Part shown: positions 1 to 64,000 of the stretch, piece after piece
Numbering within the stretch: the first letter of the stretch is position 1
How the letters are laid out: the number at the start of each line of letters is the position of its first letter
Assembly (NCBI RefSeq): GCF_040451425.1
Contig: NZ_CP144374.1
Span: forward strand, 558,001 to 622,000
DNA from: Thermodesulfovibrio sp. 3462-1
GTDB taxonomy: Bacteria > Nitrospirota > Thermodesulfovibrionia > Thermodesulfovibrionales > Thermodesulfovibrionaceae
Length of the DNA stretch: 64,000 bases
Direction: 5' to 3'
Notes under the pieces: model-generated
Seen by the model: only the letters and a program-made list of their open reading frames with translations
Told to the model about the DNA's origin: nothing
Databases searched by the model: none
Program-made: the position numbers and the translations under genes

Positions 1-1
1 T

Positions 2-82
2 TTTGGGCTTATTACAGGTGTTTTTGCATTTTTTCTTGGTTTGTGGTTGATCATATCAATAATCAGATCAGGGAAATTGTAA
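2..82 (+). CDS. C-terminal end of a membrane protein (partial)
   Basis: An open frame enters from the left edge and stops at TAA 80-82. The 26 visible residues are almost wholly hydrophobic (FAFFLGLWLIISII) and end in a short basic tail RSGKL, as expected of the last transmembrane helix of an inner-membrane protein. Too little is visible to name a family. A 12-codon ORF starts on the overlapping TAATG at 82 and is probably not a gene. Confidence 0.45.
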   Translation, partial: FGLITGVFAFFLGLWLIISIIRSGKL

Positions 83-96
83 TGCAGGAAGTTGTT

Positions 97-126
97 TTGC
101 TGTTAGAAGAATTTTTTTGATATAAT
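97..126 (+). promoter_or_regulatory. Probable sigma-70 promoter of the transglycosylase gene
   Basis: TTGCTG at 97-102 and a perfect TATAAT at 121-126 are separated by 18 bp. The expected start site falls at or next to the ATG at 132, and no ribosome-binding site is visible, so the mRNA may be leaderless or nearly so. The -10 box is convincing; the -35 box is only fair. Confidence 0.5.
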
Positions 127-131
127 TTAAC

Positions 132-803
132 ATGTTTATACTTTTGCAAATAGTGGTATTTTTAATGTTTGTAACCTGTAATGCCTTTGCTGATAGAATT
201 TGTGTCAAGATAATTGATGGTGAAAGAGTCTATACAAATATATGTGAGAACAAAATATCTTTGAAAAAATCATACAAAATCAAAAAATTTTCTTCATCAA
301 ACACAGTTTCAGCAATATCAAGACAGGAGCTTGAAAAGATTGTTGAGGAAAGATCAAGATTTTACGGAGTAGACCCAAGATTAATAAAAGAGATGATAAG
401 GGAGGAAAGCGGCTGGAATCTCTATGCAGTTTCACCAAAGGGTGCAATGGGAGTAATGCAGCTTATGCCAGGTACAGCAATTCTTATGGGTGTAAAAGAT
501 CCCTTTGATCCTGTGCAAAATATAGATGGTGGAATAAGATATATGAAATATCTTATTGAAAAATTTAATGGGAATTTTCAACTTGCCCTTGCTGCCTATA
601 ATGCTGGACCCGGTCTTGTTGAAACTCTTGGAAGAATTCCAAATATTGCAGAAACAAAGAACTATGTAAGAAGAATATCTTTAAGATATTCTGGAAGTTC
701 TTCCCGGTATAACATTAAAAGACCAATTAAAGCTGTTGTGCTTTCTGATGGAACTGTTATATACACAAACAGGGAGGATCTTTACATATGGACAACACAA
801 TAA
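132..803 (+). CDS. Secreted lytic murein transglycosylase (SLT domain)
   Basis: A 223-residue protein predicted to cleave the glycan strands of peptidoglycan in the periplasm. Residues 1-20 form a signal peptide ending NAFA before D21. Residues about 70-190 are a goose-type lysozyme-like SLT domain: catalytic Glu in the ES pair at 92-93, then the GAMGVMQLMPGTA motif and the AAYNAGPG motif. A short DUF4124-like stretch (ICVKIIDGERVYTN) precedes the domain, as is usual in small SLT proteins. Its 3' end overlaps nadA by 16 bp. The start at 132 is supported by the signal peptide although no ribosome-binding site is seen. Confidence 0.85.
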   Translation: MFILLQIVVFLMFVTCNAFADRICVKIIDGERVYTNICENKISLKKSYKIKKFSSSNTVSAISRQELEKIVEERSRFYGVDPRLIKEMIREESGWNLYAVSPKGAMGVMQLMPGTAILMGVKDPFDPVQNIDGGIRYMKYLIEKFNGNFQLALAAYNAGPGLVETLGRIPNIAETKNYVRRISLRYSGSSSRYNIKRPIKAVVLSDGTVIYTNREDLYIWTTQ

Positions 804-1699
804 TAGAAGAAATAAAAAGACTAAAAAAACAGAGGAATGCCATAATTCTTGCCCATAATTATCAGCGGGAGGAGATACAGGATATTGCCGATTTTGTTGG
901 AGATTCTCTTGAATTAAGCAGACAGGCAGTTCAGGTTCAATGTGATGTTATTGTTTTCTGCGGAGTTCATTTTATGGCTGAAACTGCTGCAATACTTAAT
1001 CCTGATAAAACAGTTCTGCTTCCTGAAATTGAGGCTGGATGTCCTATGGCAGATACAGTAGATGTCAAAGAACTCAAAGAATGGATAAAAAAATATCCTT
1101 CATCACCTGTTATTTCTTATGTTAATACTACTGCTGAGGTCAAAGCATTAAGTTACGCATGCTGCACCTCTGCCAATGCTCCTCAGATTGTAAAAGTAGT
1201 TCCATTTGACTCAATTATCTTTGTTCCTGATAAAAACCTGGCAGACTGGGTAAAAAAACAGGTTCCATATAAGGAAATTATTGCATGGAATGGATTCTGT
1301 CCAACTCATCACATGATAAAAAAGGAAGATGTGATTCGTACTAAAAAAGTTCATCCAGATGCTCTGGTAGTTGTTCATCCTGAATGCCGTCCTGAAGTTA
1401 TTGAACTTGCAGATCATGTTGCCTCTACCAGTGGAATGGTAAGGTTTGCAAAAGCCTCACAGGCTAAAGAATTTATAATTGGCACAGAAATTGGACTTCT
1501 TTACAGGCTAAAAAAAGAAAATCCTGGGAAGAATTTTTATCCTCTTAAAAGCACAATGATATGCCCAAATATGAAATTCACAACTCTTGAGAGCGTTCTT
1601 TTAGCACTAAAAGAAAATCAATATGTAATTAAAGTTCCTGAAGACATAAGAATAAAAGCCTATGAAGCAGTTCAGAGAATGTTCACTCTTGTGTCTTGA
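788..1699 (+). CDS. nadA: Quinolinate synthase
   Basis: NadA condenses iminoaspartate with dihydroxyacetone phosphate to quinolinate in NAD biosynthesis, using an oxygen-sensitive 4Fe-4S cluster. The 303-residue length and the start motif ILAHNYQREEIQDIADFVGDS are typical. The cluster cysteines are visible in FCGVHFMAE, GFCPTHH and MICPNMKFT. The gene overlaps the transglycosylase gene by 16 bp, and its TGA overlaps the ATG of the next gene, so translation is probably coupled. nadB and nadC are not in the window. Confidence 0.95.
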   Translation: MDNTIIEEIKRLKKQRNAIILAHNYQREEIQDIADFVGDSLELSRQAVQVQCDVIVFCGVHFMAETAAILNPDKTVLLPEIEAGCPMADTVDVKELKEWIKKYPSSPVISYVNTTAEVKALSYACCTSANAPQIVKVVPFDSIIFVPDKNLADWVKKQVPYKEIIAWNGFCPTHHMIKKEDVIRTKKVHPDALVVVHPECRPEVIELADHVASTSGMVRFAKASQAKEFIIGTEIGLLYRLKKENPGKNFYPLKSTMICPNMKFTTLESVLLALKENQYVIKVPEDIRIKAYEAVQRMFTLVS

Positions 1700-2754
1700 T
1701 GCTTAAGAAAATAATCATTGAAAAGATAAAAAAATGCGGTGCCATTTCCTTTGAAGATTTTATGGAAATGGCTCTTTATTTCCCGGAGCTTGGTTACTAC
1801 ACAAGAGCTGATATAAAAATTGGAAGGCAGGGAGATTTTTTTACAGCTTCTCATCTTAGTTCAGTATTTGGTTTTTTATTGAGTAAAGAGGTAGAAAATG
1901 TTTATCAAAATCTTAATTGTCCTCAGGATTTTACAGTGACTGAAATAGGTCCTGGAATGGGATATCTTGCAAAAGACATTCTTGATGAAATCTCAATTCC
2001 TCTCAAATACAATCTCGTAGAAATAAATCCATCGCTAAAAGATTTACAGCAGCAAAATCTTAAACAACACTCTGATAAAACTCAATGGGTAAACTCAATT
2101 GAAGATTTAGAACCGTTTACTGGAGTATTTATATGTAACGAAGTTTTTGATGCTTTACCTGTAAGATGTTTTGAGATATCTGAATCAGAAGAGATTATGG
2201 AGGTTTATGTAGATTTTAAAGATTATGAATTAATTGAAGTTCTTTTGCCCTGCAGGAAAAATACTTTGCAGTATATTGAAGAGTTTGCTCCATGGGTTTT
2301 GAAAATAAAAGGATATCGTTCAGAAGTAAATTTAAAAATGAAATCATTGATTGAGATTCTCAGTAAAAAATTAAAAAAGGGATTTGTTTTGATTATTGAC
2401 TATGGCTATAATTGTCAAGAATACTATCATCCTGAAAGAAAAAAAGGAACTCTGCTTTGTTATTATAAGCATTCAATTACTGAAAATCCCTATATAAACA
2501 TTGGTAACCAGGACATAACAGCCCATGTAAATTTTACAGCATTAGAAAAATGGGCAAAGCAGGCAGGATTTAAGGTTGAGGGACATCTCTCTCAAAGCAA
2601 ATTTTTTCTTTCCCTTTGTGATGAAGCAGTTTTAAGGGAGATTTATCAAAAAAATTTAATACAACATTTTAAGAGGCTTGTGCTCCCCCAGGGAATGGGG
2701 GAGTCACATAGAGTGATGATTTTATCAAAAAATTTAGATTCCCATTTTCGTTAA
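1699..2754 (+). CDS. SAM-dependent methyltransferase, MidA/NDUFAF7 family
   Basis: A class I methyltransferase of the COG1565 group; the mitochondrial relatives methylate an arginine of complex I. The family start SFEDFMEMALYFPELGYY and the SAM-binding region TEIGPGMGYLAKDIL are visible, followed by CNEVFDALPV. I take ATG 1699, which overlaps the nadA stop as TGATG, rather than the TTG three bases upstream. The 3' end overlaps the convergent acyl-CoA dehydrogenase gene by 21 bp. The bacterial substrate is unknown. Confidence 0.8.
   Translation: MLKKIIIEKIKKCGAISFEDFMEMALYFPELGYYTRADIKIGRQGDFFTASHLSSVFGFLLSKEVENVYQNLNCPQDFTVTEIGPGMGYLAKDILDEISIPLKYNLVEINPSLKDLQQQNLKQHSDKTQWVNSIEDLEPFTGVFICNEVFDALPVRCFEISESEEIMEVYVDFKDYELIEVLLPCRKNTLQYIEEFAPWVLKIKGYRSEVNLKMKSLIEILSKKLKKGFVLIIDYGYNCQEYYHPERKKGTLLCYYKHSITENPYINIGNQDITAHVNFTALEKWAKQAGFKVEGHLSQSKFFLSLCDEAVLREIYQKNLIQHFKRLVLPQGMGESHRVMILSKNLDSHFR
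2683..2703. other. Perfect GC-rich hairpin within the 3' end of the methyltransferase gene
   Basis: CTCCCCC at 2683-2689 pairs perfectly with GGGGGAG at 2697-2703 across a 7-base loop, about 50 bp before the end of the rightward gene and just beyond the stop of the leftward one. No T-run follows on the plus strand; on the minus strand the next bases are AGCACAAG. It could slow or end leftward transcription after the acyl-CoA dehydrogenase gene, but it also encodes residues of the methyltransferase. Confidence 0.3.
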
Positions 2755-3894
2755 CTCTTTTATAATTGCCTGTCCTATAACATTTCTCTGAATCTGATTT
2801 GTTCCCTCATATATTTGAAGAATCTTTGCATCACGCATCATCTTTTCAACTGGATAATCCTTCATATATCCTGAGCCACCCATAACCTGAACAGCATCAA
2901 CTGTCACTTTCATAGCCACATCTGTTGCAAAGGTCTTTGCCATAGCAGAAACCTTTGTAATATCCTTTGCTCCACTGTCAATGTATCTTGCAACGGAATA
3001 AACAAGGGCTCTTGCAGCTTCAATCTGAATTGCCATGTCTGCAAGCATGTGTTGCACTGCCTGAAAACTTATAACAGGCTGACCGAATTGTATTCTCTGC
3101 TTAGCAAACTTTGCAGCTTCTTCAAAAGCACCCTGAGCAACTCCAACTCCCTGTGCTCCAACTCCAACACGGCTCTGGTCAAGTGTTTTCATGGCAACAA
3201 TAAATCCCATACCTTCTTTTCCGAGAAGATTTTCCTTTGGAATTCTGCAATCTTCAAATATTAACTCTCTTGTTGCCGATGCTCTTATTCCCATTTTATT
3301 TTCTTTTTTGCCGAAACTAAATCCAGGAGTTCCTTTTTCAACGATAAATGCTGATGCACCTCTTGGACCTTTAGCTTTATCAGTTAAAGCAATGACTGTA
3401 TAAATTTCTGCTTCTCCACCATTTGTTATCCATTGTTTTCTGCCATTGAGAATGTAGTAATCTCCATCCTTTGTAGCAGTTGTCTGAATTCCTCCTGCAT
3501 CGCTTCCAGCATTTGGTTCTGTAAGTGCAAAAGCAACAAGGCGCTTGCCATCTGCTATGTCTGGTAAGTATTTTTTCTTTTGTTCTTCAGTTCCAAAAAG
3601 AAGAATTGGATAAGTTCCAAGAGCATTAGCAGCATAGGTAGTTGAAACTCCGAGACAGACTCTTGAGAGCTCTTCGACAACAAGACATAGTTCAAGGCTT
3701 CCTGTGCCAAGACCACCATATTCTTGTGGAATAAATACCCTGAACATATCTGCCTGCGCAAGAGTATTCATAATTTCCCATGGGAATTCACCTGTTTCAT
3801 CAAGTTCTGCTCTTACAGGTTTAACATGCTCCTCTGCAATCTGCCTTGCCAGGTCTTTTATCATTCTTTGTTCTTCAGTTAAAAAGTAATCCAC
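2734..3894 (-). CDS. Acyl-CoA dehydrogenase
   Basis: A 386-residue FAD enzyme that oxidises acyl-CoA to trans-2-enoyl-CoA and passes electrons to an electron-transfer flavoprotein. Visible marks are FALTEPNAGSDAGG and ITNGG in the middle domain, the QFGQPVISFQAVQ stretch, and the C-terminal IYEGTNQIQR, whose Glu is the usual catalytic base of short-chain members. GTG start at 3894 lies behind a strong GGAGG. It is the last gene of a leftward operon 12 bp after pmbA. The ETF genes at 6.9-8.9 kb are plausible redox partners. Chain-length specificity cannot be read from the sequence. Confidence 0.92.
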   Translation of the reverse strand: MDYFLTEEQRMIKDLARQIAEEHVKPVRAELDETGEFPWEIMNTLAQADMFRVFIPQEYGGLGTGSLELCLVVEELSRVCLGVSTTYAANALGTYPILLFGTEEQKKKYLPDIADGKRLVAFALTEPNAGSDAGGIQTTATKDGDYYILNGRKQWITNGGEAEIYTVIALTDKAKGPRGASAFIVEKGTPGFSFGKKENKMGIRASATRELIFEDCRIPKENLLGKEGMGFIVAMKTLDQSRVGVGAQGVGVAQGAFEEAAKFAKQRIQFGQPVISFQAVQHMLADMAIQIEAARALVYSVARYIDSGAKDITKVSAMAKTFATDVAMKVTVDAVQVMGGSGYMKDYPVEKMMRDAKILQIYEGTNQIQRNVIGQAIIKELTKMGI

Positions 3895-3906
3895 CTCTGA
3901 CCTCCT

Positions 3907-5214
3907 TTAACCTGATATATCTGCACCCTCAATAAGAAGGGTTGGAGACCCGATATTTCCAAAGAATTTTAAATCATTTCCTGCTGCCTTAATATTCTTG
4001 AAAAGCTCCTGAATATTACCGGAGTATACTGACTCCTTTACAGGATATTTTAATTCTCCATTTTCTATGTAAATTCCAGAAATGCCAACAGAAAAATCTC
4101 CACTAACAGGATTTGCTGTATGCATGCCCATAACCTCCAAAATGTAGATTCCTCTGTCAACCTGTTTTATTAAATCCTCTACAGAGGTTGCTACTGTTTC
4201 AATATAAAGGTTCGTTGGTCCTACTGATACTCCTCTGTCTGTTCTTATAGCATTTCCTGTAGATGATGTTCCTGCACGCTGGGCTGTATATGTATTGTGC
4301 AAAAGTGATACTAAAACACCATTTTTCACTATAAATTTTTCTGTGGTGGGAACACCTTCACCATCAAAGGGTGATGAACCAAATCTTTCAGGAAGCAATC
4401 CATTGTCAATAATGTTCAATTTTTCATTTATAACCATCTGTCCGAGTTTTTCTGTGAATAAAGACCTGCCAATTTGATAGTTTTCTGCAGAGAGAGAATG
4501 ACTTATAAGTTCAAGAAATTCAGAAGCAACAAAGGGCTCTAAAACTGCAAACCCTTTAAAAGATTTAATTTTTTTTGGATTAAGAAGCATCAAAGCTTTT
4601 TTCCCTGCTTCACAGGCAACTTCTTCAAACTTAATGTTTTTTAAAAATCTTTCTGTCCTGTAAGACCATCCCATCTGTGAGTCATGCTCCTCAGCAATGG
4701 CTATGATATGTGCTGTAACAGCAGTAAAAGGCTCATAAACAGAGAGTCCTTTTGAATTTATTATGCCCTTTTCCTCAATCGTAATATTTATCTCTGCGTT
4801 TCTGAGTTTTTTAATTTTTCTATCAAAAAAAGCGGATTTTTGCATGTCTATCAGTATCTGAGGCAGGTTTTCTTTTATGGTTATTAATTCTTCGTCAAAG
4901 ACTCGTAGTTTTTTTATTTGTTGGGGTTCTGGAAGAGTTAAGAATTCGTCTGGTTCAGATATTCTGGCAATTTCAGTTGCCTGCTGCAATGCCTCTGGAA
5001 TTTTATCCAATGTAGTGCAACTTGACATTCCAGCTTTTTTATCTTTTATTATTCTTATTGAGAAAAACTCCTTAATGGCATTCTTTTTTTTATCAACATC
5101 TAAATCCTTGCCTTCCGCTGAATAAATCTTTTTTCTTAAAAAATAAATTTCCCAATCAGCATTAATGTGAGGAAGTTTATTTAAAATTTCATTCAAAATA
5201 TGTTGCTGAGGCAT
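3907..5214 (-). CDS. pmbA: TldE/PmbA-type metalloprotease subunit
   Basis: A member of the TldD/TldE family, whose heterodimer degrades unfolded peptides and matures microcins and CcdA-like antitoxins. No HExxxH zinc motif is present, which marks this as the PmbA/TldE partner and not TldD. C-terminal family features are visible (SSPFDGEGVPT, GTSSTGNAIR, NPVSGDFSVG). I choose ATG 5214 (MPQQHILNEIL); an earlier start at 5238 would lie deeper in queD. It overlaps queD by 26 bp. No TldD partner is in the window. Confidence 0.8.
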   Translation of the reverse strand: MPQQHILNEILNKLPHINADWEIYFLRKKIYSAEGKDLDVDKKKNAIKEFFSIRIIKDKKAGMSSCTTLDKIPEALQQATEIARISEPDEFLTLPEPQQIKKLRVFDEELITIKENLPQILIDMQKSAFFDRKIKKLRNAEINITIEEKGIINSKGLSVYEPFTAVTAHIIAIAEEHDSQMGWSYRTERFLKNIKFEEVACEAGKKALMLLNPKKIKSFKGFAVLEPFVASEFLELISHSLSAENYQIGRSLFTEKLGQMVINEKLNIIDNGLLPERFGSSPFDGEGVPTTEKFIVKNGVLVSLLHNTYTAQRAGTSSTGNAIRTDRGVSVGPTNLYIETVATSVEDLIKQVDRGIYILEVMGMHTANPVSGDFSVGISGIYIENGELKYPVKESVYSGNIQELFKNIKAAGNDLKFFGNIGSPTLLIEGADISG

Positions 5215-5557
5215 AATCGGACTCCCATACAGTAACACTGTAAAGTTTCACAGGAACTTGGCTTAATTTATCCCTCAAAGATATGTATATCCATCTTGCT
5301 ATATTTTCACTTGAGGGATTTATCTCAGTAAATGGAGAAATCTGATTTATAAAGGAATGGTCAAGTCTGGAGATTATCTCTTCAGTGATTCCTTTTAATT
5401 CTTTAAAATCAATAGCAATACCGATTTCATTAAGATTTTCAGCAATTACCTCTACTTCAACCTTCCAGTTGTGTCCGTGAATATTCTCACATTTTCCTTT
5501 GTAACCTCTTAGCTGATGAGCAGCATCAAATCCTGTAATGATCTTTAATTTGTACAT
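5189..5557 (-). CDS. queD: 6-carboxy-5,6,7,8-tetrahydropterin synthase
   Basis: A 122-residue 6-pyruvoyltetrahydropterin-synthase-fold enzyme, the second step of queuosine (7-deazapurine) biosynthesis from GTP. The zinc histidines H14, H27 and H29 and the catalytic C23 are seen in AAHQLRGYKGKCENIHGHNW; a further LDHSFIN motif follows. The gene sits 3 bp after hpt and overlaps pmbA, so it belongs to a leftward hpt-queD-pmbA-acyl-CoA dehydrogenase operon. No other queuosine genes are visible nearby. Confidence 0.9.
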   Translation of the reverse strand: MYKLKIITGFDAAHQLRGYKGKCENIHGHNWKVEVEVIAENLNEIGIAIDFKELKGITEEIISRLDHSFINQISPFTEINPSSENIARWIYISLRDKLSQVPVKLYSVTVWESDYASATYFE

Positions 5558-5560
5558 TAT

Positions 5561-6085
5561 TTATTTGATTTCTTTCTTAAATACTGTTATATAAGGAAGA
5601 TTTCTGAACATCTCCTGATAATCAAGCCCGTAACCAACAACAAATTTATTAGGAATTTTAAAGCCAATGTAGTCCACAGGAACATCAACAATTCTTCTTT
5701 CTGTTTTATCTAAGAAAACGCATATTTTTAAGGAAGATGGATTCATTGAAAGAATTTTTTCTCTTATGGTTTTTAAAGAAAATCCTGTATCAATAATATC
5801 ATCAACGAGAAGTATATCTTTCCCCTGAATCTCTTCTTTTGGAAAATAATAGATTTTTACTTCACCAGATGATTTATCTTTTATATAACTGGATGCAATA
5901 ATGAAATCCACCTTTAGAGGTGTTTGAATATATCGTATTAGATCTGAAAAAAACATGAATGAACCTTTTAAAATACCTATTACAACTAAGTCTTTATTGG
6001 CATAGTCTAAGGAAATTTTATATGCGAGTTCTTTAACTTTTTTTTGAATCTGCTCTTCTGTAATAAGCGGTGTTCCTATAAACAT
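5561..6085 (-). CDS. hpt: Hypoxanthine phosphoribosyltransferase
   Basis: Purine salvage enzyme joining hypoxanthine or guanine to PRPP. The 174-residue length fits. The PRPP-binding loop LLVDDIIDTGFSLKTI and the early VVIGILKGSFMFFSDL motif are clear, as is the C-terminal KFVVGYGLDYQEMFRNLPY. It is the first gene of the leftward operon. A TATAAT box lies only 8 bp upstream of the ATG (6094-6099) and no ribosome-binding site is visible, so the transcript may have almost no leader. Confidence 0.93.
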   Translation of the reverse strand: MFIGTPLITEEQIQKKVKELAYKISLDYANKDLVVIGILKGSFMFFSDLIRYIQTPLKVDFIIASSYIKDKSSGEVKIYYFPKEEIQGKDILLVDDIIDTGFSLKTIREKILSMNPSSLKICVFLDKTERRIVDVPVDYIGFKIPNKFVVGYGLDYQEMFRNLPYITVFKKEIK

Positions 6086-6093
6086 AGTTAAAC

Positions 6094-6099
6094 ATTATA
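6094..6099 (-). promoter_or_regulatory. Probable -10 box for hpt
   Basis: A perfect TATAAT on the minus strand ends 8 bp before the hpt ATG. The upstream -35 region is AT-rich and ambiguous. The spacing implies a transcription start within a base or two of the start codon. The remaining bases to 6260, between two divergent genes, hold no gene that I can see. Confidence 0.4.
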
Positions 6100-6261
6100 A
6101 CAAAAAATAAATATTTTTAGAAAGAATTTGAATCTTTCTGACAATTACCGATAGAAAACTCACTTTCGTTTCTCAGAGATTTTTTGACAGCTCTTGCTCT
6201 TTAAAGTCGTTCAATCCAGCTTAATCCTCATGGCAATCTTATATAAAATAAAAAAATCGTG

Positions 6262-6267
6262 TATAAT
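6262..6267 (+). promoter_or_regulatory. Probable -10 box for the DUF996 gene
   Basis: TATAAT at 6262-6267 lies 27 bp before the ATG at 6294, followed by a strong GAGGAGG at 6282-6288. The -35 region (around 6239) is AT-rich without a clear match. Confidence 0.4.
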
Positions 6268-6293
6268 GTATAAAAATTTATGAGGAGGAAAAA

Positions 6294-6842
6294 ATGGCAC
6301 AGGTAGGTAATGAAAAAATTTTAGGAGGGCTCGGGTCTATTTTTATTATTTTGGGTTTTATACCCTGGATAGGCTGGTTATTAGGTATAGCGGGGATTGT
6401 TTTGTTGTTTATTGCCATCAATAAACTGGCTCAGATTTTTTCAGATAAGAATATCTTTAATAAGTTTTTAACTGGGTTCTTGATTAGCACAGCAGGAATA
6501 CTCCTTGCATTTATCTTTGGAATGTTTTCAATGATACCTTTAATGATGGGCAATTTTTATCACGGCATGAACCATATTCCTACAGGTGGATTAATTTTTT
6601 TCTTCCTTATTTTTTATGCTTTAAATATTACTGGAATGTATTTTTATCGCCAATGTTTTAATCTTTTACATCAGTACACTCAGATAAATCTTTTCAGTCT
6701 CGCAGGCATTTTCATGTTCTGGGGTGCTGTTGGAATTATACTTTTTGGTTTAGGTGCTATTGCGATCTTTGTAGGATGGATACTGCTTGCAATAGCTTTT
6801 TTCAGTCTTCCAGAGCATTATGAAGGAAAAAATACTGTATAA
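6294..6842 (+). CDS. DUF996-type integral membrane protein
   Basis: A 182-residue protein with about five hydrophobic helices (near residues 12-45, 58-80, 98-115, 130-150 and 150-172) and short polar loops. The opening GGLGSIFIILGFIPWIGWLLGIAGIVLLFIA, given here only as its pattern of repeated Gly and Trp in two helices, matches the DUF996 family of archaea and some bacteria, function unknown. It has its own promoter and a very good ribosome-binding site, and is flanked by intergenic spaces, so it is probably monocistronic. Confidence 0.65.
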   Translation: MAQVGNEKILGGLGSIFIILGFIPWIGWLLGIAGIVLLFIAINKLAQIFSDKNIFNKFLTGFLISTAGILLAFIFGMFSMIPLMMGNFYHGMNHIPTGGLIFFFLIFYALNITGMYFYRQCFNLLHQYTQINLFSLAGIFMFWGAVGIILFGLGAIAIFVGWILLAIAFFSLPEHYEGKNTV

Positions 6843-6844
6843 AT

Positions 6845-6874
6845 TTGAAAGAGATTTTAATTGTAAAGTATAAT
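6845..6874 (+). promoter_or_regulatory. Sigma-70 promoter of the etf-fabD-mdh-ndk operon
   Basis: TTGAAA at 6845-6850 and TATAAT at 6869-6874 are spaced by 18 bp, about 57 bp before the etfB start. It is the only good candidate upstream of five tightly packed rightward genes. Confidence 0.6.
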
Positions 6875-6930
6875 TTTAATTTAAGTCTCATGCAAAGTTT
6901 TCTCTATAAAAAAACTTGCTGGAGGAGCTA

Positions 6931-7713
6931 ATGAGAATTATTGTCTGCATTAAGCAGGTTCCAGATGTTACAGAAGTAAAAATTGATCCAAAAACAAACA
7001 CTCTTATAAGAGAGGGCGTTCCAAGCATCATGAATCCCTATGATTTGCATGCTGTTGAAGCTGCACTGCAGATTAAAGAGGTTACATCTGGAAAAGTTAC
7101 AGCTGTTACGATGGGACCACTTCAAGCTGAAGAGGTGCTTAGAGAAGCAATATCAATGGGTGTTGATGATGCAGTTTTACTTACAGACAGACGCTTTGCA
7201 GGAGCAGATACATGGGCAACTGCTTATACCCTTTCTAAGGCAGCAAAAAAAATCGGTTTTGATTTGATAATCTGTGGAAAACAGGCAATTGATGGTGATA
7301 CTGCTCAGGTTGGACCAGAAATGGCAGAGTTTCTTGAGATTCCCCATGTTGCATATGTAAGGAAAATTGAAAAAATTGACTCTCAAGAAATGATTGTTGA
7401 AAGACTTATGGATGATTGTTATGAAAAAATATGGATTTGCTTGCCTGCATTGATTACAGTGGTAAAAGAATTAAACAATCCCCGTCCACCTTCAATAAGG
7501 GGCAAAATGATGGCTAAAAAAGCAGTAATTCCAAGATGGAATGCTGATGACATTGAAGCAGAACAAGACAGAATTGGACTTAAAGGTTCTCCAACAATGG
7601 TTAAAAACATATTTGCACCTCCACCAAGAGGTGAAAGAAGAATTCTTGAAGGCACACCTGACGAACAGGTTAACATACTTCTTAAAGAACTGAGGAGGTT
7701 GGGATGCTTATAA
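6931..7713 (+). CDS. etfB: Electron transfer flavoprotein, beta subunit
   Basis: The beta subunit of ETF, a flavin heterodimer that accepts electrons from acyl-CoA dehydrogenases and related enzymes. Start MRIIVCIKQVPDVTEVKID is typical; ATG 6931 is preceded by GGAGGAG, so the longer reading from 6916 is rejected. The AMP/FAD-binding stretch DLIICGKQAIDGDTAQVGP and the C-terminal RNNPRPPS-like NNPRPPSIRGK region are present. It overlaps the alpha-subunit gene by 10 bp. Confidence 0.93.
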   Translation: MRIIVCIKQVPDVTEVKIDPKTNTLIREGVPSIMNPYDLHAVEAALQIKEVTSGKVTAVTMGPLQAEEVLREAISMGVDDAVLLTDRRFAGADTWATAYTLSKAAKKIGFDLIICGKQAIDGDTAQVGPEMAEFLEIPHVAYVRKIEKIDSQEMIVERLMDDCYEKIWICLPALITVVKELNNPRPPSIRGKMMAKKAVIPRWNADDIEAEQDRIGLKGSPTMVKNIFAPPPRGERRILEGTPDEQVNILLKELRRLGCL

Positions 7714-8885
7714 GAATTGATATAGATAAATGCACAGGCTGTGGAACCTGTGTAAATGTATGTCCCTTTGGAGCAATTGAATTGAGAAATTTTAAAGCAT
7801 TTATAACAGAAGCATGCACTCTTTGTGGTGCCTGTATAGATTCATGTCCAGAATCTGCAATAATTGATGAAAGACAAAGAGAAGAAATAAAACAGGAAGA
7901 TTTTAAAGGGATATGGATATTTGCAGAGCAATCACAGGGCAGAATTGCCTCTGTAGCATATGAATTGCTTGGAATCGGAAGAAAACTTGCAGATGAACTC
8001 CAAACAGAGCTTTCTGCAGTCGTATTTGGACAGTCCAAAGAAATAGAAGAACTTATTAAATGGGGGGCTGATAAAGTTTACTATATCGATGATTCTGAGT
8101 ACTCTAATCTGGATGATGAATTATACGCCAAAACTCTTGTAAAATTAATAAATCAGCATAAACCTGAAATACTTCTTGCAGGAGCAACAGCCATAGGTCG
8201 CTCTTTTATTCCAAGAGTTGCAGCAAGACTGAGGGTCGGACTTACAGCAGACTGCACAGGTCTTGAAATTGACAAAGAAACAGGAAATCTTCTTCAGATT
8301 CGTCCTGCATTTGGTGGAAATATAATGGCAACAATTGTTTCTCCAACAAGCAGACCTCAGATTGCTACTGTAAGACCTCGAGTAATGAAAAGAGGTGAAT
8401 ACAATCCAGACAAAAAAGGTGAAATAATAAAAGTTGAAGCTCTTGAGCCAACAGGCAGGGTTAAAATTCTTGAAAGAGTTAAAGATACATCTTTGTGCAA
8501 GGTAAATCTTCAGGATGCAAAGGTTATTGTTTCAGGTGGCAGAGGAATTGGTGGACCTGAAGGCTTTAAAATGCTCTGGGAGCTTGCAAATCTTCTTGGT
8601 GGAACAGTTGGAGCTTCCCGTGCAGCAGTTGATGAAGGCTGGATTCCCTATGCTCATCAGGTTGGACAAACTGGAAAAACAGTCTGTCCAAAGCTTTATA
8701 TAGCCTGTGGGATCTCTGGAGCTGTTCAACATCTTGTAGGAATGCAATCCAGCGATATAATTGTTGCAATAAACAAAGACCCCAATGCACCAATATTTAA
8801 TGTGGCAACCTATGGAATTGTTGGTGATGTAAAAGAGATAGTGCCTTTAATGATAAGAAAACTTAAAGAAGGAGTCTCCGAATGA
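7704..8885 (+). CDS. etfA: Electron transfer flavoprotein, alpha subunit with N-terminal ferredoxin domain
   Basis: A 393-residue ETF alpha subunit carrying two 4Fe-4S clusters: cysteines 10, 13, 16, 20 and 38, 41, 44, 48. The C-terminal FAD domain is intact (GGRGIGGPEGF, GASRAAVDEGW, HQVGQTGKTV, ACGISGAVQH). The extra ferredoxin domain is found in ETFs of anaerobes and links the flavin to low-potential electron pools; some but not all such ETFs bifurcate electrons. Lies between etfB and fabD with ATGA-type overlaps on both sides. Confidence 0.93.
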   Translation: MLIRIDIDKCTGCGTCVNVCPFGAIELRNFKAFITEACTLCGACIDSCPESAIIDERQREEIKQEDFKGIWIFAEQSQGRIASVAYELLGIGRKLADELQTELSAVVFGQSKEIEELIKWGADKVYYIDDSEYSNLDDELYAKTLVKLINQHKPEILLAGATAIGRSFIPRVAARLRVGLTADCTGLEIDKETGNLLQIRPAFGGNIMATIVSPTSRPQIATVRPRVMKRGEYNPDKKGEIIKVEALEPTGRVKILERVKDTSLCKVNLQDAKVIVSGGRGIGGPEGFKMLWELANLLGGTVGASRAAVDEGWIPYAHQVGQTGKTVCPKLYIACGISGAVQHLVGMQSSDIIVAINKDPNAPIFNVATYGIVGDVKEIVPLMIRKLKEGVSE

Positions 8886-9799
8886 TAGCCTTTGTTTTTC
8901 CCGGACAGGGTTCACAGTATGTTGGAATGGGTAAGGATTTATTAGAAGTTGCAGGAGATTTATTTAAATTAGCCGGTGAAATTCTTGGTTTTGACCTTGC
9001 AAAGCTATGTATTGAAGGACCTCAGGAAGAACTCAACAAAACAGAAAACACCCAGCCAGCCATACTCACTGTATCTTATGCTTTGCTGAGAGAGGTTTTA
9101 GCTTCAGGAATATCACCTGTTTTTGTGGCAGGACATTCACTTGGAGAATACACAGCTGCAGTTTGTGGAGGTGTTTTCTCCTTTGAAGATGCTGTGAAAA
9201 TTACAAGAAAAAGAGGCGAGCTTATGCAAAAAGCTCAGCCAGAGGGCGTTGGTAGCATGGCTGCTGTTTTAGGGCTTGATGAAAATATTCTTAAACAAAT
9301 CTGTGAAAGTATTACAGATTTTTATGTTGACCTGGCAAATTTAAACTGTCCTGGACAGATTGTAATCTCAGGACACACAGAGGGAGTTAAAAAAGCCTCT
9401 GAGCTTGCAAAACAAAAGGGAGCTAAAAAGGTTGTGCCGCTTCAGGTAAGTATTCCATCTCATTGCATGCTTATGAAAGATGTGGCTCAGGAGTTTGAAA
9501 AGTATTTGAAAAAATTTAGTTTTAATAATTCAAAATTTCCAATTGTAAACAATGTTTCTGCAGAGGCAACTGAAGATGCTGAGGCTGTGCAGAATGCTCT
9601 TGTAAAACAGCTTTACAGCCCTGTCAGATGGCAGGATTGTGTAAAATACATGATTTCAAAGGGAGTAAATACATTCATAGAGATTGGTCCTGGAAAAGTT
9701 CTTTCCGGACTTATAAAGAGAATTGATCCGACAGTTAAAACTTACAATGTAGAGAGTTTGAACGATTTAAAGAGTGTTAAAAAGGAGGATTTAAAATGA
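8882..9799 (+). CDS. fabD: Malonyl-CoA:ACP transacylase
   Basis: Loads malonate onto acyl carrier protein for fatty-acid synthesis. The acyl-enzyme serine lies in GHSLGEY at residue 86, the opening FPGQGSQYVGMG forms the oxyanion loop, and SIPSHCMLM carries the catalytic histidine. Length 305 is typical. Overlaps etfA and mdh by 4 bp each. Its position among energy-metabolism genes, away from other fab genes, is unusual. Confidence 0.93.
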   Translation: MIAFVFPGQGSQYVGMGKDLLEVAGDLFKLAGEILGFDLAKLCIEGPQEELNKTENTQPAILTVSYALLREVLASGISPVFVAGHSLGEYTAAVCGGVFSFEDAVKITRKRGELMQKAQPEGVGSMAAVLGLDENILKQICESITDFYVDLANLNCPGQIVISGHTEGVKKASELAKQKGAKKVVPLQVSIPSHCMLMKDVAQEFEKYLKKFSFNNSKFPIVNNVSAEATEDAEAVQNALVKQLYSPVRWQDCVKYMISKGVNTFIEIGPGKVLSGLIKRIDPTVKTYNVESLNDLKSVKKEDLK

Positions 9800-10734
9800 G
9801 AAAAAAACTCGGAATTGTAGGCGCAGGAAATGTGGGCGCAACTCTTGCTTTATTTGCTGCGAACAGTGGATTATGTGATGTACTGCTTTACGATATTGTT
9901 GAGGGAATGCCTCAGGGCAAAGCGCTTGATATTCTCCAGAATACCGCTGTATTGGGCATAAAAGCATATATTACAGGAACAAACAATCTTGATGATCTTG
10001 CAGGCTCTGATATTGTAGTAATTACAGCCGGACTGGCAAGAAAACCCGGAATGAGGAGAAAAGACCTTCTCATGGCAAACGCTGAAATTGTTGGAGGAAT
10101 TGTAAATAAACTTGCACCGATCTGTCCTCAGGCAATATACATAGTTGTTACAAATCCAATGGATGTAATGGCTTATGTAACCCTTGCAATCTCAGGTGTG
10201 CAAAGACAGAGGGTTCTTGGCATGGGAGGAATTCTCGATTCAGCGAGATTTAAAACATTCATTTCAATGGAACTTGGAGTTTCACCGAGGGACATAGAAA
10301 CAATTGTGCTTGGTGGGCATGGACTTTACATGGTTCCTCTTGTAAGATTTACAACTGTAAAAGGTATTCCTCTTTCAAAATGGCTTTCACAGGACAGAAT
10401 TTCCTCTCTTGTCCAAAGAACTCGTGAAGGTGGTGCTGAAATTGTCTCTCTTCTTAAAACAGGCTCTGCCTATTATGCTCCTGCTCAATCAACCTTTGAG
10501 ATGGTAAAGGCGATAATTCTTGATGAAAAAAGACTGTTGCCATGCTCTGTTTATCTTGACGGAGAATATGGTGCAAAGGATGTATTTAATGGAGTGCCGG
10601 TTGTGCTTGGTAAACAGGGATTGGAAAAAATAATTGAGTTTGAACTTACAGAAGAAGAAAAATCAGCGTTTGCAAACTCTACAGAGGAAGTAAGCAATAT
10701 GATAAAAATTCTCAAAGAGGAGGGTAAGATATAA
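9796..10734 (+). CDS. mdh: Malate dehydrogenase
   Basis: NAD-dependent malate/oxaloacetate oxidoreductase of the LDH-like group, 312 residues. Visible are the NAD loop GAGNVGAT, the Asp at the end of strand 2 ([16 protein letters not shown]), the substrate-loop arginines in [11 protein letters not shown], the [10 protein letters not shown] motif and the catalytic GGHG. A strong AAGGAGG precedes the ATG. A single base separates it from ndk. Confidence 0.93.
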
Positions 10735-10735
10735 A

Positions 10736-11149
10736 ATGGAAAAAACTCTTGTTATCATTAAACCAGATGCTGTAAAGAAAAATCTCATTGGAGAGATAAT
10801 TTCAAGATTTGAGAAACAGGGACTGAGGGTTGCTGCATTGAAAAAAATCAAGATGACAAAAGATGAAGCAAAAGGTTTTTACATTGTTCACAAGGACAGA
10901 CCTTTTTATGAATCTCTAACTGATTTTATGTCTGAAGGACCTATTGTTGTGATGGTTTTAGAGGGTAAGGATGCAATAGCAAAGGTAAGAAAGATTATGG
11001 GAGCAACAAATCCTACTCAGGCAGATGAAGGAACAATTAGAAAAGATTTCGGTGAATCTATAGAAAGAAATGCAGTGCATGGTTCTGACTCCCCTCAATC
11101 AGCAGCCTATGAAATTCAATATTTTTTCTCAGCGTTAGAAATTCTTTAA
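10736..11149 (+). CDS. ndk: Nucleoside diphosphate kinase
   Basis: Transfers the gamma phosphate between nucleoside di- and triphosphates through a phosphohistidine. The opening [12 protein letters not shown] and the active-site NAVHGSDSP (His115) are diagnostic; 137 residues is the usual length. Last gene of the etf-fabD-mdh-ndk operon. Its 3' end overlaps the convergent NUDIX gene by 15 bp. Confidence 0.96.
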
Positions 11150-11716
11150 GAAATTCGGGTCTCCTGATAAATAGGGAGGCCCCAGCTCATTCAAGAAATA
11201 ATTAAAGCAGAGAGGCATAAATGCATAATTTGAAATAAATCTAAAAAATTCATGTTTAAAGTTATCACTAAAAAAGCCGGATTTTAGAGAATTCTGGATT
11301 TTTTCAATACTCCAGAATGCAACCTCTTCAATTTCATTTTTGTTAAAATCAAAAGGTCCTTCATGAATTGTCCAGTATGTATAAACAAGCTCACTCTCAT
11401 ATTCATTTGAATGAATATATGTGTAAAGAAACCTGAGATTTTCAGGAACAACTCCAAGTTCTTCAAGCATTTCTCTTTTTGCTGCAGTTAAAATATTTTC
11501 TCCAGGCTTTATGTGCCCTCCAACCGAAGTATCCCACTTACTCGGTGCAACATCTTTATGAGATGCTCTTTTTTGAAGAAGTAACTCACCTTTTAAATTA
11601 AAAACCAGAACATGAACAACTTTATGAAGCATTGATGGGTTACCGTGAATAAAACTTCTTGGAGCTATTGATATGACTCTACCATCCTTATCAACGATTT
11701 CAAGAAACTCTTCCAT
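11135..11716 (-). CDS. NUDIX hydrolase
   Basis: A 193-residue protein with a complete Nudix box, [23 protein letters not shown] (key residues G-x5-E-x7-REMLEELG), preceded by strand residues [23 protein letters not shown]. The opening [14 protein letters not shown] resembles the YfcD and isopentenyl-diphosphate isomerase-like branch. The substrate, a nucleoside diphosphate linked to another moiety, cannot be assigned. The C terminus after the Nudix domain carries an extra tail of about 25 residues overlapping ndk. Confidence 0.85.
11157..11183. terminator. Possible hairpin terminator between ndk and the NUDIX gene
   Basis: GGGTCTCCT and AGGGAGGCCC form an imperfect stem of about nine pairs (with G-U wobbles) just after the ndk stop. 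No uridine tract follows, and the stem lies inside the NUDIX reading frame, so this is a weak candidate. Confidence 0.3.
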
Positions 11717-11892
11717 TATACCCCTTTTCCATCAGAGTTTAAATATTTTACCTATTATTTGAATATTTTTCAATACATCGAATTGCCTCTGTGGTACTAT
11801 ATTGAAATGTCACACTTTATTACTAATTTAAGATGTCACATATATGTTAGCCTACTTCTTATAGAGGATAAAGCTATAAGGAGGAGGCTAAA

Positions 11893-12294
11893 TTGAAAGA
11901 GAGTATATTGTTACGGAGGAAGAATTGAAGAGACATTTTGTAATGAAAGAGGTTATTGAAGGGAAGATGAGGCTTTCGTTTAGGATTAAGCTACAGGCAG
12001 ATATTAAGGCTTAAGAAGAGATTTCTATCTCTGGGGGTTGAGGGTCTTATGAGGCAAAAGCCTGAGAAGCCCTCAAATCTTAAGGTAACAGAGGAAGATG
12101 CCAAAGGAAGGGATGCTTCTGAGATGGACTCATCTCAGCCCAGATTGATTGAAGAGATAAAGGAACCCTGGTGGCTTATTGCAATGGTAGATGATGCATC
12201 AAGGTATATCTACGCAGAATTCCATTCCTCTGAGACGGTATGGGTGAGTATGGCAGTTTTAAGGGTATACAATATTGTAAACTTTCATTATTGA
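11893..12294 (+). pseudogene. Transposase remnant with frameshifts and deletion
   Basis: Pieces in different frames read as one transposase. The first piece (VTEEELKRHFVMKEVIEG) is the start of an ISNCY-like helix-turn-helix transposase; a second frame continues ILRLKKRFLSLGVEGLMRQ and KPEKPSNLK; the last piece, from 12049, holds AMVDDASRYIYAEFHSSETV, the first catalytic strand of a DDE integrase core. The rest of the core is missing. Upstream at 11806-11840 two copies of ATGTCACA-like sequence may be remains of the terminal repeat. Identification of the IS family is tentative; that it is dead is clear. Confidence 0.65.
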
Positions 12295-12590
12295 GTTAGT
12301 AGACAGTTTTACTTTATACCTCATTCTATTGCTTTTAGAGTGTTTTTTGAGAGTTTTTTTATTCTCTTTTAGATTTTACATAGGGCGATTCAATGACTTG
12401 AAATTATCAGGAGATAATTGATATGATAATTTTAATATGAAGTGAATGCTTAGTTAGAATACTTTAGTAGCGATTAAAAATTTCCCTCCAAGATTCACCA
12501 TTAGATGAAGAACTTCCTCTGGCTCCATTAGGATTCCAGATTAAATTAATTTAAAAAATATCAGGCAGTATGCCTGAGAAAGGAGGTTTT
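12295..12590. other. Intergenic stretch with no recognisable gene
   Basis: About 295 bp of AT-rich sequence after the transposase remnant. No long frame, RNA gene or convincing terminator is visible. Only a good AGGAGG ribosome-binding site at the right end, belonging to the next gene, can be named. It is probably decayed sequence from the same insertion. Confidence 0.4.
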
Positions 12591-12806
12591 ATGGAAGAAG
12601 AAAACAATTTATCCGTCAACCTCCGTGTGCTTGTTACATACTTTCCAGAGATCGTTGAATGCCTTCATACTCCTAAACTCGGTGGCAAATGTAAAGGATG
12701 TGAATTTAAAGATGAATGCAGGGTAGTTGCAGTAGTCGGATTTCTTATGAATAGAGAAATAATGGGATTGTCCACAGGAACATCTGATACAGAACTGATT
12801 AATTAA
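12591..12806 (+). CDS. Small cysteine-motif protein of unknown function
   Basis: A 71-residue protein; ATG 12591 is chosen because AGGAGG lies directly upstream, in preference to the ATG at 12570. It carries C-x2-C-x5-C (KCKGCEFKDEC) plus an earlier Cys in VECLHTP, which could bind a metal. No family is recognised. It stands alone between a dead transposase and a hairpin terminator, with dnaE following. Confidence 0.55.
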   Translation: MEEENNLSVNLRVLVTYFPEIVECLHTPKLGGKCKGCEFKDECRVVAVVGFLMNREIMGLSTGTSDTELIN

Positions 12807-12815
12807 AACTCTGAA

Positions 12816-12845
12816 GGGAGGGGACAACCCCTCCCTGCATTATTG
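12816..12845 (+). terminator. Hairpin terminator after the small cysteine-motif gene
   Basis: A perfect 8-bp stem GGGAGGGG / CCCCTCCC (12816-12823 with 12828-12835) closed by an ACAA tetraloop, starting 10 bp after the stop codon. The bases downstream (TGCATTATTGTAT) are T-rich but not a pure tract. Confidence 0.6.
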
Positions 12846-12908
12846 TATAAAAGCTTCCTAAAGCACTGAAATTGACTAAAGGGAGAGTAAAATTTTAACA
12901 TTCATAAT

Positions 12909-15900
12909 ATGAGCATTCATGAGTTTGTCCATCTTCATGTACATACAGAATATAGTCTCCTTGATGGAGCAATAAGAATTGATGAATTAGTTGAACAGGC
13001 AAAGAAATACAATATGCCTGCTGTGGCAATAACTGATCATGGAAATCTTTTTGGAGTAGTGGAATTTTATAAAAAAGCCACTAAAGCAGGGATAAAACCT
13101 ATTATAGGTTGTGAGGTATATGTAGCTCCTCAGAGTCGTTTTGATAAAACAAAGATAAAAGCACCAGGAATGCCAGAGGAAGCATCATTTCATCTTACTT
13201 TGTTGGTGGAAAACGAGGAAGGATACAGGAATCTTACCCGACTTGTTACTCTGGCTTATACTGAAGGGTTTTACTACAAACCAAGAATTGATATGGAGCT
13301 TTTAAATCAATACTATAGAGGACTTATTGCTCTTTCTGGATGTCTTAAAGGAGAAATCCCACACAGTATTGTTCATGGAAACATTGATAGAGCTGAAAAG
13401 ACAGCAAAAGAATTAAAAGACCTATTTGGAGAGAACTTTTTCCTTGAAATCCAGTCAAACAGCCTTGTTGAACAGGAGATTGCAAATAAAGGATTAATTG
13501 AGATTTCAAAAAAATTTAATATTCCTTTGGTTGCTACCAATGACTGTCACTATCTTTACAGGTCAGATGCAAGGGCACATGAAATTCTGCTTTGCATCCA
13601 GACTGGCAAAACTATAAAAGACGAAACAAGACTGAAGTTTCAAACAGACGAGTTTTACTTTAAATCTCCAGAGGAGATTTATTCAGCATTTATTGAAATT
13701 CCTCAGGCACTGAAAAATACTCTTGAGATTGCAGATAGATGTAACTTCCATTTTAAACTTGGTGAATACAAGCTTCCAAAATACCATGTTCCCGACGGAT
13801 ACTCAGCAGAAGAATATTTAAAACAACTTGCTCAGGAAGGATTAAAAGAGAGATTTAATGGCAATATCCCTGAGGATTATATAAATCGTCTGGAAGAAGA
13901 ACTCAAAGTTATAACAAAAATGGGTTTTGCTTCATATTTTCTCATTGTATGGGATTTTATAAATTATGCGAGAAGAAAAAAAATCCCTGTTGGACCTGGA
14001 AGGGGTTCAGTAGCAGGAAGCCTTGTTGCTTATGCACTCAAGATTACCGATATAGATCCCATAAAATACGGGCTACTTTTTGAAAGATTTTTAAATCCTG
14101 AAAGAATAAGCATGCCTGATATTGATGTGGATTTCTGTAAGGACAGAAGAGAGGAAGTAATTAAATATGTTACAGAAAAATATGGAGTTGACAGAGTTGC
14201 ACACATTATAACTTTTGGAACAATGGCTGCAAGAGCAGTTGTAAGAGATGTGGGGAGAGCATTAAACATTCCCTATGGTGATGTAGATAAAATTGCCAAA
14301 ATGATACCATTTGCATGTCCATCTTTACAGCAAGCTTTAAATTTAGAACCAAGACTCAAGGAACTTTACGATAAATCTGAAACGATAAAAGAATTAATTG
14401 ACATAGCTTTAAGACTTGAAGGACTTGTAAGACACTCATCTCAACATGCTGCAGGCGTTGTTATTTCTCCTGAGCCTCTTGAAGATATAATGCCGCTTTA
14501 TAAAAATCCAGGTGAAGAGACTGTAATAAGCCAGTTTGATATGAAAGCCCTGGAAGATATTGGATTGCTTAAATTTGACTTTTTAGGTCTTAAAACCCTC
14601 ACTGTTATTGATGACACAATAAAATATGTTAAAGCTCAGGGTAAAGAGCTGAAATTAGAAAACATTCCTCTTGATGATAAGGAAACATATCAACTTCTTT
14701 GTTCAGGACAGACAACAGGAGTATTTCAGCTTGAAAGTAGAGGTATGAGAGAATTACTCAAGAGAGTAGAACCTCAGAGATTTGAGGACCTCATTGCCCT
14801 TGTAGCCTTATACAGACCCGGACCCCTTGGCAGTGGTATGGTTGATGATTTTATTAAAAGAAAAAAAGGACTGGTTCCCATTCATTACGATCTGCCAGAG
14901 CTAAAAGAAATACTTGATGAAACCTATGGAGTAATTCTTTATCAAGAGCAGGTTATGAAAATTGCCAATAAAATTGCAGGGTTTACAATGGGACAGGCAG
15001 ATGTTTTAAGAAAGGCAATGGGTAAAAAAATTCCAGAACTGCTTATGAGTCTTAAGGAAGAGTTTGTTCAGGGAGCCATAAGAAACGGAGTGACACAGGA
15101 CAAAGCAGAAGCTTTATTCAATATAATGGCAGCTTTCGCTGAGTATGGTTTTAATAAATCCCATTCTGCTGCCTATGCTTATTTAGCATACATTACAGCT
15201 TATTTAAAAGTTCATTATCCTAAAGAATTCTTTGCAGCAAACCTTTCAAATGAAATGGGAGATACAAATAAAATTGTTAAATTTATAAATGAATGCAAAG
15301 CATGGGGTATAGAAATTAAAGGACCTGACATAAACGAAAGCGACAGAGTCTTTACTGTAAGGGAAAATTCCATAAGATTCGGACTTGAAGCTGTCAAAGG
15401 AGTAGGAGGCTCTGCCCTTCAATGTATTCTCAATGAAAGGAAAAAGAAAAAATTTACATCAATGACTGATTTCCTGAGCAGAGTTGACACAAGAAAAGTT
15501 AACAAAAAAGTGATAGAATCCCTCATTAAAGCAGGAGCATTTGATTCTCTTTATCCTCAATACACTGCCAATCAGGCAAGAGCTATTGCAATGCATGAAC
15601 TTTTATCCTTTAAAGGCAATAAACTACCTGGTGGATTATTTTTTAATGAGCAAATTATAGAGCCATGGGATAATGAAACTGTACTGAGTGAGGAAAAGAC
15701 AGCGCTTGGTTTTTATCTTACAGGTCATCCAATGAAACCGCTGAGAGCAGTTTTGAATAGGATGGGGATCTGTACAATTGCTGATATTTTTGATACTGCA
15801 GAAGATGAGATTATTGAAATTGAACAGGAGCAGGAGATAAAAATAGCAGGCATTGTGGAAGAAGTAAAAAGTAAAGCAAAGGAAAAAGGTGTTACTGCTT

Positions 15901-16310
15901 ACATAACAATAGAAGATGAGACAGGCAGGGTTGAGGTTGTAATTTATCCTGAACTTTTTAAAAAATGTAGCAATATTTTAACAGAAAAAAACTCAATTAT
16001 CATTAATGGCATTGTATTTAAATCTCCTGATTCAACAAAATTTCTTGCAAGACAGATAGAAGATATGAAAAATCTGGATTTAAAAATAAAGTATGAATTA
16101 AGTGTTGACTGTTCAGACATGGAGAAAGCTTATAAAACTTTGAAAGAAATAAGACAATGTCTTGAAGAAACCCGTAATGGAGAAGGCAAAGTATATATAT
16201 GTTTAAATCTTGCTGACTGTCATGTTATAATTTTAAGTCCTTTTGAACCGTGCCTTGATTTTGAAACAAAAATACAAAAAATTGAAAATTGTCAGGTGAG
16301 AATATTATGA
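12909..16310 (+). CDS. dnaE: DNA polymerase III alpha subunit
   Basis: Catalytic subunit of the replicative polymerase, 1133 residues. Order seen: N-terminal PHP domain ([23 protein letters not shown]), polymerase palm with the acidic PDIDVDF near residue 405, fingers, a helix-hairpin-helix region and a C-terminal OB fold ([13 protein letters not shown], then [19 protein letters not shown]). No intein or split is present. Its TGA overlaps the accA ATG. No good ribosome-binding site is seen directly before ATG 12909, which is preceded by TTCATAAT. Confidence 0.96.
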
Positions 16311-17293
16311 CTTATTATCTTGACTTTGAAAAACCCATACAGGAGTTAGAAACAAAAATTGAAGAACTGAAAAAGCTTTCAGATGGCAGTGAGATTGACC
16401 TTACTCAGGAGATAAAAAGGCTTAATAAAAAATTAAAAGAATTAAAATCTGAAGTTTACTCAAATCTTACAGCATGGCAGAAGACCCAGCTTGCGAGGCA
16501 TCCTGAAAGACCTTACACTCTTGATTACATTTCAATGATTTTTGAAGATTTTATTGAGCTTCACGGAGATCGCCGTTTTGGAGACGATCCTGCTGTAGTA
16601 GCAGGAATAGGTAAAATTGATGGTGCTTCTTATGCAGTTATAGGACATCAGAAAGGAAGAACAATAAAAGAAAGAATTTATCGAAACTTTGGTCAGGCTC
16701 ATCCAGAAGGATACAGAAAAGCATTAAGAGTTATGAAACTGGCAGAAAGATTTTCAATGCCTGTCATTACAATGATTGATACTCCGGGTGCTTTTCCAGG
16801 GATAGGCGCTGAAGAAAGAGGTCAGGCTGAGGCAATTGCAACAAATCTTATGGAGATGTCTTTGCTGAAAACACCTTTGATTGGGATTGTAATAGGTGAG
16901 GGTGGAAGTGGAGGCGCCCTTGCGCTCAGTGTGTGTGACAAAATTTTTATGCTTGAACATTCTGTTTATTCAGTTATATCTCCTGAAGGATGTGCAGCTA
17001 TACTGTGGAAAAAGAATTCTGATGTGGGAGTGGAAGACTATATGAAGGCAGCGGAAGAACTCAAGCTTACAGCCCAAGATCTGAAGAAATTCGGGATCAT
17101 TGATGATATAATTCCTGAACCACTTGGTGGAGCTCACAGACAACCGCATGAAACAGGTAAAAGAATCAAAAACAGAATAATCAGCACCGCAGCAGAACTT
17201 AGTAAAATACCAGTAGAAGAACTTATTAAAAAAAGATACGAAAAATTCAGGCAAATTGGAAATTTCTGGAGTTCATCTCGTAGTAGAAAGTAA
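16307..17293 (+). CDS. accA: Acetyl-CoA carboxylase, carboxyltransferase alpha subunit
   Basis: Forms the carboxyltransferase with AccD and makes malonyl-CoA for fatty acids. The start [15 protein letters not shown] and the body motifs [18 protein letters not shown] and [10 protein letters not shown] are typical; 328 residues from ATG 16307, which overlaps the dnaE stop as ATGA. A dnaE-accA pair is common in bacteria. The 3' end overlaps the convergent PIN-domain gene by 21 bp. Confidence 0.95.
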
Positions 17294-17863
17294 AAAGTCT
17301 TTAAATTTTTCTGGGATAATCCATTCAATTCCGAGTTTATTAGCCCATTTGATTAAACCTTGATCACCCGTTACCAGTGTTGCTTTAAGCTCCATAGAAA
17401 GAAATATGAGATCAACATCTTCTTTACTGTCAATAATACCTTCACGGAGTGCTTCTCTGTATTTTTTTCTTAAATCTTTAATTACTTCATCAGGTTCTTT
17501 CTGTGTGACATTTCTTACAGCATTTTCTGCAACTCTCAAGCCTTTATTTATTCTCTGCCTCATCTCTTCAACGAGCTCATAAAAAAATATTGCCGGGCAC
17601 TGACTTCTGTGTTTATCAGGAGATTTGATTCTGATTAAAAAATAAAAATCTTTCGGAATTTTTTTTTCATCAACAAAATACATTAACTCCTTAAAAACAG
17701 TAGAGGGAATATAAAATTCAAGATTTTTAGCTTTTTTAGCTATTTTTATAAATTCTTCAATCGCCTGTTCAGGACTTTTACCAAAAAAATTTCTTATATC
17801 AGGATTTACAAAAACGCTTGTATCAAGAACTATTTTTCGTTTTCTACAAAAAAAATCAATCAT
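17273..17863 (-). CDS. PIN-domain RNA ligase partner protein
   Basis: A 196-residue PIN-fold protein. Acidic metal-site candidates are the D of [10 protein letters not shown], the E of [10 protein letters not shown], and the [10 protein letters not shown] and [10 protein letters not shown] stretches. Length and sequence match the family named as partner of an archaeal-type RNA ligase; family members usually sit beside that ligase, but no ligase is seen here. Likely an RNase. It overlaps the TPR gene upstream by 4 bp, so they are co-transcribed. Confidence 0.7.
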
Positions 17864-19173
17864 TTCAGGATTTCACAGCCTCTCAGGTCAACCTCAAAAC
17901 TACTCCATGTTCCACAAACAGGGCATCTTCCTACCCATTCTTCAAATGTTGAATGACATGCCCTGCATAGATAAGACAAGGTTGATACCTGTGTTTCAGG
18001 GCAAAGTTCTTTAAATTCAGAGATAGCTTTCGTTATCTGATTTCTTCTCATGTAAAGATATCCTTTGATGCAATGTAGTTTTGGAGTTGAACATATGGCT
18101 GGATCTATAGAAGACAAGATTTCTATGGCATCATCAATCATTTCCAAACGATAATAAAGTCTGCCAAGAAGAAATTTAAGCTCCACATCATCAGGCTGCT
18201 CATTTATTGCTTTGAAGTAAAATTGAATTAGTCTTTTAGGATCACCTATACTGATAAGTAAGTCTTCAAGTCTTATGAGCAAAATTTTTGATTTTAAATT
18301 GTCGTATGATTTCTGAAGAAACTCAATTGCTTCCTTAACTCCCTCTTTTGAAAGAATGACCTCTGTCATTCCAAGATAAGCAGGTACAAATTCAGGATAG
18401 TTATTAATAAGGCTTGAAAAAACCCTTCCTGCCTGTTCAATCTCGCCAGATTCAAGGTTTACTCTCCCGTACTCGTATGTATATCCTACAAGTTTTTTTT
18501 CTTCCTCTGCTTTTTTATATTCAGGAACAAGTTTTAGAATCTTTTTCTGAAGACTGATCAGATCTTCCCATTTTTCAAGTCGTTCCAGAATATTTCTCAT
18601 TTTGTAATGTGCCAGAGGGCTATCTGGTTCAAGATTTATGATCTGTTCAATATATTTAATTGCGAGTTCATTTTCATTCATTTTTTCCATAACATTTTCC
18701 AGAGAAAAAAGAGGAACAATATTTTTAGGATCAAGTTCATAGGCTTTTTTGTAATATTTAAGTGCAGTTTTATAGTCTTCTTCCTTCATTGACAGGTCCC
18801 CAAGCCTTATGAGAGCATCTACATGTTCTGGTTCTTCTTTCAATATCTCCTGTAAAGCTTCTTTTGCTTCTTGAACTTTGTCCCTCATGATGTCTCTCAG
18901 TGCCTTTGCATAGTAATCCTTTATTTTTTCTTCTTTTTTTTGCTTTTTTTGCAATTGAAGTTTACTTATCAGATTGCTTGTGTCTCTGATAAAAAAGACA
19001 ATAAAAACAAAAAAGGCTCCAAAACTTAAAGAAAGAAGCATTAATCCTATTTTTGGCATCTCATAAGATGCACCAAATGGAACTTTAATAATTACCATTT
19101 CTTTATTTTCCATGGCAAAAAGTCCGATAACTGTGAGAAAAACAAGAAGTAGAAAAATCAAAAATTTTGACAT
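17860..19173 (-). CDS. LapA/LapB-like membrane-anchored TPR protein with C-terminal rubredoxin-type domain
   Basis: A 437-residue protein. Residues 1-70 contain two transmembrane segments in a LapA-like (DUF1049) arrangement, followed by a basic coiled stretch, then about eight TPR repeats (near 85-400), and a metal-binding end LCRACHSTFEEWVGRCPVCG (two CxxC). LapB of Enterobacteria has the same TPR plus rubredoxin plan and controls LpxC turnover and LPS export; here the LapA-like anchor and LapB appear fused. Function by analogy: cell-envelope assembly on the cytoplasmic face. First gene of a two-gene operon with the PIN gene. Confidence 0.75.
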   Translation of the reverse strand: MSKFLIFLLLVFLTVIGLFAMENKEMVIIKVPFGASYEMPKIGLMLLSLSFGAFFVFIVFFIRDTSNLISKLQLQKKQKKEEKIKDYYAKALRDIMRDKVQEAKEALQEILKEEPEHVDALIRLGDLSMKEEDYKTALKYYKKAYELDPKNIVPLFSLENVMEKMNENELAIKYIEQIINLEPDSPLAHYKMRNILERLEKWEDLISLQKKILKLVPEYKKAEEEKKLVGYTYEYGRVNLESGEIEQAGRVFSSLINNYPEFVPAYLGMTEVILSKEGVKEAIEFLQKSYDNLKSKILLIRLEDLLISIGDPKRLIQFYFKAINEQPDDVELKFLLGRLYYRLEMIDDAIEILSSIDPAICSTPKLHCIKGYLYMRRNQITKAISEFKELCPETQVSTLSYLCRACHSTFEEWVGRCPVCGTWSSFEVDLRGCEILK

Positions 19174-19240
19174 TTCATGTACCTCTCACTCGTGCAGTTT
19201 TTTAATTATACCTTAAAAAAGCAAGAAAAATTAATAGCAA

Positions 19241-19271
19241 TTGACAAAATAACATATATATATGTTATTTT
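19241..19271 (+). promoter_or_regulatory. tRNA promoter with 26-bp perfect palindrome
   Basis: A consensus TTGACA at 19241-19246 precedes the tRNA gene. The likely -10 is TTATTT at 19265-19270 with an 18-bp spacer. Between them, 19246-19271 is a perfect 26-bp inverted repeat centred on AACATATA/TATATGTT. It could be an operator or a chance product of TA-rich DNA. Confidence 0.45.
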
Positions 19272-19280
19272 TAAAAAATC

Positions 19281-19353
<73 letters not shown>

Positions 19354-19382
19354 TTATAAATAATTTCAATAACTTACAAACC

Positions 19383-20448
19383 TTATGCATTTGCGAAAAT
19401 CTCCAAATTGTGCACTTTTTGTGCAGTTGATTTTTGTCCGAGCACACTATCCAGCACATCCACCGCTTTAATTTTATGGCTTGGTGCAAGTGAGAATACC
19501 TTAAGGTCATGGTCAGTGTTTTATGGCCTAAAAGTTCTTTTACAGTTGTTAGATCAACCCCTGCCATAACAAGGTGAGAAGCGAATGTATGCCTTAGATC
19601 ATGGAATCTAAAGTCTTGAATCTTTGCTCTTCTACATGCAGAAGCAAAGGATCGCTTAACATCCTGGTAAGGCTTACCAGTTGCAGGATCATAGAATACG
19701 TAAGGTGTATCAAGCCGTCTTAAAAGTCCATTAAAAGTTATTCTAAGAGTATCATTTATTGGTATCTCCCTTCTTTCACCATTCTTTGTTTTATCAAGGA
19801 AGATAAAACCATGCTTCAGATCAACTTGATCCCACTTAAGGTTAAGAAATTCGCTCTTACGCATACCAGTATTTAGAGCACATATCACAATAGGCCTCAG
19901 GTGAGGATCACAAGCATTGATAAGGGTTTGACACTCTTCTTTGGATAAGAATCGTAAACGTCTATTGTTTTCTTGTAAGAATTTAACTTCCTTACACGCT
20001 TCAAGGTCTCTTCTTCTACCATGTCCCATTCTACAGCCTTTGTAAACATGTGCTTTATTGTGGCAAGCCATCGGTTACAGGTTGCAGGCTTGTTACCTTT
20101 TTGCAATATTTCAGTTTGGTATTGTTCTAAGAGCATTGAACTGAAACGCCTAAGAGGTAGGTTACCAAAAACTTCGTTTAACTGGTTAATGATGTATTTC
20201 TTACTCTTAAAACATCTTTGCCTCTCTGCCCATTTTGAGTATTACTCAGCAATTTCATTGAAAGTATGGTTTGCGATATGTTTTATCTCAGGTTGTTTGC
20301 CTTCTTTTATGGATTGCCTTTTTTTAATAAGCAAAGCCTCAGCGTCTTTAAATTTTGTAGAGCCTGATGATTCCCTGATAATCCTTCCATCAAGGCCAGC
20401 ATAATGAATCCAATAAATATTCCAACGCTTAAAGATTCCTTTTGCCAT
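19383..20448 (-). pseudogene. Decayed tyrosine recombinase (integrase) next to tRNA-Ala
   Basis: Once a phage-type integrase of about 350 residues. From ATG 20448 (MAKGIFKRWNIYW) the frame stops at TAA after FNEIAE (20242-20244), resumes as YSKWAERQR, shifts frame near 19985, and shifts again near 19490 where one base is missing after YSHL; the restored end would read LEIFANA with stop at 19383. Catalytic residues remain visible: ALNTGMRKSE (Arg), HDLRHTFASH (His, Arg), LLGHKTLTMTLRYSH (His, Tyr). The frame that runs on into the tRNA (ELRGVEPPTS) is an artefact of the second frameshift. Confidence 0.9.
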
Positions 20449-20484
20449 GTTTTGTTACTTTGTTTTTACTTTCTTTTCTAATCT

Positions 20485-20994
20485 TTACAATTTTTCTTTT
20501 TGGATAAAAAGTCCCTTATCAACTTTTGAGAAAAAGTCCTGGTAGTATTTTTCATCATCAATTTGTTTCACCTCCATAATACCACCTCTTTGATCCAAAA
20601 CTTTTACCTGAAAATTGACACGGACACGAGATTGTTTGCCAAATTCACTTATATTTGCTGTGCATTCTATAATTTGGGCCTTTCTATATGGAGTTTCCCT
20701 GCCTCCAAACGCCACACCAAGTTGAACCCAAAATTCACTTGCTTTATCTGTAGCATCTAAAGTTTTTTCTGCAGTTAATAGACCAATATCTGGGACAGCA
20801 TTTTTTACAATAAAGCCATCATCCTGAAGCACATTAAGCATAGCTTTCATAACTATTTTGATATCATTGGTGTCAAATGTTCGAGTTTGAAATTCACGAA
20901 TTTGTAATTGTGTCTTTGGTGGAGTAATTTCTGTTGTAGCACAACCAAAAATAAATATGCTCATTATTACTGAAAATATCCAAAACTTCCTCAT
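20485..20994 (-). CDS. Lipoprotein of unknown function
   Basis: A 169-residue protein with a clear signal peptide and lipobox, IFGCA, so lipidated at Cys18 or thereabouts. The mature part is mixed alpha/beta with phrases TRTFDTNDIKIVMKAMLNVL, DDGFIV and LTAEKTLDATDK, which resemble periplasmic lipoproteins annotated with unknown function. A good GGGAGG lies upstream. Follows the other lipoprotein gene by 14 bp, so they are probably one operon. Confidence 0.65.
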   Translation of the reverse strand: MRKFWIFSVIMSIFIFGCATTEITPPKTQLQIREFQTRTFDTNDIKIVMKAMLNVLQDDGFIVKNAVPDIGLLTAEKTLDATDKASEFWVQLGVAFGGRETPYRKAQIIECTANISEFGKQSRVRVNFQVKVLDQRGGIMEVKQIDDEKYYQDFFSKVDKGLFIQKEKL

Positions 20995-21008
20995 ATTTTT
21001 ACCTCCCT

Positions 21009-21461
21009 TTAAAATTTGCTCGAATGGTATGAGAATGACTCTACTTTATTATCCTTACCAAATTTTATAATTACTGTGAGCGTTTTCTGTGTAACACTGG
21101 CTGCTCCAGCTTCTCTTGAATAACCTCCACCTATCCCACCCAAAATAAGTGTTGTTTCGGGAATCCCGCCTGCTCCTATCCCACCTCCTATACCACCACT
21201 GTCTTTTGAATATGATGCCTCGGTAGCGATTTTATCATAAACCCACGTTTCTTTACCTTCGCTATCTTTGGTCACAATGTTTGGGGAACCTAAAGCACTC
21301 ACAACATCTGCTTGGGACATTCCAATACGAATTTCTTTTTGAACGATGCCTAAAGTTATCTCTCTTTCTTGAGATGAAGATAAGTTTTTTTGATGCTGAA
21401 TAGGCGTCATACAACCATAAAATAAAGTTGAAAATACTAAACATAGAATTTGCCAAGACAT
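21009..21461 (-). CDS. BamE/SmpA-like lipoprotein
   Basis: From ATG 21461 the protein starts SWQILCLVFSTLFYGC, a signal peptide with lipobox. The mature part has a BamE-like GMSQADVVSALGSPNIVTKDSEG-type fold core (key residues G-M-S-x2-D-V-x2-ALGSPN) and a glycine-rich loop SGGIGGGIGAGG, ending in strands TLTVIIKFG. An in-frame ATG at 21500 with a stronger ribosome-binding site (GGAGGGG) would add MARGIYRRGNTKW, which looks like the start of an integrase and not of a lipoprotein. It might still be the real start, giving a long basic n-region. Confidence 0.6.
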   Translation of the reverse strand: MSWQILCLVFSTLFYGCMTPIQHQKNLSSSQEREITLGIVQKEIRIGMSQADVVSALGSPNIVTKDSEGKETWVYDKIATEASYSKDSGGIGGGIGAGGIPETTLILGGIGGGYSREAGAASVTQKTLTVIIKFGKDNKVESFSYHSSKF

Positions 21462-24062
21462 CCACTTGGTATTACCTCTTCGATAAATCCCTCTTGCCAT
21501 GTTTTTCCCCTCCTTTTTTTCTAATTCTTTAATGAAAGACTTAATCTCAAAATTGTTTCAATTCCTCATAGGTAGGCTCGCAAACATCTAAAAAGTACAA
21601 TTGGGTAGTTTATTCTATTATTAGTTTCAATTCCTCATAGGTAGGCTCGCAAACGAAGCACAGCTGAGGTGCTATCTCAACTGCTGGGATTGTTTCAATT
21701 CCTCATAGGTAGGCTCGCAAACGAGGGAAAGGTTCTTAACCAGGAAGAGCTGGAGGCGTTTCAATTCCTCATAGGTAGGCTCGCAATATGCAAAAAATTG
21801 TCTCTTCCAACCCACCGATGGAGTTTCAATTCCTCATAGGTAGGCTCGCAATTTGTATCTAATGGTAGTGGTAATCGCATTGTGAATGGTTTCAATTCCT
21901 CATAGGTAGGCTCGCAATCATAGCACTTCATCACCACCTCACTATAGGAATTGACCGTTTCAATTCCTCATAGGTAGGCTCGCAAACGAAGCACAGCTGA
22001 GGTGCTATCTCAACTGCTGGGATTGTTTCAATTCCTCATAGGTAGGCTCGCAATTCATGAGTGATGAGCTAAATAACAATAGCAACGCCGTGTTTCAATT
22101 CCTCATAGGTAGGCTCGCAATTCCTCCTGGATTTTTTCTTTCCCCCCGAGTCTTTCTGTGTTTCAATTCCTCATAGGTAGGCTCGCAAACAAAAATGAAA
22201 TTTGAAGAAATCATTAAAAATTTAATGTTTCAATTCCTCATAGGTAGGCTCGCAAACTCGTCGAATGGCCTGGGGGAGACTGGAACTGTGCAAGTAGTTT
22301 CAATTCCTCATAGGTAGGCTCGCAATTCAACAAATGAGTAGTAGATGGAAAAATTGCTTTACCAGTTTCAATTCCTCATAGGTAGGCTCGCAATAGGAGA
22401 TATGAGAGAAGGGGGAACGTATTTATCTCCACGTTTCAATTCCTCATAGGTAGGCTCGCAATCCAGCCTCCAAAGGAGGCTTTGGGAGGGTCAGTTGTAG
22501 TTTCAATTCCTCATAGGTAGGCTCGCAATCGGCCAATTTTATATGGCCCTCCAAAAATTAAAAGCTGAGTTTCAATTCCTCATAGGTAGGCTCGCAAACA
22601 TATAAACTCCATTCTTTAAAGCACTTGCCCAATCACGTTTCAATTCCTCATAGGTAGGCTCGCAAATTGAGCCAAGAAACAGGTATTCCAATCCCTGACC
22701 TGAGTTTCAATTCCTCATAGGTAGGCTCGCAAACCTGGGAAGAACTTCACCCTCGCTATTTACGGGGGTAGTTTCAATTCCTCATAGGTAGGCTCGCAAA
22801 TTTATTGAGTTCAGTATTTCCTGTATGTCTGAAGTATGTTTCAATTCCTCATAGGTAGGCTCGCAAATCATCTTTTATTTCTTTTCCTAAAGCTTCCAAT
22901 TCTTGTTTCAATTCCTCATAGGTAGGCTCGCAATGCTGTTGACTCTTTAGCTTTTTCAAATTCTGTATTATCCTGTTTCAATTCCTCATAGGTAGGCTCG
23001 CAATGTTGGAATATCCGTGCTTTCACGGATATCCCATTTAGTTTCAATTCCTCATAGGTAGGCTCGCAATGAAATGTAATAATTCCCCGCCAAAGGCGGA
23101 GATGTAATGTTTCAATTCCTCATAGGTAGGCTCGCAAACACTCCTGCTCCTGATCCTGTGGCTTAGTAGAAACTGGTTTCAATTCCTCATAGGTAGGCTC
23201 GCAAACTTGTTTGATGGGGTCTGCTGGACCCCAAACAACTGCGTTTCAATTCCTCATAGGTAGGCTCGCAAACTTGGACAGCTATCCTGTGTGTTTATTC
23301 TCATAGGTACGTTTCAATTCCTCATAGGTAGGCTCGCAAACTCAACAGAGATGAGGTATGGATAGGCTTGGTAGTCTCGGTTTCAATTCCTCATAGGTAG
23401 GCTCGCAAACGACAAATGATGTATGCTGTATTTTCCTATCTTTTCTGCGTTTCAATTCCTCATAGGTAGGCTCGCAATAACAGTAGTTCCATCATCAATA
23501 GCATCCTGAAGTCCATGTTTCAATTCCTCATAGGTAGGCTCGCAAACGGCTTAAAAAGGCTAAAGATGCCAATGCCTGGGTAAGTTTCAATTCCTCATAG
23601 GTAGGCTCGCAAACAAAGTAGAAAGCGACAAGTGTATTAAATGAGTTAGGGTTTCAATTCCTCATAGGTAGGCTCGCAAACCAACTATCTTGAAACAAAA
23701 ATCCCTGTTCAATCTCCAGTTTCAATTCCTCATAGGTAGGCTCGCAAACCCATGATATCCACTACTTTATCCGAGGCAAATTTTATAGTTTCAATTCCTC
23801 ATAGGTAGGCTCGCAAACTCCAGAAGTGGCATAGATTGTAGAATTAAACTGAAAATACGTTTCAATTCCTCATAGGTAGGCTCGCAAACTCCCGCCGTAA
23901 TGGCTTTTGCTACAGCTTTTGATGCCGGTTTCAATTCCTCATAGGTAGGCTCGCAAACCTCTCAGTTGAAGTGGCAGTGTGCCCTTCTGGCCAGGTTTCA
24001 ATTCCTCATAGGTAGGCTCGCAAACGGGGCTATGCCCCTATGATCCAGAGTACCCAAAGAGA

Positions 24063-24290
24063 GTTTCAATTCCTCATAGGTAGGCTCGCAATTTCCATAC
24101 ATCCCATGTTACTGAAACACCTATCCAAGTTTCAATTCCTCATAGGTAGGCTCGCAATTTCCATACATCCCATGTTACTGAAACACCTATCCAAGTTTCA
24201 ATTCCTCATAGGTAGGCTCGCAATTTCCATACATCCCATGTTACTGAAACACCTATCCAAGTTTCAATTCCTCATAGGTAGGCTCGCAAT
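24063..24290 (-). repeat. Three tandem identical repeat-spacer units
   Basis: The spacer beginning TTTCCATACATCCCATG occurs three times in a row, between repeats starting at 24063, 24129, 24195 and 24261. Slippage or unequal recombination within the array explains it more simply than three acquisitions of the same sequence. Confidence 0.95.
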
Positions 24291-26470
24291 CGTAGTCAGA
24301 ATATATCCTTTTTTGCTGAAAAATCTGTTTCAATTCCTCATAGGTAGGCTCGCAAAATAATAGGGTATTTTGACCCCACCATAAGGCATGGTAGTTTCAA
24401 TTCCTCATAGGTAGGCTCGCAACATATCCACTCCAAGATGTCTGTGATACTCGAAAAAGGTTTCAATTCCTCATAGGTAGGCTCGCAAATCAAACCCTGT
24501 ATCCTCTACAACGGCAACGGATACCCAGTTTCAATTCCTCATAGGTAGGCTCGCAAATGTACTTCTAAAGTGGCAGAAAGGACTGTTGATAAGAGTTTCA
24601 ATTCCTCATAGGTAGGCTCGCAAATGTGTTCAAAATGTTGGATACAACTCCACCAACTCCAAGTTTCAATTCCTCATAGGTAGGCTCGCAATTTCTTGCA
24701 AGCTGAACCAATTTTGGATTAGCAAACAGGTTTCAATTCCTCATAGGTAGGCTCGCAATCATAGCACTTCATCACCACCTCACTATAGGAATTGACCGTT
24801 TCAATTCCTCATAGGTAGGCTCGCAATACGTTTAGACAGCCCTCTTCCTGTATTTCCACAACTGTTTCAATTCCTCATAGGTAGGCTCGCAATATATACA
24901 ATAAGAAAAGCGGCAAATTGGCTGTCTTCTCAATAGTTTCAATTCCTCATAGGTAGGCTCGCAATGGGGGCCCTATACATAGACATAGAGGGGGGAGGCG
25001 CGTTTCAATTCCTCATAGGTAGGCTCGCAATTGGCAATATGGATGGCAGTGTCAACCGCGGCAAAAGAGGTTTCAATTCCTCATAGGTAGGCTCGCAATG
25101 TCCATAAAAGTTAGGTTTTGCTTCCCAAAAATTGGGTTTCAATTCCTCATAGGTAGGCTCGCAATTCCGCAGCTTAAAAAGGAGGTGCGAGGATGTATTG
25201 TTAGGTTTCAATTCCTCATAGGTAGGCTCGCAATTAGGGTACTCGAGAGAGCATTCCCTGAGAAACCCCGGTTTCAATTCCTCATAGGTAGGCTCGCAAT
25301 CCTCCAAATTCTAATGCATTCAACTGTTTCCGCTTTAAGTTTCAATTCCTCATAGGTAGGCTCGCAATTAATCAGACTCTAACTCGTTTAGTAGGGCATT
25401 GGTTGTTTCAATTCCTCATAGGTAGGCTCGCAATCCATCTGGGAAGACCTCTCCCGGAGGGATTTCACAAGTTTCAATTCCTCATAGGTAGGCTCGCAAT
25501 CGGTATTTGATTGCATCCGTATATGTTCCGCATACAGGGTTTCAATTCCTCATAGGTAGGCTCGCAATTTTATAAGAATGTGAAAGCAGTAGATATACTT
25601 CTGTAGTTTCAATTCCTCATAGGTAGGCTCGCAATATGTAGATGTGAATCTGAGTCAACTTACCAGCATGGGTTTCAATTCCTCATAGGTAGGCTCGCAA
25701 TCTATATAACAACACTGATAATACTACTCCTGCATGGGTTTCAATTCCTCATAGGTAGGCTCGCAATCCTGTCTTTAGAGTTACATAGTTTGTTCCCGGG
25801 GAAAGTTTCAATTCCTCATAGGTAGGCTCGCAATGGAAAATGCCCGCAACACCAACAATTTCAGGAAGCAGTTTCAATTCCTCATAGGTAGGCTCGCAAT
25901 GAAATATGCCAGTTTTTTATGACGAAGGGTCCTGGAGTTTCAATTCCTCATAGGTAGGCTCGCAATGCAATGAGATCCCTGTATTTGTTTTGACCCAGGA
26001 TTGGTTTCAATTCCTCATAGGTAGGCTCGCAATTGGCAATATGGATGGCAGTGTCAACCGCGGCAAAAGAGGTTTCAATTCCTCATAGGTAGGCTCGCAA
26101 TTTCTCTAGGAGTAGTTATATTACTTGCAACCCTCCCAGTTTCAATTCCTCATAGGTAGGCTCGCAATGGTTATTACAGTTAGAGGAAACTGGATTGTAT
26201 ATTTGTTTCAATTCCTCATAGGTAGGCTCGCAATAAAGAATCTGGAGAAAAAAGCGGGTACGAGATACTGGTTTCAATTCCTCATAGGTAGGCTCGCAAT
26301 TTACCTCCCTTTGGCTTATTGTCGGTAAACAGATCAGGTTTCAATTCCTCATAGGTAGGCTCGCAATGTCTCAAATAACTGGAAAGCACCTTATCCATCA
26401 GATGTTTCAATTCCTCATAGGTAGGCTCGCAATGCTATTAACTGTAGTAGCTTTTCAGTCTGTTCTGCTT

Positions 26471-27432
26471 GTTTCAATCCCTCATAGGTAGGCTCGCAAT
26501 CAGGGGAGCTTACCCCTGAACAGAAAGAAAAACTCCGTTTCAATCCCTCATAGGTAGGCTCGCAATTCCGTGCTAATTCTTTACATCTCCCGAGAAGTAG
26601 AGTGTTTCAATCCCTCATAGGTAGGCTCGCAATTTGTTAATGGAAGGAATTCCAAGACTTCCGTACTTTCGTTTCAATCCCTCATAGGTAGGCTCGCAAT
26701 GTCACCGTCGGGGGTAAAGCTGATCGACAGCGTTGGTTTCAATCCCTCATAGGTAGGCTCGCAATAAATTAAAGGGGGTAAAGATGAAAATTAGAGAATT
26801 GAGTTTCAATCCCTCATAGGTAGGCTCGCAATAAAGTAAGAAGTGGACTGAAGAGGATGTCAGGAAGAGTTTCAATCCCTCATAGGTAGGCTCGCAATAT
26901 ACAGTGTCCGTCGGGGCAAACAGTATCTGGTCCAGGTTTCAATCCCTCATAGGTAGGCTCGCAATCTGCTTGGTTTTACGGGGCTTGTAAAGTTTGTAAA
27001 AGTTTCAATCCCTCATAGGTAGGCTCGCAATCCAGAAGTGATTACCTGAGAAAACTTATCTTTCCATAGTTTCAATCCCTCATAGGTAGGCTCGCAATCT
27101 TTTTTTATTCTAATTTTATTTTAATTTATTTTGTAGTTTCAATCCCTCATAGGTAGGCTCGCAATAGCAGCCAGAGGATTTTCTCCGGGTAGCTCAGAAT
27201 AGTTTCAATCCCTCATAGGTAGGCTCGCAATTGTCTTTCACAAGTAGTGATTCCCCAGGCTTAGCCGTGTTTCAATCCCTCATAGGTAGGCTCGCAATTT
27301 TTATGCCGTGGCCACCAAGGCCATGGCAACATATTGTTTCAATCCCTCATAGGTAGGCTCGCAATCAACTTAAAGAACTTCCAGCACCACCAACTAAACC
27401 AGGTTTCAATCCCTCATAGGTAGGCTCGCAAT
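26471..27432 (-). repeat. Block of 15 variant CRISPR repeats
   Basis: Fifteen consecutive repeats (first at 26471, last at 27403) carry GTTTCAATCCC instead of GTTTCAATTCC. All repeats counted on either side have the T form. Spacers in the block are of normal length and unique. Confidence 0.95.
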
Positions 27433-29409
27433 TTAGTGAGTTGGGAAGGGTGAAGCAACAGAATGGGCGTTTCAATTCCTCATAGGTAGGCTCGCAATAA
27501 GATAAAAACAGTCAGGGTCAACCTGCCTGTTGAAATGTTTCAATTCCTCATAGGTAGGCTCGCAATGAATTATTCTTCTTGCTCCAGACTGGCAGTTATC
27601 TCTATGTTTCAATTCCTCATAGGTAGGCTCGCAATACAGCTGAGCAAGTAGTTAAAATTATTGGGCTTCCAGGTTTCAATTCCTCATAGGTAGGCTCGCA
27701 ATAAGCTATGGGAACTGCTCTGTGCTTTGCTATTTTTCATAGTTTCAATTCCTCATAGGTAGGCTCGCAATAAAAATTCCATAAATCTTGTAGTTCTGTT
27801 TCTTCGAGTTTCAATTCCTCATAGGTAGGCTCGCAATGAATACAAAACCTTACCTACCATTTTACACAGGAAAGTTTCAATTCCTCATAGGTAGGCTCGC
27901 AATAAGGATATTTTGTTAAAGTGGCAAAAGAGCATGTTGAGTTTCAATTCCTCATAGGTAGGCTCGCAATTAAATAACTGATTATCGTGTTCCTCATGAG
28001 GAAAAAGTTTCAATTCCTCATAGGTAGGCTCGCAATCTTGCTCCTGATCCTGGGGCTGAGTAGAAATAGTTAGTTTCAATTCCTCATAGGTAGGCTCGCA
28101 ATTCCAAGCTAAAAAGCTTCATAGTTTCAGGCAAAGAGAGTTTCAATTCCTCATAGGTAGGCTCGCAATCAGCAAGTTTTTGTAAAACCAGAGCCTGACC
28201 TCTACTGTTTCAATTCCTCATAGGTAGGCTCGCAATGAATACAAAACCTTACCTACCATTTTACACAGGAAAGTTTCAATTCCTCATAGGTAGGCTCGCA
28301 ATTTTTAGACGAATTAATTCATGAGCTTATTGAAGAAATGTTTCAATTCCTCATAGGTAGGCTCGCAATTTTACCATAGGGTGGGAACGCTTCTATGGGG
28401 ACAAAGGTTTCAATTCCTCATAGGTAGGCTCGCAATTTGGGATATTATTCAAATGGCAAAAGAATTTACTTGTGTTTCAATTCCTCATAGGTAGGCTCGC
28501 AATTCAAAAAGTCAGAATTGCCGCAGAGAACAGACTAAGAGGTTTCAATTCCTCATAGGTAGGCTCGCAATACATTTCAAATCCCGCTTTTGCGATTGAG
28601 TTCGCCAGTTTCAATTCCTCATAGGTAGGCTCGCAATTCATTTTCCTGATGTTGATAACAAGACATTAGATGCATGTTTCAATTCCTCATAGGTAGGCTC
28701 GCAATTTCTTATACAAATATTTAAAAATTAAACTTGAAAAAAGTTTCAATTCCTCATAGGTAGGCTCGCAATAAGATTGAGAATGTTGGTAATGTAAATT
28801 TGAATGATTAGTTTCAATTCCTCATAGGTAGGCTCGCAATTCCCTACAAATCTTTCTCAAAAAATACAGAAAAGAGTTTCAATTCCTCATAGGTAGGCTC
28901 GCAATTGGTAATTGGTATGCATTGCCTCGCAAGATTGAGGAGTTTCAATTCCTCATAGGTAGGCTCGCAATTTTGTCATTGAAAATATTTTTTTTATCTC
29001 TATTGGGTTTCAATTCCTCATAGGTAGGCTCGCAATAATTTTAACAAAATGGCAAAGGCAGCAATTAGTTCGGTTTCAATTCCTCATAGGTAGGCTCGCA
29101 ATAGTTAATATTTAGTAGCAACAGATGTTAAAAATGAGTGTTTCAATTCCTCATAGGTAGGCTCGCAATCTTGTCAAGCAATAAATCATCATCAATGTAT
29201 TTTTTGGTTTCAATTCCTCATAGGTAGGCTCGCAATAGTTAATATTTAGTAGCAACAGATGTTAAAAATGAGTGTTTCAATTCCTCATAGGTAGGCTCGC
29301 AATAGGTAGACCCCGAAAAACTATCAGAAATTTCTGAGAAGGGTTTCAATTCCTCATAGGTAGGCTCGCAATGAGGAGAAACTTTGGAGCTTATACTTTA
29401 CCGTGTCTA

Positions 29410-29839
29410 GTTTCAATTCCTCATAGGTAGGCTCGCAATGCATAGAAGGTGTCAAAGTCCGATAGCAAAACTCTTGTTTCAATTCCTCATAGGTAGGCTC
29501 GCAATTGGCAGGGAGGAGGTGGTTATATTGAGAAAGATTCTTGTTTCAATTCCTCATAGGTAGGCTCGCAATATTATCAAATAGCAGAGGTTGACCTCAG
29601 AAATTATAGTTTCAATTCCTCATAGGTAGGCTCGCAATTTATCCCCCTTTGGCTTAAGGGCAGTAAACAGATCAGGTTTCAATTCCTCATAGGTAGGCTC
29701 GCAATCCAAAATCACCTTTGCCATAGTCTTCCTCCTTTTTTTGTTTCAATTCCTCATAGGTAGGCTCGCAATTTGTATTCCTCATGATTCATAAATACAG
29801 CTTTAGCCTGTTTCAATTCCTCATAGGTAGGCTCGCAAT
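29410..29839 (-). repeat. Duplicated array segment, copy 1 (six spacers)
   Basis: Seven repeats and six spacers (first spacer begins GCATAGAAGGTGTC, last ends CTTTAGCCT in plus-strand reading) are identical to 30750-31179. The offset is exactly 1340 bp, or 20 units. Confidence 0.95.
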
Positions 29840-30749
29840 AATGATGCACTGGCAGTTCCTCCGGGTTTTGTCTTAGTGTTTCAATTCCTCATAGGTAGGC
29901 TCGCAATTGAGACTACTGCCAACGGCATAAATTTCTTTTATGAGTTTCAATTCCTCATAGGTAGGCTCGCAATCCCTTCAACATCAACAATTTCAGCTTT
30001 CTGAAGCAGGTTTCAATTCCTCATAGGTAGGCTCGCAATTCAAGCCACATTTCTGTTTCAATTTTTCCGTATTGTCGTTTCAATTCCTCATAGGTAGGCT
30101 CGCAATCTACTTCAAACGAAAAACTTGAAAATAGCTATTTTCTGCGGTTTCAATTCCTCATAGGTAGGCTCGCAATTGAACGATGCTACTTTTTACCCCA
30201 AGCTCACTTATGTTGTGTTTCAATTCCTCATAGGTAGGCTCGCAATTATGCACAGGATAATAAGATGGCACAAGGAGAATTCGTTTCAATTCCTCATAGG
30301 TAGGCTCGCAATAAATTGATAAAGTTAATTCAATTTCTACGCCTCCAGTTTCAATTCCTCATAGGTAGGCTCGCAATTCTTGATGAGGCCAAGGAAAGAC
30401 TAAAGAGAAAATGTTTCAATTCCTCATAGGTAGGCTCGCAATTCTTCCTCAAAGAGTACAGAAAAGACAACGACTTATTTAGTTTCAATTCCTCATAGGT
30501 AGGCTCGCAATATATCTACAGTTACACCGCCAATGTCCTTATATACAAAACGTTTCAATTCCTCATAGGTAGGCTCGCAATTGGGAGGAGCTACCAGCAT
30601 CATTGCTCTTTTCCATTGTTTCAATTCCTCATAGGTAGGCTCGCAATTACTTTCATAAGATATACGGGGTCACAGAGAAGTTGTTTCAATTCCTCATAGG
30701 TAGGCTCGCAATACCCTGAGCGCGCGGAAGAATACGCAGAGTACAGGGT

Positions 30750-31179
30750 GTTTCAATTCCTCATAGGTAGGCTCGCAATGCATAGAAGGTGTCAAAGTCC
30801 GATAGCAAAACTCTTGTTTCAATTCCTCATAGGTAGGCTCGCAATTGGCAGGGAGGAGGTGGTTATATTGAGAAAGATTCTTGTTTCAATTCCTCATAGG
30901 TAGGCTCGCAATATTATCAAATAGCAGAGGTTGACCTCAGAAATTATAGTTTCAATTCCTCATAGGTAGGCTCGCAATTTATCCCCCTTTGGCTTAAGGG
31001 CAGTAAACAGATCAGGTTTCAATTCCTCATAGGTAGGCTCGCAATCCAAAATCACCTTTGCCATAGTCTTCCTCCTTTTTTTGTTTCAATTCCTCATAGG
31101 TAGGCTCGCAATTTGTATTCCTCATGATTCATAAATACAGCTTTAGCCTGTTTCAATTCCTCATAGGTAGGCTCGCAAT
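30750..31179 (-). repeat. Duplicated array segment, copy 2 (six spacers)
   Basis: Second copy of the block at 29410-29839. Spacers on both outer sides differ from those around the first copy, so the duplication covers only these six spacers. Confidence 0.95.
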
Positions 31180-34100
31180 TTAGAAAAAAAGATAGAGGGT
31201 ATTGACAAAGAGGAAGAGTTTCAATTCCTCATAGGTAGGCTCGCAATGTGGAGAGCATCATCCAGAATAGATTATCTATGTATTTGTTTCAATTCCTCAT
31301 AGGTAGGCTCGCAATGAAAAAGCTCGCAGGGACATGGGAAGGCGAGTTTTTGTTTCAATTCCTCATAGGTAGGCTCGCAATAAATTGAGCAGGGCATTAA
31401 AAAGTGCACTGTCATTGAGTTTCAATTCCTCATAGGTAGGCTCGCAATCAACAAAAATGTATATACTGTCAGAAAGTGGATATCCGTTTCAATTCCTCAT
31501 AGGTAGGCTCGCAATGTTTACAAAAAGTTGCTTACAGCAGAAAAGAAAAAGAAGTTTCAATTCCTCATAGGTAGGCTCGCAATCTGAATACATCCGAGAG
31601 CTTGCGGAGAGTATCAGGGAAGTTTCAATTCCTCATAGGTAGGCTCGCAATTTGTCGGTTCTATATAAAACCAGCAGGGGGAGAACAGTTTCAATTCCTC
31701 ATAGGTAGGCTCGCAATATTGTTTTTGTGAATTATGGGAGGGTTGCAAGTAATAGTTTCAATTCCTCATAGGTAGGCTCGCAATGATACTCTGTATAGTC
31801 TCCCTGGTATGTCTGAAAAGTGTTTCAATTCCTCATAGGTAGGCTCGCAATTGTATCCATTTATCAAGAAGTATGACTGCTGCTACTGTTTCAATTCCTC
31901 ATAGGTAGGCTCGCAATTAGGGTGGAGGCAAAATACAGTGATATTCGACGAAGAGTTTCAATTCCTCATAGGTAGGCTCGCAATGGATGGGAAGTTGGAT
32001 TTGCAAACTCTATACATGACGGTTTCAATTCCTCATAGGTAGGCTCGCAATACACCAGTGGAAAGAGATTTTCCATGGGGGAAAAGAGTTTCAATTCCTC
32101 ATAGGTAGGCTCGCAATGAACTAAACTACAGGCAACAGTAGCAGGAAATGGCTTGTTTCAATTCCTCATAGGTAGGCTCGCAATGGTATTAATTTTGAAA
32201 TCTGGTTTTTTATTTGGTTCTGGTTTCAATTCCTCATAGGTAGGCTCGCAATTCAGTTTTTGTCTCAGGGTTTGTATATAGTAGATAATAGTTTCAATTC
32301 CTCATAGGTAGGCTCGCAATGACTCTTTGTGATGGAGTTACCAAGGCATATCGTAAGTTTCAATTCCTCATAGGTAGGCTCGCAATTTGGAAACGCGGTA
32401 TATGGTGTGTATGTGTACGAAAGTTTCAATTCCTCATAGGTAGGCTCGCAATTCAGTCGGTTTCTTTAAAGTTGGGGGTGATGTAGGAAAGTTTCAATTC
32501 CTCATAGGTAGGCTCGCAATTAATTTCTGCCATGCTGGCACCCCCTATTAATTTTTTGTTTCAATTCCTCATAGGTAGGCTCGCAATAAGAATTATTGTT
32601 ATGTAATCGATGACCCCGAGGAGGTTTCAATTCCTCATAGGTAGGCTCGCAATTCTTTTCCAAAAAAAGAAATTGCTTTTGATTTCCCTAGTTTCAATTC
32701 CTCATAGGTAGGCTCGCAATATTTCCCTGATAAAGTAAAAAAGAGAGGAGGTGATAAGTTTCAATTCCTCATAGGTAGGCTCGCAATAATTTCCCCCTCT
32801 TAACCCAATCCCTGTGGATTGGAGTTTCAATTCCTCATAGGTAGGCTCGCAATTCTGAAGACCCAATCAGAAAGATAAATAGCTTTTACTTGTTTCAATT
32901 CCTCATAGGTAGGCTCGCAATCAGGATGCGTGAGATATACCAGATATCAGTTCCACTGTTTCAATTCCTCATAGGTAGGCTCGCAATCTAGGGATAAAAG
33001 GAAATATCCTTTCAATCGTAATAGGTTTCAATTCCTCATAGGTAGGCTCGCAATTTCTATCAGTGACGGATATTTTGTGATTCTTCTGTCGTTTCAATTC
33101 CTCATAGGTAGGCTCGCAATGTATTCCTTGAAGCCATGGAGGTAAACTTCCTTGTGGGTTTCAATTCCTCATAGGTAGGCTCGCAATCCTGTTGAAAATG
33201 AACTCAAAGCACTAAGAGTAACTCGTTTCAATTCCTCATAGGTAGGCTCGCAATCGTGTAAAGTCGAGTTTACAAGGAGTTGCTTACAGCGTTTCAATTC
33301 CTCATAGGTAGGCTCGCAATTAAAGTGGAAAATTACAAAAATCATAGACCTTCAAAGGTTTCAATTCCTCATAGGTAGGCTCGCAATTTTATGAATTTGG
33401 AATCTCCTTTGAGGAGAAACACCCGTTTCAATTCCTCATAGGTAGGCTCGCAATCTTTAGGGTTATCCTTGTTTTCAACTACATAGTTAGTTTCAATTCC
33501 TCATAGGTAGGCTCGCAATTTCACAATCTTGATTTCTGCCCCTACCGTTATATCCTGTTTCAATTCCTCATAGGTAGGCTCGCAATGAGTCAATGTATTC
33601 TTTTACAATTGTTTTTGCGTCTTCGTTTCAATTCCTCATAGGTAGGCTCGCAATGTTTGCAGGCGAATATGGAATGACTTTATTGTAGTTAGTTTCAATT
33701 CCTCATAGGTAGGCTCGCAATAGATTGATCAGGGCATCAGAGGATGCCCTGTTATTGAGTTTCAATTCCTCATAGGTAGGCTCGCAATGGAAATAGAGAA
33801 CGGTTGAGGAATCCGCTATTTGTCTGTTTCAATTCCTCATAGGTAGGCTCGCAATATAAACTGGGATGAAATACGAGAGATTGTAGGTATAGGTTTCAAT
33901 TCCTCATAGGTAGGCTCGCAATCTACAGTAGTAATCAAAAAAATTGATCTTCATGAAGTTTCAATTCCTCATAGGTAGGCTCGCAATTCAATCGGAGAAA
34001 CAGGCTTGTTAAAATTTAGAGATAGTTTCAATTCCTCATAGGTAGGCTCGCAATAAAATACAAGAAATTGCTAAAGATTTTGGAATTAGTCTGTTTCAAT

Positions 34101-34722
34101 TCCTCATAGGTAGGCTCGCAATTCGTCTTCTGCCGTTAAACATTCAAAAATTTGATAGGTTTCAATTCCTCATAGGTAGGCTCGCAATCGCTCCGTGAAT
34201 GGTTGCACACTATAAAGAATATGTAGTTTCAATTCCTCATAGGTAGGCTCGCAATTTTGGTGATCTTGATGCTATAAAAAAACTACAACAGCGTTTCAAT
34301 TCCTCATAGGTAGGCTCGCAATACGAAAGAACTAGAGGAAGAGTTGAGCTATTATATAGTTTCAATTCCTCATAGGTAGGCTCGCAATATCTACTTCAGG
34401 TGGCAGACTTTTCAGTCCTGGGTCGTTTCAATTCCTCATAGGTAGGCTCGCAATCTTTGAGGAGTTTAATAATGCTTGCTCCCCCAACTTGTTTCAATTC
34501 CTCATAGGTAGGCTCGCAATTTTTTTTGTCAATTTTGTCTTTATCAAAAAAGTAAATGGTTTCAATTCCTCATAGGTAGGCTCGCAATAAAAAATTTTGA
34601 TATAATTAAAGTAGAATAAAAAAAGTTTCAATTCCTCATAGGTAGGCTCGCAATATATTCTCTCCTACTTGCTCAATATGCATTCTCAAAATGTTTCAAT
34701 TCCTCATAGGTAGGCTCGCAAT

Positions 34723-34863
34723 CCATTTTTTATGCGAAAAATCAAAACATAATTTTCAAAGAACAATAGAATTATTTTATTTTTTATCATAAGTTCCCTT
34801 AAAAAATCAACTTTTCCTTCGTCGCTGTCCCAGCATTTTTGCATTATCAGGGATAGACGAATC
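34723..34863 (-). promoter_or_regulatory. CRISPR leader
   Basis: The 141 bp between the cas2 stop and the first repeat are strongly AT-rich and should hold the array promoter and the signals for spacer insertion. The half near the array reads, on the minus strand, with runs such as GATAAAAAATAAAATAA and TTGAAAATTATG; I cannot choose a -10 box with confidence. The half near cas2 holds a long inverted repeat, listed separately. Confidence 0.7.
34818..34861. repeat. Interrupted inverted repeat in the leader
   Basis: TTCGTC plus GTCCC on one side pair with GGGA plus GACGAA on the other across about 18 bases that include GCATTTTTGCATTAT. Related imperfect palindromes with a CAAAAA centre are known in leaders of thermophile arrays. 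It could bind Cas1-Cas2 or a host factor, or act as the terminator of the cas operon. Confidence 0.5.
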
Positions 34864-35194
34864 TCAGAGTATCACCTCTTCCCCTCCCTTCTCTATGCCC
34901 ATTATCTCCCGCCTTGTATACCAGCCTGTCCTGAAGGTATAGATAATGATGGAGTCCTCCTCTTCATTGATTATCTTCCTTAACTCACTCTTGAGCTTCT
35001 CAAGCCTTGCCACTGTTATCTCTCCCTCAAATACAGAATTCTGCACCCAGTGTAGATACTTTCTGCAAATCTTCAAAACGAGCAACAACTGGAAAATGCT
35101 CATCAACAAGACAGTCGTGTAGATACTTTCTGCAAATCTTCAAAACCTTCTGAACCCTTTCTTCTTTGACATCATAAACAAGTATTACATTCAT
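34864..35194 (-). pseudogene. cas2: cas2 interrupted by a spacer-like insertion
   Basis: Cas2 forms the structural core of the Cas1-Cas2 spacer integrase. From ATG 35194 the protein starts correctly (MNVILVYDVKEERVQKVLK, with the conserved Asp8) but after KYLH reads into a 67-bp insertion, shifts frame and stops after 55 codons. Without the insertion it would be a normal 87-residue Cas2 ending GWYTRREIMGIEKGGEEVIL. An ATG inside the insert restores the frame for residues 18-87, but that product lacks strand 1 and the Asp. It follows cas1 directly and no second cas2 is in the window. Confidence 0.93.
35050..35146. repeat. Perfect 30-bp direct repeats flanking a 37-bp insert inside cas2
   Basis: The 30 bases at 35050-35079 (starting GTGTAGATACTTTC, ending CTTCAAAAC) recur without a mismatch at 35117-35146; bases just outside differ on both sides. 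Between them, 35080-35116 is 37 bp of unique sequence. Removing one repeat and the 37 bp restores cas2 exactly. Repeat length and insert length equal those of the neighbouring CRISPR array. Confidence 0.97.
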
Positions 35195-35195
35195 T

Positions 35196-36188
35196 CTACC
35201 ATGAGGTTATAAAAGGTCTGTATTCTTCATCCCCTATGAGATGCTTCTCTATCTTGTAGAGTTCAAGCCTTATCAATTGTCTGTAAGACACATGTCTGCC
35301 GAGCCCTCTGTGCTCAAAAGTTGCCTTGAGCCGCTCATCCATCTCTCTTACAAAAACCTCTCTCCCCTTCTCATTCAAAACAATTCCGTCAAGCTTCTGT
35401 TCAAAATGCTGTGGTTTAATGATTCCTTTATTTACCAGTGTAAATATCACCCTGTCTGCAATGATCGGCTTAAAGACCTCTGCTACATCAAGATTAAGTG
35501 AAAACCTCCTGAAATTCGTGGTATGCAAGAAACCAATCCTGGGGTCAAGATGGGTATGATATATTTCGCTAAGACAGACTGTATAGAGAATAGAATTTGC
35601 AAAACTAATAAGGGCATTTAGCCGATTTTTTGGTGGTCTCCTTGTTCTACCTTCAAATATAAAATGCTCATTATCCAGAATCCTGTCAAAGGCATAGTAG
35701 TATTGCTCCCTTATGTTTCCCTCAATCGCCATCAATCCCTCTGTGTCTTTACAGGATTGTAGCGATTGAGAAATTGATTCTATTTTCTGAATATACTTTT
35801 CCAGTTGTTTTCCTCTATTTTTATAATAAGCAAGCACCTTTTTTATGTTCTCCACAGCACCCTCTACAAATTTCCTTGCAAGGATGAGCCGTTTTGATGG
35901 GTCAAGATAATGTTCAGCCTGCTTTAGTATCATATATCCAGAATTCAGATGCTGTCTTGGATAGTATGAGCCCACATAGTAGCCGTAATAGTTGAAAAAG
36001 TGCATTATAATTTCGCTTTCTGTGAGGAATTCAAGAAGTCTCTTGTTTATTGAAACTTCACCAAAGATAAAAAGTTCTGATGTGTTTTCTACAGGGATGT
36101 ATTTTTTGCCTTCTTCAGTTTCAAAATAGAGTGTGTTTCCTTTTCTTTTTAGTTCGCCATCTGAAAATATGTAAATCGTCCTTTTCAT
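35196..36188 (-). CDS. cas1: CRISPR integrase Cas1 (type I-B)
   Basis: Metal-dependent endonuclease that inserts spacers together with Cas2. From ATG 36188 (MKRTIYIFSDGELKRKGNTL) it is 330 residues; the frame open to 36215 is rejected because ATG 36188 overlaps the cas4 stop as ATGA. The metal ligands are expected in MAIEGNIREQYYYAFD (Glu), LHTTNFRRFSL (His) and NLDVAEVFKPIIAD (Asp/Glu); all are present. Complete and apparently functional, unlike the adjacent cas2. Confidence 0.95.
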   Translation of the reverse strand: MKRTIYIFSDGELKRKGNTLYFETEEGKKYIPVENTSELFIFGEVSINKRLLEFLTESEIIMHFFNYYGYYVGSYYPRQHLNSGYMILKQAEHYLDPSKRLILARKFVEGAVENIKKVLAYYKNRGKQLEKYIQKIESISQSLQSCKDTEGLMAIEGNIREQYYYAFDRILDNEHFIFEGRTRRPPKNRLNALISFANSILYTVCLSEIYHTHLDPRIGFLHTTNFRRFSLNLDVAEVFKPIIADRVIFTLVNKGIIKPQHFEQKLDGIVLNEKGREVFVREMDERLKATFEHRGLGRHVSYRQLIRLELYKIEKHLIGDEEYRPFITSW

Positions 36189-36688
36189 GACCAGCAAAAC
36201 TCCTGATAACCACATTTTGAACAGAATTTTGTTTTTTGTGCTTGCGGAGGTATCTCCATTTTAATTATTTCTTTAATCTGGGCTTGCGCTTCAATGAGCT
36301 CGGCTTTAAGCTCTTTTGTAAGGGTAACAATGATTTTTTTCTTTTCTTTTGGAAAGAGAAGTTGCCCAGTAGCTTCAATACCGAGTTGTTTTAGCCTCCA
36401 CAGATAAAAGGCAAGTTGCATCCTTGCACTTTTCTCAAAACGAGAGCTTTTCTTAACCTCACCAATCACCACATTTTCACCTTCTGTTTTTAACAAATCT
36501 ATAACAATGTTTTCAAGATGAATCTCTTTTCTTTCCCTTTTGTATGCTTCTTCTGACAGTAGCCTGCCAATCTCAATAAATGGATTTTCCTGCCATGGTG
36601 TAAGCTGCCTTGACATAAGCCAGACCTCCCGGGGGCAGATGTAATAATACCAGATAAGGGTTCCAGTGGGGTGCATTGAATTCACCAT
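36185..36688 (-). CDS. cas4: Cas4 exonuclease
   Basis: A RecB-like 4Fe-4S nuclease that trims prespacers and helps choose the PAM. The 167 residues hold the cluster cysteines C18 (YICPREVW) and C156, C159, C165 (FCSKCGYQEFC). The nuclease core is in IVIDLLKTEGENVVIGEVKKSS, with Asp and the E-x-K pair. ATG 36688 overlaps the end of cas3; a second ATG at 36676 (MHPTGTLIWYYY) is equally possible. Confidence 0.93.
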   Translation of the reverse strand: MVNSMHPTGTLIWYYYICPREVWLMSRQLTPWQENPFIEIGRLLSEEAYKRERKEIHLENIVIDLLKTEGENVVIGEVKKSSRFEKSARMQLAFYLWRLKQLGIEATGQLLFPKEKKKIIVTLTKELKAELIEAQAQIKEIIKMEIPPQAQKTKFCSKCGYQEFCWS

Positions 36689-39030
36689 AACAATAGCCCT
36701 GCTTTGGTTTTAAATCCTGTTTCATGGTCATAATAATCTTCAAGCTGATTTTGAGAGATGTAATAAGTATCCATAATTTTTGGAGGTAGATTTTCAGTAT
36801 TTGCTGGAATAGAAATGATATAATCGTAAAAATCTTTGCGAATTTGCAAAAATTCTTTTTTCCGTTCAAAAAGGTTTTTAATCATTTTAATTCTTTCAAA
36901 TTCCTTCCAAACTTTTACTGCTCTTTCGTCGTATTCAATAAATACATCTATTTCTGGATAGTCTTCCTCTATCAGTTTAAAATCAGAAATTGACAACTCA
37001 TCCGTCTCCTGTTTATCATATCTCAATCTGGAAACAGCCTCTAAAATTTCTGAGGATTCTGTCTGATTCAGTTTTTCAGTAATTTGTTGGAAATAGGTAT
37101 CAAGTAGCTGGAAAAGCTGTTTTTCATTAAAAAATTGCCTTGCAGATAGAAGTTTCTCTGTAATATCAATTAAAACAGGATCATAAATATAGGATGCATA
37201 GCGTCTGCCATGTTTGTCCGTAAGAGTGAATACTTTAACTGTGCCTTTTTTATTACCAGCATTTCTGTTACACCTTCCAGCAGACTGGATTATACTGTCA
37301 AGAGGAGCGATATCCCTGTAAACTATGTCAAAATCTATGTCTACTCCAGCCTCCACGAGTTGAGTGGACACAACTAATTTGTATTTTCCATTTCTAATTT
37401 CCTCAATTCTTTTTTGCCTTTCTAATGGAACAATATGGGTGCTGAGAAATGTTTTTGATATAGAATTGATTTTAAGAAGTGAATAGAATTTCTTGGCAGA
37501 TGCAATTGTATTAAAGATAAATAGTTTTGAATTCTCTGGATTTTCATCAATTTGATTGACAATTTGTTCAATTTTGACTGGATTTTCAATTTCCGAGTAT
37601 AACTCTATTCTATTAAGGTTATCATAATATTTAGAGGGCTCTGTTATGCTAAATATTTCATTCTTATCAAATATCAGCGGTTCGGTAGCAGTCATAAGAA
37701 TGACATATGAATTAAATTTCTCTGCAAGTAACATCAGGATTGTTTTGATAAGTTTCCAATACTTAATAGGTATAGATTGTATCTCATCAAGTATTATAAT
37801 TGAATTGATAAAGCGGTGGAATTTTCGTAAACTACTGTTTTTATTCGAAAACAATGTGTGAAAGAGTTGAACGAAAGTTGTTATTATTATTTCCGAGTTC
37901 CATCCCTCTATCAATAATTCCCCTTCTTGAGTTTCATATTCCTTTTCTTCAGTTTTGTAAAAAATCTCTGCAAGATGATGGTGTTTGAGCATGATATTTG
38001 ATGTGGGATTTGTTCCGTTTTCTTCAATTACTTTTTCAATGACCTGAGCGTTTTGCTCAATTATGCTTAGAAAAGGTAGAGAGTAAATTATTCTTGGATT
38101 GACTTTCAATTTTCTGAGCTCGCTTTTTAGTTTCAATGCAAAGGAAAGACCGGTAAGGGTCTTTCCAAGTCCTGTGGGTAAGTTGATAGAATAAAATCTT
38201 TTATTCAGATCAATATCTTTTTTCATTACCTCATGGTAAGCTTTAGTTCTTAGTTCATTAATTATGGACGGGATGGGTTTTACTTTTATTAAGTAGTTCT
38301 TTACCCAATCTTTGTCATCATAAGTCTTTCTTATCGGAATATTGGAATTTTCAAGAACTACGTCGGTTTTGTCTGCATCAAGAAGAAGCGAATAAATAAG
38401 ATTTAAAGTGAGATAAGGTGTCAAATCTTTGTTTTTCCTTATTAATTTTTTGTAAAACTTTAATTCTCTCTCAAATTCGTTAAACCATGTATTAATCAAT
38501 AGCTTTGTTAGCAAAACGGGAAGTCCTTTTTGATGCAATGTATTGCACAATGTGGAAAAAGAATGATTATTAATGCTTTCAAGCTGTGTTTGTAGTATTT
38601 GAAGATTTTTTTCATCAAATAGTGATGTTTCATCCATTACATCTATCAGGTCATCGTGATGCCTCCTTACCGCAATGTAAGCAAAAAGGGGCAAGAATAC
38701 ATTTTCATTACATGTTTTTTGACAAAATTCTTTTACGATAAAGTAGGTACATATAGCAGAAAAGAGACTGTGCGATGAATATTCAGACTTTAATTTTTGC
38801 TTAGCTGACTCTTCTGCAAAAAGATAATCCTGAAAATATCTGGTTGACTTACCTATATCGTGAGTAAGACCAATTATTCGTGCAACCTCTTTAAGCTCAT
38901 TCTGAATAGCTAACGGTTTCTCTGATAAGAAATATTCCATCAAATCAGCTACATTGATGAGATGGTCTTCCAGTAATTTATCTGGATGGGAATACAAATT
39001 AGAAGAAGACGATATTTTCCCCATTTTCAA
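36682..39030 (-). CDS. cas3: Cas3 helicase-nuclease with N-terminal HD domain
   Basis: The effector nuclease of type I systems: it unwinds and degrades DNA found by Cascade. Residues 1-240 form an HD nuclease domain (HPDKLLEDH, GLTHDIGKS with H57-D58, RRHHDD). Then come the SF2 helicase parts: Walker A NLPTGLGKTLTG near 284, Walker B ILDEIQSIP near 415, MTATEP, VSTQLVEAGVDIDFD and the QSAGRCNRN arginine-finger motif. 782 residues, or 780 from the second ATG. Overlaps cas5 by about 30 bp. Confidence 0.95.
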   Translation of the reverse strand: MKMGKISSSSNLYSHPDKLLEDHLINVADLMEYFLSEKPLAIQNELKEVARIIGLTHDIGKSTRYFQDYLFAEESAKQKLKSEYSSHSLFSAICTYFIVKEFCQKTCNENVFLPLFAYIAVRRHHDDLIDVMDETSLFDEKNLQILQTQLESINNHSFSTLCNTLHQKGLPVLLTKLLINTWFNEFERELKFYKKLIRKNKDLTPYLTLNLIYSLLLDADKTDVVLENSNIPIRKTYDDKDWVKNYLIKVKPIPSIINELRTKAYHEVMKKDIDLNKRFYSINLPTGLGKTLTGLSFALKLKSELRKLKVNPRIIYSLPFLSIIEQNAQVIEKVIEENGTNPTSNIMLKHHHLAEIFYKTEEKEYETQEGELLIEGWNSEIIITTFVQLFHTLFSNKNSSLRKFHRFINSIIILDEIQSIPIKYWKLIKTILMLLAEKFNSYVILMTATEPLIFDKNEIFSITEPSKYYDNLNRIELYSEIENPVKIEQIVNQIDENPENSKLFIFNTIASAKKFYSLLKINSISKTFLSTHIVPLERQKRIEEIRNGKYKLVVSTQLVEAGVDIDFDIVYRDIAPLDSIIQSAGRCNRNAGNKKGTVKVFTLTDKHGRRYASYIYDPVLIDITEKLLSARQFFNEKQLFQLLDTYFQQITEKLNQTESSEILEAVSRLRYDKQETDELSISDFKLIEEDYPEIDVFIEYDERAVKVWKEFERIKMIKNLFERKKEFLQIRKDFYDYIISIPANTENLPPKIMDTYYISQNQLEDYYDHETGFKTKAGLLLW

Positions 39031-39718
39031 GATAGTAAAATTTTTTCAAATATGCTGTAATTGTCCTCCCTTCTGGCTCATAAATAACATCACCGTAGTT
39101 CTCAACGATTCTTTCTGGTGTCATCCTTATAGGAATTTTTTCCTTGAAGTATTTTCTCCCCTCCTGTAATTCTATGCCCTTGTTTATGAGCATGCTTACA
39201 GGTACTACAGTAGAAATCTCGGTCCTGGGTTTTTCCATTTCTCTTGTATCATAAACTCCAACAAAACAAAAATCAGCAAGAAGTTCACTTAAACCTAACG
39301 AAACTGTATAAAATGATTGATGGGATTGAACCATATTGATGAGTTTGTCAAAAGTATCTTTATCTTGGTGCCAGACATAGACTCTGTATTTTGGTGTCTT
39401 AACAAATTCAGTTAATATCTGAGTGCGTGGCTCATGATTTTTCTTTTTAATAAGAAGAAGGTATTTGTTGTCTTTAGTGTTTATTAGATTTATTCCCATT
39501 CGCACTTTTTTTATAGGGTTTATTATCCTTAAGGCGATTTTGCAATTGTCATATCCAAAAATATTTAAATATTCATTTTTTGGAGCGCCATAAATCGCAC
39601 CTAATATGCCCGCAACTGTTGGAGGTGGTGGAAAAGAAAAGGTAAGAGGTGATGTAGTGGTGTAATATTTTCGGAAATGAGCAAAATCACCGTATAAATC
39701 AAACACAAGCACTTTCAT
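38999..39718 (-). CDS. cas5b: Cas5 of the type I-B Cascade
   Basis: Binds the 5' handle of the crRNA in Cascade. The opening VLVFDLYGDFAHFRKYYTT and SPLTFSFPPPPTVAGILGAIYG with its proline-rich loop is the standard Cas5 signature; 239 residues. The gene lies 10 bp after cas7 and overlaps cas3. The residues of Cas5d that process crRNA in type I-C are not evident. Confidence 0.93.
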   Translation of the reverse strand: MKVLVFDLYGDFAHFRKYYTTTSPLTFSFPPPPTVAGILGAIYGAPKNEYLNIFGYDNCKIALRIINPIKKVRMGINLINTKDNKYLLLIKKKNHEPRTQILTEFVKTPKYRVYVWHQDKDTFDKLINMVQSHQSFYTVSLGLSELLADFCFVGVYDTREMEKPRTEISTVVPVSMLINKGIELQEGRKYFKEKIPIRMTPERIVENYGDVIYEPEGRTITAYLKKFYYLENGENIVFF

Positions 39719-39728
39719 AGTTAAAACC

Positions 39729-40640
39729 CTAAAAAGTGAGCTCCTCTACAGTGAGATCACTTAATGCACTTTTTAAATCAATTTCCTCGCCATTTCTGAT
39801 AAGCCTGACTCTATCATCAACTTTTACTCTGACTTTTTCTATTTTGTCTTTATATTTAGCAAGAGTATCAATAAGCTTGGTTACATCTATTTTCACTTCT
39901 GATATATCTCTTATAGCTTCATCAGGGATCTCTGATTTTAAAGATATAAGTTTATCAAGTTCTCCAATGTAAAAATTTAGTCCTTCTTTATAAACAATCT
40001 GTAAAAGTATTCTTGGCATCTGTCCAAACTTTGAGCCTGAGATAAGATTTTTCGTTCCATTCCACATTCCCTCAAGCATTAAATCTATATCTTCTTCAGT
40101 AAGAGGAATATTTTGAGTTGTAGCAGCCTTTTCATTTACGACTCCATAGAAAACAATTAAAGAGTATGGAAGAATATACCGTTCTGTAAAGGTGCCTTGT
40201 TGTCTGCCAGTTGCAGAAGGCATAACTGTAGTCCCTTTGATATAAGTTAAGTCAACTTTATGTAAAGACCTTCCATATTTGAACTGAACCGGACCTGTAA
40301 GCGTAATTGTTCTATTTTCTACAGCAGTGGTGCAGCCAAAAAGACGAATATCAATACATCTTTCAATTATGGAACTATCGGCAAAGTCGTTCAATCTTTC
40401 CTCTTTTGTTTTGAGACTTCCATCTTCTTTCCTGATCTCACGAATAAAAATTTCCTGACCTTTGTAATCGTATAAATAATCTCTAATAGTTCTTTTCAAT
40501 CTCACATCAGTAACAATGGTTGCTCCTGTTTCCTCATCAATCCTCGGCTTGTTTTCATCAACAGGGTCTCCGTTTGGATTGGCATCTTTCACATCATAGA
40601 GAAACAAAATTTCTGAACGATTTTTTACTAATTCTGGCAT
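39729..40640 (-). CDS. cas7b: Cas7 backbone subunit of type I-B (Csh2 family)
   Basis: Six or so copies line the crRNA in Cascade. The opening SEILFLYDVKDANPNGDPVDENKPRIDEE is the DevR/Csh2 signature (key: D-x-NPNGDP-x4-PRID), 303 residues in all; GRSLHK and FTERYILPYSLI follow. It starts 10 bp after the type III-D RAMP gene, so the III-D and I-B parts are one transcription unit. A strong AGGAGG-like GGAGG precedes the ATG. Confidence 0.95.
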   Translation of the reverse strand: MPELVKNRSEILFLYDVKDANPNGDPVDENKPRIDEETGATIVTDVRLKRTIRDYLYDYKGQEIFIREIRKEDGSLKTKEERLNDFADSSIIERCIDIRLFGCTTAVENRTITLTGPVQFKYGRSLHKVDLTYIKGTTVMPSATGRQQGTFTERYILPYSLIVFYGVVNEKAATTQNIPLTEEDIDLMLEGMWNGTKNLISGSKFGQMPRILLQIVYKEGLNFYIGELDKLISLKSEIPDEAIRDISEVKIDVTKLIDTLAKYKDKIEKVRVKVDDRVRLIRNGEEIDLKSALSDLTVEELTF

Positions 40641-40650
40641 GTTAACCTCC

Positions 40651-42753
40651 TTATAAAATTTCTTCTGGTTTATTTAAGACCTTTCTTTGTCTGAATTCGC
40701 CGAGTTCCATATATTCAGTCTTTTTATTTGCAGGTCTATGGGCAAAGTCAAGCATCTTCTTAAGTTGCCTAAGCCTATCAGTTTCCCAGAGGGATGACCT
40801 GTTTTCTTGAAGTTTCTCGAAAACATATTCTTCAAAAGCCTTTTTAAAGCCTTCAATCTCTGAAGTTTTATCATCAAGACCGTTCCACTCTGAAAAAAGG
40901 TCCTGATAACGGTTTTGTCTGTTAGATAGATAAAGCCGTGGCTTAATTTCAACAGAGCCAAGTCCGAGGGGCTTTCCCATGCCGAGTTTATGGGCAAGAC
41001 CATCTGGCAGGGAAAGGGCAAAGAGTAGGGCACCAAGTTCAACCCTTGAAAGGTTTTCAAAACGGATTCTGCCTTGAAAAATAGAGCCTGGTTTTATGGG
41101 AGTTAAAATAGTATGCTGAGTTTCATATATTCCAATTGACTGATAAATAATGTTCCTGAGGTTGTCTGGCAAATTAGTAAGGTTTATTTTTATTTTTTTG
41201 TTTTTCTCTTCTAAAATGTAAGGTTGAAAATCCTCTTTTCTAATCAGATGCTTTTTCAGTAGTTCGTTGAATTCTTTTTCATCATAAGATATTTCCACCT
41301 CTTCCCATCCATTTCCATCCCTGTGCCAGTAGAGTTTGTAGCCGCGGATTGGATTGGCAGAATTATAATGAGCAAGATTTTTAGGATGGTCCTTGAGATT
41401 TTCAGGTCTCTGCTCAAGATAGTGTTGAAATGATGTTGGTTTTGGTCCTGAAAGAATCTGTGGGATAACGCTTGGCATAATGGCATCCTCTGGATTTCCC
41501 TCAAGATAGGCATCTTCAAAAAATACTCTTGAGGCATAGGTTTTTTCGTTCCCAAAGATAGCCTCAGGGATGTCTAAAACAGCTTTTTTCAATTCAGCAG
41601 GCACATGGTCTCCAATGGTCTTTTCATAGGCAAGGCGGAACATACCTGTGTGACCGAAGGAGATTCTATCTTCACCCTTTGTATCCTTATATCTCACATA
41701 GAAACAGGGCACGCCATCTTTCGCAAGTTTTAGCAAGTCTGGAACTTTATCACTTCTGTTTTTGTCATCCTTATAGTTTTGAATATCAATTTCGGGAATT
41801 TTAAACGCCTTTGCATCTTTATCAGGATATTCTATAAACCAATCTCTCTTTTTATTTTCCATTGGACCAGAAACAACAATGTACCCATTGTTTACTTTAT
41901 AAAATTTGAAGTCTTCATACCTCTTGCCTGTTTGTTCAATCATTTGGCGTGCTTCAGATTTGAGTATCTGTCTGAATCCTTTTGCTGGTGTAATGAAATA
42001 ATCAAAGCCTTTTTTGGTTAAAATTCCAGCAGACATTTTATATTGAGTTTTTTTACTATTTTTATCAAAAGAACTCATCTTTCTCTGATATTCTTGTCGC
42101 AGATTCTTGCATTTGTCAGCAAGTCCCCTATAATACAACCTTGAATCCTCAAAAAACCCAAACTTCCCATAACTCATTATCTCAACCATTGTCCTTATCA
42201 TGCCGCGCAGGGAGCTGCCAGGGATGCGGAGAAGTCCACCAGGGGAGAAGAAGTCGGGATTAATGTATTGTTGGTCTTTTTCTTTTTCTATCCTTATCTT
42301 TTCTTTGTATTCATCCTCAGTTAAGGTATCCCTGATATAAAAAGGTGTGAGGGTCTTTATCTCAAGGTCTATGTAGCCTGTGAATCTGTCAGTGTGGTAT
42401 CTATCAAAATCTGGCGGGTTATCAACATGCACAACTTTATGATTAAGCGGAATAAAATTGTAAGGAGCTCTGGCATAGATATCATTTGAGGCTGGTCTGG
42501 GATTTCTCTGTGAATGACGCGTTTGAAGATCCCTCTGTGGTGATGAACTTCTTTTTGTGTAAATCTCTTTCCCTTCGCAGAGTATTTTTACAACCTGCCC
42601 GTTTTCTCTTTGCACCTCCACCTCTTTGCCGTCTAAAGTGTTATCTTTTGGTCTAAATCCAGAAACCGGCATTGATTTATTGTTTTGAAAAATCAGCCTT
42701 GCCTCAAATTCTCCCTTTTTTGTCTTTGTGATTTGAAGTTTTGCTTTCTCCAT
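40651..42753 (-). CDS. Large type III RAMP protein (TIGR03986-like)
   Basis: A 700-residue RAMP-superfamily protein of the type III-D module. From ATG 42753 (MEKAKLQITKTKKGEFEA) an OB-like N-terminal part is followed by a first Cas7-like unit (GYIDLEIKTLTPFYIRD, LLRIPGSSLRGMIRT with its glycine-rich loop) and a second (TPIKPGSIFQGRIRFENLSRVELGALL, LAHKLGMGKPLGLGSVEI). Family members of about this size accompany Csx10 and Csx19. The residues QRDLQTRHSQRNPRPASND form a basic, disordered linker. Expected to line the target RNA. Confidence 0.85.
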   Translation of the reverse strand: MEKAKLQITKTKKGEFEARLIFQNNKSMPVSGFRPKDNTLDGKEVEVQRENGQVVKILCEGKEIYTKRSSSPQRDLQTRHSQRNPRPASNDIYARAPYNFIPLNHKVVHVDNPPDFDRYHTDRFTGYIDLEIKTLTPFYIRDTLTEDEYKEKIRIEKEKDQQYINPDFFSPGGLLRIPGSSLRGMIRTMVEIMSYGKFGFFEDSRLYYRGLADKCKNLRQEYQRKMSSFDKNSKKTQYKMSAGILTKKGFDYFITPAKGFRQILKSEARQMIEQTGKRYEDFKFYKVNNGYIVVSGPMENKKRDWFIEYPDKDAKAFKIPEIDIQNYKDDKNRSDKVPDLLKLAKDGVPCFYVRYKDTKGEDRISFGHTGMFRLAYEKTIGDHVPAELKKAVLDIPEAIFGNEKTYASRVFFEDAYLEGNPEDAIMPSVIPQILSGPKPTSFQHYLEQRPENLKDHPKNLAHYNSANPIRGYKLYWHRDGNGWEEVEISYDEKEFNELLKKHLIRKEDFQPYILEEKNKKIKINLTNLPDNLRNIIYQSIGIYETQHTILTPIKPGSIFQGRIRFENLSRVELGALLFALSLPDGLAHKLGMGKPLGLGSVEIKPRLYLSNRQNRYQDLFSEWNGLDDKTSEIEGFKKAFEEYVFEKLQENRSSLWETDRLRQLKKMLDFAHRPANKKTEYMELGEFRQRKVLNKPEEIL

Positions 42754-42886
42754 ACTCAAAGCCTCCTTTCAAATAAAGCTTCCATTTTTTAAGTTTGTCT
42801 TTTGATACAAATTCTTTTATGAACTCAAGGGCATCTTCTCGTAAAACATTACATTTCGCCTTTGTTAAATCCTGTAAATCGGCAAT
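42704..42886 (-). other. Protein-like frame without a start codon
   Basis: After TAG 42887-42889 a 60-codon frame reads IADLQDLTKAKCNVLRED then ALEFIKEFVSKDKLKKWKLY and stops at 42704, inside the following RAMP gene. It looks like a helical protein but has no ATG, GTG or TTG at its start; ATT is the first codon. It may be a frameshifted tail of Csx19, a small gene with a rare start, or debris. Confidence 0.3.
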
Positions 42887-43397
42887 CTACATAGGAAGCC
42901 TGATAGGTCTCAGGATGAAAATCTATGTAGTTGCGGGTCTTTAAGAAGAGGCGATTCTTCCTGTTGTCCACAGGAATCTCATCAAAAGGTAAAATGAGTT
43001 CTGTTCCCCTTTCTTCAAAGAGCCTTATCCAGCCATCAGATAGCTTCTCTCTATCGGTCCCCCACAAAACCTGATTTGCATCTACAACATAGGTTTCTTC
43101 TCCTTCATCATCAATCCTTAATCTACCTCTCAAACCAACATCTAATCGCCATATAAGGAGCTCTTTTTGTTCATTGAATAGCCTCAATCTCTGGATGTAT
43201 TTTTCTTCAATAGATTCATTATTAAAAAAGAGCAAGGCATTGTTTTTAATCCTTCCAATCAGCACCTTATAATCAAGATAGGCTATAACAAAGCCATCTG
43301 AATTAAAAACTGAAAGGGCGGATTTTATGTTGTCTATGTTTATTGTTTCAGCCTTTGATTTTATCCTTTTAAGCTCCAGCCCATTTGCATTTAACAT
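42849..43397 (-). CDS. csx19: Csx19-like protein of type III-D (TIGR03984)
   Basis: A 182-residue protein of the Csx19 family, found with Csx10 in III-D loci; role unknown, probably a small accessory or Cas11-like subunit. The pattern VIAYLDYKVLIGRI, LRLFNEQKELLIWR and LWGTDREKLSDGWIRLFEERG agrees with the family. Overlaps the upstream RAMP gene by 7 bp. A second protein-like frame continues past its stop (see 42704-42886). Confidence 0.75.
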   Translation of the reverse strand: MLNANGLELKRIKSKAETINIDNIKSALSVFNSDGFVIAYLDYKVLIGRIKNNALLFFNNESIEEKYIQRLRLFNEQKELLIWRLDVGLRGRLRIDDEGEETYVVDANQVLWGTDREKLSDGWIRLFEERGTELILPFDEIPVDNRKNRLFLKTRNYIDFHPETYQASYVDCRFTGFNKGEM

Positions 43398-44707
43398 GTG
43401 GCACCTCCATTATTTACAAGGGCTTTGACAAATTCCTGTAATTGTTGTTTTTCAGAGTCATTCAGTCGGGTCGGATCCTCAAAAACTATTTCCCTGTCAT
43501 CCCACTTAATTATTGCCTTTCTGCCTTCAAGCACTCCCCTTCCTATTGCCTTTTCACCTCCTACCGGCAAATCTCCTGTCCAGAGGTCTTTTAATACAAG
43601 GAGCATTAAGCCTGCTTCATGTTTTTTATAATCATTAATTGTCATTCTGACATTAAAGATTTTTTCATCTTTTCCTCTAAACAATGGCTTTGTTTCAAGA
43701 AGGGCTGATTCAATTGTTCCACCTGTGAAACGGTCTATCTTTATCCTTGTCTGGACCTCTTCAGGATAACCCTCAAGGACTGTCTCTTCAATAAGAATCC
43801 TGCCTTTCTTTGCAGTTTTCTTTTCTTCTTCAACATCTCCAAAAAGGTCTTTGATTATTGTCTCAGGCTTTTGTAGTGTATTTACAATCCTTTCTGCCCT
43901 TGCCCTGATGGCGCCTTTAAGGGAAGTGCCTGGAAGGACTGGCTTGCCCTTTGATTTGATGTGCTCTGTATCGGGCATATCAGGCTCTATGTTATAGGAG
44001 CGAATGATAAGGGAGTTTTTAATTACAAAATCAGCATTGATGCTGAAGGTCCTCTGGGTTAACCTGATAGGTTCAATATTGAAGTCTATAGGGTTTGAGA
44101 AATCTTGCTTTAGCCACCTAAAGACATCTTGCTTCTTTGAAAAGTCAAATTCACAGATACTTTGCTCAACTAATTTTATCTTTCCAAATCCACTGTTTGT
44201 CTTTGCCCCGATTCTGATTTTTTCACTTTTAAGAAGATTAATTATAGTCGCAAGCATCTGTTTTTTGAAGTCATCCTCATTGCCATTGAGGTTAACTTCA
44301 ATATTAAGTTTAAATTTAGCCCCTGGTTCAATCACTTCGTAATCAAATTTTGCCCCTTTCTCTGCAATCCCTTTTTTGTTGTCAATCTTTACTCCATCCC
44401 TTATAACAACCTCTACATTCCCCTCAGGCATAAGGTCACTCACAATAATTGAACTCTGTTTCAGGTCTTTGTGCCCTGTGTTATCTTTCTTTGGTGTGCC
44501 CCAGAATTCTTCAAGTTTTTTCTTGTAGGAGTTGTCTAATTTAATTGCATGCCGAAGCACTCCTGTAAAAGAGGTTGCTGGGATGTAGGGCTTCCCATTC
44601 GCATCACGAATAACATCCATGTCAGAGTTTTCATCCCTTCCACAGCCAATCATTGCTGGAGAGACAAGTTCTATTTTGCCTTCAAGAATTAGCTTTCCCT
44701 TTATCAT
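43391..44707 (-). CDS. Two-domain type III RAMP (Cas7-Cas7 fusion)
   Basis: A 438-residue RAMP with two Csm3/Cas7-like units. Unit 1: LILEGKIELVSPAMIGCG, PYIPATSFTGVLRHAI, RIGAKTNSGFGKIKL. Unit 2: FVIKNSLIIRSYN, PVLPGTSLKGAIRARAERI, KIDRFTGGTIESALL, PVGGEKAIGRGVLEG. Both glycine-rich loops are present. Conserved aspartates that cleave target RNA in Csm3 may be the D in SDMDVIRD of unit 1, but this needs alignment. Overlaps csx10 by 4 bp. Confidence 0.85.
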   Translation of the reverse strand: MIKGKLILEGKIELVSPAMIGCGRDENSDMDVIRDANGKPYIPATSFTGVLRHAIKLDNSYKKKLEEFWGTPKKDNTGHKDLKQSSIIVSDLMPEGNVEVVIRDGVKIDNKKGIAEKGAKFDYEVIEPGAKFKLNIEVNLNGNEDDFKKQMLATIINLLKSEKIRIGAKTNSGFGKIKLVEQSICEFDFSKKQDVFRWLKQDFSNPIDFNIEPIRLTQRTFSINADFVIKNSLIIRSYNIEPDMPDTEHIKSKGKPVLPGTSLKGAIRARAERIVNTLQKPETIIKDLFGDVEEEKKTAKKGRILIEETVLEGYPEEVQTRIKIDRFTGGTIESALLETKPLFRGKDEKIFNVRMTINDYKKHEAGLMLLVLKDLWTGDLPVGGEKAIGRGVLEGRKAIIKWDDREIVFEDPTRLNDSEKQQLQEFVKALVNNGGATC

Positions 44708-46191
44708 TTTTTCTCCTCCTGTTTCTTCTTTTTCCTCATAGTTGATAAGAAGGTTGTTAGATAGATTTTTTCAAGCTCTTTTTTAAAGTCAGCATCATTT
44801 TCTGGTTGATAGGAGATTTCATTGCAGAGATAGGCTAATTTATTTATTTGCCTGATCTCATGACTTACATCAACTTTGAAGTTAGTTAAATACTCATAAA
44901 GGTCTGCGTTCTTACTTCTACACTTTTCAAGATTAATTTTTGCTTTATCTTTAAGATTTTGTAATTTTTTTGTTAATTCTCTTTTATTAACAGCATCTTC
45001 CAGCTTTGCAAGAAGTGATGCTGGGGGTAGATTATTAAAATCCTTTGCGGTTTTGATTGCCATTATCTGAATGTACTTTTTAAGATTTTCCTTGATTATA
45101 TTTTCAATTAACTCCTTTACTTTTTCTGGTGGAGCACCTTCTGGTCTGGGTGGCTTTGTCCTTTCTTCATCTTTTATTGTGATTTGATTCTCTTCTGCCT
45201 GCCATCCAATGACAAACCTGCCAAATCCTTCATGAGTCCGCATTCCGATGCCTTTTTTCTGAAGGTCTCTCAACCTCTGTATATCTCCATCTTTCAGCTC
45301 AACAAGAAAACATGAGCCCGCCCTGAAGCATACTTCCTGCGGGGTTTTGAGCCTCCATATAGAGAGAAAACCCTCTTCTTCAGTCTGTTTTATAAAGGCT
45401 TGCTTGATTTTGCATCCAATAGCCTTCTCAAACCCTTTAATGTCAGTAGTAGAGTATCCATATTCATTGTAAACAATCGTGTCTGAAAGGAGGGTAATTA
45501 CTGCACTTTGAATATCATCAATCTCAGTTTTAATTTCGCCTGTGAAATCCACTGGTTCTTTATCTAAGAGCCTGAATTCTATCTTTCCATACTGATTATT
45601 CCTTGACCTACCAAGATAATAGATGCCATCCCCTATAATGCTCATAAAATCTTTAATATCCTTGTCCTCTCCGATTATGTATCCTTCAAAGGTCTGTCCT
45701 TCATTAATTGACTCATAGTTAAATATGAGACCTTCCTTTGAAGTTCCCCGCTCTCTATCTCTGGCATGATGGAAGTTTAAGGATTTTTTTACAGGAAACT
45801 TGTAAAGATAATTACCTGAAAACCTGACATAACCATCTATTCCTTTTGTTTGTTTATCAAACTCTTCATTTTGAAACAAAAGGTCATAGGCATTTCCCTT
45901 TTCTTTTTTGTCTTCCTGAACTGAAAGAGGAATAGGGTAATAATGATAGTTTTCATAAATGATATAGGCATTTGTAATCTTCAACTCTCCTTTCAAAAAC
46001 CATCTGTAAAAGGTCTCATCTTTATGGGCATTTTCACCAAGCCTTCTTTTTTTGATATATTCATTTGCAAACATGCCCCTCAGGTGAGTGCCAGGGATGA
46101 AGTCAAGGGTTGACACCATGTTTGGGTCGCCTGTGTTTGAGGCAAAAAGGAGTGGTGAGAGCGATTTAATGCTATATCTTATTGCTTGCAT
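44704..46191 (-). CDS. csx10: Csx10, Cas5-like subunit of type III-D
   Basis: A 495-residue RAMP typical of III-D. Visible: RYSIKSLSPLLFASNTGDPN, STLDFIPGTHLRGMFANEYI (RAMP loop), IYYLGRSRNNQYGKIEF and the final GIGMRTHEGFGRFVIGWQ. The C-terminal 150 residues are highly charged helices ending KKKKQEEKK. Predicted to cap the 5' handle end of the effector. Overlaps its neighbours on both sides. Confidence 0.87.
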   Translation of the reverse strand: MQAIRYSIKSLSPLLFASNTGDPNMVSTLDFIPGTHLRGMFANEYIKKRRLGENAHKDETFYRWFLKGELKITNAYIIYENYHYYPIPLSVQEDKKEKGNAYDLLFQNEEFDKQTKGIDGYVRFSGNYLYKFPVKKSLNFHHARDRERGTSKEGLIFNYESINEGQTFEGYIIGEDKDIKDFMSIIGDGIYYLGRSRNNQYGKIEFRLLDKEPVDFTGEIKTEIDDIQSAVITLLSDTIVYNEYGYSTTDIKGFEKAIGCKIKQAFIKQTEEEGFLSIWRLKTPQEVCFRAGSCFLVELKDGDIQRLRDLQKKGIGMRTHEGFGRFVIGWQAEENQITIKDEERTKPPRPEGAPPEKVKELIENIIKENLKKYIQIMAIKTAKDFNNLPPASLLAKLEDAVNKRELTKKLQNLKDKAKINLEKCRSKNADLYEYLTNFKVDVSHEIRQINKLAYLCNEISYQPENDADFKKELEKIYLTTFLSTMRKKKKQEEKK

Positions 46192-46856
46192 AAGACCTCC
46201 AGTTCATTTATAAAATTTATTTCATTTGAACCATCGTAAAGTTTACATTCTACTTCACCATAGCCTCTGTTTCTCTTTGTGCCTAAACGCCTCAGGTTTT
46301 TCACTGCAAAATAGAGGAGCTTTACATCATCAATATCTGCATCTATACTGCCTTCAAATACAAGCCCCTTCTTTGCCACCCTTATTGTCCTCAATGAGTG
46401 TTCTTCTGCTGTGCCTGTGGTCTCATCAATTGCGGTCTGCTGTCTGATTTCTGTATATTGCTCTATAATGCCTTCGCGAGATATCAGACCACTGTATTGA
46501 TTCATTAAATAGGCAAGCCATTTTTTTATGTCATCATATCCTTGTATCGTCAGATTGGAAAAATAAACTGGAGCTGATTTATCATTGCCAGGTTTTCCAA
46601 ATATGGAAGTTACAATAGAATATTTATTTTCAGTTTTGTCTTTTTGCAAATCTAATACATTAATTCCTGCAGATTCAAACATTTCACAAATCTCAATGGC
46701 TGAGTCCCTTAAACATCCTTTAATCCTTTTTGATGGGATATAAGGGATGCCATATTCGTCAAATACAATATCAGAATCTATAATAGCTCCAAAGCCTTCT
46801 CCTGAGCCTATGAGGCAAGGTGATTTGAGTTCAATGGTAAGTTTATATATCTTCAT
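46179..46856 (-). CDS. Csm3-like Cas7 subunit of type III-D
   Basis: A 225-residue single RAMP: LTIELKSPCLIGSGEGFG, AIIDSDIVFDEYGIPYIPSKRIKG, RIKGCLRDSAIEI, and the C-terminal RRLGTKRNRGYGEVEC glycine loop. The Asp residues of SDIVFDE are candidates for target-RNA cleavage as in Csm3. It lies between cas10 and csx10 and overlaps both. Confidence 0.87.
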   Translation of the reverse strand: MKIYKLTIELKSPCLIGSGEGFGAIIDSDIVFDEYGIPYIPSKRIKGCLRDSAIEICEMFESAGINVLDLQKDKTENKYSIVTSIFGKPGNDKSAPVYFSNLTIQGYDDIKKWLAYLMNQYSGLISREGIIEQYTEIRQQTAIDETTGTAEEHSLRTIRVAKKGLVFEGSIDADIDDVKLLYFAVKNLRRLGTKRNRGYGEVECKLYDGSNEINFINELEVLCKQ

Positions 46857-48412
46857 CTGCTACCTCCATTTAAGGCAGATTCTGGATAGAGTTCTATAAG
46901 CTCTATCATATCAAAATAGGGAGTCTGATTGCCTTTTATAATCTCTGAACCATCGAAGTCTTTATATTTCGGCAGTTTAAGTTGCCTTGCACTTAATTCT
47001 TCAATAAATAGTTCTTGAGCGTCTTTATCCATATAAAGCACCTGCCTTAATTCCATGAGCTTTGAGCGGGGAAATTTTGTTTTGCCATTGTCTTTTTTCT
47101 TAAACTCTGAAACAGCACTGAGAAGTTCATAAAAATCCTGAATTTTGTAAGGTCTCAGAACAAGGCTTTTTACATTAGGGGCTTTATAATGACTTTCTCT
47201 TATATCATCAAGACTTCCCGAAAATCCTCCATAAGCAAGATGGAAGTCAAGCCAGGAGCCATTGTCATTTTGATCTTTTCTTTTTCTCTTTGCTGATTTA
47301 CAAAGATCTTCACTTAATTCATAACCCCTATAAAAAGGATACTTTGTTTTTGTTATTGCAATGCCAGCACAGGCAGTTAAAGGCTTTCCATCTGATACTT
47401 TCTGCCTTTCAAACTCTTCAAGAAAGACCTTTGCAAGCCATATTCCAAGCCTTCCCTCAGAGACAAAGGTTATGTCATCACCTCCAATAATAATGGGGCG
47501 TAATGGAAGGATTTTTTTGCCATCTTCCTGCCTCAGTTTTATCTCCTTTTCAATTTCTCCCGCATGTTTAACTATTTCTGTAAGCATTGCTTTAAAAGCA
47601 TTCATGGTTGCATTTCTGACCGAGCAGGAAAATTTTCTTAAAGTAATAAGATCCGTTTGAGCCTTCACCCTCTCTCCCATATCATTACCATCTATGTGAA
47701 CTATGGCTATGTGGCTGTCTTCTCCTTTGCTCTGTCCAAGTTTGTCAAGCTCATCTGTAAAGGTATATTTTTTATCAAGGTTTAATTCTTTCAGGATTTC
47801 TATTATTTTTCTTTTTGCTTTCTCTGCAGCCTCAATTTTAGCATTGGATACAGAGGATATGTAATCTTGTTCTTCATCGGGTAGATTTCTGCACCAGACT
47901 TCCCTTGATAATCCCGTGCGAGGACACTCTGCTGTAATGCCATGCCTTCGGATTATTGTCTGTGGAACAAAGCTTGCCTTATTTTTTGCAAGGGTTTTAA
48001 AAAGTATCTTGAGGCTTGAAGAAAAGTTATTCAAATCTATTTCTCCAAAAGCACAGGCAGGGATTATCCCGGGTGCATGAATGAGTAATCTCAGTGTCCA
48101 TTGTTTTATAAATTCCTGAGCCCTGTTTTTCTCCTTAAATAACAAAAGGGCATTCCCGCCACCAATATAGCCAATCTCAAAGGGCACTCCATTTTCTTTT
48201 ATCCGAATTCTATCAGGCTCTGTTTCCCACGCCTCATAATATTCTTCTGTTAATTCAGGAAACATTTCCTTGTTCACCTTTTTAAGATGACTATCATAAA
48301 TATCCTCAACTATATAGGATGCACCTATGTTTTCTTTAAGATTGTTTGTGCTGAAGACATACCTCTGGATTGAGACCGTATCAAGCAAAACAGCGAAAAA
48401 CTTATCTTCCAT
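46853..48412 (-). CDS. cas10: Cas10 of the type III-D module
   Basis: The 519-residue signalling subunit. No HD domain is present: the protein opens DKFFAVLLDTVSIQRYVFSTN, directly in the first palm domain. The second palm holds IIIGGDDITFV (GGDD at about 309-312), so cyclic oligoadenylate synthesis is expected when target RNA is bound. IVHIDGNDMGERV is the preceding metal site. Small size is typical for HD-less III-D Cas10. It follows the CARF nuclease gene by about 20 bp and starts the III-D module. Confidence 0.93.
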   Translation of the reverse strand: MEDKFFAVLLDTVSIQRYVFSTNNLKENIGASYIVEDIYDSHLKKVNKEMFPELTEEYYEAWETEPDRIRIKENGVPFEIGYIGGGNALLLFKEKNRAQEFIKQWTLRLLIHAPGIIPACAFGEIDLNNFSSSLKILFKTLAKNKASFVPQTIIRRHGITAECPRTGLSREVWCRNLPDEEQDYISSVSNAKIEAAEKAKRKIIEILKELNLDKKYTFTDELDKLGQSKGEDSHIAIVHIDGNDMGERVKAQTDLITLRKFSCSVRNATMNAFKAMLTEIVKHAGEIEKEIKLRQEDGKKILPLRPIIIGGDDITFVSEGRLGIWLAKVFLEEFERQKVSDGKPLTACAGIAITKTKYPFYRGYELSEDLCKSAKRKRKDQNDNGSWLDFHLAYGGFSGSLDDIRESHYKAPNVKSLVLRPYKIQDFYELLSAVSEFKKKDNGKTKFPRSKLMELRQVLYMDKDAQELFIEELSARQLKLPKYKDFDGSEIIKGNQTPYFDMIELIELYPESALNGGSR

Positions 48413-48431
48413 AAATAACCTCCGGTTATGA

Positions 48432-49712
48432 TTATTTGATAAAGTCTTTTATCCTATTGATCAGGACTGATTCTTTTAGGTCATCCTCACCAAGAACTAA
48501 GATGTTTTCTTTGCCTTCTGTATCAATCTCAAGCTCTTCCTGAAGTTCATTCCTTTGAGATTTATTAAGCCTTGTAATCAGCACAGCCCTTGCCTCCTTG
48601 CCACCAATCTGTCTTGTTCTTAAGAATATCTCAAAACCCTTGCTTTTACAAATATGCCTCTGCGAGGCTGTAGTACAAGAAATTCCTATCAGTTGATAAC
48701 CTTTCAAAAGGATTATATCAAGCTCAAACTTCTGATGCTGGCTGGACCATTGTTTCTTTTTGATTTCCCAGTTACGGTCAATTTCTATGTTTTGCCCTGT
48801 CAGGTTATTTTTCAGAACATCAAATACATATAGTTCGAGCCATTTTCCATCAAGAAACTTCACCGCTTGTTTTAAACAATCATTTGATTTAGGCTCTCTG
48901 AAAGAGCCATCATTATTGAATAATATATAATCCTCTGGCATTGATCTTATAATCTCCAGGAAACTTCCCTCTGCCCTGAAATTTTTCAGATCGTCTTTTA
49001 AGTTTCTTATTTTTTCTACCAGTTTGTCTTTTTCTTTAGGATTTTTACTGGTAAAAAGGTCTCTTTGATATTTGTTAAACCAATCTTTAAGTTTATCTGC
49101 CTCAATAAGTTCCTTAAACTTATTAACGGCGTTTTTGAATAAATCAATTTCCTCCGAGGGCTTGTTTTTTCTTTCAAACTCATGAAGACTTATCAATTCC
49201 TGAATGCTTAGCCCTATTTCATTTCTAAGGTCACCCGTAATCCTGCCATTTATATCATCTACTATCTGGAATGTCCTGGCATCAAGATATGAGAAAGAGG
49301 CTTTTATATTATTTTCTCTGGCTTTTTCCTCAAGCCACCTGTAAACATGCGTTCCCATTACCTTTGTTCCTCCTGTATAGTTGAGATGGACAGAGAAAGT
49401 TGAATTGAGTAATGGAAGAAGTCTTGCATCAAGGTTTCTTCTGATCTGGCTTGCATCACTGATGTTAGAAAGATGAATAAATTCAAAGGTAAGATTGTTT
49501 TGATGATGAGAGTTAAGAAGCTCTTTAAGGGTGTCACAATAATTTTTTGTTCCTCTCTGATTATTGGTTTCTTCTGAATAGATTAAAAAAATATTTTTGA
49601 GATTTTTATTTTGGGCAAGAAAATATTCAGCCACGACAAAATTGGGCAATGGATTAGTGCCAGTTAATAAAATTAAGTTACAAAATTGGTAATTCATGTT
49701 TTTCATAAACAA
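48432..49712 (-). CDS. CARF-domain nuclease of the Can2/Card1 (DUF1887) type
   Basis: A 426-residue protein. The N-terminal 170 residues are a CARF domain (NYTGGTKVMGTHVYRWLEEKA is the ligand-loop motif, GGTK key), followed by a helical linker and a PD-(D/E)XK nuclease domain (WLELYVFDVL, FELDIILLKGYQLIGISCTT near 329-348). The Asp is present, but the usual E-x-K reads S-C-T; lysines in ICKSKGFE on the next helix might take over. In Can2/Card1, cyclic tetra-adenylate opens nucleic-acid cleavage. A start at 49697 (MNYQFCNLILL) is also possible. Confidence 0.8.
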   Translation of the reverse strand: MFMKNMNYQFCNLILLTGTNPLPNFVVAEYFLAQNKNLKNIFLIYSEETNNQRGTKNYCDTLKELLNSHHQNNLTFEFIHLSNISDASQIRRNLDARLLPLLNSTFSVHLNYTGGTKVMGTHVYRWLEEKARENNIKASFSYLDARTFQIVDDINGRITGDLRNEIGLSIQELISLHEFERKNKPSEEIDLFKNAVNKFKELIEADKLKDWFNKYQRDLFTSKNPKEKDKLVEKIRNLKDDLKNFRAEGSFLEIIRSMPEDYILFNNDGSFREPKSNDCLKQAVKFLDGKWLELYVFDVLKNNLTGQNIEIDRNWEIKKKQWSSQHQKFELDIILLKGYQLIGISCTTASQRHICKSKGFEIFLRTRQIGGKEARAVLITRLNKSQRNELQEELEIDTEGKENILVLGEDDLKESVLINRIKDFIK

Positions 49713-51378
49713 TTTTTGCGATTTTCTCGTAAAGATTCATTCCGCAGGCAAAATAAAAGTTTATCTCATCCACAGACATTCTCCATCCATCACCAGCCTG
49801 CAATAAATACTTAGATGCTTCTTGTGCAATCAATCTTTTACCTTTATCAAAAGTCTCATATTCTTCTAATTTATTCTGCACTTCTGGCAGTAATGCCTTT
49901 ATATCTTTTTCATCCATTTTTAAGCTTTTTAATTTTTTCATAAATGGTGGTTTTGATTCCCTTTCAGAATACTGTTTATTTAATAGCATCTGTGTTAGCG
50001 CACCAAGTAAAAATATGCCTCTTTTTTCAGGTGCATTCAACGACTTACCGTATTTGTTAAATATTTCGTCAAAAAGGTTTGGTTCCATATTTACCTCCTC
50101 AAAATTTATTAAACCAAGTTTTTCAAAAAATACCATACACATCCTTGCATCTCTAATCTTAAAAAGATAAAACTCATTATTCATAAAATCTCTTCTTATG
50201 TTTTGCATAAAAAACTTAACTAAAAAATTAAAATCAATTCTCTGACCTCTAAAAATAGAATCAACTATTTCAAGAAAATATTTGTCAAGGTCGGTTTCTC
50301 TTTTGTCTTCATCAGATTTATAGAAAAATGATCTTACTTTACCGAAATTAAATTCTTCATTAAAAAGCTTGTCCACATAATTTTTTGCATCAAAAATAGT
50401 TTTTAGCCTTGATGGGAAAACATCCTCTATGAGAAGCAGAATTCTCTCTGCACTCCGCTGGCTTTCAAGAAAGAGGATATTTAAAGTCAGAACATCTTCC
50501 TTTTTAGAAAGGTATTCAAGTATCTCGTTTTCATCATCTGTTAGCCTTTTTACAGTTCTTTCTTTAAGGGAAATACTTTTATGGGTGTCAGATAAAATTT
50601 CTAGTATTTCTTCTACAACTTCCGGTCCGCCCAATAAAAATTTTGGAATTAGTTGATATTTCATACCGTAAAATTTAAAGGTTAGCTTATCCTTAATAAA
50701 ATCCCTACCCTTTTGAAGTAAATCACGACATTCCTGACAGACTGGAATGTTTTTCCAGTAGTTCTTTTTGTTAAATTCCGTAATAAAGCCGGGCTTGTCA
50801 TCGGTATCAAATTGATAGACATGTGTTCTTGCAGAAACTGTATCTTTTACTTCACCACAGATAGAACACGTCCTATCTTTAGAAGAGGACCTACCAATTC
50901 TTTGAGAAATATTGAGGTTAAAAATTTCCCTGAACAATCTAAAATCTCCAAGGTATTTATCATTTATCCTTACTGAAAGAAATTTAGTTGATTTTTTAGG
51001 TAGTTGTTTTACTTGATCAACTATTGAGGACAAAATCTTGGATTTTTCCTGTTGAAGCACATTGTTAATCTTTCTGATTTTATTAAGGTCTTCAGGTTTA
51101 AGATTTGGGGTTCGCTCATAATTTTTAAACCAGTTGATGATTTTTTCAAAGGTTTTTTTAGGTTCCTTGGGGTTAATTGGTGCAAATGGCGATGGTCTGT
51201 TACCTTTACTTTCTCCAGTTTTATAAAGATATCTATCTATTTTTTCTGCAATGAAATCTTCAAGTTCAATCGCTTTAAATGACAAGTTAGAATCAAGCAC
51301 TATAAAAATTATTTTCCCTTCTATTTTTACAGTTGGCTGAGATACAAATCTACCAATTTCTTTAACTGCTGAAAGCAT
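49678..51378 (-). CDS. cas8b: Cas8b large subunit of type I-B (TM1802/Csh1-like)
   Basis: A 566-residue protein expected to recognise the PAM in Cascade. A zinc-finger pair is visible, TCSICGEVKDT and PVCQECRDLL, as in Csh1/TM1802 proteins. The C-terminal region with FLLGALTQMLLNKQY and IEFYF-like NFYFACGMNLYEKIAK is typical. It is cut off from cas7b, cas5b and cas3 by the CARF nuclease and the III-D module (about 9 kb). Its end overlaps the CARF nuclease gene by about 35 bp. Confidence 0.8.
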   Translation of the reverse strand: MLSAVKEIGRFVSQPTVKIEGKIIFIVLDSNLSFKAIELEDFIAEKIDRYLYKTGESKGNRPSPFAPINPKEPKKTFEKIINWFKNYERTPNLKPEDLNKIRKINNVLQQEKSKILSSIVDQVKQLPKKSTKFLSVRINDKYLGDFRLFREIFNLNISQRIGRSSSKDRTCSICGEVKDTVSARTHVYQFDTDDKPGFITEFNKKNYWKNIPVCQECRDLLQKGRDFIKDKLTFKFYGMKYQLIPKFLLGGPEVVEEILEILSDTHKSISLKERTVKRLTDDENEILEYLSKKEDVLTLNILFLESQRSAERILLLIEDVFPSRLKTIFDAKNYVDKLFNEEFNFGKVRSFFYKSDEDKRETDLDKYFLEIVDSIFRGQRIDFNFLVKFFMQNIRRDFMNNEFYLFKIRDARMCMVFFEKLGLINFEEVNMEPNLFDEIFNKYGKSLNAPEKRGIFLLGALTQMLLNKQYSERESKPPFMKKLKSLKMDEKDIKALLPEVQNKLEEYETFDKGKRLIAQEASKYLLQAGDGWRMSVDEINFYFACGMNLYEKIAKIVYEKHELPIL

Positions 51379-51379
51379 T

Positions 51380-51592
51380 TTATTTACCTCTGCTTGTATA
51401 TGTTATAGTTAAATACTCACCAACAGCAATAACATTTTCTTTTGTAAGTTGAGGATAATTTTTTAGAATTTCTCCTATCTCCCATCCATTTGAAAGTAAT
51501 TCAAGGTGAAATTCAATGGATTTGTTGGTGAGTTTTATGACTGGTTTTCTTTCCAGGATGCCCTGATTTCTCACTCTATCTTTGTAATACAT
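51380..51592 (-). CDS. DUF433 protein, second copy
   Basis: A 70-residue helix-rich protein related to the next entry (shared FxLELLSNGWEIGEILKNYPQLTKENVIA pattern; key NGW-x-I-x2-ILKNYPQLT). DUF433 proteins act as antitoxins beside DUF5615 toxins in many genomes; no toxin is adjacent. This copy has lost the usual GKPxIKGTRI region (it reads ERKPVIKLTNKSI), so it may be decaying. It ends 1 bp before cas8b. Confidence 0.6.
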   Translation of the reverse strand: MYYKDRVRNQGILERKPVIKLTNKSIEFHLELLSNGWEIGEILKNYPQLTKENVIAVGEYLTITYTSRGK

Positions 51593-51679
51593 TTTTCGCC
51601 CTATTGCCTTTATTTTTATCAGAAATTCATCTTTTTGTCAATCGCACCAATCACTACATTCTCACCTTAGCAAGAAATT

Positions 51680-51904
51680 TCATATAGCATAGATTTTTTC
51701 TTCTTTGAGTATCTCTAAGGAATATTCAATTGCAGCAATAATGTCTTTTTTTGTAAGTTGTGGATAGTTTTTAAGTATTTTTTCTATATCCCAGCCGTTT
51801 GCAAGGAATTCAAGTATAAACTCAACTGAAATCCGAGTTCCTTTTATAATTGGTTTCCCAACAAGGATCTCTGGATTTATCTCTATTCTATCTCTATACT
51901 TCAT
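51680..51904 (-). CDS. DUF433 antitoxin-like protein
   Basis: From ATG 51904 (MKYRDRIEINPEILVGKPII) a 74-residue DUF433 protein with the intact family motif GKPIIKGTRISVEFILEFLANGWDIEKILKNYPQLT described in parts: GKPIIKGTR, then NGWD, then NYPQLT. Expected to bind DNA or neutralise a DUF5615-type toxin, which is absent here. It overlaps the Cas8-like gene by 11 bp, so it is co-transcribed within the CRISPR operon. Confidence 0.75.
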   Translation of the reverse strand: MKYRDRIEINPEILVGKPIIKGTRISVEFILEFLANGWDIEKILKNYPQLTKKDIIAAIEYSLEILKEEKIYAI

Positions 51905-52697
51905 GTTGCACCTCCACGGTTTGTTCTTCCTCAGCCTTTGAAGGGAAGGAAAAGGCAAGTATTACAAGGGCTGTCTTTGTGTTTTCAAAATCCTCATTAG
52001 CCAGTCTAAACACTTCTTTCATTTCCTCGTCCGTTGGAAGATGTATCTTTTCTTCTTGTTCAAGCCTTAATCTTCCTTCTCTTAGCATCTTAGCAATTGT
52101 CTCTTCAAAGTCTCTTGAATCCTTCCTTGCATTTCTTATATCATCAGCATATCCATACTTTCTTTCTCTTATAAAATATCTCAATGTTCTTGCAAGGCTT
52201 TGTAATGCGGGGTTTTCAATTATTTCCTGCTTTATCATAGCAACCTCCTTTAAAAGATATTTTACTGTTTCAGGATATAAAAGATTTACCCAGTTATTTG
52301 TTGATGTCTCCTGAACATAAAGACGGGGGAATTTAAGTAAGGAATCATTATTAAAATTTTCAAGAGCATTTGCTAACTCAATGAGGGAAGAAATTTTTGG
52401 CTTTTCATTATAGTTTCCAAGTAGCTTTTCAACGGTTGCACTATTGTATGGTGAGTATGAAATAAATTTTGAAAAGTTTATAGCATTCACTACTGCTGTT
52501 TGTTCCACAACTGTATCGCGACGATTATCTTTCGAGACTAATGTCAGATGAAAAAGGAGTTGTAATTCATTAATGATATCACATATGGAAGGCACTCTTG
52601 CTAATAGCCCAATTGAAAAAGTCGTTAAGGGTTGAAGGTCTGAAAGCCAAAAGTTGTGCAATGTTTTTTGTAATGAAAACAGCTTAATTAATTCTTC
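51894..52697 (-). CDS. C-terminal part of a split Cas8-like protein
   Basis: Frame 2 of the gene whose first part ends at 52688. It is reached by a -1 shift at 52697-52703 and continues EELIKLFSLQKTLHNFWL. A separate ORF could begin at ATG 52661 (MHNFWLSDLQPL). About 268 residues, helical, with IENPALQSLARTLRYFIRERKYGYADDIR and DSRDFEETIAKMLREG (given in parts), endings like those of type I-A Cas8a proteins. The assignment is tentative; a true cas8b exists separately at 49.7-51.4 kb. Confidence 0.5.
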   Translation of the reverse strand, partial: EELIKLFSLQKTLHNFWLSDLQPLTTFSIGLLARVPSICDIINELQLLFHLTLVSKDNRRDTVVEQTAVVNAINFSKFISYSPYNSATVEKLLGNYNEKPKISSLIELANALENFNNDSLLKFPRLYVQETSTNNWVNLLYPETVKYLLKEVAMIKQEIIENPALQSLARTLRYFIRERKYGYADDIRNARKDSRDFEETIAKMLREGRLRLEQEEKIHLPTDEEMKEVFRLANEDFENTKTALVILAFSFPSKAEEEQTVEVQHEV

Positions 52698-53306
52698 TTT
52701 TTTGAGATTTTTTCAGGCAAAGGTAAAACCAAAACATATTTTGTATTTTTGCCAGTCCCCATCTGGATAACAAAACCAAATGAATGAAGTCCTAATACTG
52801 CTAAATATCCACAAATTTCACATAAGTTCATATTAAATTTATCATAAATTTTATCTCTAAAATATGGCTTGCCAGCATGAAAAGAGGAGATAAGTATTAA
52901 TCCGCTACTTCCTCCAAATTTGTTTACATCTTTGTGTCCACAGAAGATATGTTTTTTAAAATTAAAATCTGCGAATTCGTTTAATTGATAGAAGCTTTCT
53001 AAGTTATGGTTTTGAAATAATCCTTGTAGTCGTTCGGTGCTCTCTTTTTTTGTTGAATATTTTCCTTTATCTTTTGCCTTTACCTCTAAATCAAAAAACC
53101 TATCGGAAGATAAAATTCTTTCAAGAATCATTAAAAATGATTGTTTAAATTTGTCTGATGAAAAATTATCAAGCTCTATTTGATAAAAATCTTGCTGAGG
53201 GGTGATATGAAAATCACACCCTGCCTCAATGCCCACCCTTGCCAGTCCATAGGCAATTTTTACTTCTAAATCAGGAAAACCTGTTGCCGGAGTGTAGAGG
53301 GTTATA
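52688..53306 (-). CDS. N-terminal part of a split Cas8-like protein
   Basis: The readable frame from GTG 53236 starts GIEAGCDFHITPQQD, but clearly protein-like sequence continues upstream in frame (ITLYTPATGFPDLEVKIAYG) to about 53306, where only ATT or ATA could serve as start, overlapping the stop of the CARF-wHTH gene. A CxxC is in MNLCEICGYLAVLGL, followed by KNTKYVLVLPLPEKI. The frame ends at 52688 just after the slippery site. Joined with the next part it would be a protein of roughly 475 residues, the size of a Cas8 subunit. Function uncertain. Confidence 0.5.
52697..52703 (-). other. A-AAA-AAG slippery heptamer at the frame junction
   Basis: Six A followed by G, in register with the zero frame (TCA AAA AAG), 7 bases before the zero-frame TAA at 52690-52688. 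The same heptamer drives -1 frameshifting in E. coli dnaX. I see no strong Shine-Dalgarno-like element upstream or stable hairpin downstream, so slippage efficiency is uncertain; an accidental 1-base change in the A-run is the alternative. Confidence 0.6.
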
Positions 53307-54126
53307 ATTTTCTTTCCTGAAACTCTTTTACTATTAATTCACCTTTATTTAATATCTTTATTCTAAAAATTCTCCCTGTATCATCTTTTTCATCTTCTAT
53401 TAAGTTGTATAGAATAAGGCGTTCAATTTCCTTCTCATATTCTTTAAAAATTTCTTCACATTCTTTACCAGAACGAGGCTTTTTATCAGCAAGAATTTTT
53501 AATAAATCAATTTCTCTTCCTTTAGGAATATAGAAAAGTGGTGGGAAGGTTATAACATCCTCAAATTCCTCATTTAAGTAATAAACTTCACTGTAAGTCA
53601 TAAATCCAGCCAGAGCACAGGCAATAACATGGGCTTTAAATCCACCTGTAGGGTTGAAAAATACTTTATATCCTTCCTCTTTTTTCCTATTTGCTAATCT
53701 GATTAAATGGTCAAGCATATCAGAAATACCGTGTGTGAAACTTTTAATTCTGTCTTCACCAGTATAAGTTTCCATAAAATATCCCGGAAATTCTTTTGAA
53801 ACATATACAGTAAAATCATTTTCTCTCATAAACCTTTTAAGAGTTCTTACGCAAATCTTATTTACAGGTGTTTTTGTTCCAGTAAAGTAGACCTCAATTT
53901 GATTTTTTGAATTCTCTATTTTTCTCAGAAATGAGTTCAATTCAGCAGAATATTTCTTGGGATCTTTACAGACAAAATTATAAATTTCATCTAATTTTTT
54001 TGGATTTTTAAGAAAGTCTATCCAGAATTCATTATCAGGGAGTTTTTTGTCTTTTAATTCTTCTTGGACTTTTTGATAATTTGTGATTATACTTACACCT
54101 ACATTTATTATGTGAAACTCCTTCAT
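53302..54126 (-). CDS. CARF-domain protein with C-terminal winged helix (APE2256/Csm6-like)
   Basis: A 274-residue protein. Residues 1-200 are a CARF fold: HIINVGVSIITNYQ, VYFTGTKTPVN, and the ligand loop FFNPTGGFKAHVIACALAG (GG at 161-162). Residues 210-270 look like a winged helix (GREIDLLKILADKKPRSGKECEEIF, then EIERLILYNLIEDEK). No HEPN R-x4-6-H motif is present. It could be a cyclic-oligoadenylate-responsive regulator or a ring nuclease that ends signalling. It directly follows cmr6. Confidence 0.75.
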   Translation of the reverse strand: MKEFHIINVGVSIITNYQKVQEELKDKKLPDNEFWIDFLKNPKKLDEIYNFVCKDPKKYSAELNSFLRKIENSKNQIEVYFTGTKTPVNKICVRTLKRFMRENDFTVYVSKEFPGYFMETYTGEDRIKSFTHGISDMLDHLIRLANRKKEEGYKVFFNPTGGFKAHVIACALAGFMTYSEVYYLNEEFEDVITFPPLFYIPKGREIDLLKILADKKPRSGKECEEIFKEYEKEIERLILYNLIEDEKDDTGRIFRIKILNKGELIVKEFQERKL

Positions 54127-54128
54127 AG

Positions 54129-55112
54129 TTAAACCTCCTCAAAAACTCCATATCCTAAAGATGTTTTTGCACCTATGCCAAAGTTCTTAAGAGCGTCTTT
54201 CAGTAAATTTTCTGCTTTAGTTAGTAAATCTTTATCTCTTGATGCAAGATAAAATTGGAATTTCGTTTTTTCAATTGTTAAAAATTTTATAGGAACTGGA
54301 TTTTGCCAGTCAGTTGGTGGTTTATCGCCTCCATAGTAATCTGGATAGTGAGGATTCATAATATCTATTTTTAATTCTATGTTTTCATCTGGATAGGCAT
54401 CAAAGAAAATTACCTTTCCTTCTTCTTTTTGAGTGCCAAAGATTTTGATTAAATCTTGAAAAGATATGGTATCCAAAAAGAGACTTAAAGATTCGTCACC
54501 GTTTTCTAATTTCTTTGAAACCTCTTCGATCGCTTTTTCTATCCCTAAATTATTTTTCTTTGCTAATTCCTCAGCAAACCTCAAGACTGCCCAATGTCTT
54601 GTTACTCCTTTTATTGCACTTCCTGGAATATAGGGAATTCCATAGATGTGGTGGAGTGTCATTGATGTTTCCTGTGGATGAGATGCACCAAGACCAATTA
54701 CAAGACGCCAGGATAAAGCTAAAGAGAAGTCTTGTATTACAAAACCGTTTTTCTCAAAATCTTCTTTTATAGTTTTTTTAATCCTCTTTAAAAGAGTCGG
54801 AACATAATCATTTTTAATTCTTTCAAATTCTTTAATAACCAAATATAAGTATTTGTCTTTGTTTTCCTTTTCTTCCCCGTCAACTAAACTTTCAGGAATA
54901 AATTTCCCAAAGATTAAAGAAGGATTTTTAACAAAGTCGGAAGATGCATCATAAACCCAATCTTTCTTTTCCCATTTCTTTTTTCTTTCGTCAAACCTCT
55001 CAATTCTTATTTTTGAAATAATGCTCCCTAAAATTCTTTGGGTATCCTTTGAAGTATAAAACAAGTAGTCTTTGCTGTATTTTTCGATAATTCTTCTTTC
55101 TTTATTCCTCAT
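54129..55112 (-). CDS. cmr6: Cmr6, type III-B RAMP
   Basis: A Cas7-like subunit at the head of the Cmr backbone, 327 residues. Typical parts: WRLVIGLGASHPQETSMTLHHIYGIPYIPGSAIKGVTRHW (seen as GLGASHPQET, then IPYIPGSAIKGVTR) and the terminal FGIGAKTSLGYGVFEEV. IFFDAYPDEN lies in the middle. Overlaps cmr5 by 4 bp and is followed by the CARF-wHTH gene after 2 bp. Confidence 0.93.
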   Translation of the reverse strand: MRNKERRIIEKYSKDYLFYTSKDTQRILGSIISKIRIERFDERKKKWEKKDWVYDASSDFVKNPSLIFGKFIPESLVDGEEKENKDKYLYLVIKEFERIKNDYVPTLLKRIKKTIKEDFEKNGFVIQDFSLALSWRLVIGLGASHPQETSMTLHHIYGIPYIPGSAIKGVTRHWAVLRFAEELAKKNNLGIEKAIEEVSKKLENGDESLSLFLDTISFQDLIKIFGTQKEEGKVIFFDAYPDENIELKIDIMNPHYPDYYGGDKPPTDWQNPVPIKFLTIEKTKFQFYLASRDKDLLTKAENLLKDALKNFGIGAKTSLGYGVFEEV

Positions 55113-55528
55113 TCTTCCTCCTCAATTAACCCTTCAGCAAATCTTTTAAGCCATTGTAAGAAAGCAAGGATTTCCTGGGTTATATAGCGATAATCTTGAG
55201 AATTGCAGGAGATAACCCATTTAACAAGGTCAGCTTCACTCTGTTGCATAGAAATTCTTGTGGTATGGTTGCTTTTCATATATTCTGTTAATTGCTTGTA
55301 AATTAAATCATAGGCATTTTCTTTTTTACTCTTTGCTTTGACAAAAGCAAGTGTTTGACCAAGTCCATTTGATAAAACCATTGAAGGAATTTTTTTTACA
55401 TATGATTTATATTCTTTTTGTTTTTTAGATTCACCCTGGAAGGTTTGTTTGGCTTCTTCAACACACCTATATGCAAATTCTGCCCTTCCTTTTTCAAGTT
55501 TGGTTATGAATGATTCTTTTTCAGCCAT
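55109..55528 (-). CDS. cmr5: Cmr5, small helical subunit (Cas11) of type III-B
   Basis: A 139-residue all-helical protein lining the minor filament of the Cmr complex. The KKIPSMVLSNGLGQTLAFVKAK stretch (key: SNGLGQTLAF) is the hallmark of Cmr5. Located between cmr4 and cmr6 as in other III-B operons. Confidence 0.93.
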   Translation of the reverse strand: MAEKESFITKLEKGRAEFAYRCVEEAKQTFQGESKKQKEYKSYVKKIPSMVLSNGLGQTLAFVKAKSKKENAYDLIYKQLTEYMKSNHTTRISMQQSEADLVKWVISCNSQDYRYITQEILAFLQWLKRFAEGLIEEEE

Positions 55529-55537
55529 TTTATCCTC

Positions 55538-56614
55538 CTATTTAAAAATTTGAATTCTTACTAAACCTTTCCCTATTGTCTGATTTCCACCAATTTGAAG
55601 GACCTCAGGACATCCTGATTCAAAGAATTCCAAAACTTTTTTTGCTTCCTCTTCAGGGGTATTTCCTTTTAGAACTCCTTTTGCCTCTTCTTTCTCAACC
55701 CTTACCGGTGAGGCCATAGCAAGGGAATAAAGAATTGTATCCTGAGGTAAATACTCCTCTGTCCAGAGAGCACCTGATGCAACAGTTCCAGTTTTGTTAT
55801 CTATTTTTGTCCTTGTGATTATTTCAGTAGATGTCTTAACAAATTGGGTAAAATCATCATTAGAAAGGATTACAAGGTCTTTTTCAAGTTTTTTCCGCCA
55901 GAATTTGTATGGGGCATTTGTGTTTGTATCTGGAAAAATTTTTTCAGAAAGAAACTCCGCTATTTTGGAAGTTGTTTCAGATTCTCTTACTTCAAAAGTG
56001 TATTCTTCAAGAACTACCTTTGACTCAATACAAATATTTGTTTGTTGAGGCAAAGTATTTTCTAAAGTTGAAAAATCAATATTGAGTTCATTTGGAATTT
56101 CCCTGGCAAGCCTTAGATCTTCCTTAAACCTTTCTAAAACCATAGGACAAGTAATCCAGGCAAAGACCCCTTTTAGTGACTTTACAGGAAATAACAGAAT
56201 CCTTGCATCAGTAAAGGCAAGGGCGCCAGCATGAGCTTCTCCATCTTCAGGACCAAAGATATTGTTAATTGCTTGTTGGTACAAAATTAATTTATTTCCG
56301 TCTCTGTCAGTGTTTTCTACTTCTTTACCATTTTTCTTTTCCCTCCAAATCTCTTCAATATTTTTAAACTCTTTTTTCAGACAACCTATAACTTCATTAT
56401 TTAATAAACGATATTGCTTATTCTGTTTGTCTAATGTTAATTGACTTTCAAACGCCTCTCTTATACACCCTTTCAGCCCCGATGCCTCAATCTTTGGAAA
56501 GTCGGTGTACCTTTCTCTTTGTATTGGTAAATCAACAAGTCCTAATTCTCCACCACTACCCGGATGAAGAGGTGTTTCTGCTATGATAAAAAATAGTTTA
56601 ATTTTTTTAAACAT
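55538..56614 (-). CDS. cmr4: Cmr4, backbone RAMP of type III-B
   Basis: The repeated backbone subunit, which cuts target RNA at 6-nt steps. 358 residues. The opening FIIAETPLHPGSGGELGLVDLPIQRERYTDFPKIEASGLKG (seen as TPLHPGSGG, LPIQRERYTD, IEASGLKG) is diagnostic, and the Asp of GLVDLPIQR matches the catalytic position. RILLFPVKSLKGVFAWITCP and GGNQTIGKGLVRI follow. Overlaps the CARF-RelE-like gene by 8 bp. Confidence 0.95.
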   Translation of the reverse strand: MFKKIKLFFIIAETPLHPGSGGELGLVDLPIQRERYTDFPKIEASGLKGCIREAFESQLTLDKQNKQYRLLNNEVIGCLKKEFKNIEEIWREKKNGKEVENTDRDGNKLILYQQAINNIFGPEDGEAHAGALAFTDARILLFPVKSLKGVFAWITCPMVLERFKEDLRLAREIPNELNIDFSTLENTLPQQTNICIESKVVLEEYTFEVRESETTSKIAEFLSEKIFPDTNTNAPYKFWRKKLEKDLVILSNDDFTQFVKTSTEIITRTKIDNKTGTVASGALWTEEYLPQDTILYSLAMASPVRVEKEEAKGVLKGNTPEEEAKKVLEFFESGCPEVLQIGGNQTIGKGLVRIQIFK

Positions 56615-57854
56615 GGCTTACCTCCTTTTTTACTGGTAAAATAGTTTTTTCTCTATCTTTAATAATTGGGTAATTTCTTTTAAATTGTTCTATATATTTA
56701 GAATGGTCAAATTTTTCATATACAAAATCATAAATTATAATTGATGTCACTTCACCTATAGGCGAGAGGTTAAAAGAATATAAAAGTCTAATATGTGTTT
56801 CATTTGTTGATTTAAAAATAAAAACTCCTTCTTCTTCATCAATTACTGGTCCATGTCTTAAATCATTCTGATCTGTCAAATTAATAATCTTTTTGATACA
56901 TGATGACTTATTCTTTTCATTTTTTAAAAAAGTTTTTAGCCTTCCATATAATTCTCTTACAGCATTTTCTATTCTTCTTTTATGTGGTTGAGGAAGTTTA
57001 AAATATTGCGACTGCGTAGGAATATACACTATTATATTCTTTTGGTAGAGTTGCCAGAAAATTTTACCAATTGGATTTAACTCTGCAAGCTGAAGTTGGT
57101 TATCTATCCAGATTAAAGATTTTAATTCTTCATAAAATTGATCATATTCAGAATAATCCTTTTTAAATTCATTTAATTGATCTATACCTTTTTCAAATTT
57201 TTCAAGTATATGAGAATATTTTTCAAAGATCCCCCAATTTATACTTATTGGTGTAGGAGAAATTTTTATCAGTGCATCTGTGTCTTCAAAAATGTAATAA
57301 ATTGGACATCTGTTAATCTGACCAAGGATTGTTAAATATGGAATGGTTGCTTTATATCCACCAGTAATATTAATAATAACATTTTCCCAAGAGCCTTTTG
57401 AAATTTCGTCAACTTTCTTAATTAAATTACTCATTCCTTCCATGAATTCTCTTTTGTCCCAAATTTGAAGTTTAGGAATTTCTATTATTTTAACTTCGCA
57501 ATCTTTAAATTCATCATAATATTGAGTTATAGCTTTTTGTAAAATTTCAGCAGCAAGACGACTTAAAGCGGTATCAGAATATAAGAGATGTATTTCAAAA
57601 TCTTCATTGAGTTCTTCTTTTAATTTTATTAAACTTTTAATTTCTGCTGAGACATTTTGCTTATGTTTTTCAAACCATGTTCGGTCTAATCCTTTTTCAA
57701 TATTTTTTCTTCTTTGCGATTCACTATCCAGATTTTGGGCGTTGATTTTGTTATTCTTGAGATGGTTATAGGCATTTTTAAAATTCGTATCATCATTTTT
57801 TTCAATATAATTTTCAAATAATGATGTTCCAACCATTGTGATTATCTTTTTCAT
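56607..57854 (-). CDS. CARF protein with probable C-terminal RelE-like toxin domain (Cami1-like)
   Basis: A 415-residue protein inserted between cmr3 and cmr4. Residues 1-205 are a CARF domain (ITMVGTSLFENY, HLLYSDTALSRLAAEIL, INITGGYKATIPYL with GG at 165-166). Residues about 215-300 are helical. Residues about 305-405 have the layout of a RelE-family mRNA interferase: HKRRIENAVRELYGRLK, LRHGPVIDEEEGVFIFKS, THIRLLYSFN, IIIYDFVYEKFDHSKYIEQF. This order matches Cami1, a ribosome-dependent mRNA interferase activated by cyclic tetra-adenylate. The RelE call rests on pattern only. Confidence 0.65.
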   Translation of the reverse strand: MKKIITMVGTSLFENYIEKNDDTNFKNAYNHLKNNKINAQNLDSESQRRKNIEKGLDRTWFEKHKQNVSAEIKSLIKLKEELNEDFEIHLLYSDTALSRLAAEILQKAITQYYDEFKDCEVKIIEIPKLQIWDKREFMEGMSNLIKKVDEISKGSWENVIINITGGYKATIPYLTILGQINRCPIYYIFEDTDALIKISPTPISINWGIFEKYSHILEKFEKGIDQLNEFKKDYSEYDQFYEELKSLIWIDNQLQLAELNPIGKIFWQLYQKNIIVYIPTQSQYFKLPQPHKRRIENAVRELYGRLKTFLKNEKNKSSCIKKIINLTDQNDLRHGPVIDEEEGVFIFKSTNETHIRLLYSFNLSPIGEVTSIIIYDFVYEKFDHSKYIEQFKRNYPIIKDREKTILPVKKEVSHV

Positions 57855-58960
57855 AGTTTCACCTCTCCAACTAAACTTAATCCAAACCCATCCTCAGAGT
57901 TTATATCAGATATATTTTTTAAATGAAAAGCATCTTTAATCTTATCCGGCGTTGAATCATCTAAAATTTCAAAGTAATAAACGCTTCCAGCAGGAACTGC
58001 TTTGTACATTGGTTTTGGCTTTTTTCTTGCCAGATCCCAGCCACCAATTAAAACAAATTTCCCAATTGCACAAGCAATAAGTTTAAGTTTTATTCCATTA
58101 AATTCTCCTTCAAAACTACTTTCATCAATCCAATCAGGAAGCCAACCTTTTTTAAATATTGCTGGTATTGCGAAATAAATCTTAAACCTTCTGTTTTCAA
58201 ACTTAAATTTTACATTTTGCAAGCTTTCCATAAGGCTATTTTGAATTTTTTCTATTTGTGCTGTTTTACCTTCCCCACCAAGCTGAATCAATCCTTTTTC
58301 TGGATAATTGTTTATACCTTCAATTTCAATATATAAACTTGCTTTTTTATCAAGCCTTATCATTGGGATTCTGTATAGATATCCCTCTTCGGATGATAAT
58401 GTTTTTCTACTTCTTTTTATTCCTGTTTTTAGCTCTTTGGTAAATAATTTGTCTTTTTCTGTATTTTCTGTATATTTTGTATAATTGGTTATTTCCTTTC
58501 CTTCTAAATAATCCTTTAATCTATCTCTATCAAGCAACTCATCTGCTTCCTCTAACTCGGTATCACTTTTATTAACCAAACATTTTGCCAAGTTATAATC
58601 AGATATGAAAATTTCTGGCTTATTTACTAAATCAATATCATATAATTTTTCATCTTTTTTTCCTTTTTCTTTAAGCAAATCCTTCGGAACAGGGAAATAT
58701 AAGATATCTTCTAAAGCAAGTAATGGACCCTTTATTTTCAAACTTCCTTTATTTTCAAGCGTTCCAAGTTCTTCTTTTAGTTCTCCTTTTTTAAATTTTT
58801 CTAAATTTCCCCATTCAAAAATAAGCCATGTTCTAATTGCTCCATAAACCGTTGATGGATATGGAGGAAAGACAGGATTTGCCCAGGTTTCAGCACCCAT
58901 TGAAAATGGTCTTCCATCTCTAAAAAATAATGTATCGAGTGGTTTAATCTTATAAAACAT
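57851..58960 (-). CDS. cmr3: Cmr3, Cas5-like subunit of type III-B
   Basis: Binds the crRNA 5' handle and contacts Cmr2. 369 residues, opening KIKPLDTLFFRDGRPFSMGAE and PVFPPYPSTVYGAIRTWL, both strongly conserved in Cmr3. The C terminus VPAGSVYYFEILDD and EDGFGLSLVGEV completes the RAMP fold. ATGA overlap with the CARF-RelE-like gene; immediately follows cmr2. Confidence 0.95.
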   Translation of the reverse strand: MFYKIKPLDTLFFRDGRPFSMGAETWANPVFPPYPSTVYGAIRTWLIFEWGNLEKFKKGELKEELGTLENKGSLKIKGPLLALEDILYFPVPKDLLKEKGKKDEKLYDIDLVNKPEIFISDYNLAKCLVNKSDTELEEADELLDRDRLKDYLEGKEITNYTKYTENTEKDKLFTKELKTGIKRSRKTLSSEEGYLYRIPMIRLDKKASLYIEIEGINNYPEKGLIQLGGEGKTAQIEKIQNSLMESLQNVKFKFENRRFKIYFAIPAIFKKGWLPDWIDESSFEGEFNGIKLKLIACAIGKFVLIGGWDLARKKPKPMYKAVPAGSVYYFEILDDSTPDKIKDAFHLKNISDINSEDGFGLSLVGEVKL

Positions 58961-61708
58961 CTATTCCCCCTTATTCATAAAACTTGCAATTTCAAGAAGA
59001 TTTGTGAAGTTATCTATATCTTCTCCTGTCCGCCAGAAAAGTAATTTTGCTTTATTGTAGAATTTTTCAACAATTTCTTTTCGGCTCTTACTTTCACCAT
59101 TATAAGCCCTTGTCAATAATCTTTTTAGTTCTGTGTTAAAAATCTCTCCGGTCAATCCGAAACTACCTTCTTTCTCTTTTATTTTTGCAAACTCCTGTTT
59201 TAATTTTTGTATAAATCCATCTGAGATATAATTTTTATTTTCTCTATTCATACAATCTTTTAAAGTTTTCAGAATTTCTGTTGTCAAATTTCCGTCAATC
59301 AACCATTCAGCAATACCAATCCTTTCTTCTCCAGATCTCTTCATAAGTAAAATGGCAAATTTATTTTTTTCTTCCTTCTTTGCTTCCTTTTTCATCTCAA
59401 ATACCTTATCAATCACAATCTTTAATGGCTCCTTATAATGGGCAATAACCACCCCCATTGAACAGGTTGCCTTTTTACCCATGGTTAAATAGTAAACCCC
59501 GTCTTTCAGAACAAAACCAGAAGTATTACTCATATCTACTTCTATATTGCCATTTTCAAATTTTATCTGTCCTGAAAAAGCCCATCTTAATTTTTCCATT
59601 ACATCAAATAAATCTCTTAAATTAACAAAAGCTAAAACATCATCACCACCAGCATAAATGAGTTTCCCAAGATGCTCCTTTTCAACAATTTTCTTTACAA
59701 ATTCAATTGCATAATTTCTTAATGCTGTTGATATGGCGGAATGAATAGCCGGTGTTAAAATCTTTTTGGGAACATATTTTTCTAATTCTTTTTTAAATTC
59801 TTCGGGCAATCTTTCCCATACCTCTGAGTTATAAGCATGTTGAATCTCTGGCAACAATTCCCCCGAAAGCCATCTTCCCATATTGTCTCCATCAAGATAA
59901 AGGATTGCATAGTAAGGGCTTGGTTTCTCAACTTTATCTGTAATTTTCTTTAACTTCTCCTTTAATTCTTCTATTTCCTTTGTATTAATATCAATTCCTT
60001 CCTTTTCAGTATAATTTTCTTCATAAAACCACGAACCCTCAAGGTTCTCTGTAATTTTGTTTTCTAATTTTGGCAGAGGTTTGACTTTTAAGTAATCCTT
60101 TTTCGCCAATTCGTGAAACCTTTTTACAAACTTATAAAATTCATCTTTCGCATTTTCGATTGCCTTTTCTTTAAAATCAGCACTTGCAACCTCTGCAGTT
60201 GAAGGAAAAGAGAAATCTTTAAAGGCATCGCTTACTTTTTCTTTTAGATGAATATCAAAAGTTCTCTTTAACAAGCATAAAGAGCAAAGCCCTTCTCCAT
60301 CGGAAAGATATTTCTCACTTATTTTTTTAGTAAGGTCTAATGCATCCGGATTGTATCTCTTAAATTTATCTTTGTTTTTGCTTTCCCAAAAGAAAACTAC
60401 ATTTCTTTCTCCACAAACTGAACATTTTCTTCCTGCTTCTGGATTTTGCCTAAATTCCCTCAAATTCTTTCTTGCTCCCATTGATTTTTCTAAAGCAGTG
60501 TAAAGAAGTTGATAGAGAAAGCCGATATTCGGTTCATATTCACCTTTATCTTTCCCAAAATCCCATAATTCCTGCCAATTTTTTAATTTTTCATCTGTAA
60601 AAAAATCCTTCAAATCTTCTTTATAAAATTTTTTAACTTTTTTATCTTCACCTTTTTCATCTTTTTCCAAAACTTCAATTATACCCAAATCCCTATCTCC
60701 TTTTCTCCAAGGAATAGCAACCCAGTAGATTTGAGGAAAGTCAGAAAGTTGATTATATACTATGTTTTTTTGACTATCATTTAAGCTTATTTTTAACTCT
60801 TTAAAAATTGTATCCCTTGCGGCAGTAATCTCGTCTTTAATTGCTTGTCTCATTTCATTTGCAAGGTTTTTTATCTCCGTTTCATCTGTTGTTTGAATTA
60901 TCGCTACAAACCTGTTTGGAATCGTTGGTAAAGCAATATCTTTTAAATGTGGATTTTTAATTGATAGCCATTTTACCTTTTCGTTTTCAAGATACCAATC
61001 CATAAAAGGCTGCCTATACAAATCAGGATATATAATTGATGTTGGACCATATTTCTCTATAACGTTTTTCATAGCAACAAATGTCAAATAAGAAAGCATA
61101 AAACTTCCCATAAAGAAATCTTGCGTCTTTCTTGCTTGTGAGATAAAAGATTGAACAGGACCTATTGTGAAAAGGAAAAGTGAGTTGTTTTGCCCTTTGC
61201 TTTCTTGAGTTTTTTCTCTTAAAAAAACTGCGTTTATTGCCGTTGATATTTTTAGATGCTCCCATATTGAGTGATCAGGAAACCTTGTATATGCGGGAAG
61301 CAAAGGAATAAATTTTTTCAGATTCTCATCTGTTTTCTCAATGAGCTCTTCTAATAGATTTCTCCAGATTAAAAGTGATTTTTTTTCATCTTCTACAAAT
61401 TTATATTCTTTTACTATCTCTTCTAAAATTTCTCTAATTTTTTTAATCGCCTGCTCAAATTCAATACCTTCAACTTTTATCTTTTCATCAGAAAGCGGAT
61501 GCCTTATTTCTGTAAGTTTCTTTGACTTTGGAAGCGAACTTCTTTCCATACATGAAGCAATCTGGTCTGAATATTTTCCTTCCTCAATTCCTGAAACTCC
61601 AAAAATCTCTGCATACTCTTTTACCCTTCGCTCATGCGTAGGTATATCAAAAGGTTTATCTACTGGGTCGTGAAAGAATTTTTTAAGAAAATCATTATAC
61701 CAACTCAT
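58961..61708 (-). CDS. cmr2: Cmr2 (Cas10) of type III-B
   Basis: The 915-residue signalling subunit. The N terminus SWYNDFLKKFFHDPVDKPFDI keeps an HD-like HDP-x2-K remnant but no full HD nuclease. GPVQSFISQARKTQDFFMGS opens the first palm; zinc-ribbon cysteines are in KCSVCGERN and LCSLCLLK; ILYLDGDNMGRWLSG and YAGGDDVLAF (GGDD near 687-690) form the cyclase site, so cyclic oligoadenylate synthesis is expected. Start: ATG 61708 or GTG 61711, both within the end of the HEPN gene (about 15 bp overlap). Confidence 0.95.
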   Translation of the reverse strand: MSWYNDFLKKFFHDPVDKPFDIPTHERRVKEYAEIFGVSGIEEGKYSDQIASCMERSSLPKSKKLTEIRHPLSDEKIKVEGIEFEQAIKKIREILEEIVKEYKFVEDEKKSLLIWRNLLEELIEKTDENLKKFIPLLPAYTRFPDHSIWEHLKISTAINAVFLREKTQESKGQNNSLFLFTIGPVQSFISQARKTQDFFMGSFMLSYLTFVAMKNVIEKYGPTSIIYPDLYRQPFMDWYLENEKVKWLSIKNPHLKDIALPTIPNRFVAIIQTTDETEIKNLANEMRQAIKDEITAARDTIFKELKISLNDSQKNIVYNQLSDFPQIYWVAIPWRKGDRDLGIIEVLEKDEKGEDKKVKKFYKEDLKDFFTDEKLKNWQELWDFGKDKGEYEPNIGFLYQLLYTALEKSMGARKNLREFRQNPEAGRKCSVCGERNVVFFWESKNKDKFKRYNPDALDLTKKISEKYLSDGEGLCSLCLLKRTFDIHLKEKVSDAFKDFSFPSTAEVASADFKEKAIENAKDEFYKFVKRFHELAKKDYLKVKPLPKLENKITENLEGSWFYEENYTEKEGIDINTKEIEELKEKLKKITDKVEKPSPYYAILYLDGDNMGRWLSGELLPEIQHAYNSEVWERLPEEFKKELEKYVPKKILTPAIHSAISTALRNYAIEFVKKIVEKEHLGKLIYAGGDDVLAFVNLRDLFDVMEKLRWAFSGQIKFENGNIEVDMSNTSGFVLKDGVYYLTMGKKATCSMGVVIAHYKEPLKIVIDKVFEMKKEAKKEEKNKFAILLMKRSGEERIGIAEWLIDGNLTTEILKTLKDCMNRENKNYISDGFIQKLKQEFAKIKEKEGSFGLTGEIFNTELKRLLTRAYNGESKSRKEIVEKFYNKAKLLFWRTGEDIDNFTNLLEIASFMNKGE

Positions 61709-62096
61709 CACTCAACCTCTCCTTTAATGTTTTATATAAATCTTCAAGAATTTTTACATATTTTGTCTTTATTTCTTCAAATATCTCTCTTGAAAACTCT
61801 GCTGAATATTCATGAACAAGTCTATTTCTTGTCTCTATCATCTCCATCCATGTTATTTCATCTTCAATCAAACCATTTATTTTTGCCTGTTTAAAACATT
61901 CTCTCGGATTTTTACAAATAATTCCTAAATCCTCGAGATAAATTCTTATCGCCTTCCATGAAAGTTCATAGCAAAGTTCAAACCTTTTTATCACTCCATC
62001 AATATCCAAGTCATCAACTGCTTTTTCTACCGCAATTTTTAGGTTTTGGATTGCTTTTTCAAAATCAAAAAATGTTCTTTTAACCCTTTCTCTCAT
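61695..62096 (-). CDS. HEPN-domain protein, HepT/HI0074-like
   Basis: A 133-residue four-helix protein of the nucleotidyltransferase-partner family. The R-x4-H-x-Y motif of HepT toxins is complete: R90, H95, Y97 in ETRNRLVHEYS. In characterised HepT-MntA pairs the HEPN partner is an RNase and the Tyr is AMPylated by MntA. Here the cognate nucleotidyltransferase domain is at the C terminus of Cmr1, whose gene overlaps this one by 17 bp, and cmr2 follows with another overlap. Probable role: an RNase controlled by the fused MNT domain. Confidence 0.85.
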   Translation of the reverse strand: MRERVKRTFFDFEKAIQNLKIAVEKAVDDLDIDGVIKRFELCYELSWKAIRIYLEDLGIICKNPRECFKQAKINGLIEDEITWMEMIETRNRLVHEYSAEFSREIFEEIKTKYVKILEDLYKTLKERLSDELV

Positions 62097-63399
62097 AAAT
62101 TATTATTCCTTCTCTTTCTATCTTTTCTTTAAGTTCTTTATTTGCTTTTTTTAAATCAACTATATCTATTGGAGCAATGATATCTATTCCACCTATGAAT
62201 TTTCCGCTCTCAACTGCAATATCAATATCTGCGTTTCTATGAGCATCTCCTCTTGCCCTTGAACCGAAAAGAATTATCTTTTTAGGTAAAATTTGGTTTT
62301 CTATCTTATGAATAATATTATTTAAAATTTTTGGCTGTGATAAAATATATTCCTTACCTTTATTTTTTAATTCATTCCAGAATTCATCAATGAGTTTATA
62401 ATCTGGTTTTTGAATCCTACTACCAGCTTTTATAATTGTTCCTTCTTCTAAGAACTCACTTGATAAGCGTATAACAAGCCAAGCAAAACCATTTATTGTT
62501 TTAATTAATTTAAAAATTAATGGAGATGACCGACGATTTATTTTTATGTTCCCTTTTTCAGCAATGGCATGTTTTCTTGGTAATCCAAAGACTGCTGTAT
62601 CTAAAACATTAGATTTATGTTCTTTCCTAAAATCTAAATAAATCTTGCCTATATTATTTAAAGCATCTTTCCAGTTAGGAAATAGCTGGTTGGAGATAAT
62701 TATTCTTGAAAAAGATAGATTTGAATATTCTGAAACAAAATTTGAAGGAAGGCCTCCTCTTACGATTTCAAAACATTTATGAAGATTTCCCTTTAACCAA
62801 TTGAAAATTTCATCTGAACTGCTTCCTTTGGGGATAAAATTAATTCCATATGTCTCACCTTCTATCTTTTTTACAATAATATTTCCTCCACCTCTTCTTG
62901 CCCTTGTTCCAAAACCACCAAGATAAATTGATGCCCAGAGAGAGGCAATAGCATTTTTGAAAGATTTTTCATCAAAGGAGGATAGCTCTATATTAAATTC
63001 AAATCCATCTTTTATAAATTTTCTTTCCTGTCTTGGCAAAACCGTTGAATAAAGTAAATATCCTATTCCAGCATCCTTCCCTGCCAATGATTGAGTATCT
63101 TTATCAAAGTGCCAATCTAAACCATAGTCATTTTTTAAATTCCATCCAATGAACTGATGGGCTCGCTGAGGAATCACTTTTATCCTTACCTTGCTTTTTC
63201 CTTCCTTCTCTCCTGTCCCACCGAAAATCTCTGCCTCTTCTTTTTTCAATTTATCAATATCACTTTCAGCCCTTATTGCCCTCCACCAAAACCTCATCAT
63301 ACCTTTAAATTCAGATGGTCTTAACTCAGGAGTTCTACTATCCGCTCCTGCTATAAACATTGGCGTTATGACTTGGCATAAAAGACTACATCTGTTCAT
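62080..63399 (-). CDS. cmr1: Cmr1 RAMP fused to a MNT nucleotidyltransferase domain
   Basis: A 439-residue fusion. Residues 1 to about 340 are Cmr1, the RAMP that holds the crRNA 3' end: CQVITPMFIAGADSRTPELRPSEFKGMMRFWWRA (seen as CQVITPMFIAGAD, then PSEFKGMMRFWWRA), EIFGGTGEKEGKSKV, GGFGTRARRGGG. Residues about 355-439 are a minimal nucleotidyltransferase: KKIILFGSRARGDAHRNADIDIAVE has the GS-x10-D-x-D metal motif with GS at 379-380. The linker contains no ATG, GTG or TTG, so a separate MNT gene is unlikely. Followed, with a 17-bp overlap, by its HEPN partner. Confidence 0.85.
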   Translation of the reverse strand: MNRCSLLCQVITPMFIAGADSRTPELRPSEFKGMMRFWWRAIRAESDIDKLKKEEAEIFGGTGEKEGKSKVRIKVIPQRAHQFIGWNLKNDYGLDWHFDKDTQSLAGKDAGIGYLLYSTVLPRQERKFIKDGFEFNIELSSFDEKSFKNAIASLWASIYLGGFGTRARRGGGNIIVKKIEGETYGINFIPKGSSSDEIFNWLKGNLHKCFEIVRGGLPSNFVSEYSNLSFSRIIISNQLFPNWKDALNNIGKIYLDFRKEHKSNVLDTAVFGLPRKHAIAEKGNIKINRRSSPLIFKLIKTINGFAWLVIRLSSEFLEEGTIIKAGSRIQKPDYKLIDEFWNELKNKGKEYILSQPKILNNIIHKIENQILPKKIILFGSRARGDAHRNADIDIAVESGKFIGGIDIIAPIDIVDLKKANKELKEKIEREGIIIYERKG

Positions 63400-63403
63400 T
63401 TGC

Positions 63404-64000
63404 TCACCTCCTTACATTCACACTATTAACATATTTTACAATATCCTCCACCATTAACCATCCACCATAGCAATCTTTGTCATCTTCTTTCAGATATCCT
63501 TTTCTTTCCACTGCAGCAGAAATATTGCAGAGTTTTAATATGTGATGAATTAAATATGCCTGAAGCCTTCTTTGATGCTGTTCTAACAGCCTGCAACCTT
63601 TAGCCCAGACTCTTAGATCTCTTGCCATATCTTTTAAATCCGCAACTTTAAGACTTTTTGCTTCATTTGGAAAATATTTTTTATCCAATTTATCTATTTC
63701 TTTATGCCAATCTATATTTCCATCAAAGTCAGCTATTCCATCAACAATCGCTTGTACATCAGGTCTCTCGATATTATCTCCAAGAAGTCCGCTATCAGTA
63801 TGATGAATTGCTATAGCAAAAATTACTGCATTTTTTAAATTTTCATCTACATCTTCATTTGTTAATTTTTTATAAAGAAACCCTGCACCAATTGGAGCAT
63901 GAGATGGAAGCTTTTTATTTGTACGTAAATTTTCCTGCCATTTTTTTGTCAGTTTCCCAAGGTCGTGAAACAAAACTATCTGTTTTAATATATCTTTGCA
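63404..64000 (-). CDS. HD-domain protein of the Cmr operon (5' end outside window)
   Basis: The frame is open to the right edge (CKDILKQIVLFHDLGKLTKKW) so the start is not visible. HDLGK, HAPIGAGFLYKKL, AIAIHHTDSGLLGD are the metal motifs of a Cas3''-type HD nuclease or phosphohydrolase. The C-terminal half is helical (GCRLLEQHQRRLQAYLIHHIL). It probably supplies the HD activity missing from Cmr2, or it could be the end of a larger protein. It lies 4 bp before cmr1. Confidence 0.75.
   Translation of the reverse strand, partial: CKDILKQIVLFHDLGKLTKKWQENLRTNKKLPSHAPIGAGFLYKKLTNEDVDENLKNAVIFAIAIHHTDSGLLGDNIERPDVQAIVDGIADFDGNIDWHKEIDKLDKKYFPNEAKSLKVADLKDMARDLRVWAKGCRLLEQHQRRLQAYLIHHILKLCNISAAVERKGYLKEDDKDCYGGWLMVEDIVKYVNSVNVRR

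Follow-up and report, generated by a model that had tools for sequence, protein, structure and literature searches.

A probable off-target CRISPR spacer integration interrupts cas2 in a type I-B operon of Thermodesulfovibrio sp. 3462-1

The cas2 gene of a type I-B CRISPR-Cas operon of Thermodesulfovibrio sp. 3462-1 is longer by 67 bp than expected, a gain which consists of 37 unique bases flanked on each side by the same 30 bp of cas2 sequence. The interruption was very probably produced by the off-target integration of a 37-bp pre-spacer, by the type I-B Cas1-Cas2(-Cas4) machinery encoded in the same operon. Off-target integration is considered the best explanation because the sizes of the footprint fit the local repeats and spacers, the empty site is found in relatives, and two independent events of a similar kind were detected. 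The same origin had been proposed in a previous reading of the sequence alone (the sequence-only reading), and is upheld here by the 30/37/30 fit, by the empty site and by the additional events, namely a 29/36 footprint elsewhere in this genome and an event in the UBA2600 array of a sister species. The integrase was presumably this Cas1-Cas2 pair.

In the window, i.e. the whole stretch of 64,000 bp analyzed, the interrupted gene is located on the minus strand at 34864..35193, with an ATG at 35193 and a stop at 34864; its intact orthologues have 87 amino acids. The two 30-bp copies of the target site, not assigned to a strand, are at 35050..35079 and 35117..35146. They enclose the 37-bp insert (35080..35116, likewise not assigned to a strand), a putative spacer, which occurs only once in the genome with up to 3 mismatches allowed; the whole footprint spans 97 bp. 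The bases just beyond the copies are mismatched on both sides (A/C on the left, G/C on the right), and the duplication is therefore exactly 30 bp long, with unambiguous ends. Coordinates and flank mismatches thus confirm the lesion as originally described, a cas2 broken by 67 bp. When the insert and one copy are removed, an 87-residue frame is obtained (MNVILVYDV...EEVIL); in the present sequence, the native start leads to about 55 codons before a stop, 26 of which are native, with the frameshift following residue 26. A scan of the window revealed that this pair is the sole direct repeat of at least 20 bp, with a period of 40-110, outside the array.

The operon is arranged on the minus strand in the order cas7b, cas5b, cas3, cas4, cas1b, cas2, leader and 197-repeat array. 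Matches to protein family models identify cas7b (csh2; 39729..40640, TIGR02590), cas5b (38999..39718, TIGR02592), cas3, which combines HD nuclease and helicase (36682..39030, TIGR01587 and TIGR01596), cas4 (36185..36688, TIGR00372, 101 bits) and cas1b, whose open reading frame (35196..36215) covers model TIGR03641 in full (481 bits, model positions 1-324 of 324). The cognate machinery at the time of the event comprised, accordingly, a full-length cas1b and a cas4 within the operon, along with a cas2 intact save for the insert. Directly upstream of the I-B cas genes, type III genes are located at 40651-44707, including a RAMP of the TIGR03986 family, the Csx19 of type III-D and a Csx7-like RAMP, and apparently use the same array.

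The leader (34723..34863, minus strand), placed between cas2 and the newest repeat, was defined by its position and by alignment with the leaders of congeneric arrays; the insertion site is found on the leader side of the leader-repeat junction, at a distance of 330-420 bp. Decay of the leader was considered as a cause of mistargeting and rejected, as the leader aligns with those of relatives, though differing in places. The array (21555..34722, minus strand) is built from 197 copies of a 30-bp repeat, which reads ATTGCGAGCCTACCTATGAGGAATTGAAAC in the sense of the transcript, and from 196 spacers of 35-42 bp, whose commonest lengths are 37 (75 spacers), 36 (58) and 38 bp (36); the 30-bp repeats and spacers of about 37 bp anticipated by the sequence-only reading are thus those measured. 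Within the repeat, 29 bases are nearly invariant, while the thirtieth is lineage-dependent, being A or G (transcript sense) in relatives. In plus orientation, the base at the leader end is T in the newest repeats (about 147) and a mixture of A and T in the oldest ones (about 50): at 21555-24900, the last repeat base alternates between A and T, and behaves partly like a spacer-derived base.

A search for an uninterrupted cas2 in related organisms had been indicated as a check, and gave a positive result in a comparison between species. The gene is uninterrupted, 87 codons long, in congeneric species including Thermodesulfovibrio yellowstonii; intact orthologues were detected in congeners G002, G005, G012 and G014, and also in G021 and G054, and within the genus they share 69-81% identity with the reconstructed 87-residue Cas2. 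Close Cas1b loci from many phyla also contain an uninterrupted cas2, and of 78 loci where a cas2 match was obtained, not one contained such a duplication within the gene. The presence of an intact cas2 in relatives indicates that the insertion is derived, and the lack of divergence between the two copies indicates that it is recent, relative to the divergence of the species.

In full-site integration, the 3' ends of the pre-spacer are joined to opposite strands at the ends of the repeat, which is then duplicated by gap repair (PMC6895254). The same mechanism, applied to cas2, yields exactly the sequence observed: the two 3' ends of the pre-spacer would attack cas2 on opposite strands, at points separated by 30 bp, and gap repair would copy the 30-bp stretch in between, as the repeat is copied at the leader. 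Another cas1/cas2 pair, the only other one seen in the genome, is found in a type III-A locus (L104:9200-9940), which lies beside a small group of repeats, each about 36 bp long, and codes for a Cas2 of 74 aa and for a remnant of Cas1 (170 aa). This locus is an unlikely integrator: given the size of its repeats and the truncation of both its cas1 and cas2, a 30-bp duplication is not expected from it.

The source of the 37 bases was searched in 176 genomes of the order, in phages, in plasmids and in viral contigs, the latter being screened by 20-mers and then by 16-17-mers extended to full length. No match was detected, the best extended one (27/37) being background-like, and the check for a counterpart in phages, plasmids or elsewhere in the genome itself, also indicated beforehand, was accordingly negative. 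Similarly, the array spacers did not match any phage, so that no PAM was derived, and a protospacer was found neither for the 37-bp insert nor for a 36-bp one, located in a glycosyltransferase gene and described below. The insert also resembles cas1 at 22/37 positions (repeat family D4), a likeness discarded as background, since 33 sites with equal score occur in 400 kb. It is only from the footprint that a spacer origin of the 37 bases, and with it a presumably foreign provenance, is derived.

As a source was not located, and direct repeats of other kinds are present in the genome, the insertion could be alternatively attributed to a tiny non-autonomous transposon, to filler DNA at a staggered break or to replication slippage, the sizes of a CRISPR unit being matched by coincidence. 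Such an origin is very unlikely, because no other copy of the insert exists in the genome or in the order, both sizes of the footprint match the neighboring array, and near-equal footprints recur elsewhere in this genome and in that of a sister species. In addition, the insert differs from its flanks, matching the 37 bases beside either copy at 9/37 positions only, which also rules out a diverged tandem duplication as its source.

Footprints comparable to that left by the proposed spacer integration in cas2 were looked for by scanning for exact two-copy repeats of at least 18 bp with a period of 45-110. In 884 kb of the same genome (stretches for a total of 800 kb, the window and one further locus, less than half of the genome), three pairs were found, corresponding to the cas2 site, the glycosyltransferase site and a 76-bp coding repeat. 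No two-copy pair was detected in congeners G002 and G012 (220 kb each, 440 kb in total); 400 kb of G014 contained pairs of other dimensions only, and none of the three pairs found in 606 kb of viral contigs had the dimensions of the footprint.

The glycosyltransferase site (G000:C1:1527827-1527920, corresponding to L196:17827-17920) consists of 36 unique bases, CGCAGCACGCGCTGAGCCTTTTTTTTTTGAAAAAAC, enclosed by an exact 29-bp duplication, and is shorter than the ruler by one base. The gene is uninterrupted in five relatives and, once the insert and one copy are removed, its product, VSEYVRQYLIQKGIPEKKVF, aligns with the orthologues without gaps. This footprint likely represents a second off-target integration in the same genome; the gene carries other frameshifts too, which may point to a pseudogene or to a poor gene call. 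If a single machine made both inserts, the one in the glycosyltransferase gene preceded the one in cas2. The third case is an off-register integration, with a period of 67, in the array of the sister species G005/UBA2600 (L046:13076-13173, corresponding to L108:210-307), where the duplicated sequence comprises 22 bases of an old spacer and 9 of the following repeat, and encloses 36-37 new bases; the duplication measures 30-31 and the insert 36-37, and before the event this part of the array would have held an ordinary 35-bp spacer and an intact repeat. A 105-bp gap in the array of G014 (L107, reverse-complement, about 12145) was examined as a further candidate and rejected, as it is made up of a Nextera-like adapter followed by Ns, an assembly contamination in a public genome.

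All footprints are read from assembled sequences, and the adapter fragment and Ns of G014, together with the other apparent frameshifts of the glycosyltransferase gene, might suggest that the lesion in cas2 is itself an assembly or sequencing artefact. The probability of this is minimal: exact duplications around a unique sequence are not produced by sequencing errors, one read of the usual sequencing platforms could span the 97-bp footprint, the assembly contains no other match to the 37 bases, and the genome holding the window is a single contig of 1,818,996 bp, rated 99.98% complete.

The cas2 target resembles the repeat only weakly. The two are identical at 13 of 30 positions, a level reached by 2.7% of sites, and the match to the leader-repeat junction is 5/12 at best, a level reached by 19% of sites. 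The GTTT/AAAC terminus, pointed out by the sequence-only reading as common to target and repeat, is present, but the agreement (4 of the 5 terminal bases) is reached by 4% of random 30-mers, and is thus hardly above chance. Similarly, no significant terminal motif is common to the three duplications, in cas2, in the glycosyltransferase gene and in the UBA2600 array. The first base of the 30-bp duplicated stretch is G on either strand. Cas1 prefers a G at the integrated base (PMC4574026, PMC6895254); the G at both duplication starts agrees with this preference, weak evidence consisting of one base each.

With the cas2 frame shifted beyond codon 26, and with no other cas1/cas2 in the genome but a degraded remnant, adaptation has likely been lost in this strain. 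The insertion, even if it arose by spacer integration, would be harmless if an in-frame start within the insert, ATG or TTG, allowed the synthesis of a working Cas2 of 78-81 residues. An 81-aa open frame does begin in the insert, retains Cas2 residues 17-87 and still matches TIGR01573 (36.9 bits), but with its first 16 residues gone it is missing the initial strand, whose YD is conserved among those orthologues which cover that part, and no ribosome-binding site is evident by eye; a functional product is very unlikely. In the sequence-only reading, an inactivation of cas2 would be a natural self-limitation of adaptation; the loss of Cas2 is itself deduced, and a regulatory role is speculation: self-limitation is likely a consequence of the hit on cas2, as opposed to a demonstrated function. 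It may be imagined, with low probability, that off-target integration occurs so often in this lineage as to reach the integrase gene, whereby adaptation turns itself off, and that recombination between the perfect 30-bp direct repeats could restore cas2, turning acquisition reversibly on and off in a population.

Off-target integration is already known, and natural cases were reportedly described by Nivala, Shipman and Church in 2018. Their work is cited in later papers (PMC9456107, PMC11788318, PMC11687729). In the E. coli type I-E system, as outlined there, non-canonical integration similarly leaves, at a chromosomal site outside CRISPR loci, an insert of spacer size flanked by a duplication of repeat size; those proteins were over-expressed, whereas the present case is natural, involves a type I-B system of a thermophilic Nitrospirota, and has cas2 itself as a target. 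In vitro, the type II-A Cas1-Cas2 of S. thermophilus also targets non-CRISPR DNA and prefers a G at the joined base (PMC6895254), but those events are probably half-site and occur at sequences resembling the leader-repeat junction, whereas in cas2 a full-site integration would have been completed at a sequence with weak likeness to the repeat. Natural insertions disabling CRISPR-Cas genes are also produced by insertion sequences (PMC10359306); these require a transposase and a full element, whereas here no element is present and the integrase would be that of the CRISPR system itself. In the papers searched, an off-target spacer within cas2 is not described, which does not prove that such a case has never been reported. 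What is new here is that off-target integration struck the integrase gene itself, in what is probably not the sole event of this kind.

Natural off-target integrations are rarely documented, and the cas2 case would represent an adaptive immune system which mutates its own integrase. A repeat-length duplication around a spacer-length insert provides a signature by which such events may be counted in any genome, and the three footprints described let the in vivo ruler of type I-B systems, their target preference and their mutational cost be read from natural genomes.

Follow-up and report, generated by a model that had tools for sequence, protein, structure and literature searches.

The type I-B CRISPR-Cas locus of Thermodesulfovibrio sp. 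3462-1 carries a cas2 gene interrupted by 67 extra bp, which raises the question of how the extra DNA arrived and whether the locus can still acquire spacers. The best explanation, which we consider very probable, is that the type I-B Cas1-Cas2 carried out a full-site spacer integration at the wrong place, namely into its own cas2, by which acquisition was probably lost. The window in the following refers to the whole stretch of 64,000 bp that was analysed; the whole genome, in one contig, measures 1,818,996 bp.

Organization of the type I-B locus

The gene order on the minus strand is cas1, then cas2, then the leader of a 197-repeat array. Assignment to type I-B is based on Cas1b, Cas5b, Cas7b and Cas8b, all of which were matched. 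The features surrounding cas2 are as follows.

21555..34722, minus strand: type I-B CRISPR array, 197 repeats of 30 nt and 196 spacers, leader end at 34722, adjoining cas2
34723..34863, minus strand: AT-rich leader, ending in ...AAAAAATGG ahead of the first repeat, recognised by position and likeness to the leaders of relatives
35196..36215, minus strand: cas1, type I-B, intact (TIGR03641, 481.3 bits), the only Cas1 match of the genome
36185..36688, minus strand: cas4, intact (profile matches)
36682..40640, minus strand: cas3, cas5b and cas7b (profile matches)
49678..51378, minus strand: cas8b (TIGR02556/Csh1, profile match)

All 197 genomic copies of the I-B repeat sit in this array, with spacer lengths of 35-42 nt and 37 nt as the commonest length (75 of 196). 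Toward the leader-far end, 28 repeats finish in CGCAAA and one in CGCAAC, and a block of 15 repeats (26471-27432) has CCC instead of TCC. The distinct spacers number 183 of the 196, so some units are duplicated. In two genomes of the same taxonomic order (loci L011 and L013), the leader and repeat sequences are the same as those of L042 and L048.

Other modules were observed in the same region, all on the minus strand. Between cas7b and cas8b lies a type III-D-like module (40651-48412) with TIGR03986, Csx19, Csx7, Csx10-like and Cas10-like proteins, and a 426-aa protein with Card1-like CARF and endonuclease domains is encoded at 48432-49712. A match to Csa5 of type I-A (TIGR01878, 112.9 bits; 51894-52661) adjoins cas8b within the I-B locus. 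At 61695-63399, Cmr1 (TIGR01894) of a type III-B module has a C-terminal MntA-like nucleotidyltransferase domain at about residues 360-438, and the gene that follows encodes a HepT-like, NTase-binding partner of 133 aa, so that Cmr1 is fused to half of a toxin-antitoxin-like pair.

Anatomy of the insertion in cas2

The 67 bp consist of a second, exact copy of 30 bp of cas2 (codons 17-26) and of 37 new bp between the two copies. The lengths of 30 and 37 are exact, since the bases flanking both copies differ on either side. The parts of the interrupted gene are listed below.

35027..35194, minus strand: frame that begins at the original cas2 ATG and yields 55 aa, the Cas2 part being residues 1-26 (23.0 bits with Pfam Cas2, slightly below the 23.8 cut-off)
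35117..35146, minus strand: first of the two 30-bp copies; its left end resembles a leader-repeat junction (AGAAG/GTTTTGAAG in cas2 sense)
35080..35116, minus strand: 37-bp insert, spacer-sized, which contains a new ATG
35050..35079, minus strand: second of the two 30-bp copies (cas2 codons 17-26)
34864..35103, minus strand: frame from the insert ATG (35103-35101), 79 aa, consisting of 8 insert codons and Cas2 from residue 17 to the end

By its length of 67 bp, the insertion shifts the cas2 frame by one, and the original ATG consequently yields the 55-aa product that ends its Cas2 portion at residue 26. The structure is beyond chance, as 194 of the 195 exact direct repeats found in the 64-kb window (at least 18 nt, period 40-110) were located in the CRISPR array and the cas2 pair was the sole other one. 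The two 30-bp copies are identical to each other, and the event may on that account be recent. No Rfam family matched at gathering score across 34700-36300.

The state before insertion was evident from relatives. In the DNA alignment, 10 of 10 aligned relatives, i.e. six named contigs and four whole-genome loci, all of other species, were without exactly the 67 columns; two further near loci, L041 and L044, lay outside the DNA alignment but had full-length Cas2. The 80 Cas1 loci from named records comprised 74 with full-length Cas2, five with no match and one with a partial match cut by the locus end, and no repeat pair of this kind overlapped any of the 74 full-length cas2 genes. Other exact repeat pairs were present in 18 loci among 114 sequences (window included, some overlapping or redundant), and by eye all of these were CRISPR-repeat-like.

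Two loci deviated in their own ways. L015, a more distant relative within the genus, has an apparent one-base frameshift in cas2 helix 1 (about 2493-2725) with no such duplication there; this appears to be either a sequencing error or a second broken cas2, and the locus was excluded from the 9-sequence reference set. In Tepidanaerobacter sp. GT38 (L051:4900-6200), there is no cas2 between cas1 and the array.

Signature of a probable spacer integration

In both of its lengths the insertion equals one unit of the adjacent array: the target duplication is as long as the home repeat (30 bp exactly, against 30 nt in 197 of 197 repeats) and the insert is as long as a spacer, at the commonest length of 37 nt. 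Repeat-length duplication around a spacer-length insert is the signature of full-site spacer integration, as Cas1-Cas2 in an array duplicates the repeat around the new spacer, according to PMC4081107. The array of the type III-A locus in the same genome has repeats of about 36 nt, hence the 30-nt duplication points to the I-B enzyme.

The target site was compared with leader-repeat junctions by a matrix made from 14 of them (13 of relatives and the home junction), and it was scored against 794,600 positions of a genome sample with six sets of positions in two orientations, chosen after the site had been seen. In cas2 sense, the site ranked in the top 0.05% when leader 3 + first 8 + last 8 were scored. 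The first 8 and the full set of 35 positions each gave 0.14%, the repeat without leader gave 0.22%, and leader 3 + first 8 gave 0.32%. The last 8 bases by themselves were unremarkable (3.9%), so that five of the six sets fell in the top 0.05-0.32%, with the best value about ten times weaker in effect because the sets were tried after seeing the site. In the opposite orientation the ranks were 0.5-19%. Both strands of the duplicated stretch have G at their 5′ end; off-target sites of Streptococcus thermophilus Cas1-Cas2 resemble leader-repeat junctions and prefer G, as described in PMC6895254.

Plain identity between the 30 bp and the home repeat was rejected as evidence, as it extends to 13/30 positions, a level met by 5% of nearby 30-mers. 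This poor likeness, together with the unremarkable last 8 bases and the choice of scoring sets after the fact, tells against integration, and the likeness of 13/30 at the same time favours an error of replication or repair, i.e. slippage or a template switch that copied the 37 bp from elsewhere, with the match to 30 + 37 being coincidental. Local duplications with filler DNA do arise by repair. The 37 bp, however, have no second occurrence in the genome with 3 or fewer mismatches, and as they share 9/37 positions with either neighbouring 37 bp, they are not a tandem copy that later decayed. Each of the two lengths equals that seen in the adjacent array, and no other such structure was found in the window or in 416 kb of the 1.82-Mb genome (20 stretches and the type III-A locus), where the only other repeats were tandem repeats with a period that is a multiple of three and the type III-A array. 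Taken on these points, an error of replication or repair is a very unlikely origin. The lack of another event in the 416-kb sample counts against integration as well.

A small transposable element would share the general anatomy of transposition, an insertion with a target duplication. A target duplication of 30 bp is far longer than is usual for transposons. In addition, 37 bp is too small for an element, and a search that allowed up to 3 mismatches, run on the own genome and on 15 others from the genus, returned only the site itself, i.e. a single genomic copy and none in the others, which makes a transposon exceedingly improbable.

A protospacer was not found for the 37 bp, which is a further point against integration. 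In blastn searches against phages and plasmids (E up to 10) only weak partial matches were obtained, the best with E-values of 2 and 5; three exact 20-mers of the insert had 0 matches each in viral contigs; and the best ungapped match to the 196 array spacers covered 19 positions. As a control, the whole array was compared with phages by megablast and gave no match, and the lack of a protospacer for the 37 bp thus says little. From the lengths and the site we infer that Cas1-Cas2 made the insertion.

The reading frame opened by the insert

The original prediction was that an ATG within the 37-bp insert opens a frame into the rest of cas2, and this ORF is indeed present on the minus strand. The ORF as listed (34864-35109) begins at a TTG at 35109, in frame with the ATG at 35103-35101, and corresponds to an 81-aa form, and one K at the junction had been counted twice. 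The correct junction of the 79-aa product is MSIFQLLL, from the 8 insert codons, then VLKICRKYLHW; the Cas2 sequence resumes at residue 17, as the duplicated 30 bp correspond to codons 17-26 and are in frame. From there to the end, the product aligns throughout with the intact type I-B Cas2 of relatives, e.g. L043, but it is without strand 1, Asp8 and half of helix 1.

The original prediction gave weight to the new start and asked whether the shortened protein still supports Cas1. That the start gives a working short Cas2 with which adaptation continues draws on several observations: the frame is open, it retains 71 residues of Cas2, among them helix 2 and every later strand, and Cas2 profiles are matched (the 81-aa form scores 71.5 bits with Pfam CRISPR_Cas2; the 79-aa form scores 37 bits with TIGR01573, above the cut-off of 24.5). 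Moreover, Cas2 is structural and not catalytic in the Escherichia coli integrase, according to PMC10011333, so the loss of Asp8 alone need not matter.

The start codon itself was no more than expected by chance. When the 75 array spacers of 37 nt were placed in both orientations, 12 of the 150 readings would contain an in-frame ATG with no stop before the junction, and 41 of 150 would contain some start codon (ATG, GTG or TTG); a new ATG is a common by-product of a spacer-sized insert. No Shine-Dalgarno match was found upstream of the insert ATG. In the same operon cas7 has TAAGGAGG five bases upstream of its start, and most other inspected cas starts are without a good Shine-Dalgarno, for which reason its absence is by itself a weak point. 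The upstream frame has its stop 74 nt downstream of the new ATG, which is thus not positioned for stop-start coupling. In the predicted mRNA fold, the AUG is within an 8-bp stem. Fold energy around the AUG was discarded as evidence, being no more stable than that of shuffles (z -0.23), and only the position of the AUG in the stem was considered. On these grounds the new ATG is presumably little used.

The absence of strand 1, which contains the conserved VYD, and of Asp8 had been proposed for the ATG product, and it was confirmed in the alignment and in the structural model. Residues I4, V6, Y7 and D8 are invariant across the 32 intact Cas2 proteins that were used for structure alignments (chosen among 45 of the 74 full-length Cas2), which argues against a working short form. 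Structure prediction of the shortened protein with Cas1 had been suggested as a check; the 79-aa product was modelled by itself. Its AlphaFold2 model has no beta-1 and places the new N-terminus in helix 1. The alignments behind the two models were nearly the same, and mean pLDDT was 73.9 for the product against 85.9 for the intact Cas2 of L043, and Foldseek returned 0 solved structures at E≤0.001 for the product against 36 for intact Cas2. Judged by this model, the 79-aa product, if made, would probably not work. Taken together, the chance supply of the ATG, the missing Shine-Dalgarno, the AUG in a stem and the missing beta-1 leave the new start with little weight, and continued adaptation by a short Cas2 is highly improbable.

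Other cas2 and cas1 genes in the genome

A second cas2 elsewhere, named in the original prediction as the finding that would speak against stopped adaptation, was looked for. Above the family cut-off, the genome has just one more Cas2-like gene, which belongs to the type III-A locus and is truncated; the adaptation genes of that locus (L037:9203-9982) are decayed. The Cas2-like gene encodes 74 aa, follows Cas2 for ~51 residues and then continues into an unrelated 23-residue tail; in three relatives the protein is 91-93 aa long. The neighbouring gene encodes a 170-aa remnant with a match in the modules of relatives. Pfam and NCBIfam gave no match for this remnant, and from its motif it may be read as Cas1-like. 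Its N-terminal stretch reads as a second Cas2 start, which suggests a deletion. The genome also gave a Cas2 match below the cut-off (L005; E 0.023), interrupted by one stop, which was taken as chance and set aside.

An intact second cas2 was thus not found in the genome, and cas1 of the I-B locus is the single Cas1 match. With the I-B cas2 frameshifted and the second Cas2 truncated, spacer acquisition is probably off, in line with the earlier suspicion that adaptation had stopped. The interference genes that were checked, cas3, cas5b, cas7b and cas8b, match their families and are intact (no cas6 of this system was found), and the 196 stored spacers are probably still usable. It follows that the leader-end spacers would mark the time when adaptation stopped, as had been proposed, unless the population holds intact cells.

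Proposed course of the event

By spacer integration, a prespacer of 37 bp on Cas1-Cas2 would have been joined to cas2 at a distance of 328 bp from the array, with one 3′ end going to the side of the site that resembles a leader and the other 3′ end to the opposite strand, 30 bp away. Gap repair would then have duplicated the 30 bp, as happens with a repeat in the array, and the added 67 bp would have shifted the cas2 frame. Because the gene that was hit codes for a subunit of the two-part integrase, this would have been one of the last integrations made in this lineage once the existing Cas2 had been diluted.

Non-canonical spacer integration was reportedly described by Nivala, Shipman and Church in 2018, with natural cases in Yersinia pestis and Sulfolobus islandicus. 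Off-target spacer integration (“neo-CRISPR”) is a known phenomenon, cited in PMC9456107, PMC11788318, PMC11687729, PMC7642515 and PMC11394691. The cas2 insertion is alike in being a spacer-sized insert outside the array, but here the system is of type I-B, the target is a protein-coding gene, and this gene is the cas2 of the integrase itself, so that the event disables its maker. The off-target sites of S. thermophilus Cas1-Cas2 were obtained with type II-A in vitro and were likely half-site products according to the authors (PMC6895254), in contrast to the completed genomic event seen here. Ectopic spacer acquisition, as presented in PMC7999890 and PMC5338259, similarly involves integration away from the leader end, but takes place in a true CRISPR array and not in a coding gene. 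Over-expressed or purified Cas1-Cas2 was used for off-target integration in other papers, e.g. in PMC6895254. A literature search, with most subscription papers outside its coverage, found no report of spacer integration into cas2, nor of a completed natural event that struck a gene of the integrase itself.

Implications

The insertion could also be thought of as a reversible switch, in which replication slippage across the direct 30-bp repeats, 67 bp apart, would precisely remove the 67 bp, and cells within a population would alternate between adaptation, with Cas2 intact, and frozen memory. This is unlikely; if true, self-hits on the leader-repeat-like cas2 site would act as a built-in brake on acquisition. 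Reversion is testable, given the two identical 30-bp copies. The insertion also orders events in the locus, as the spacers of the array were gained either before the insertion or by cells with an intact cas2. As a concrete natural case, the locus indicates that a CRISPR system may lose adaptation by its own activity and keep its old memory.
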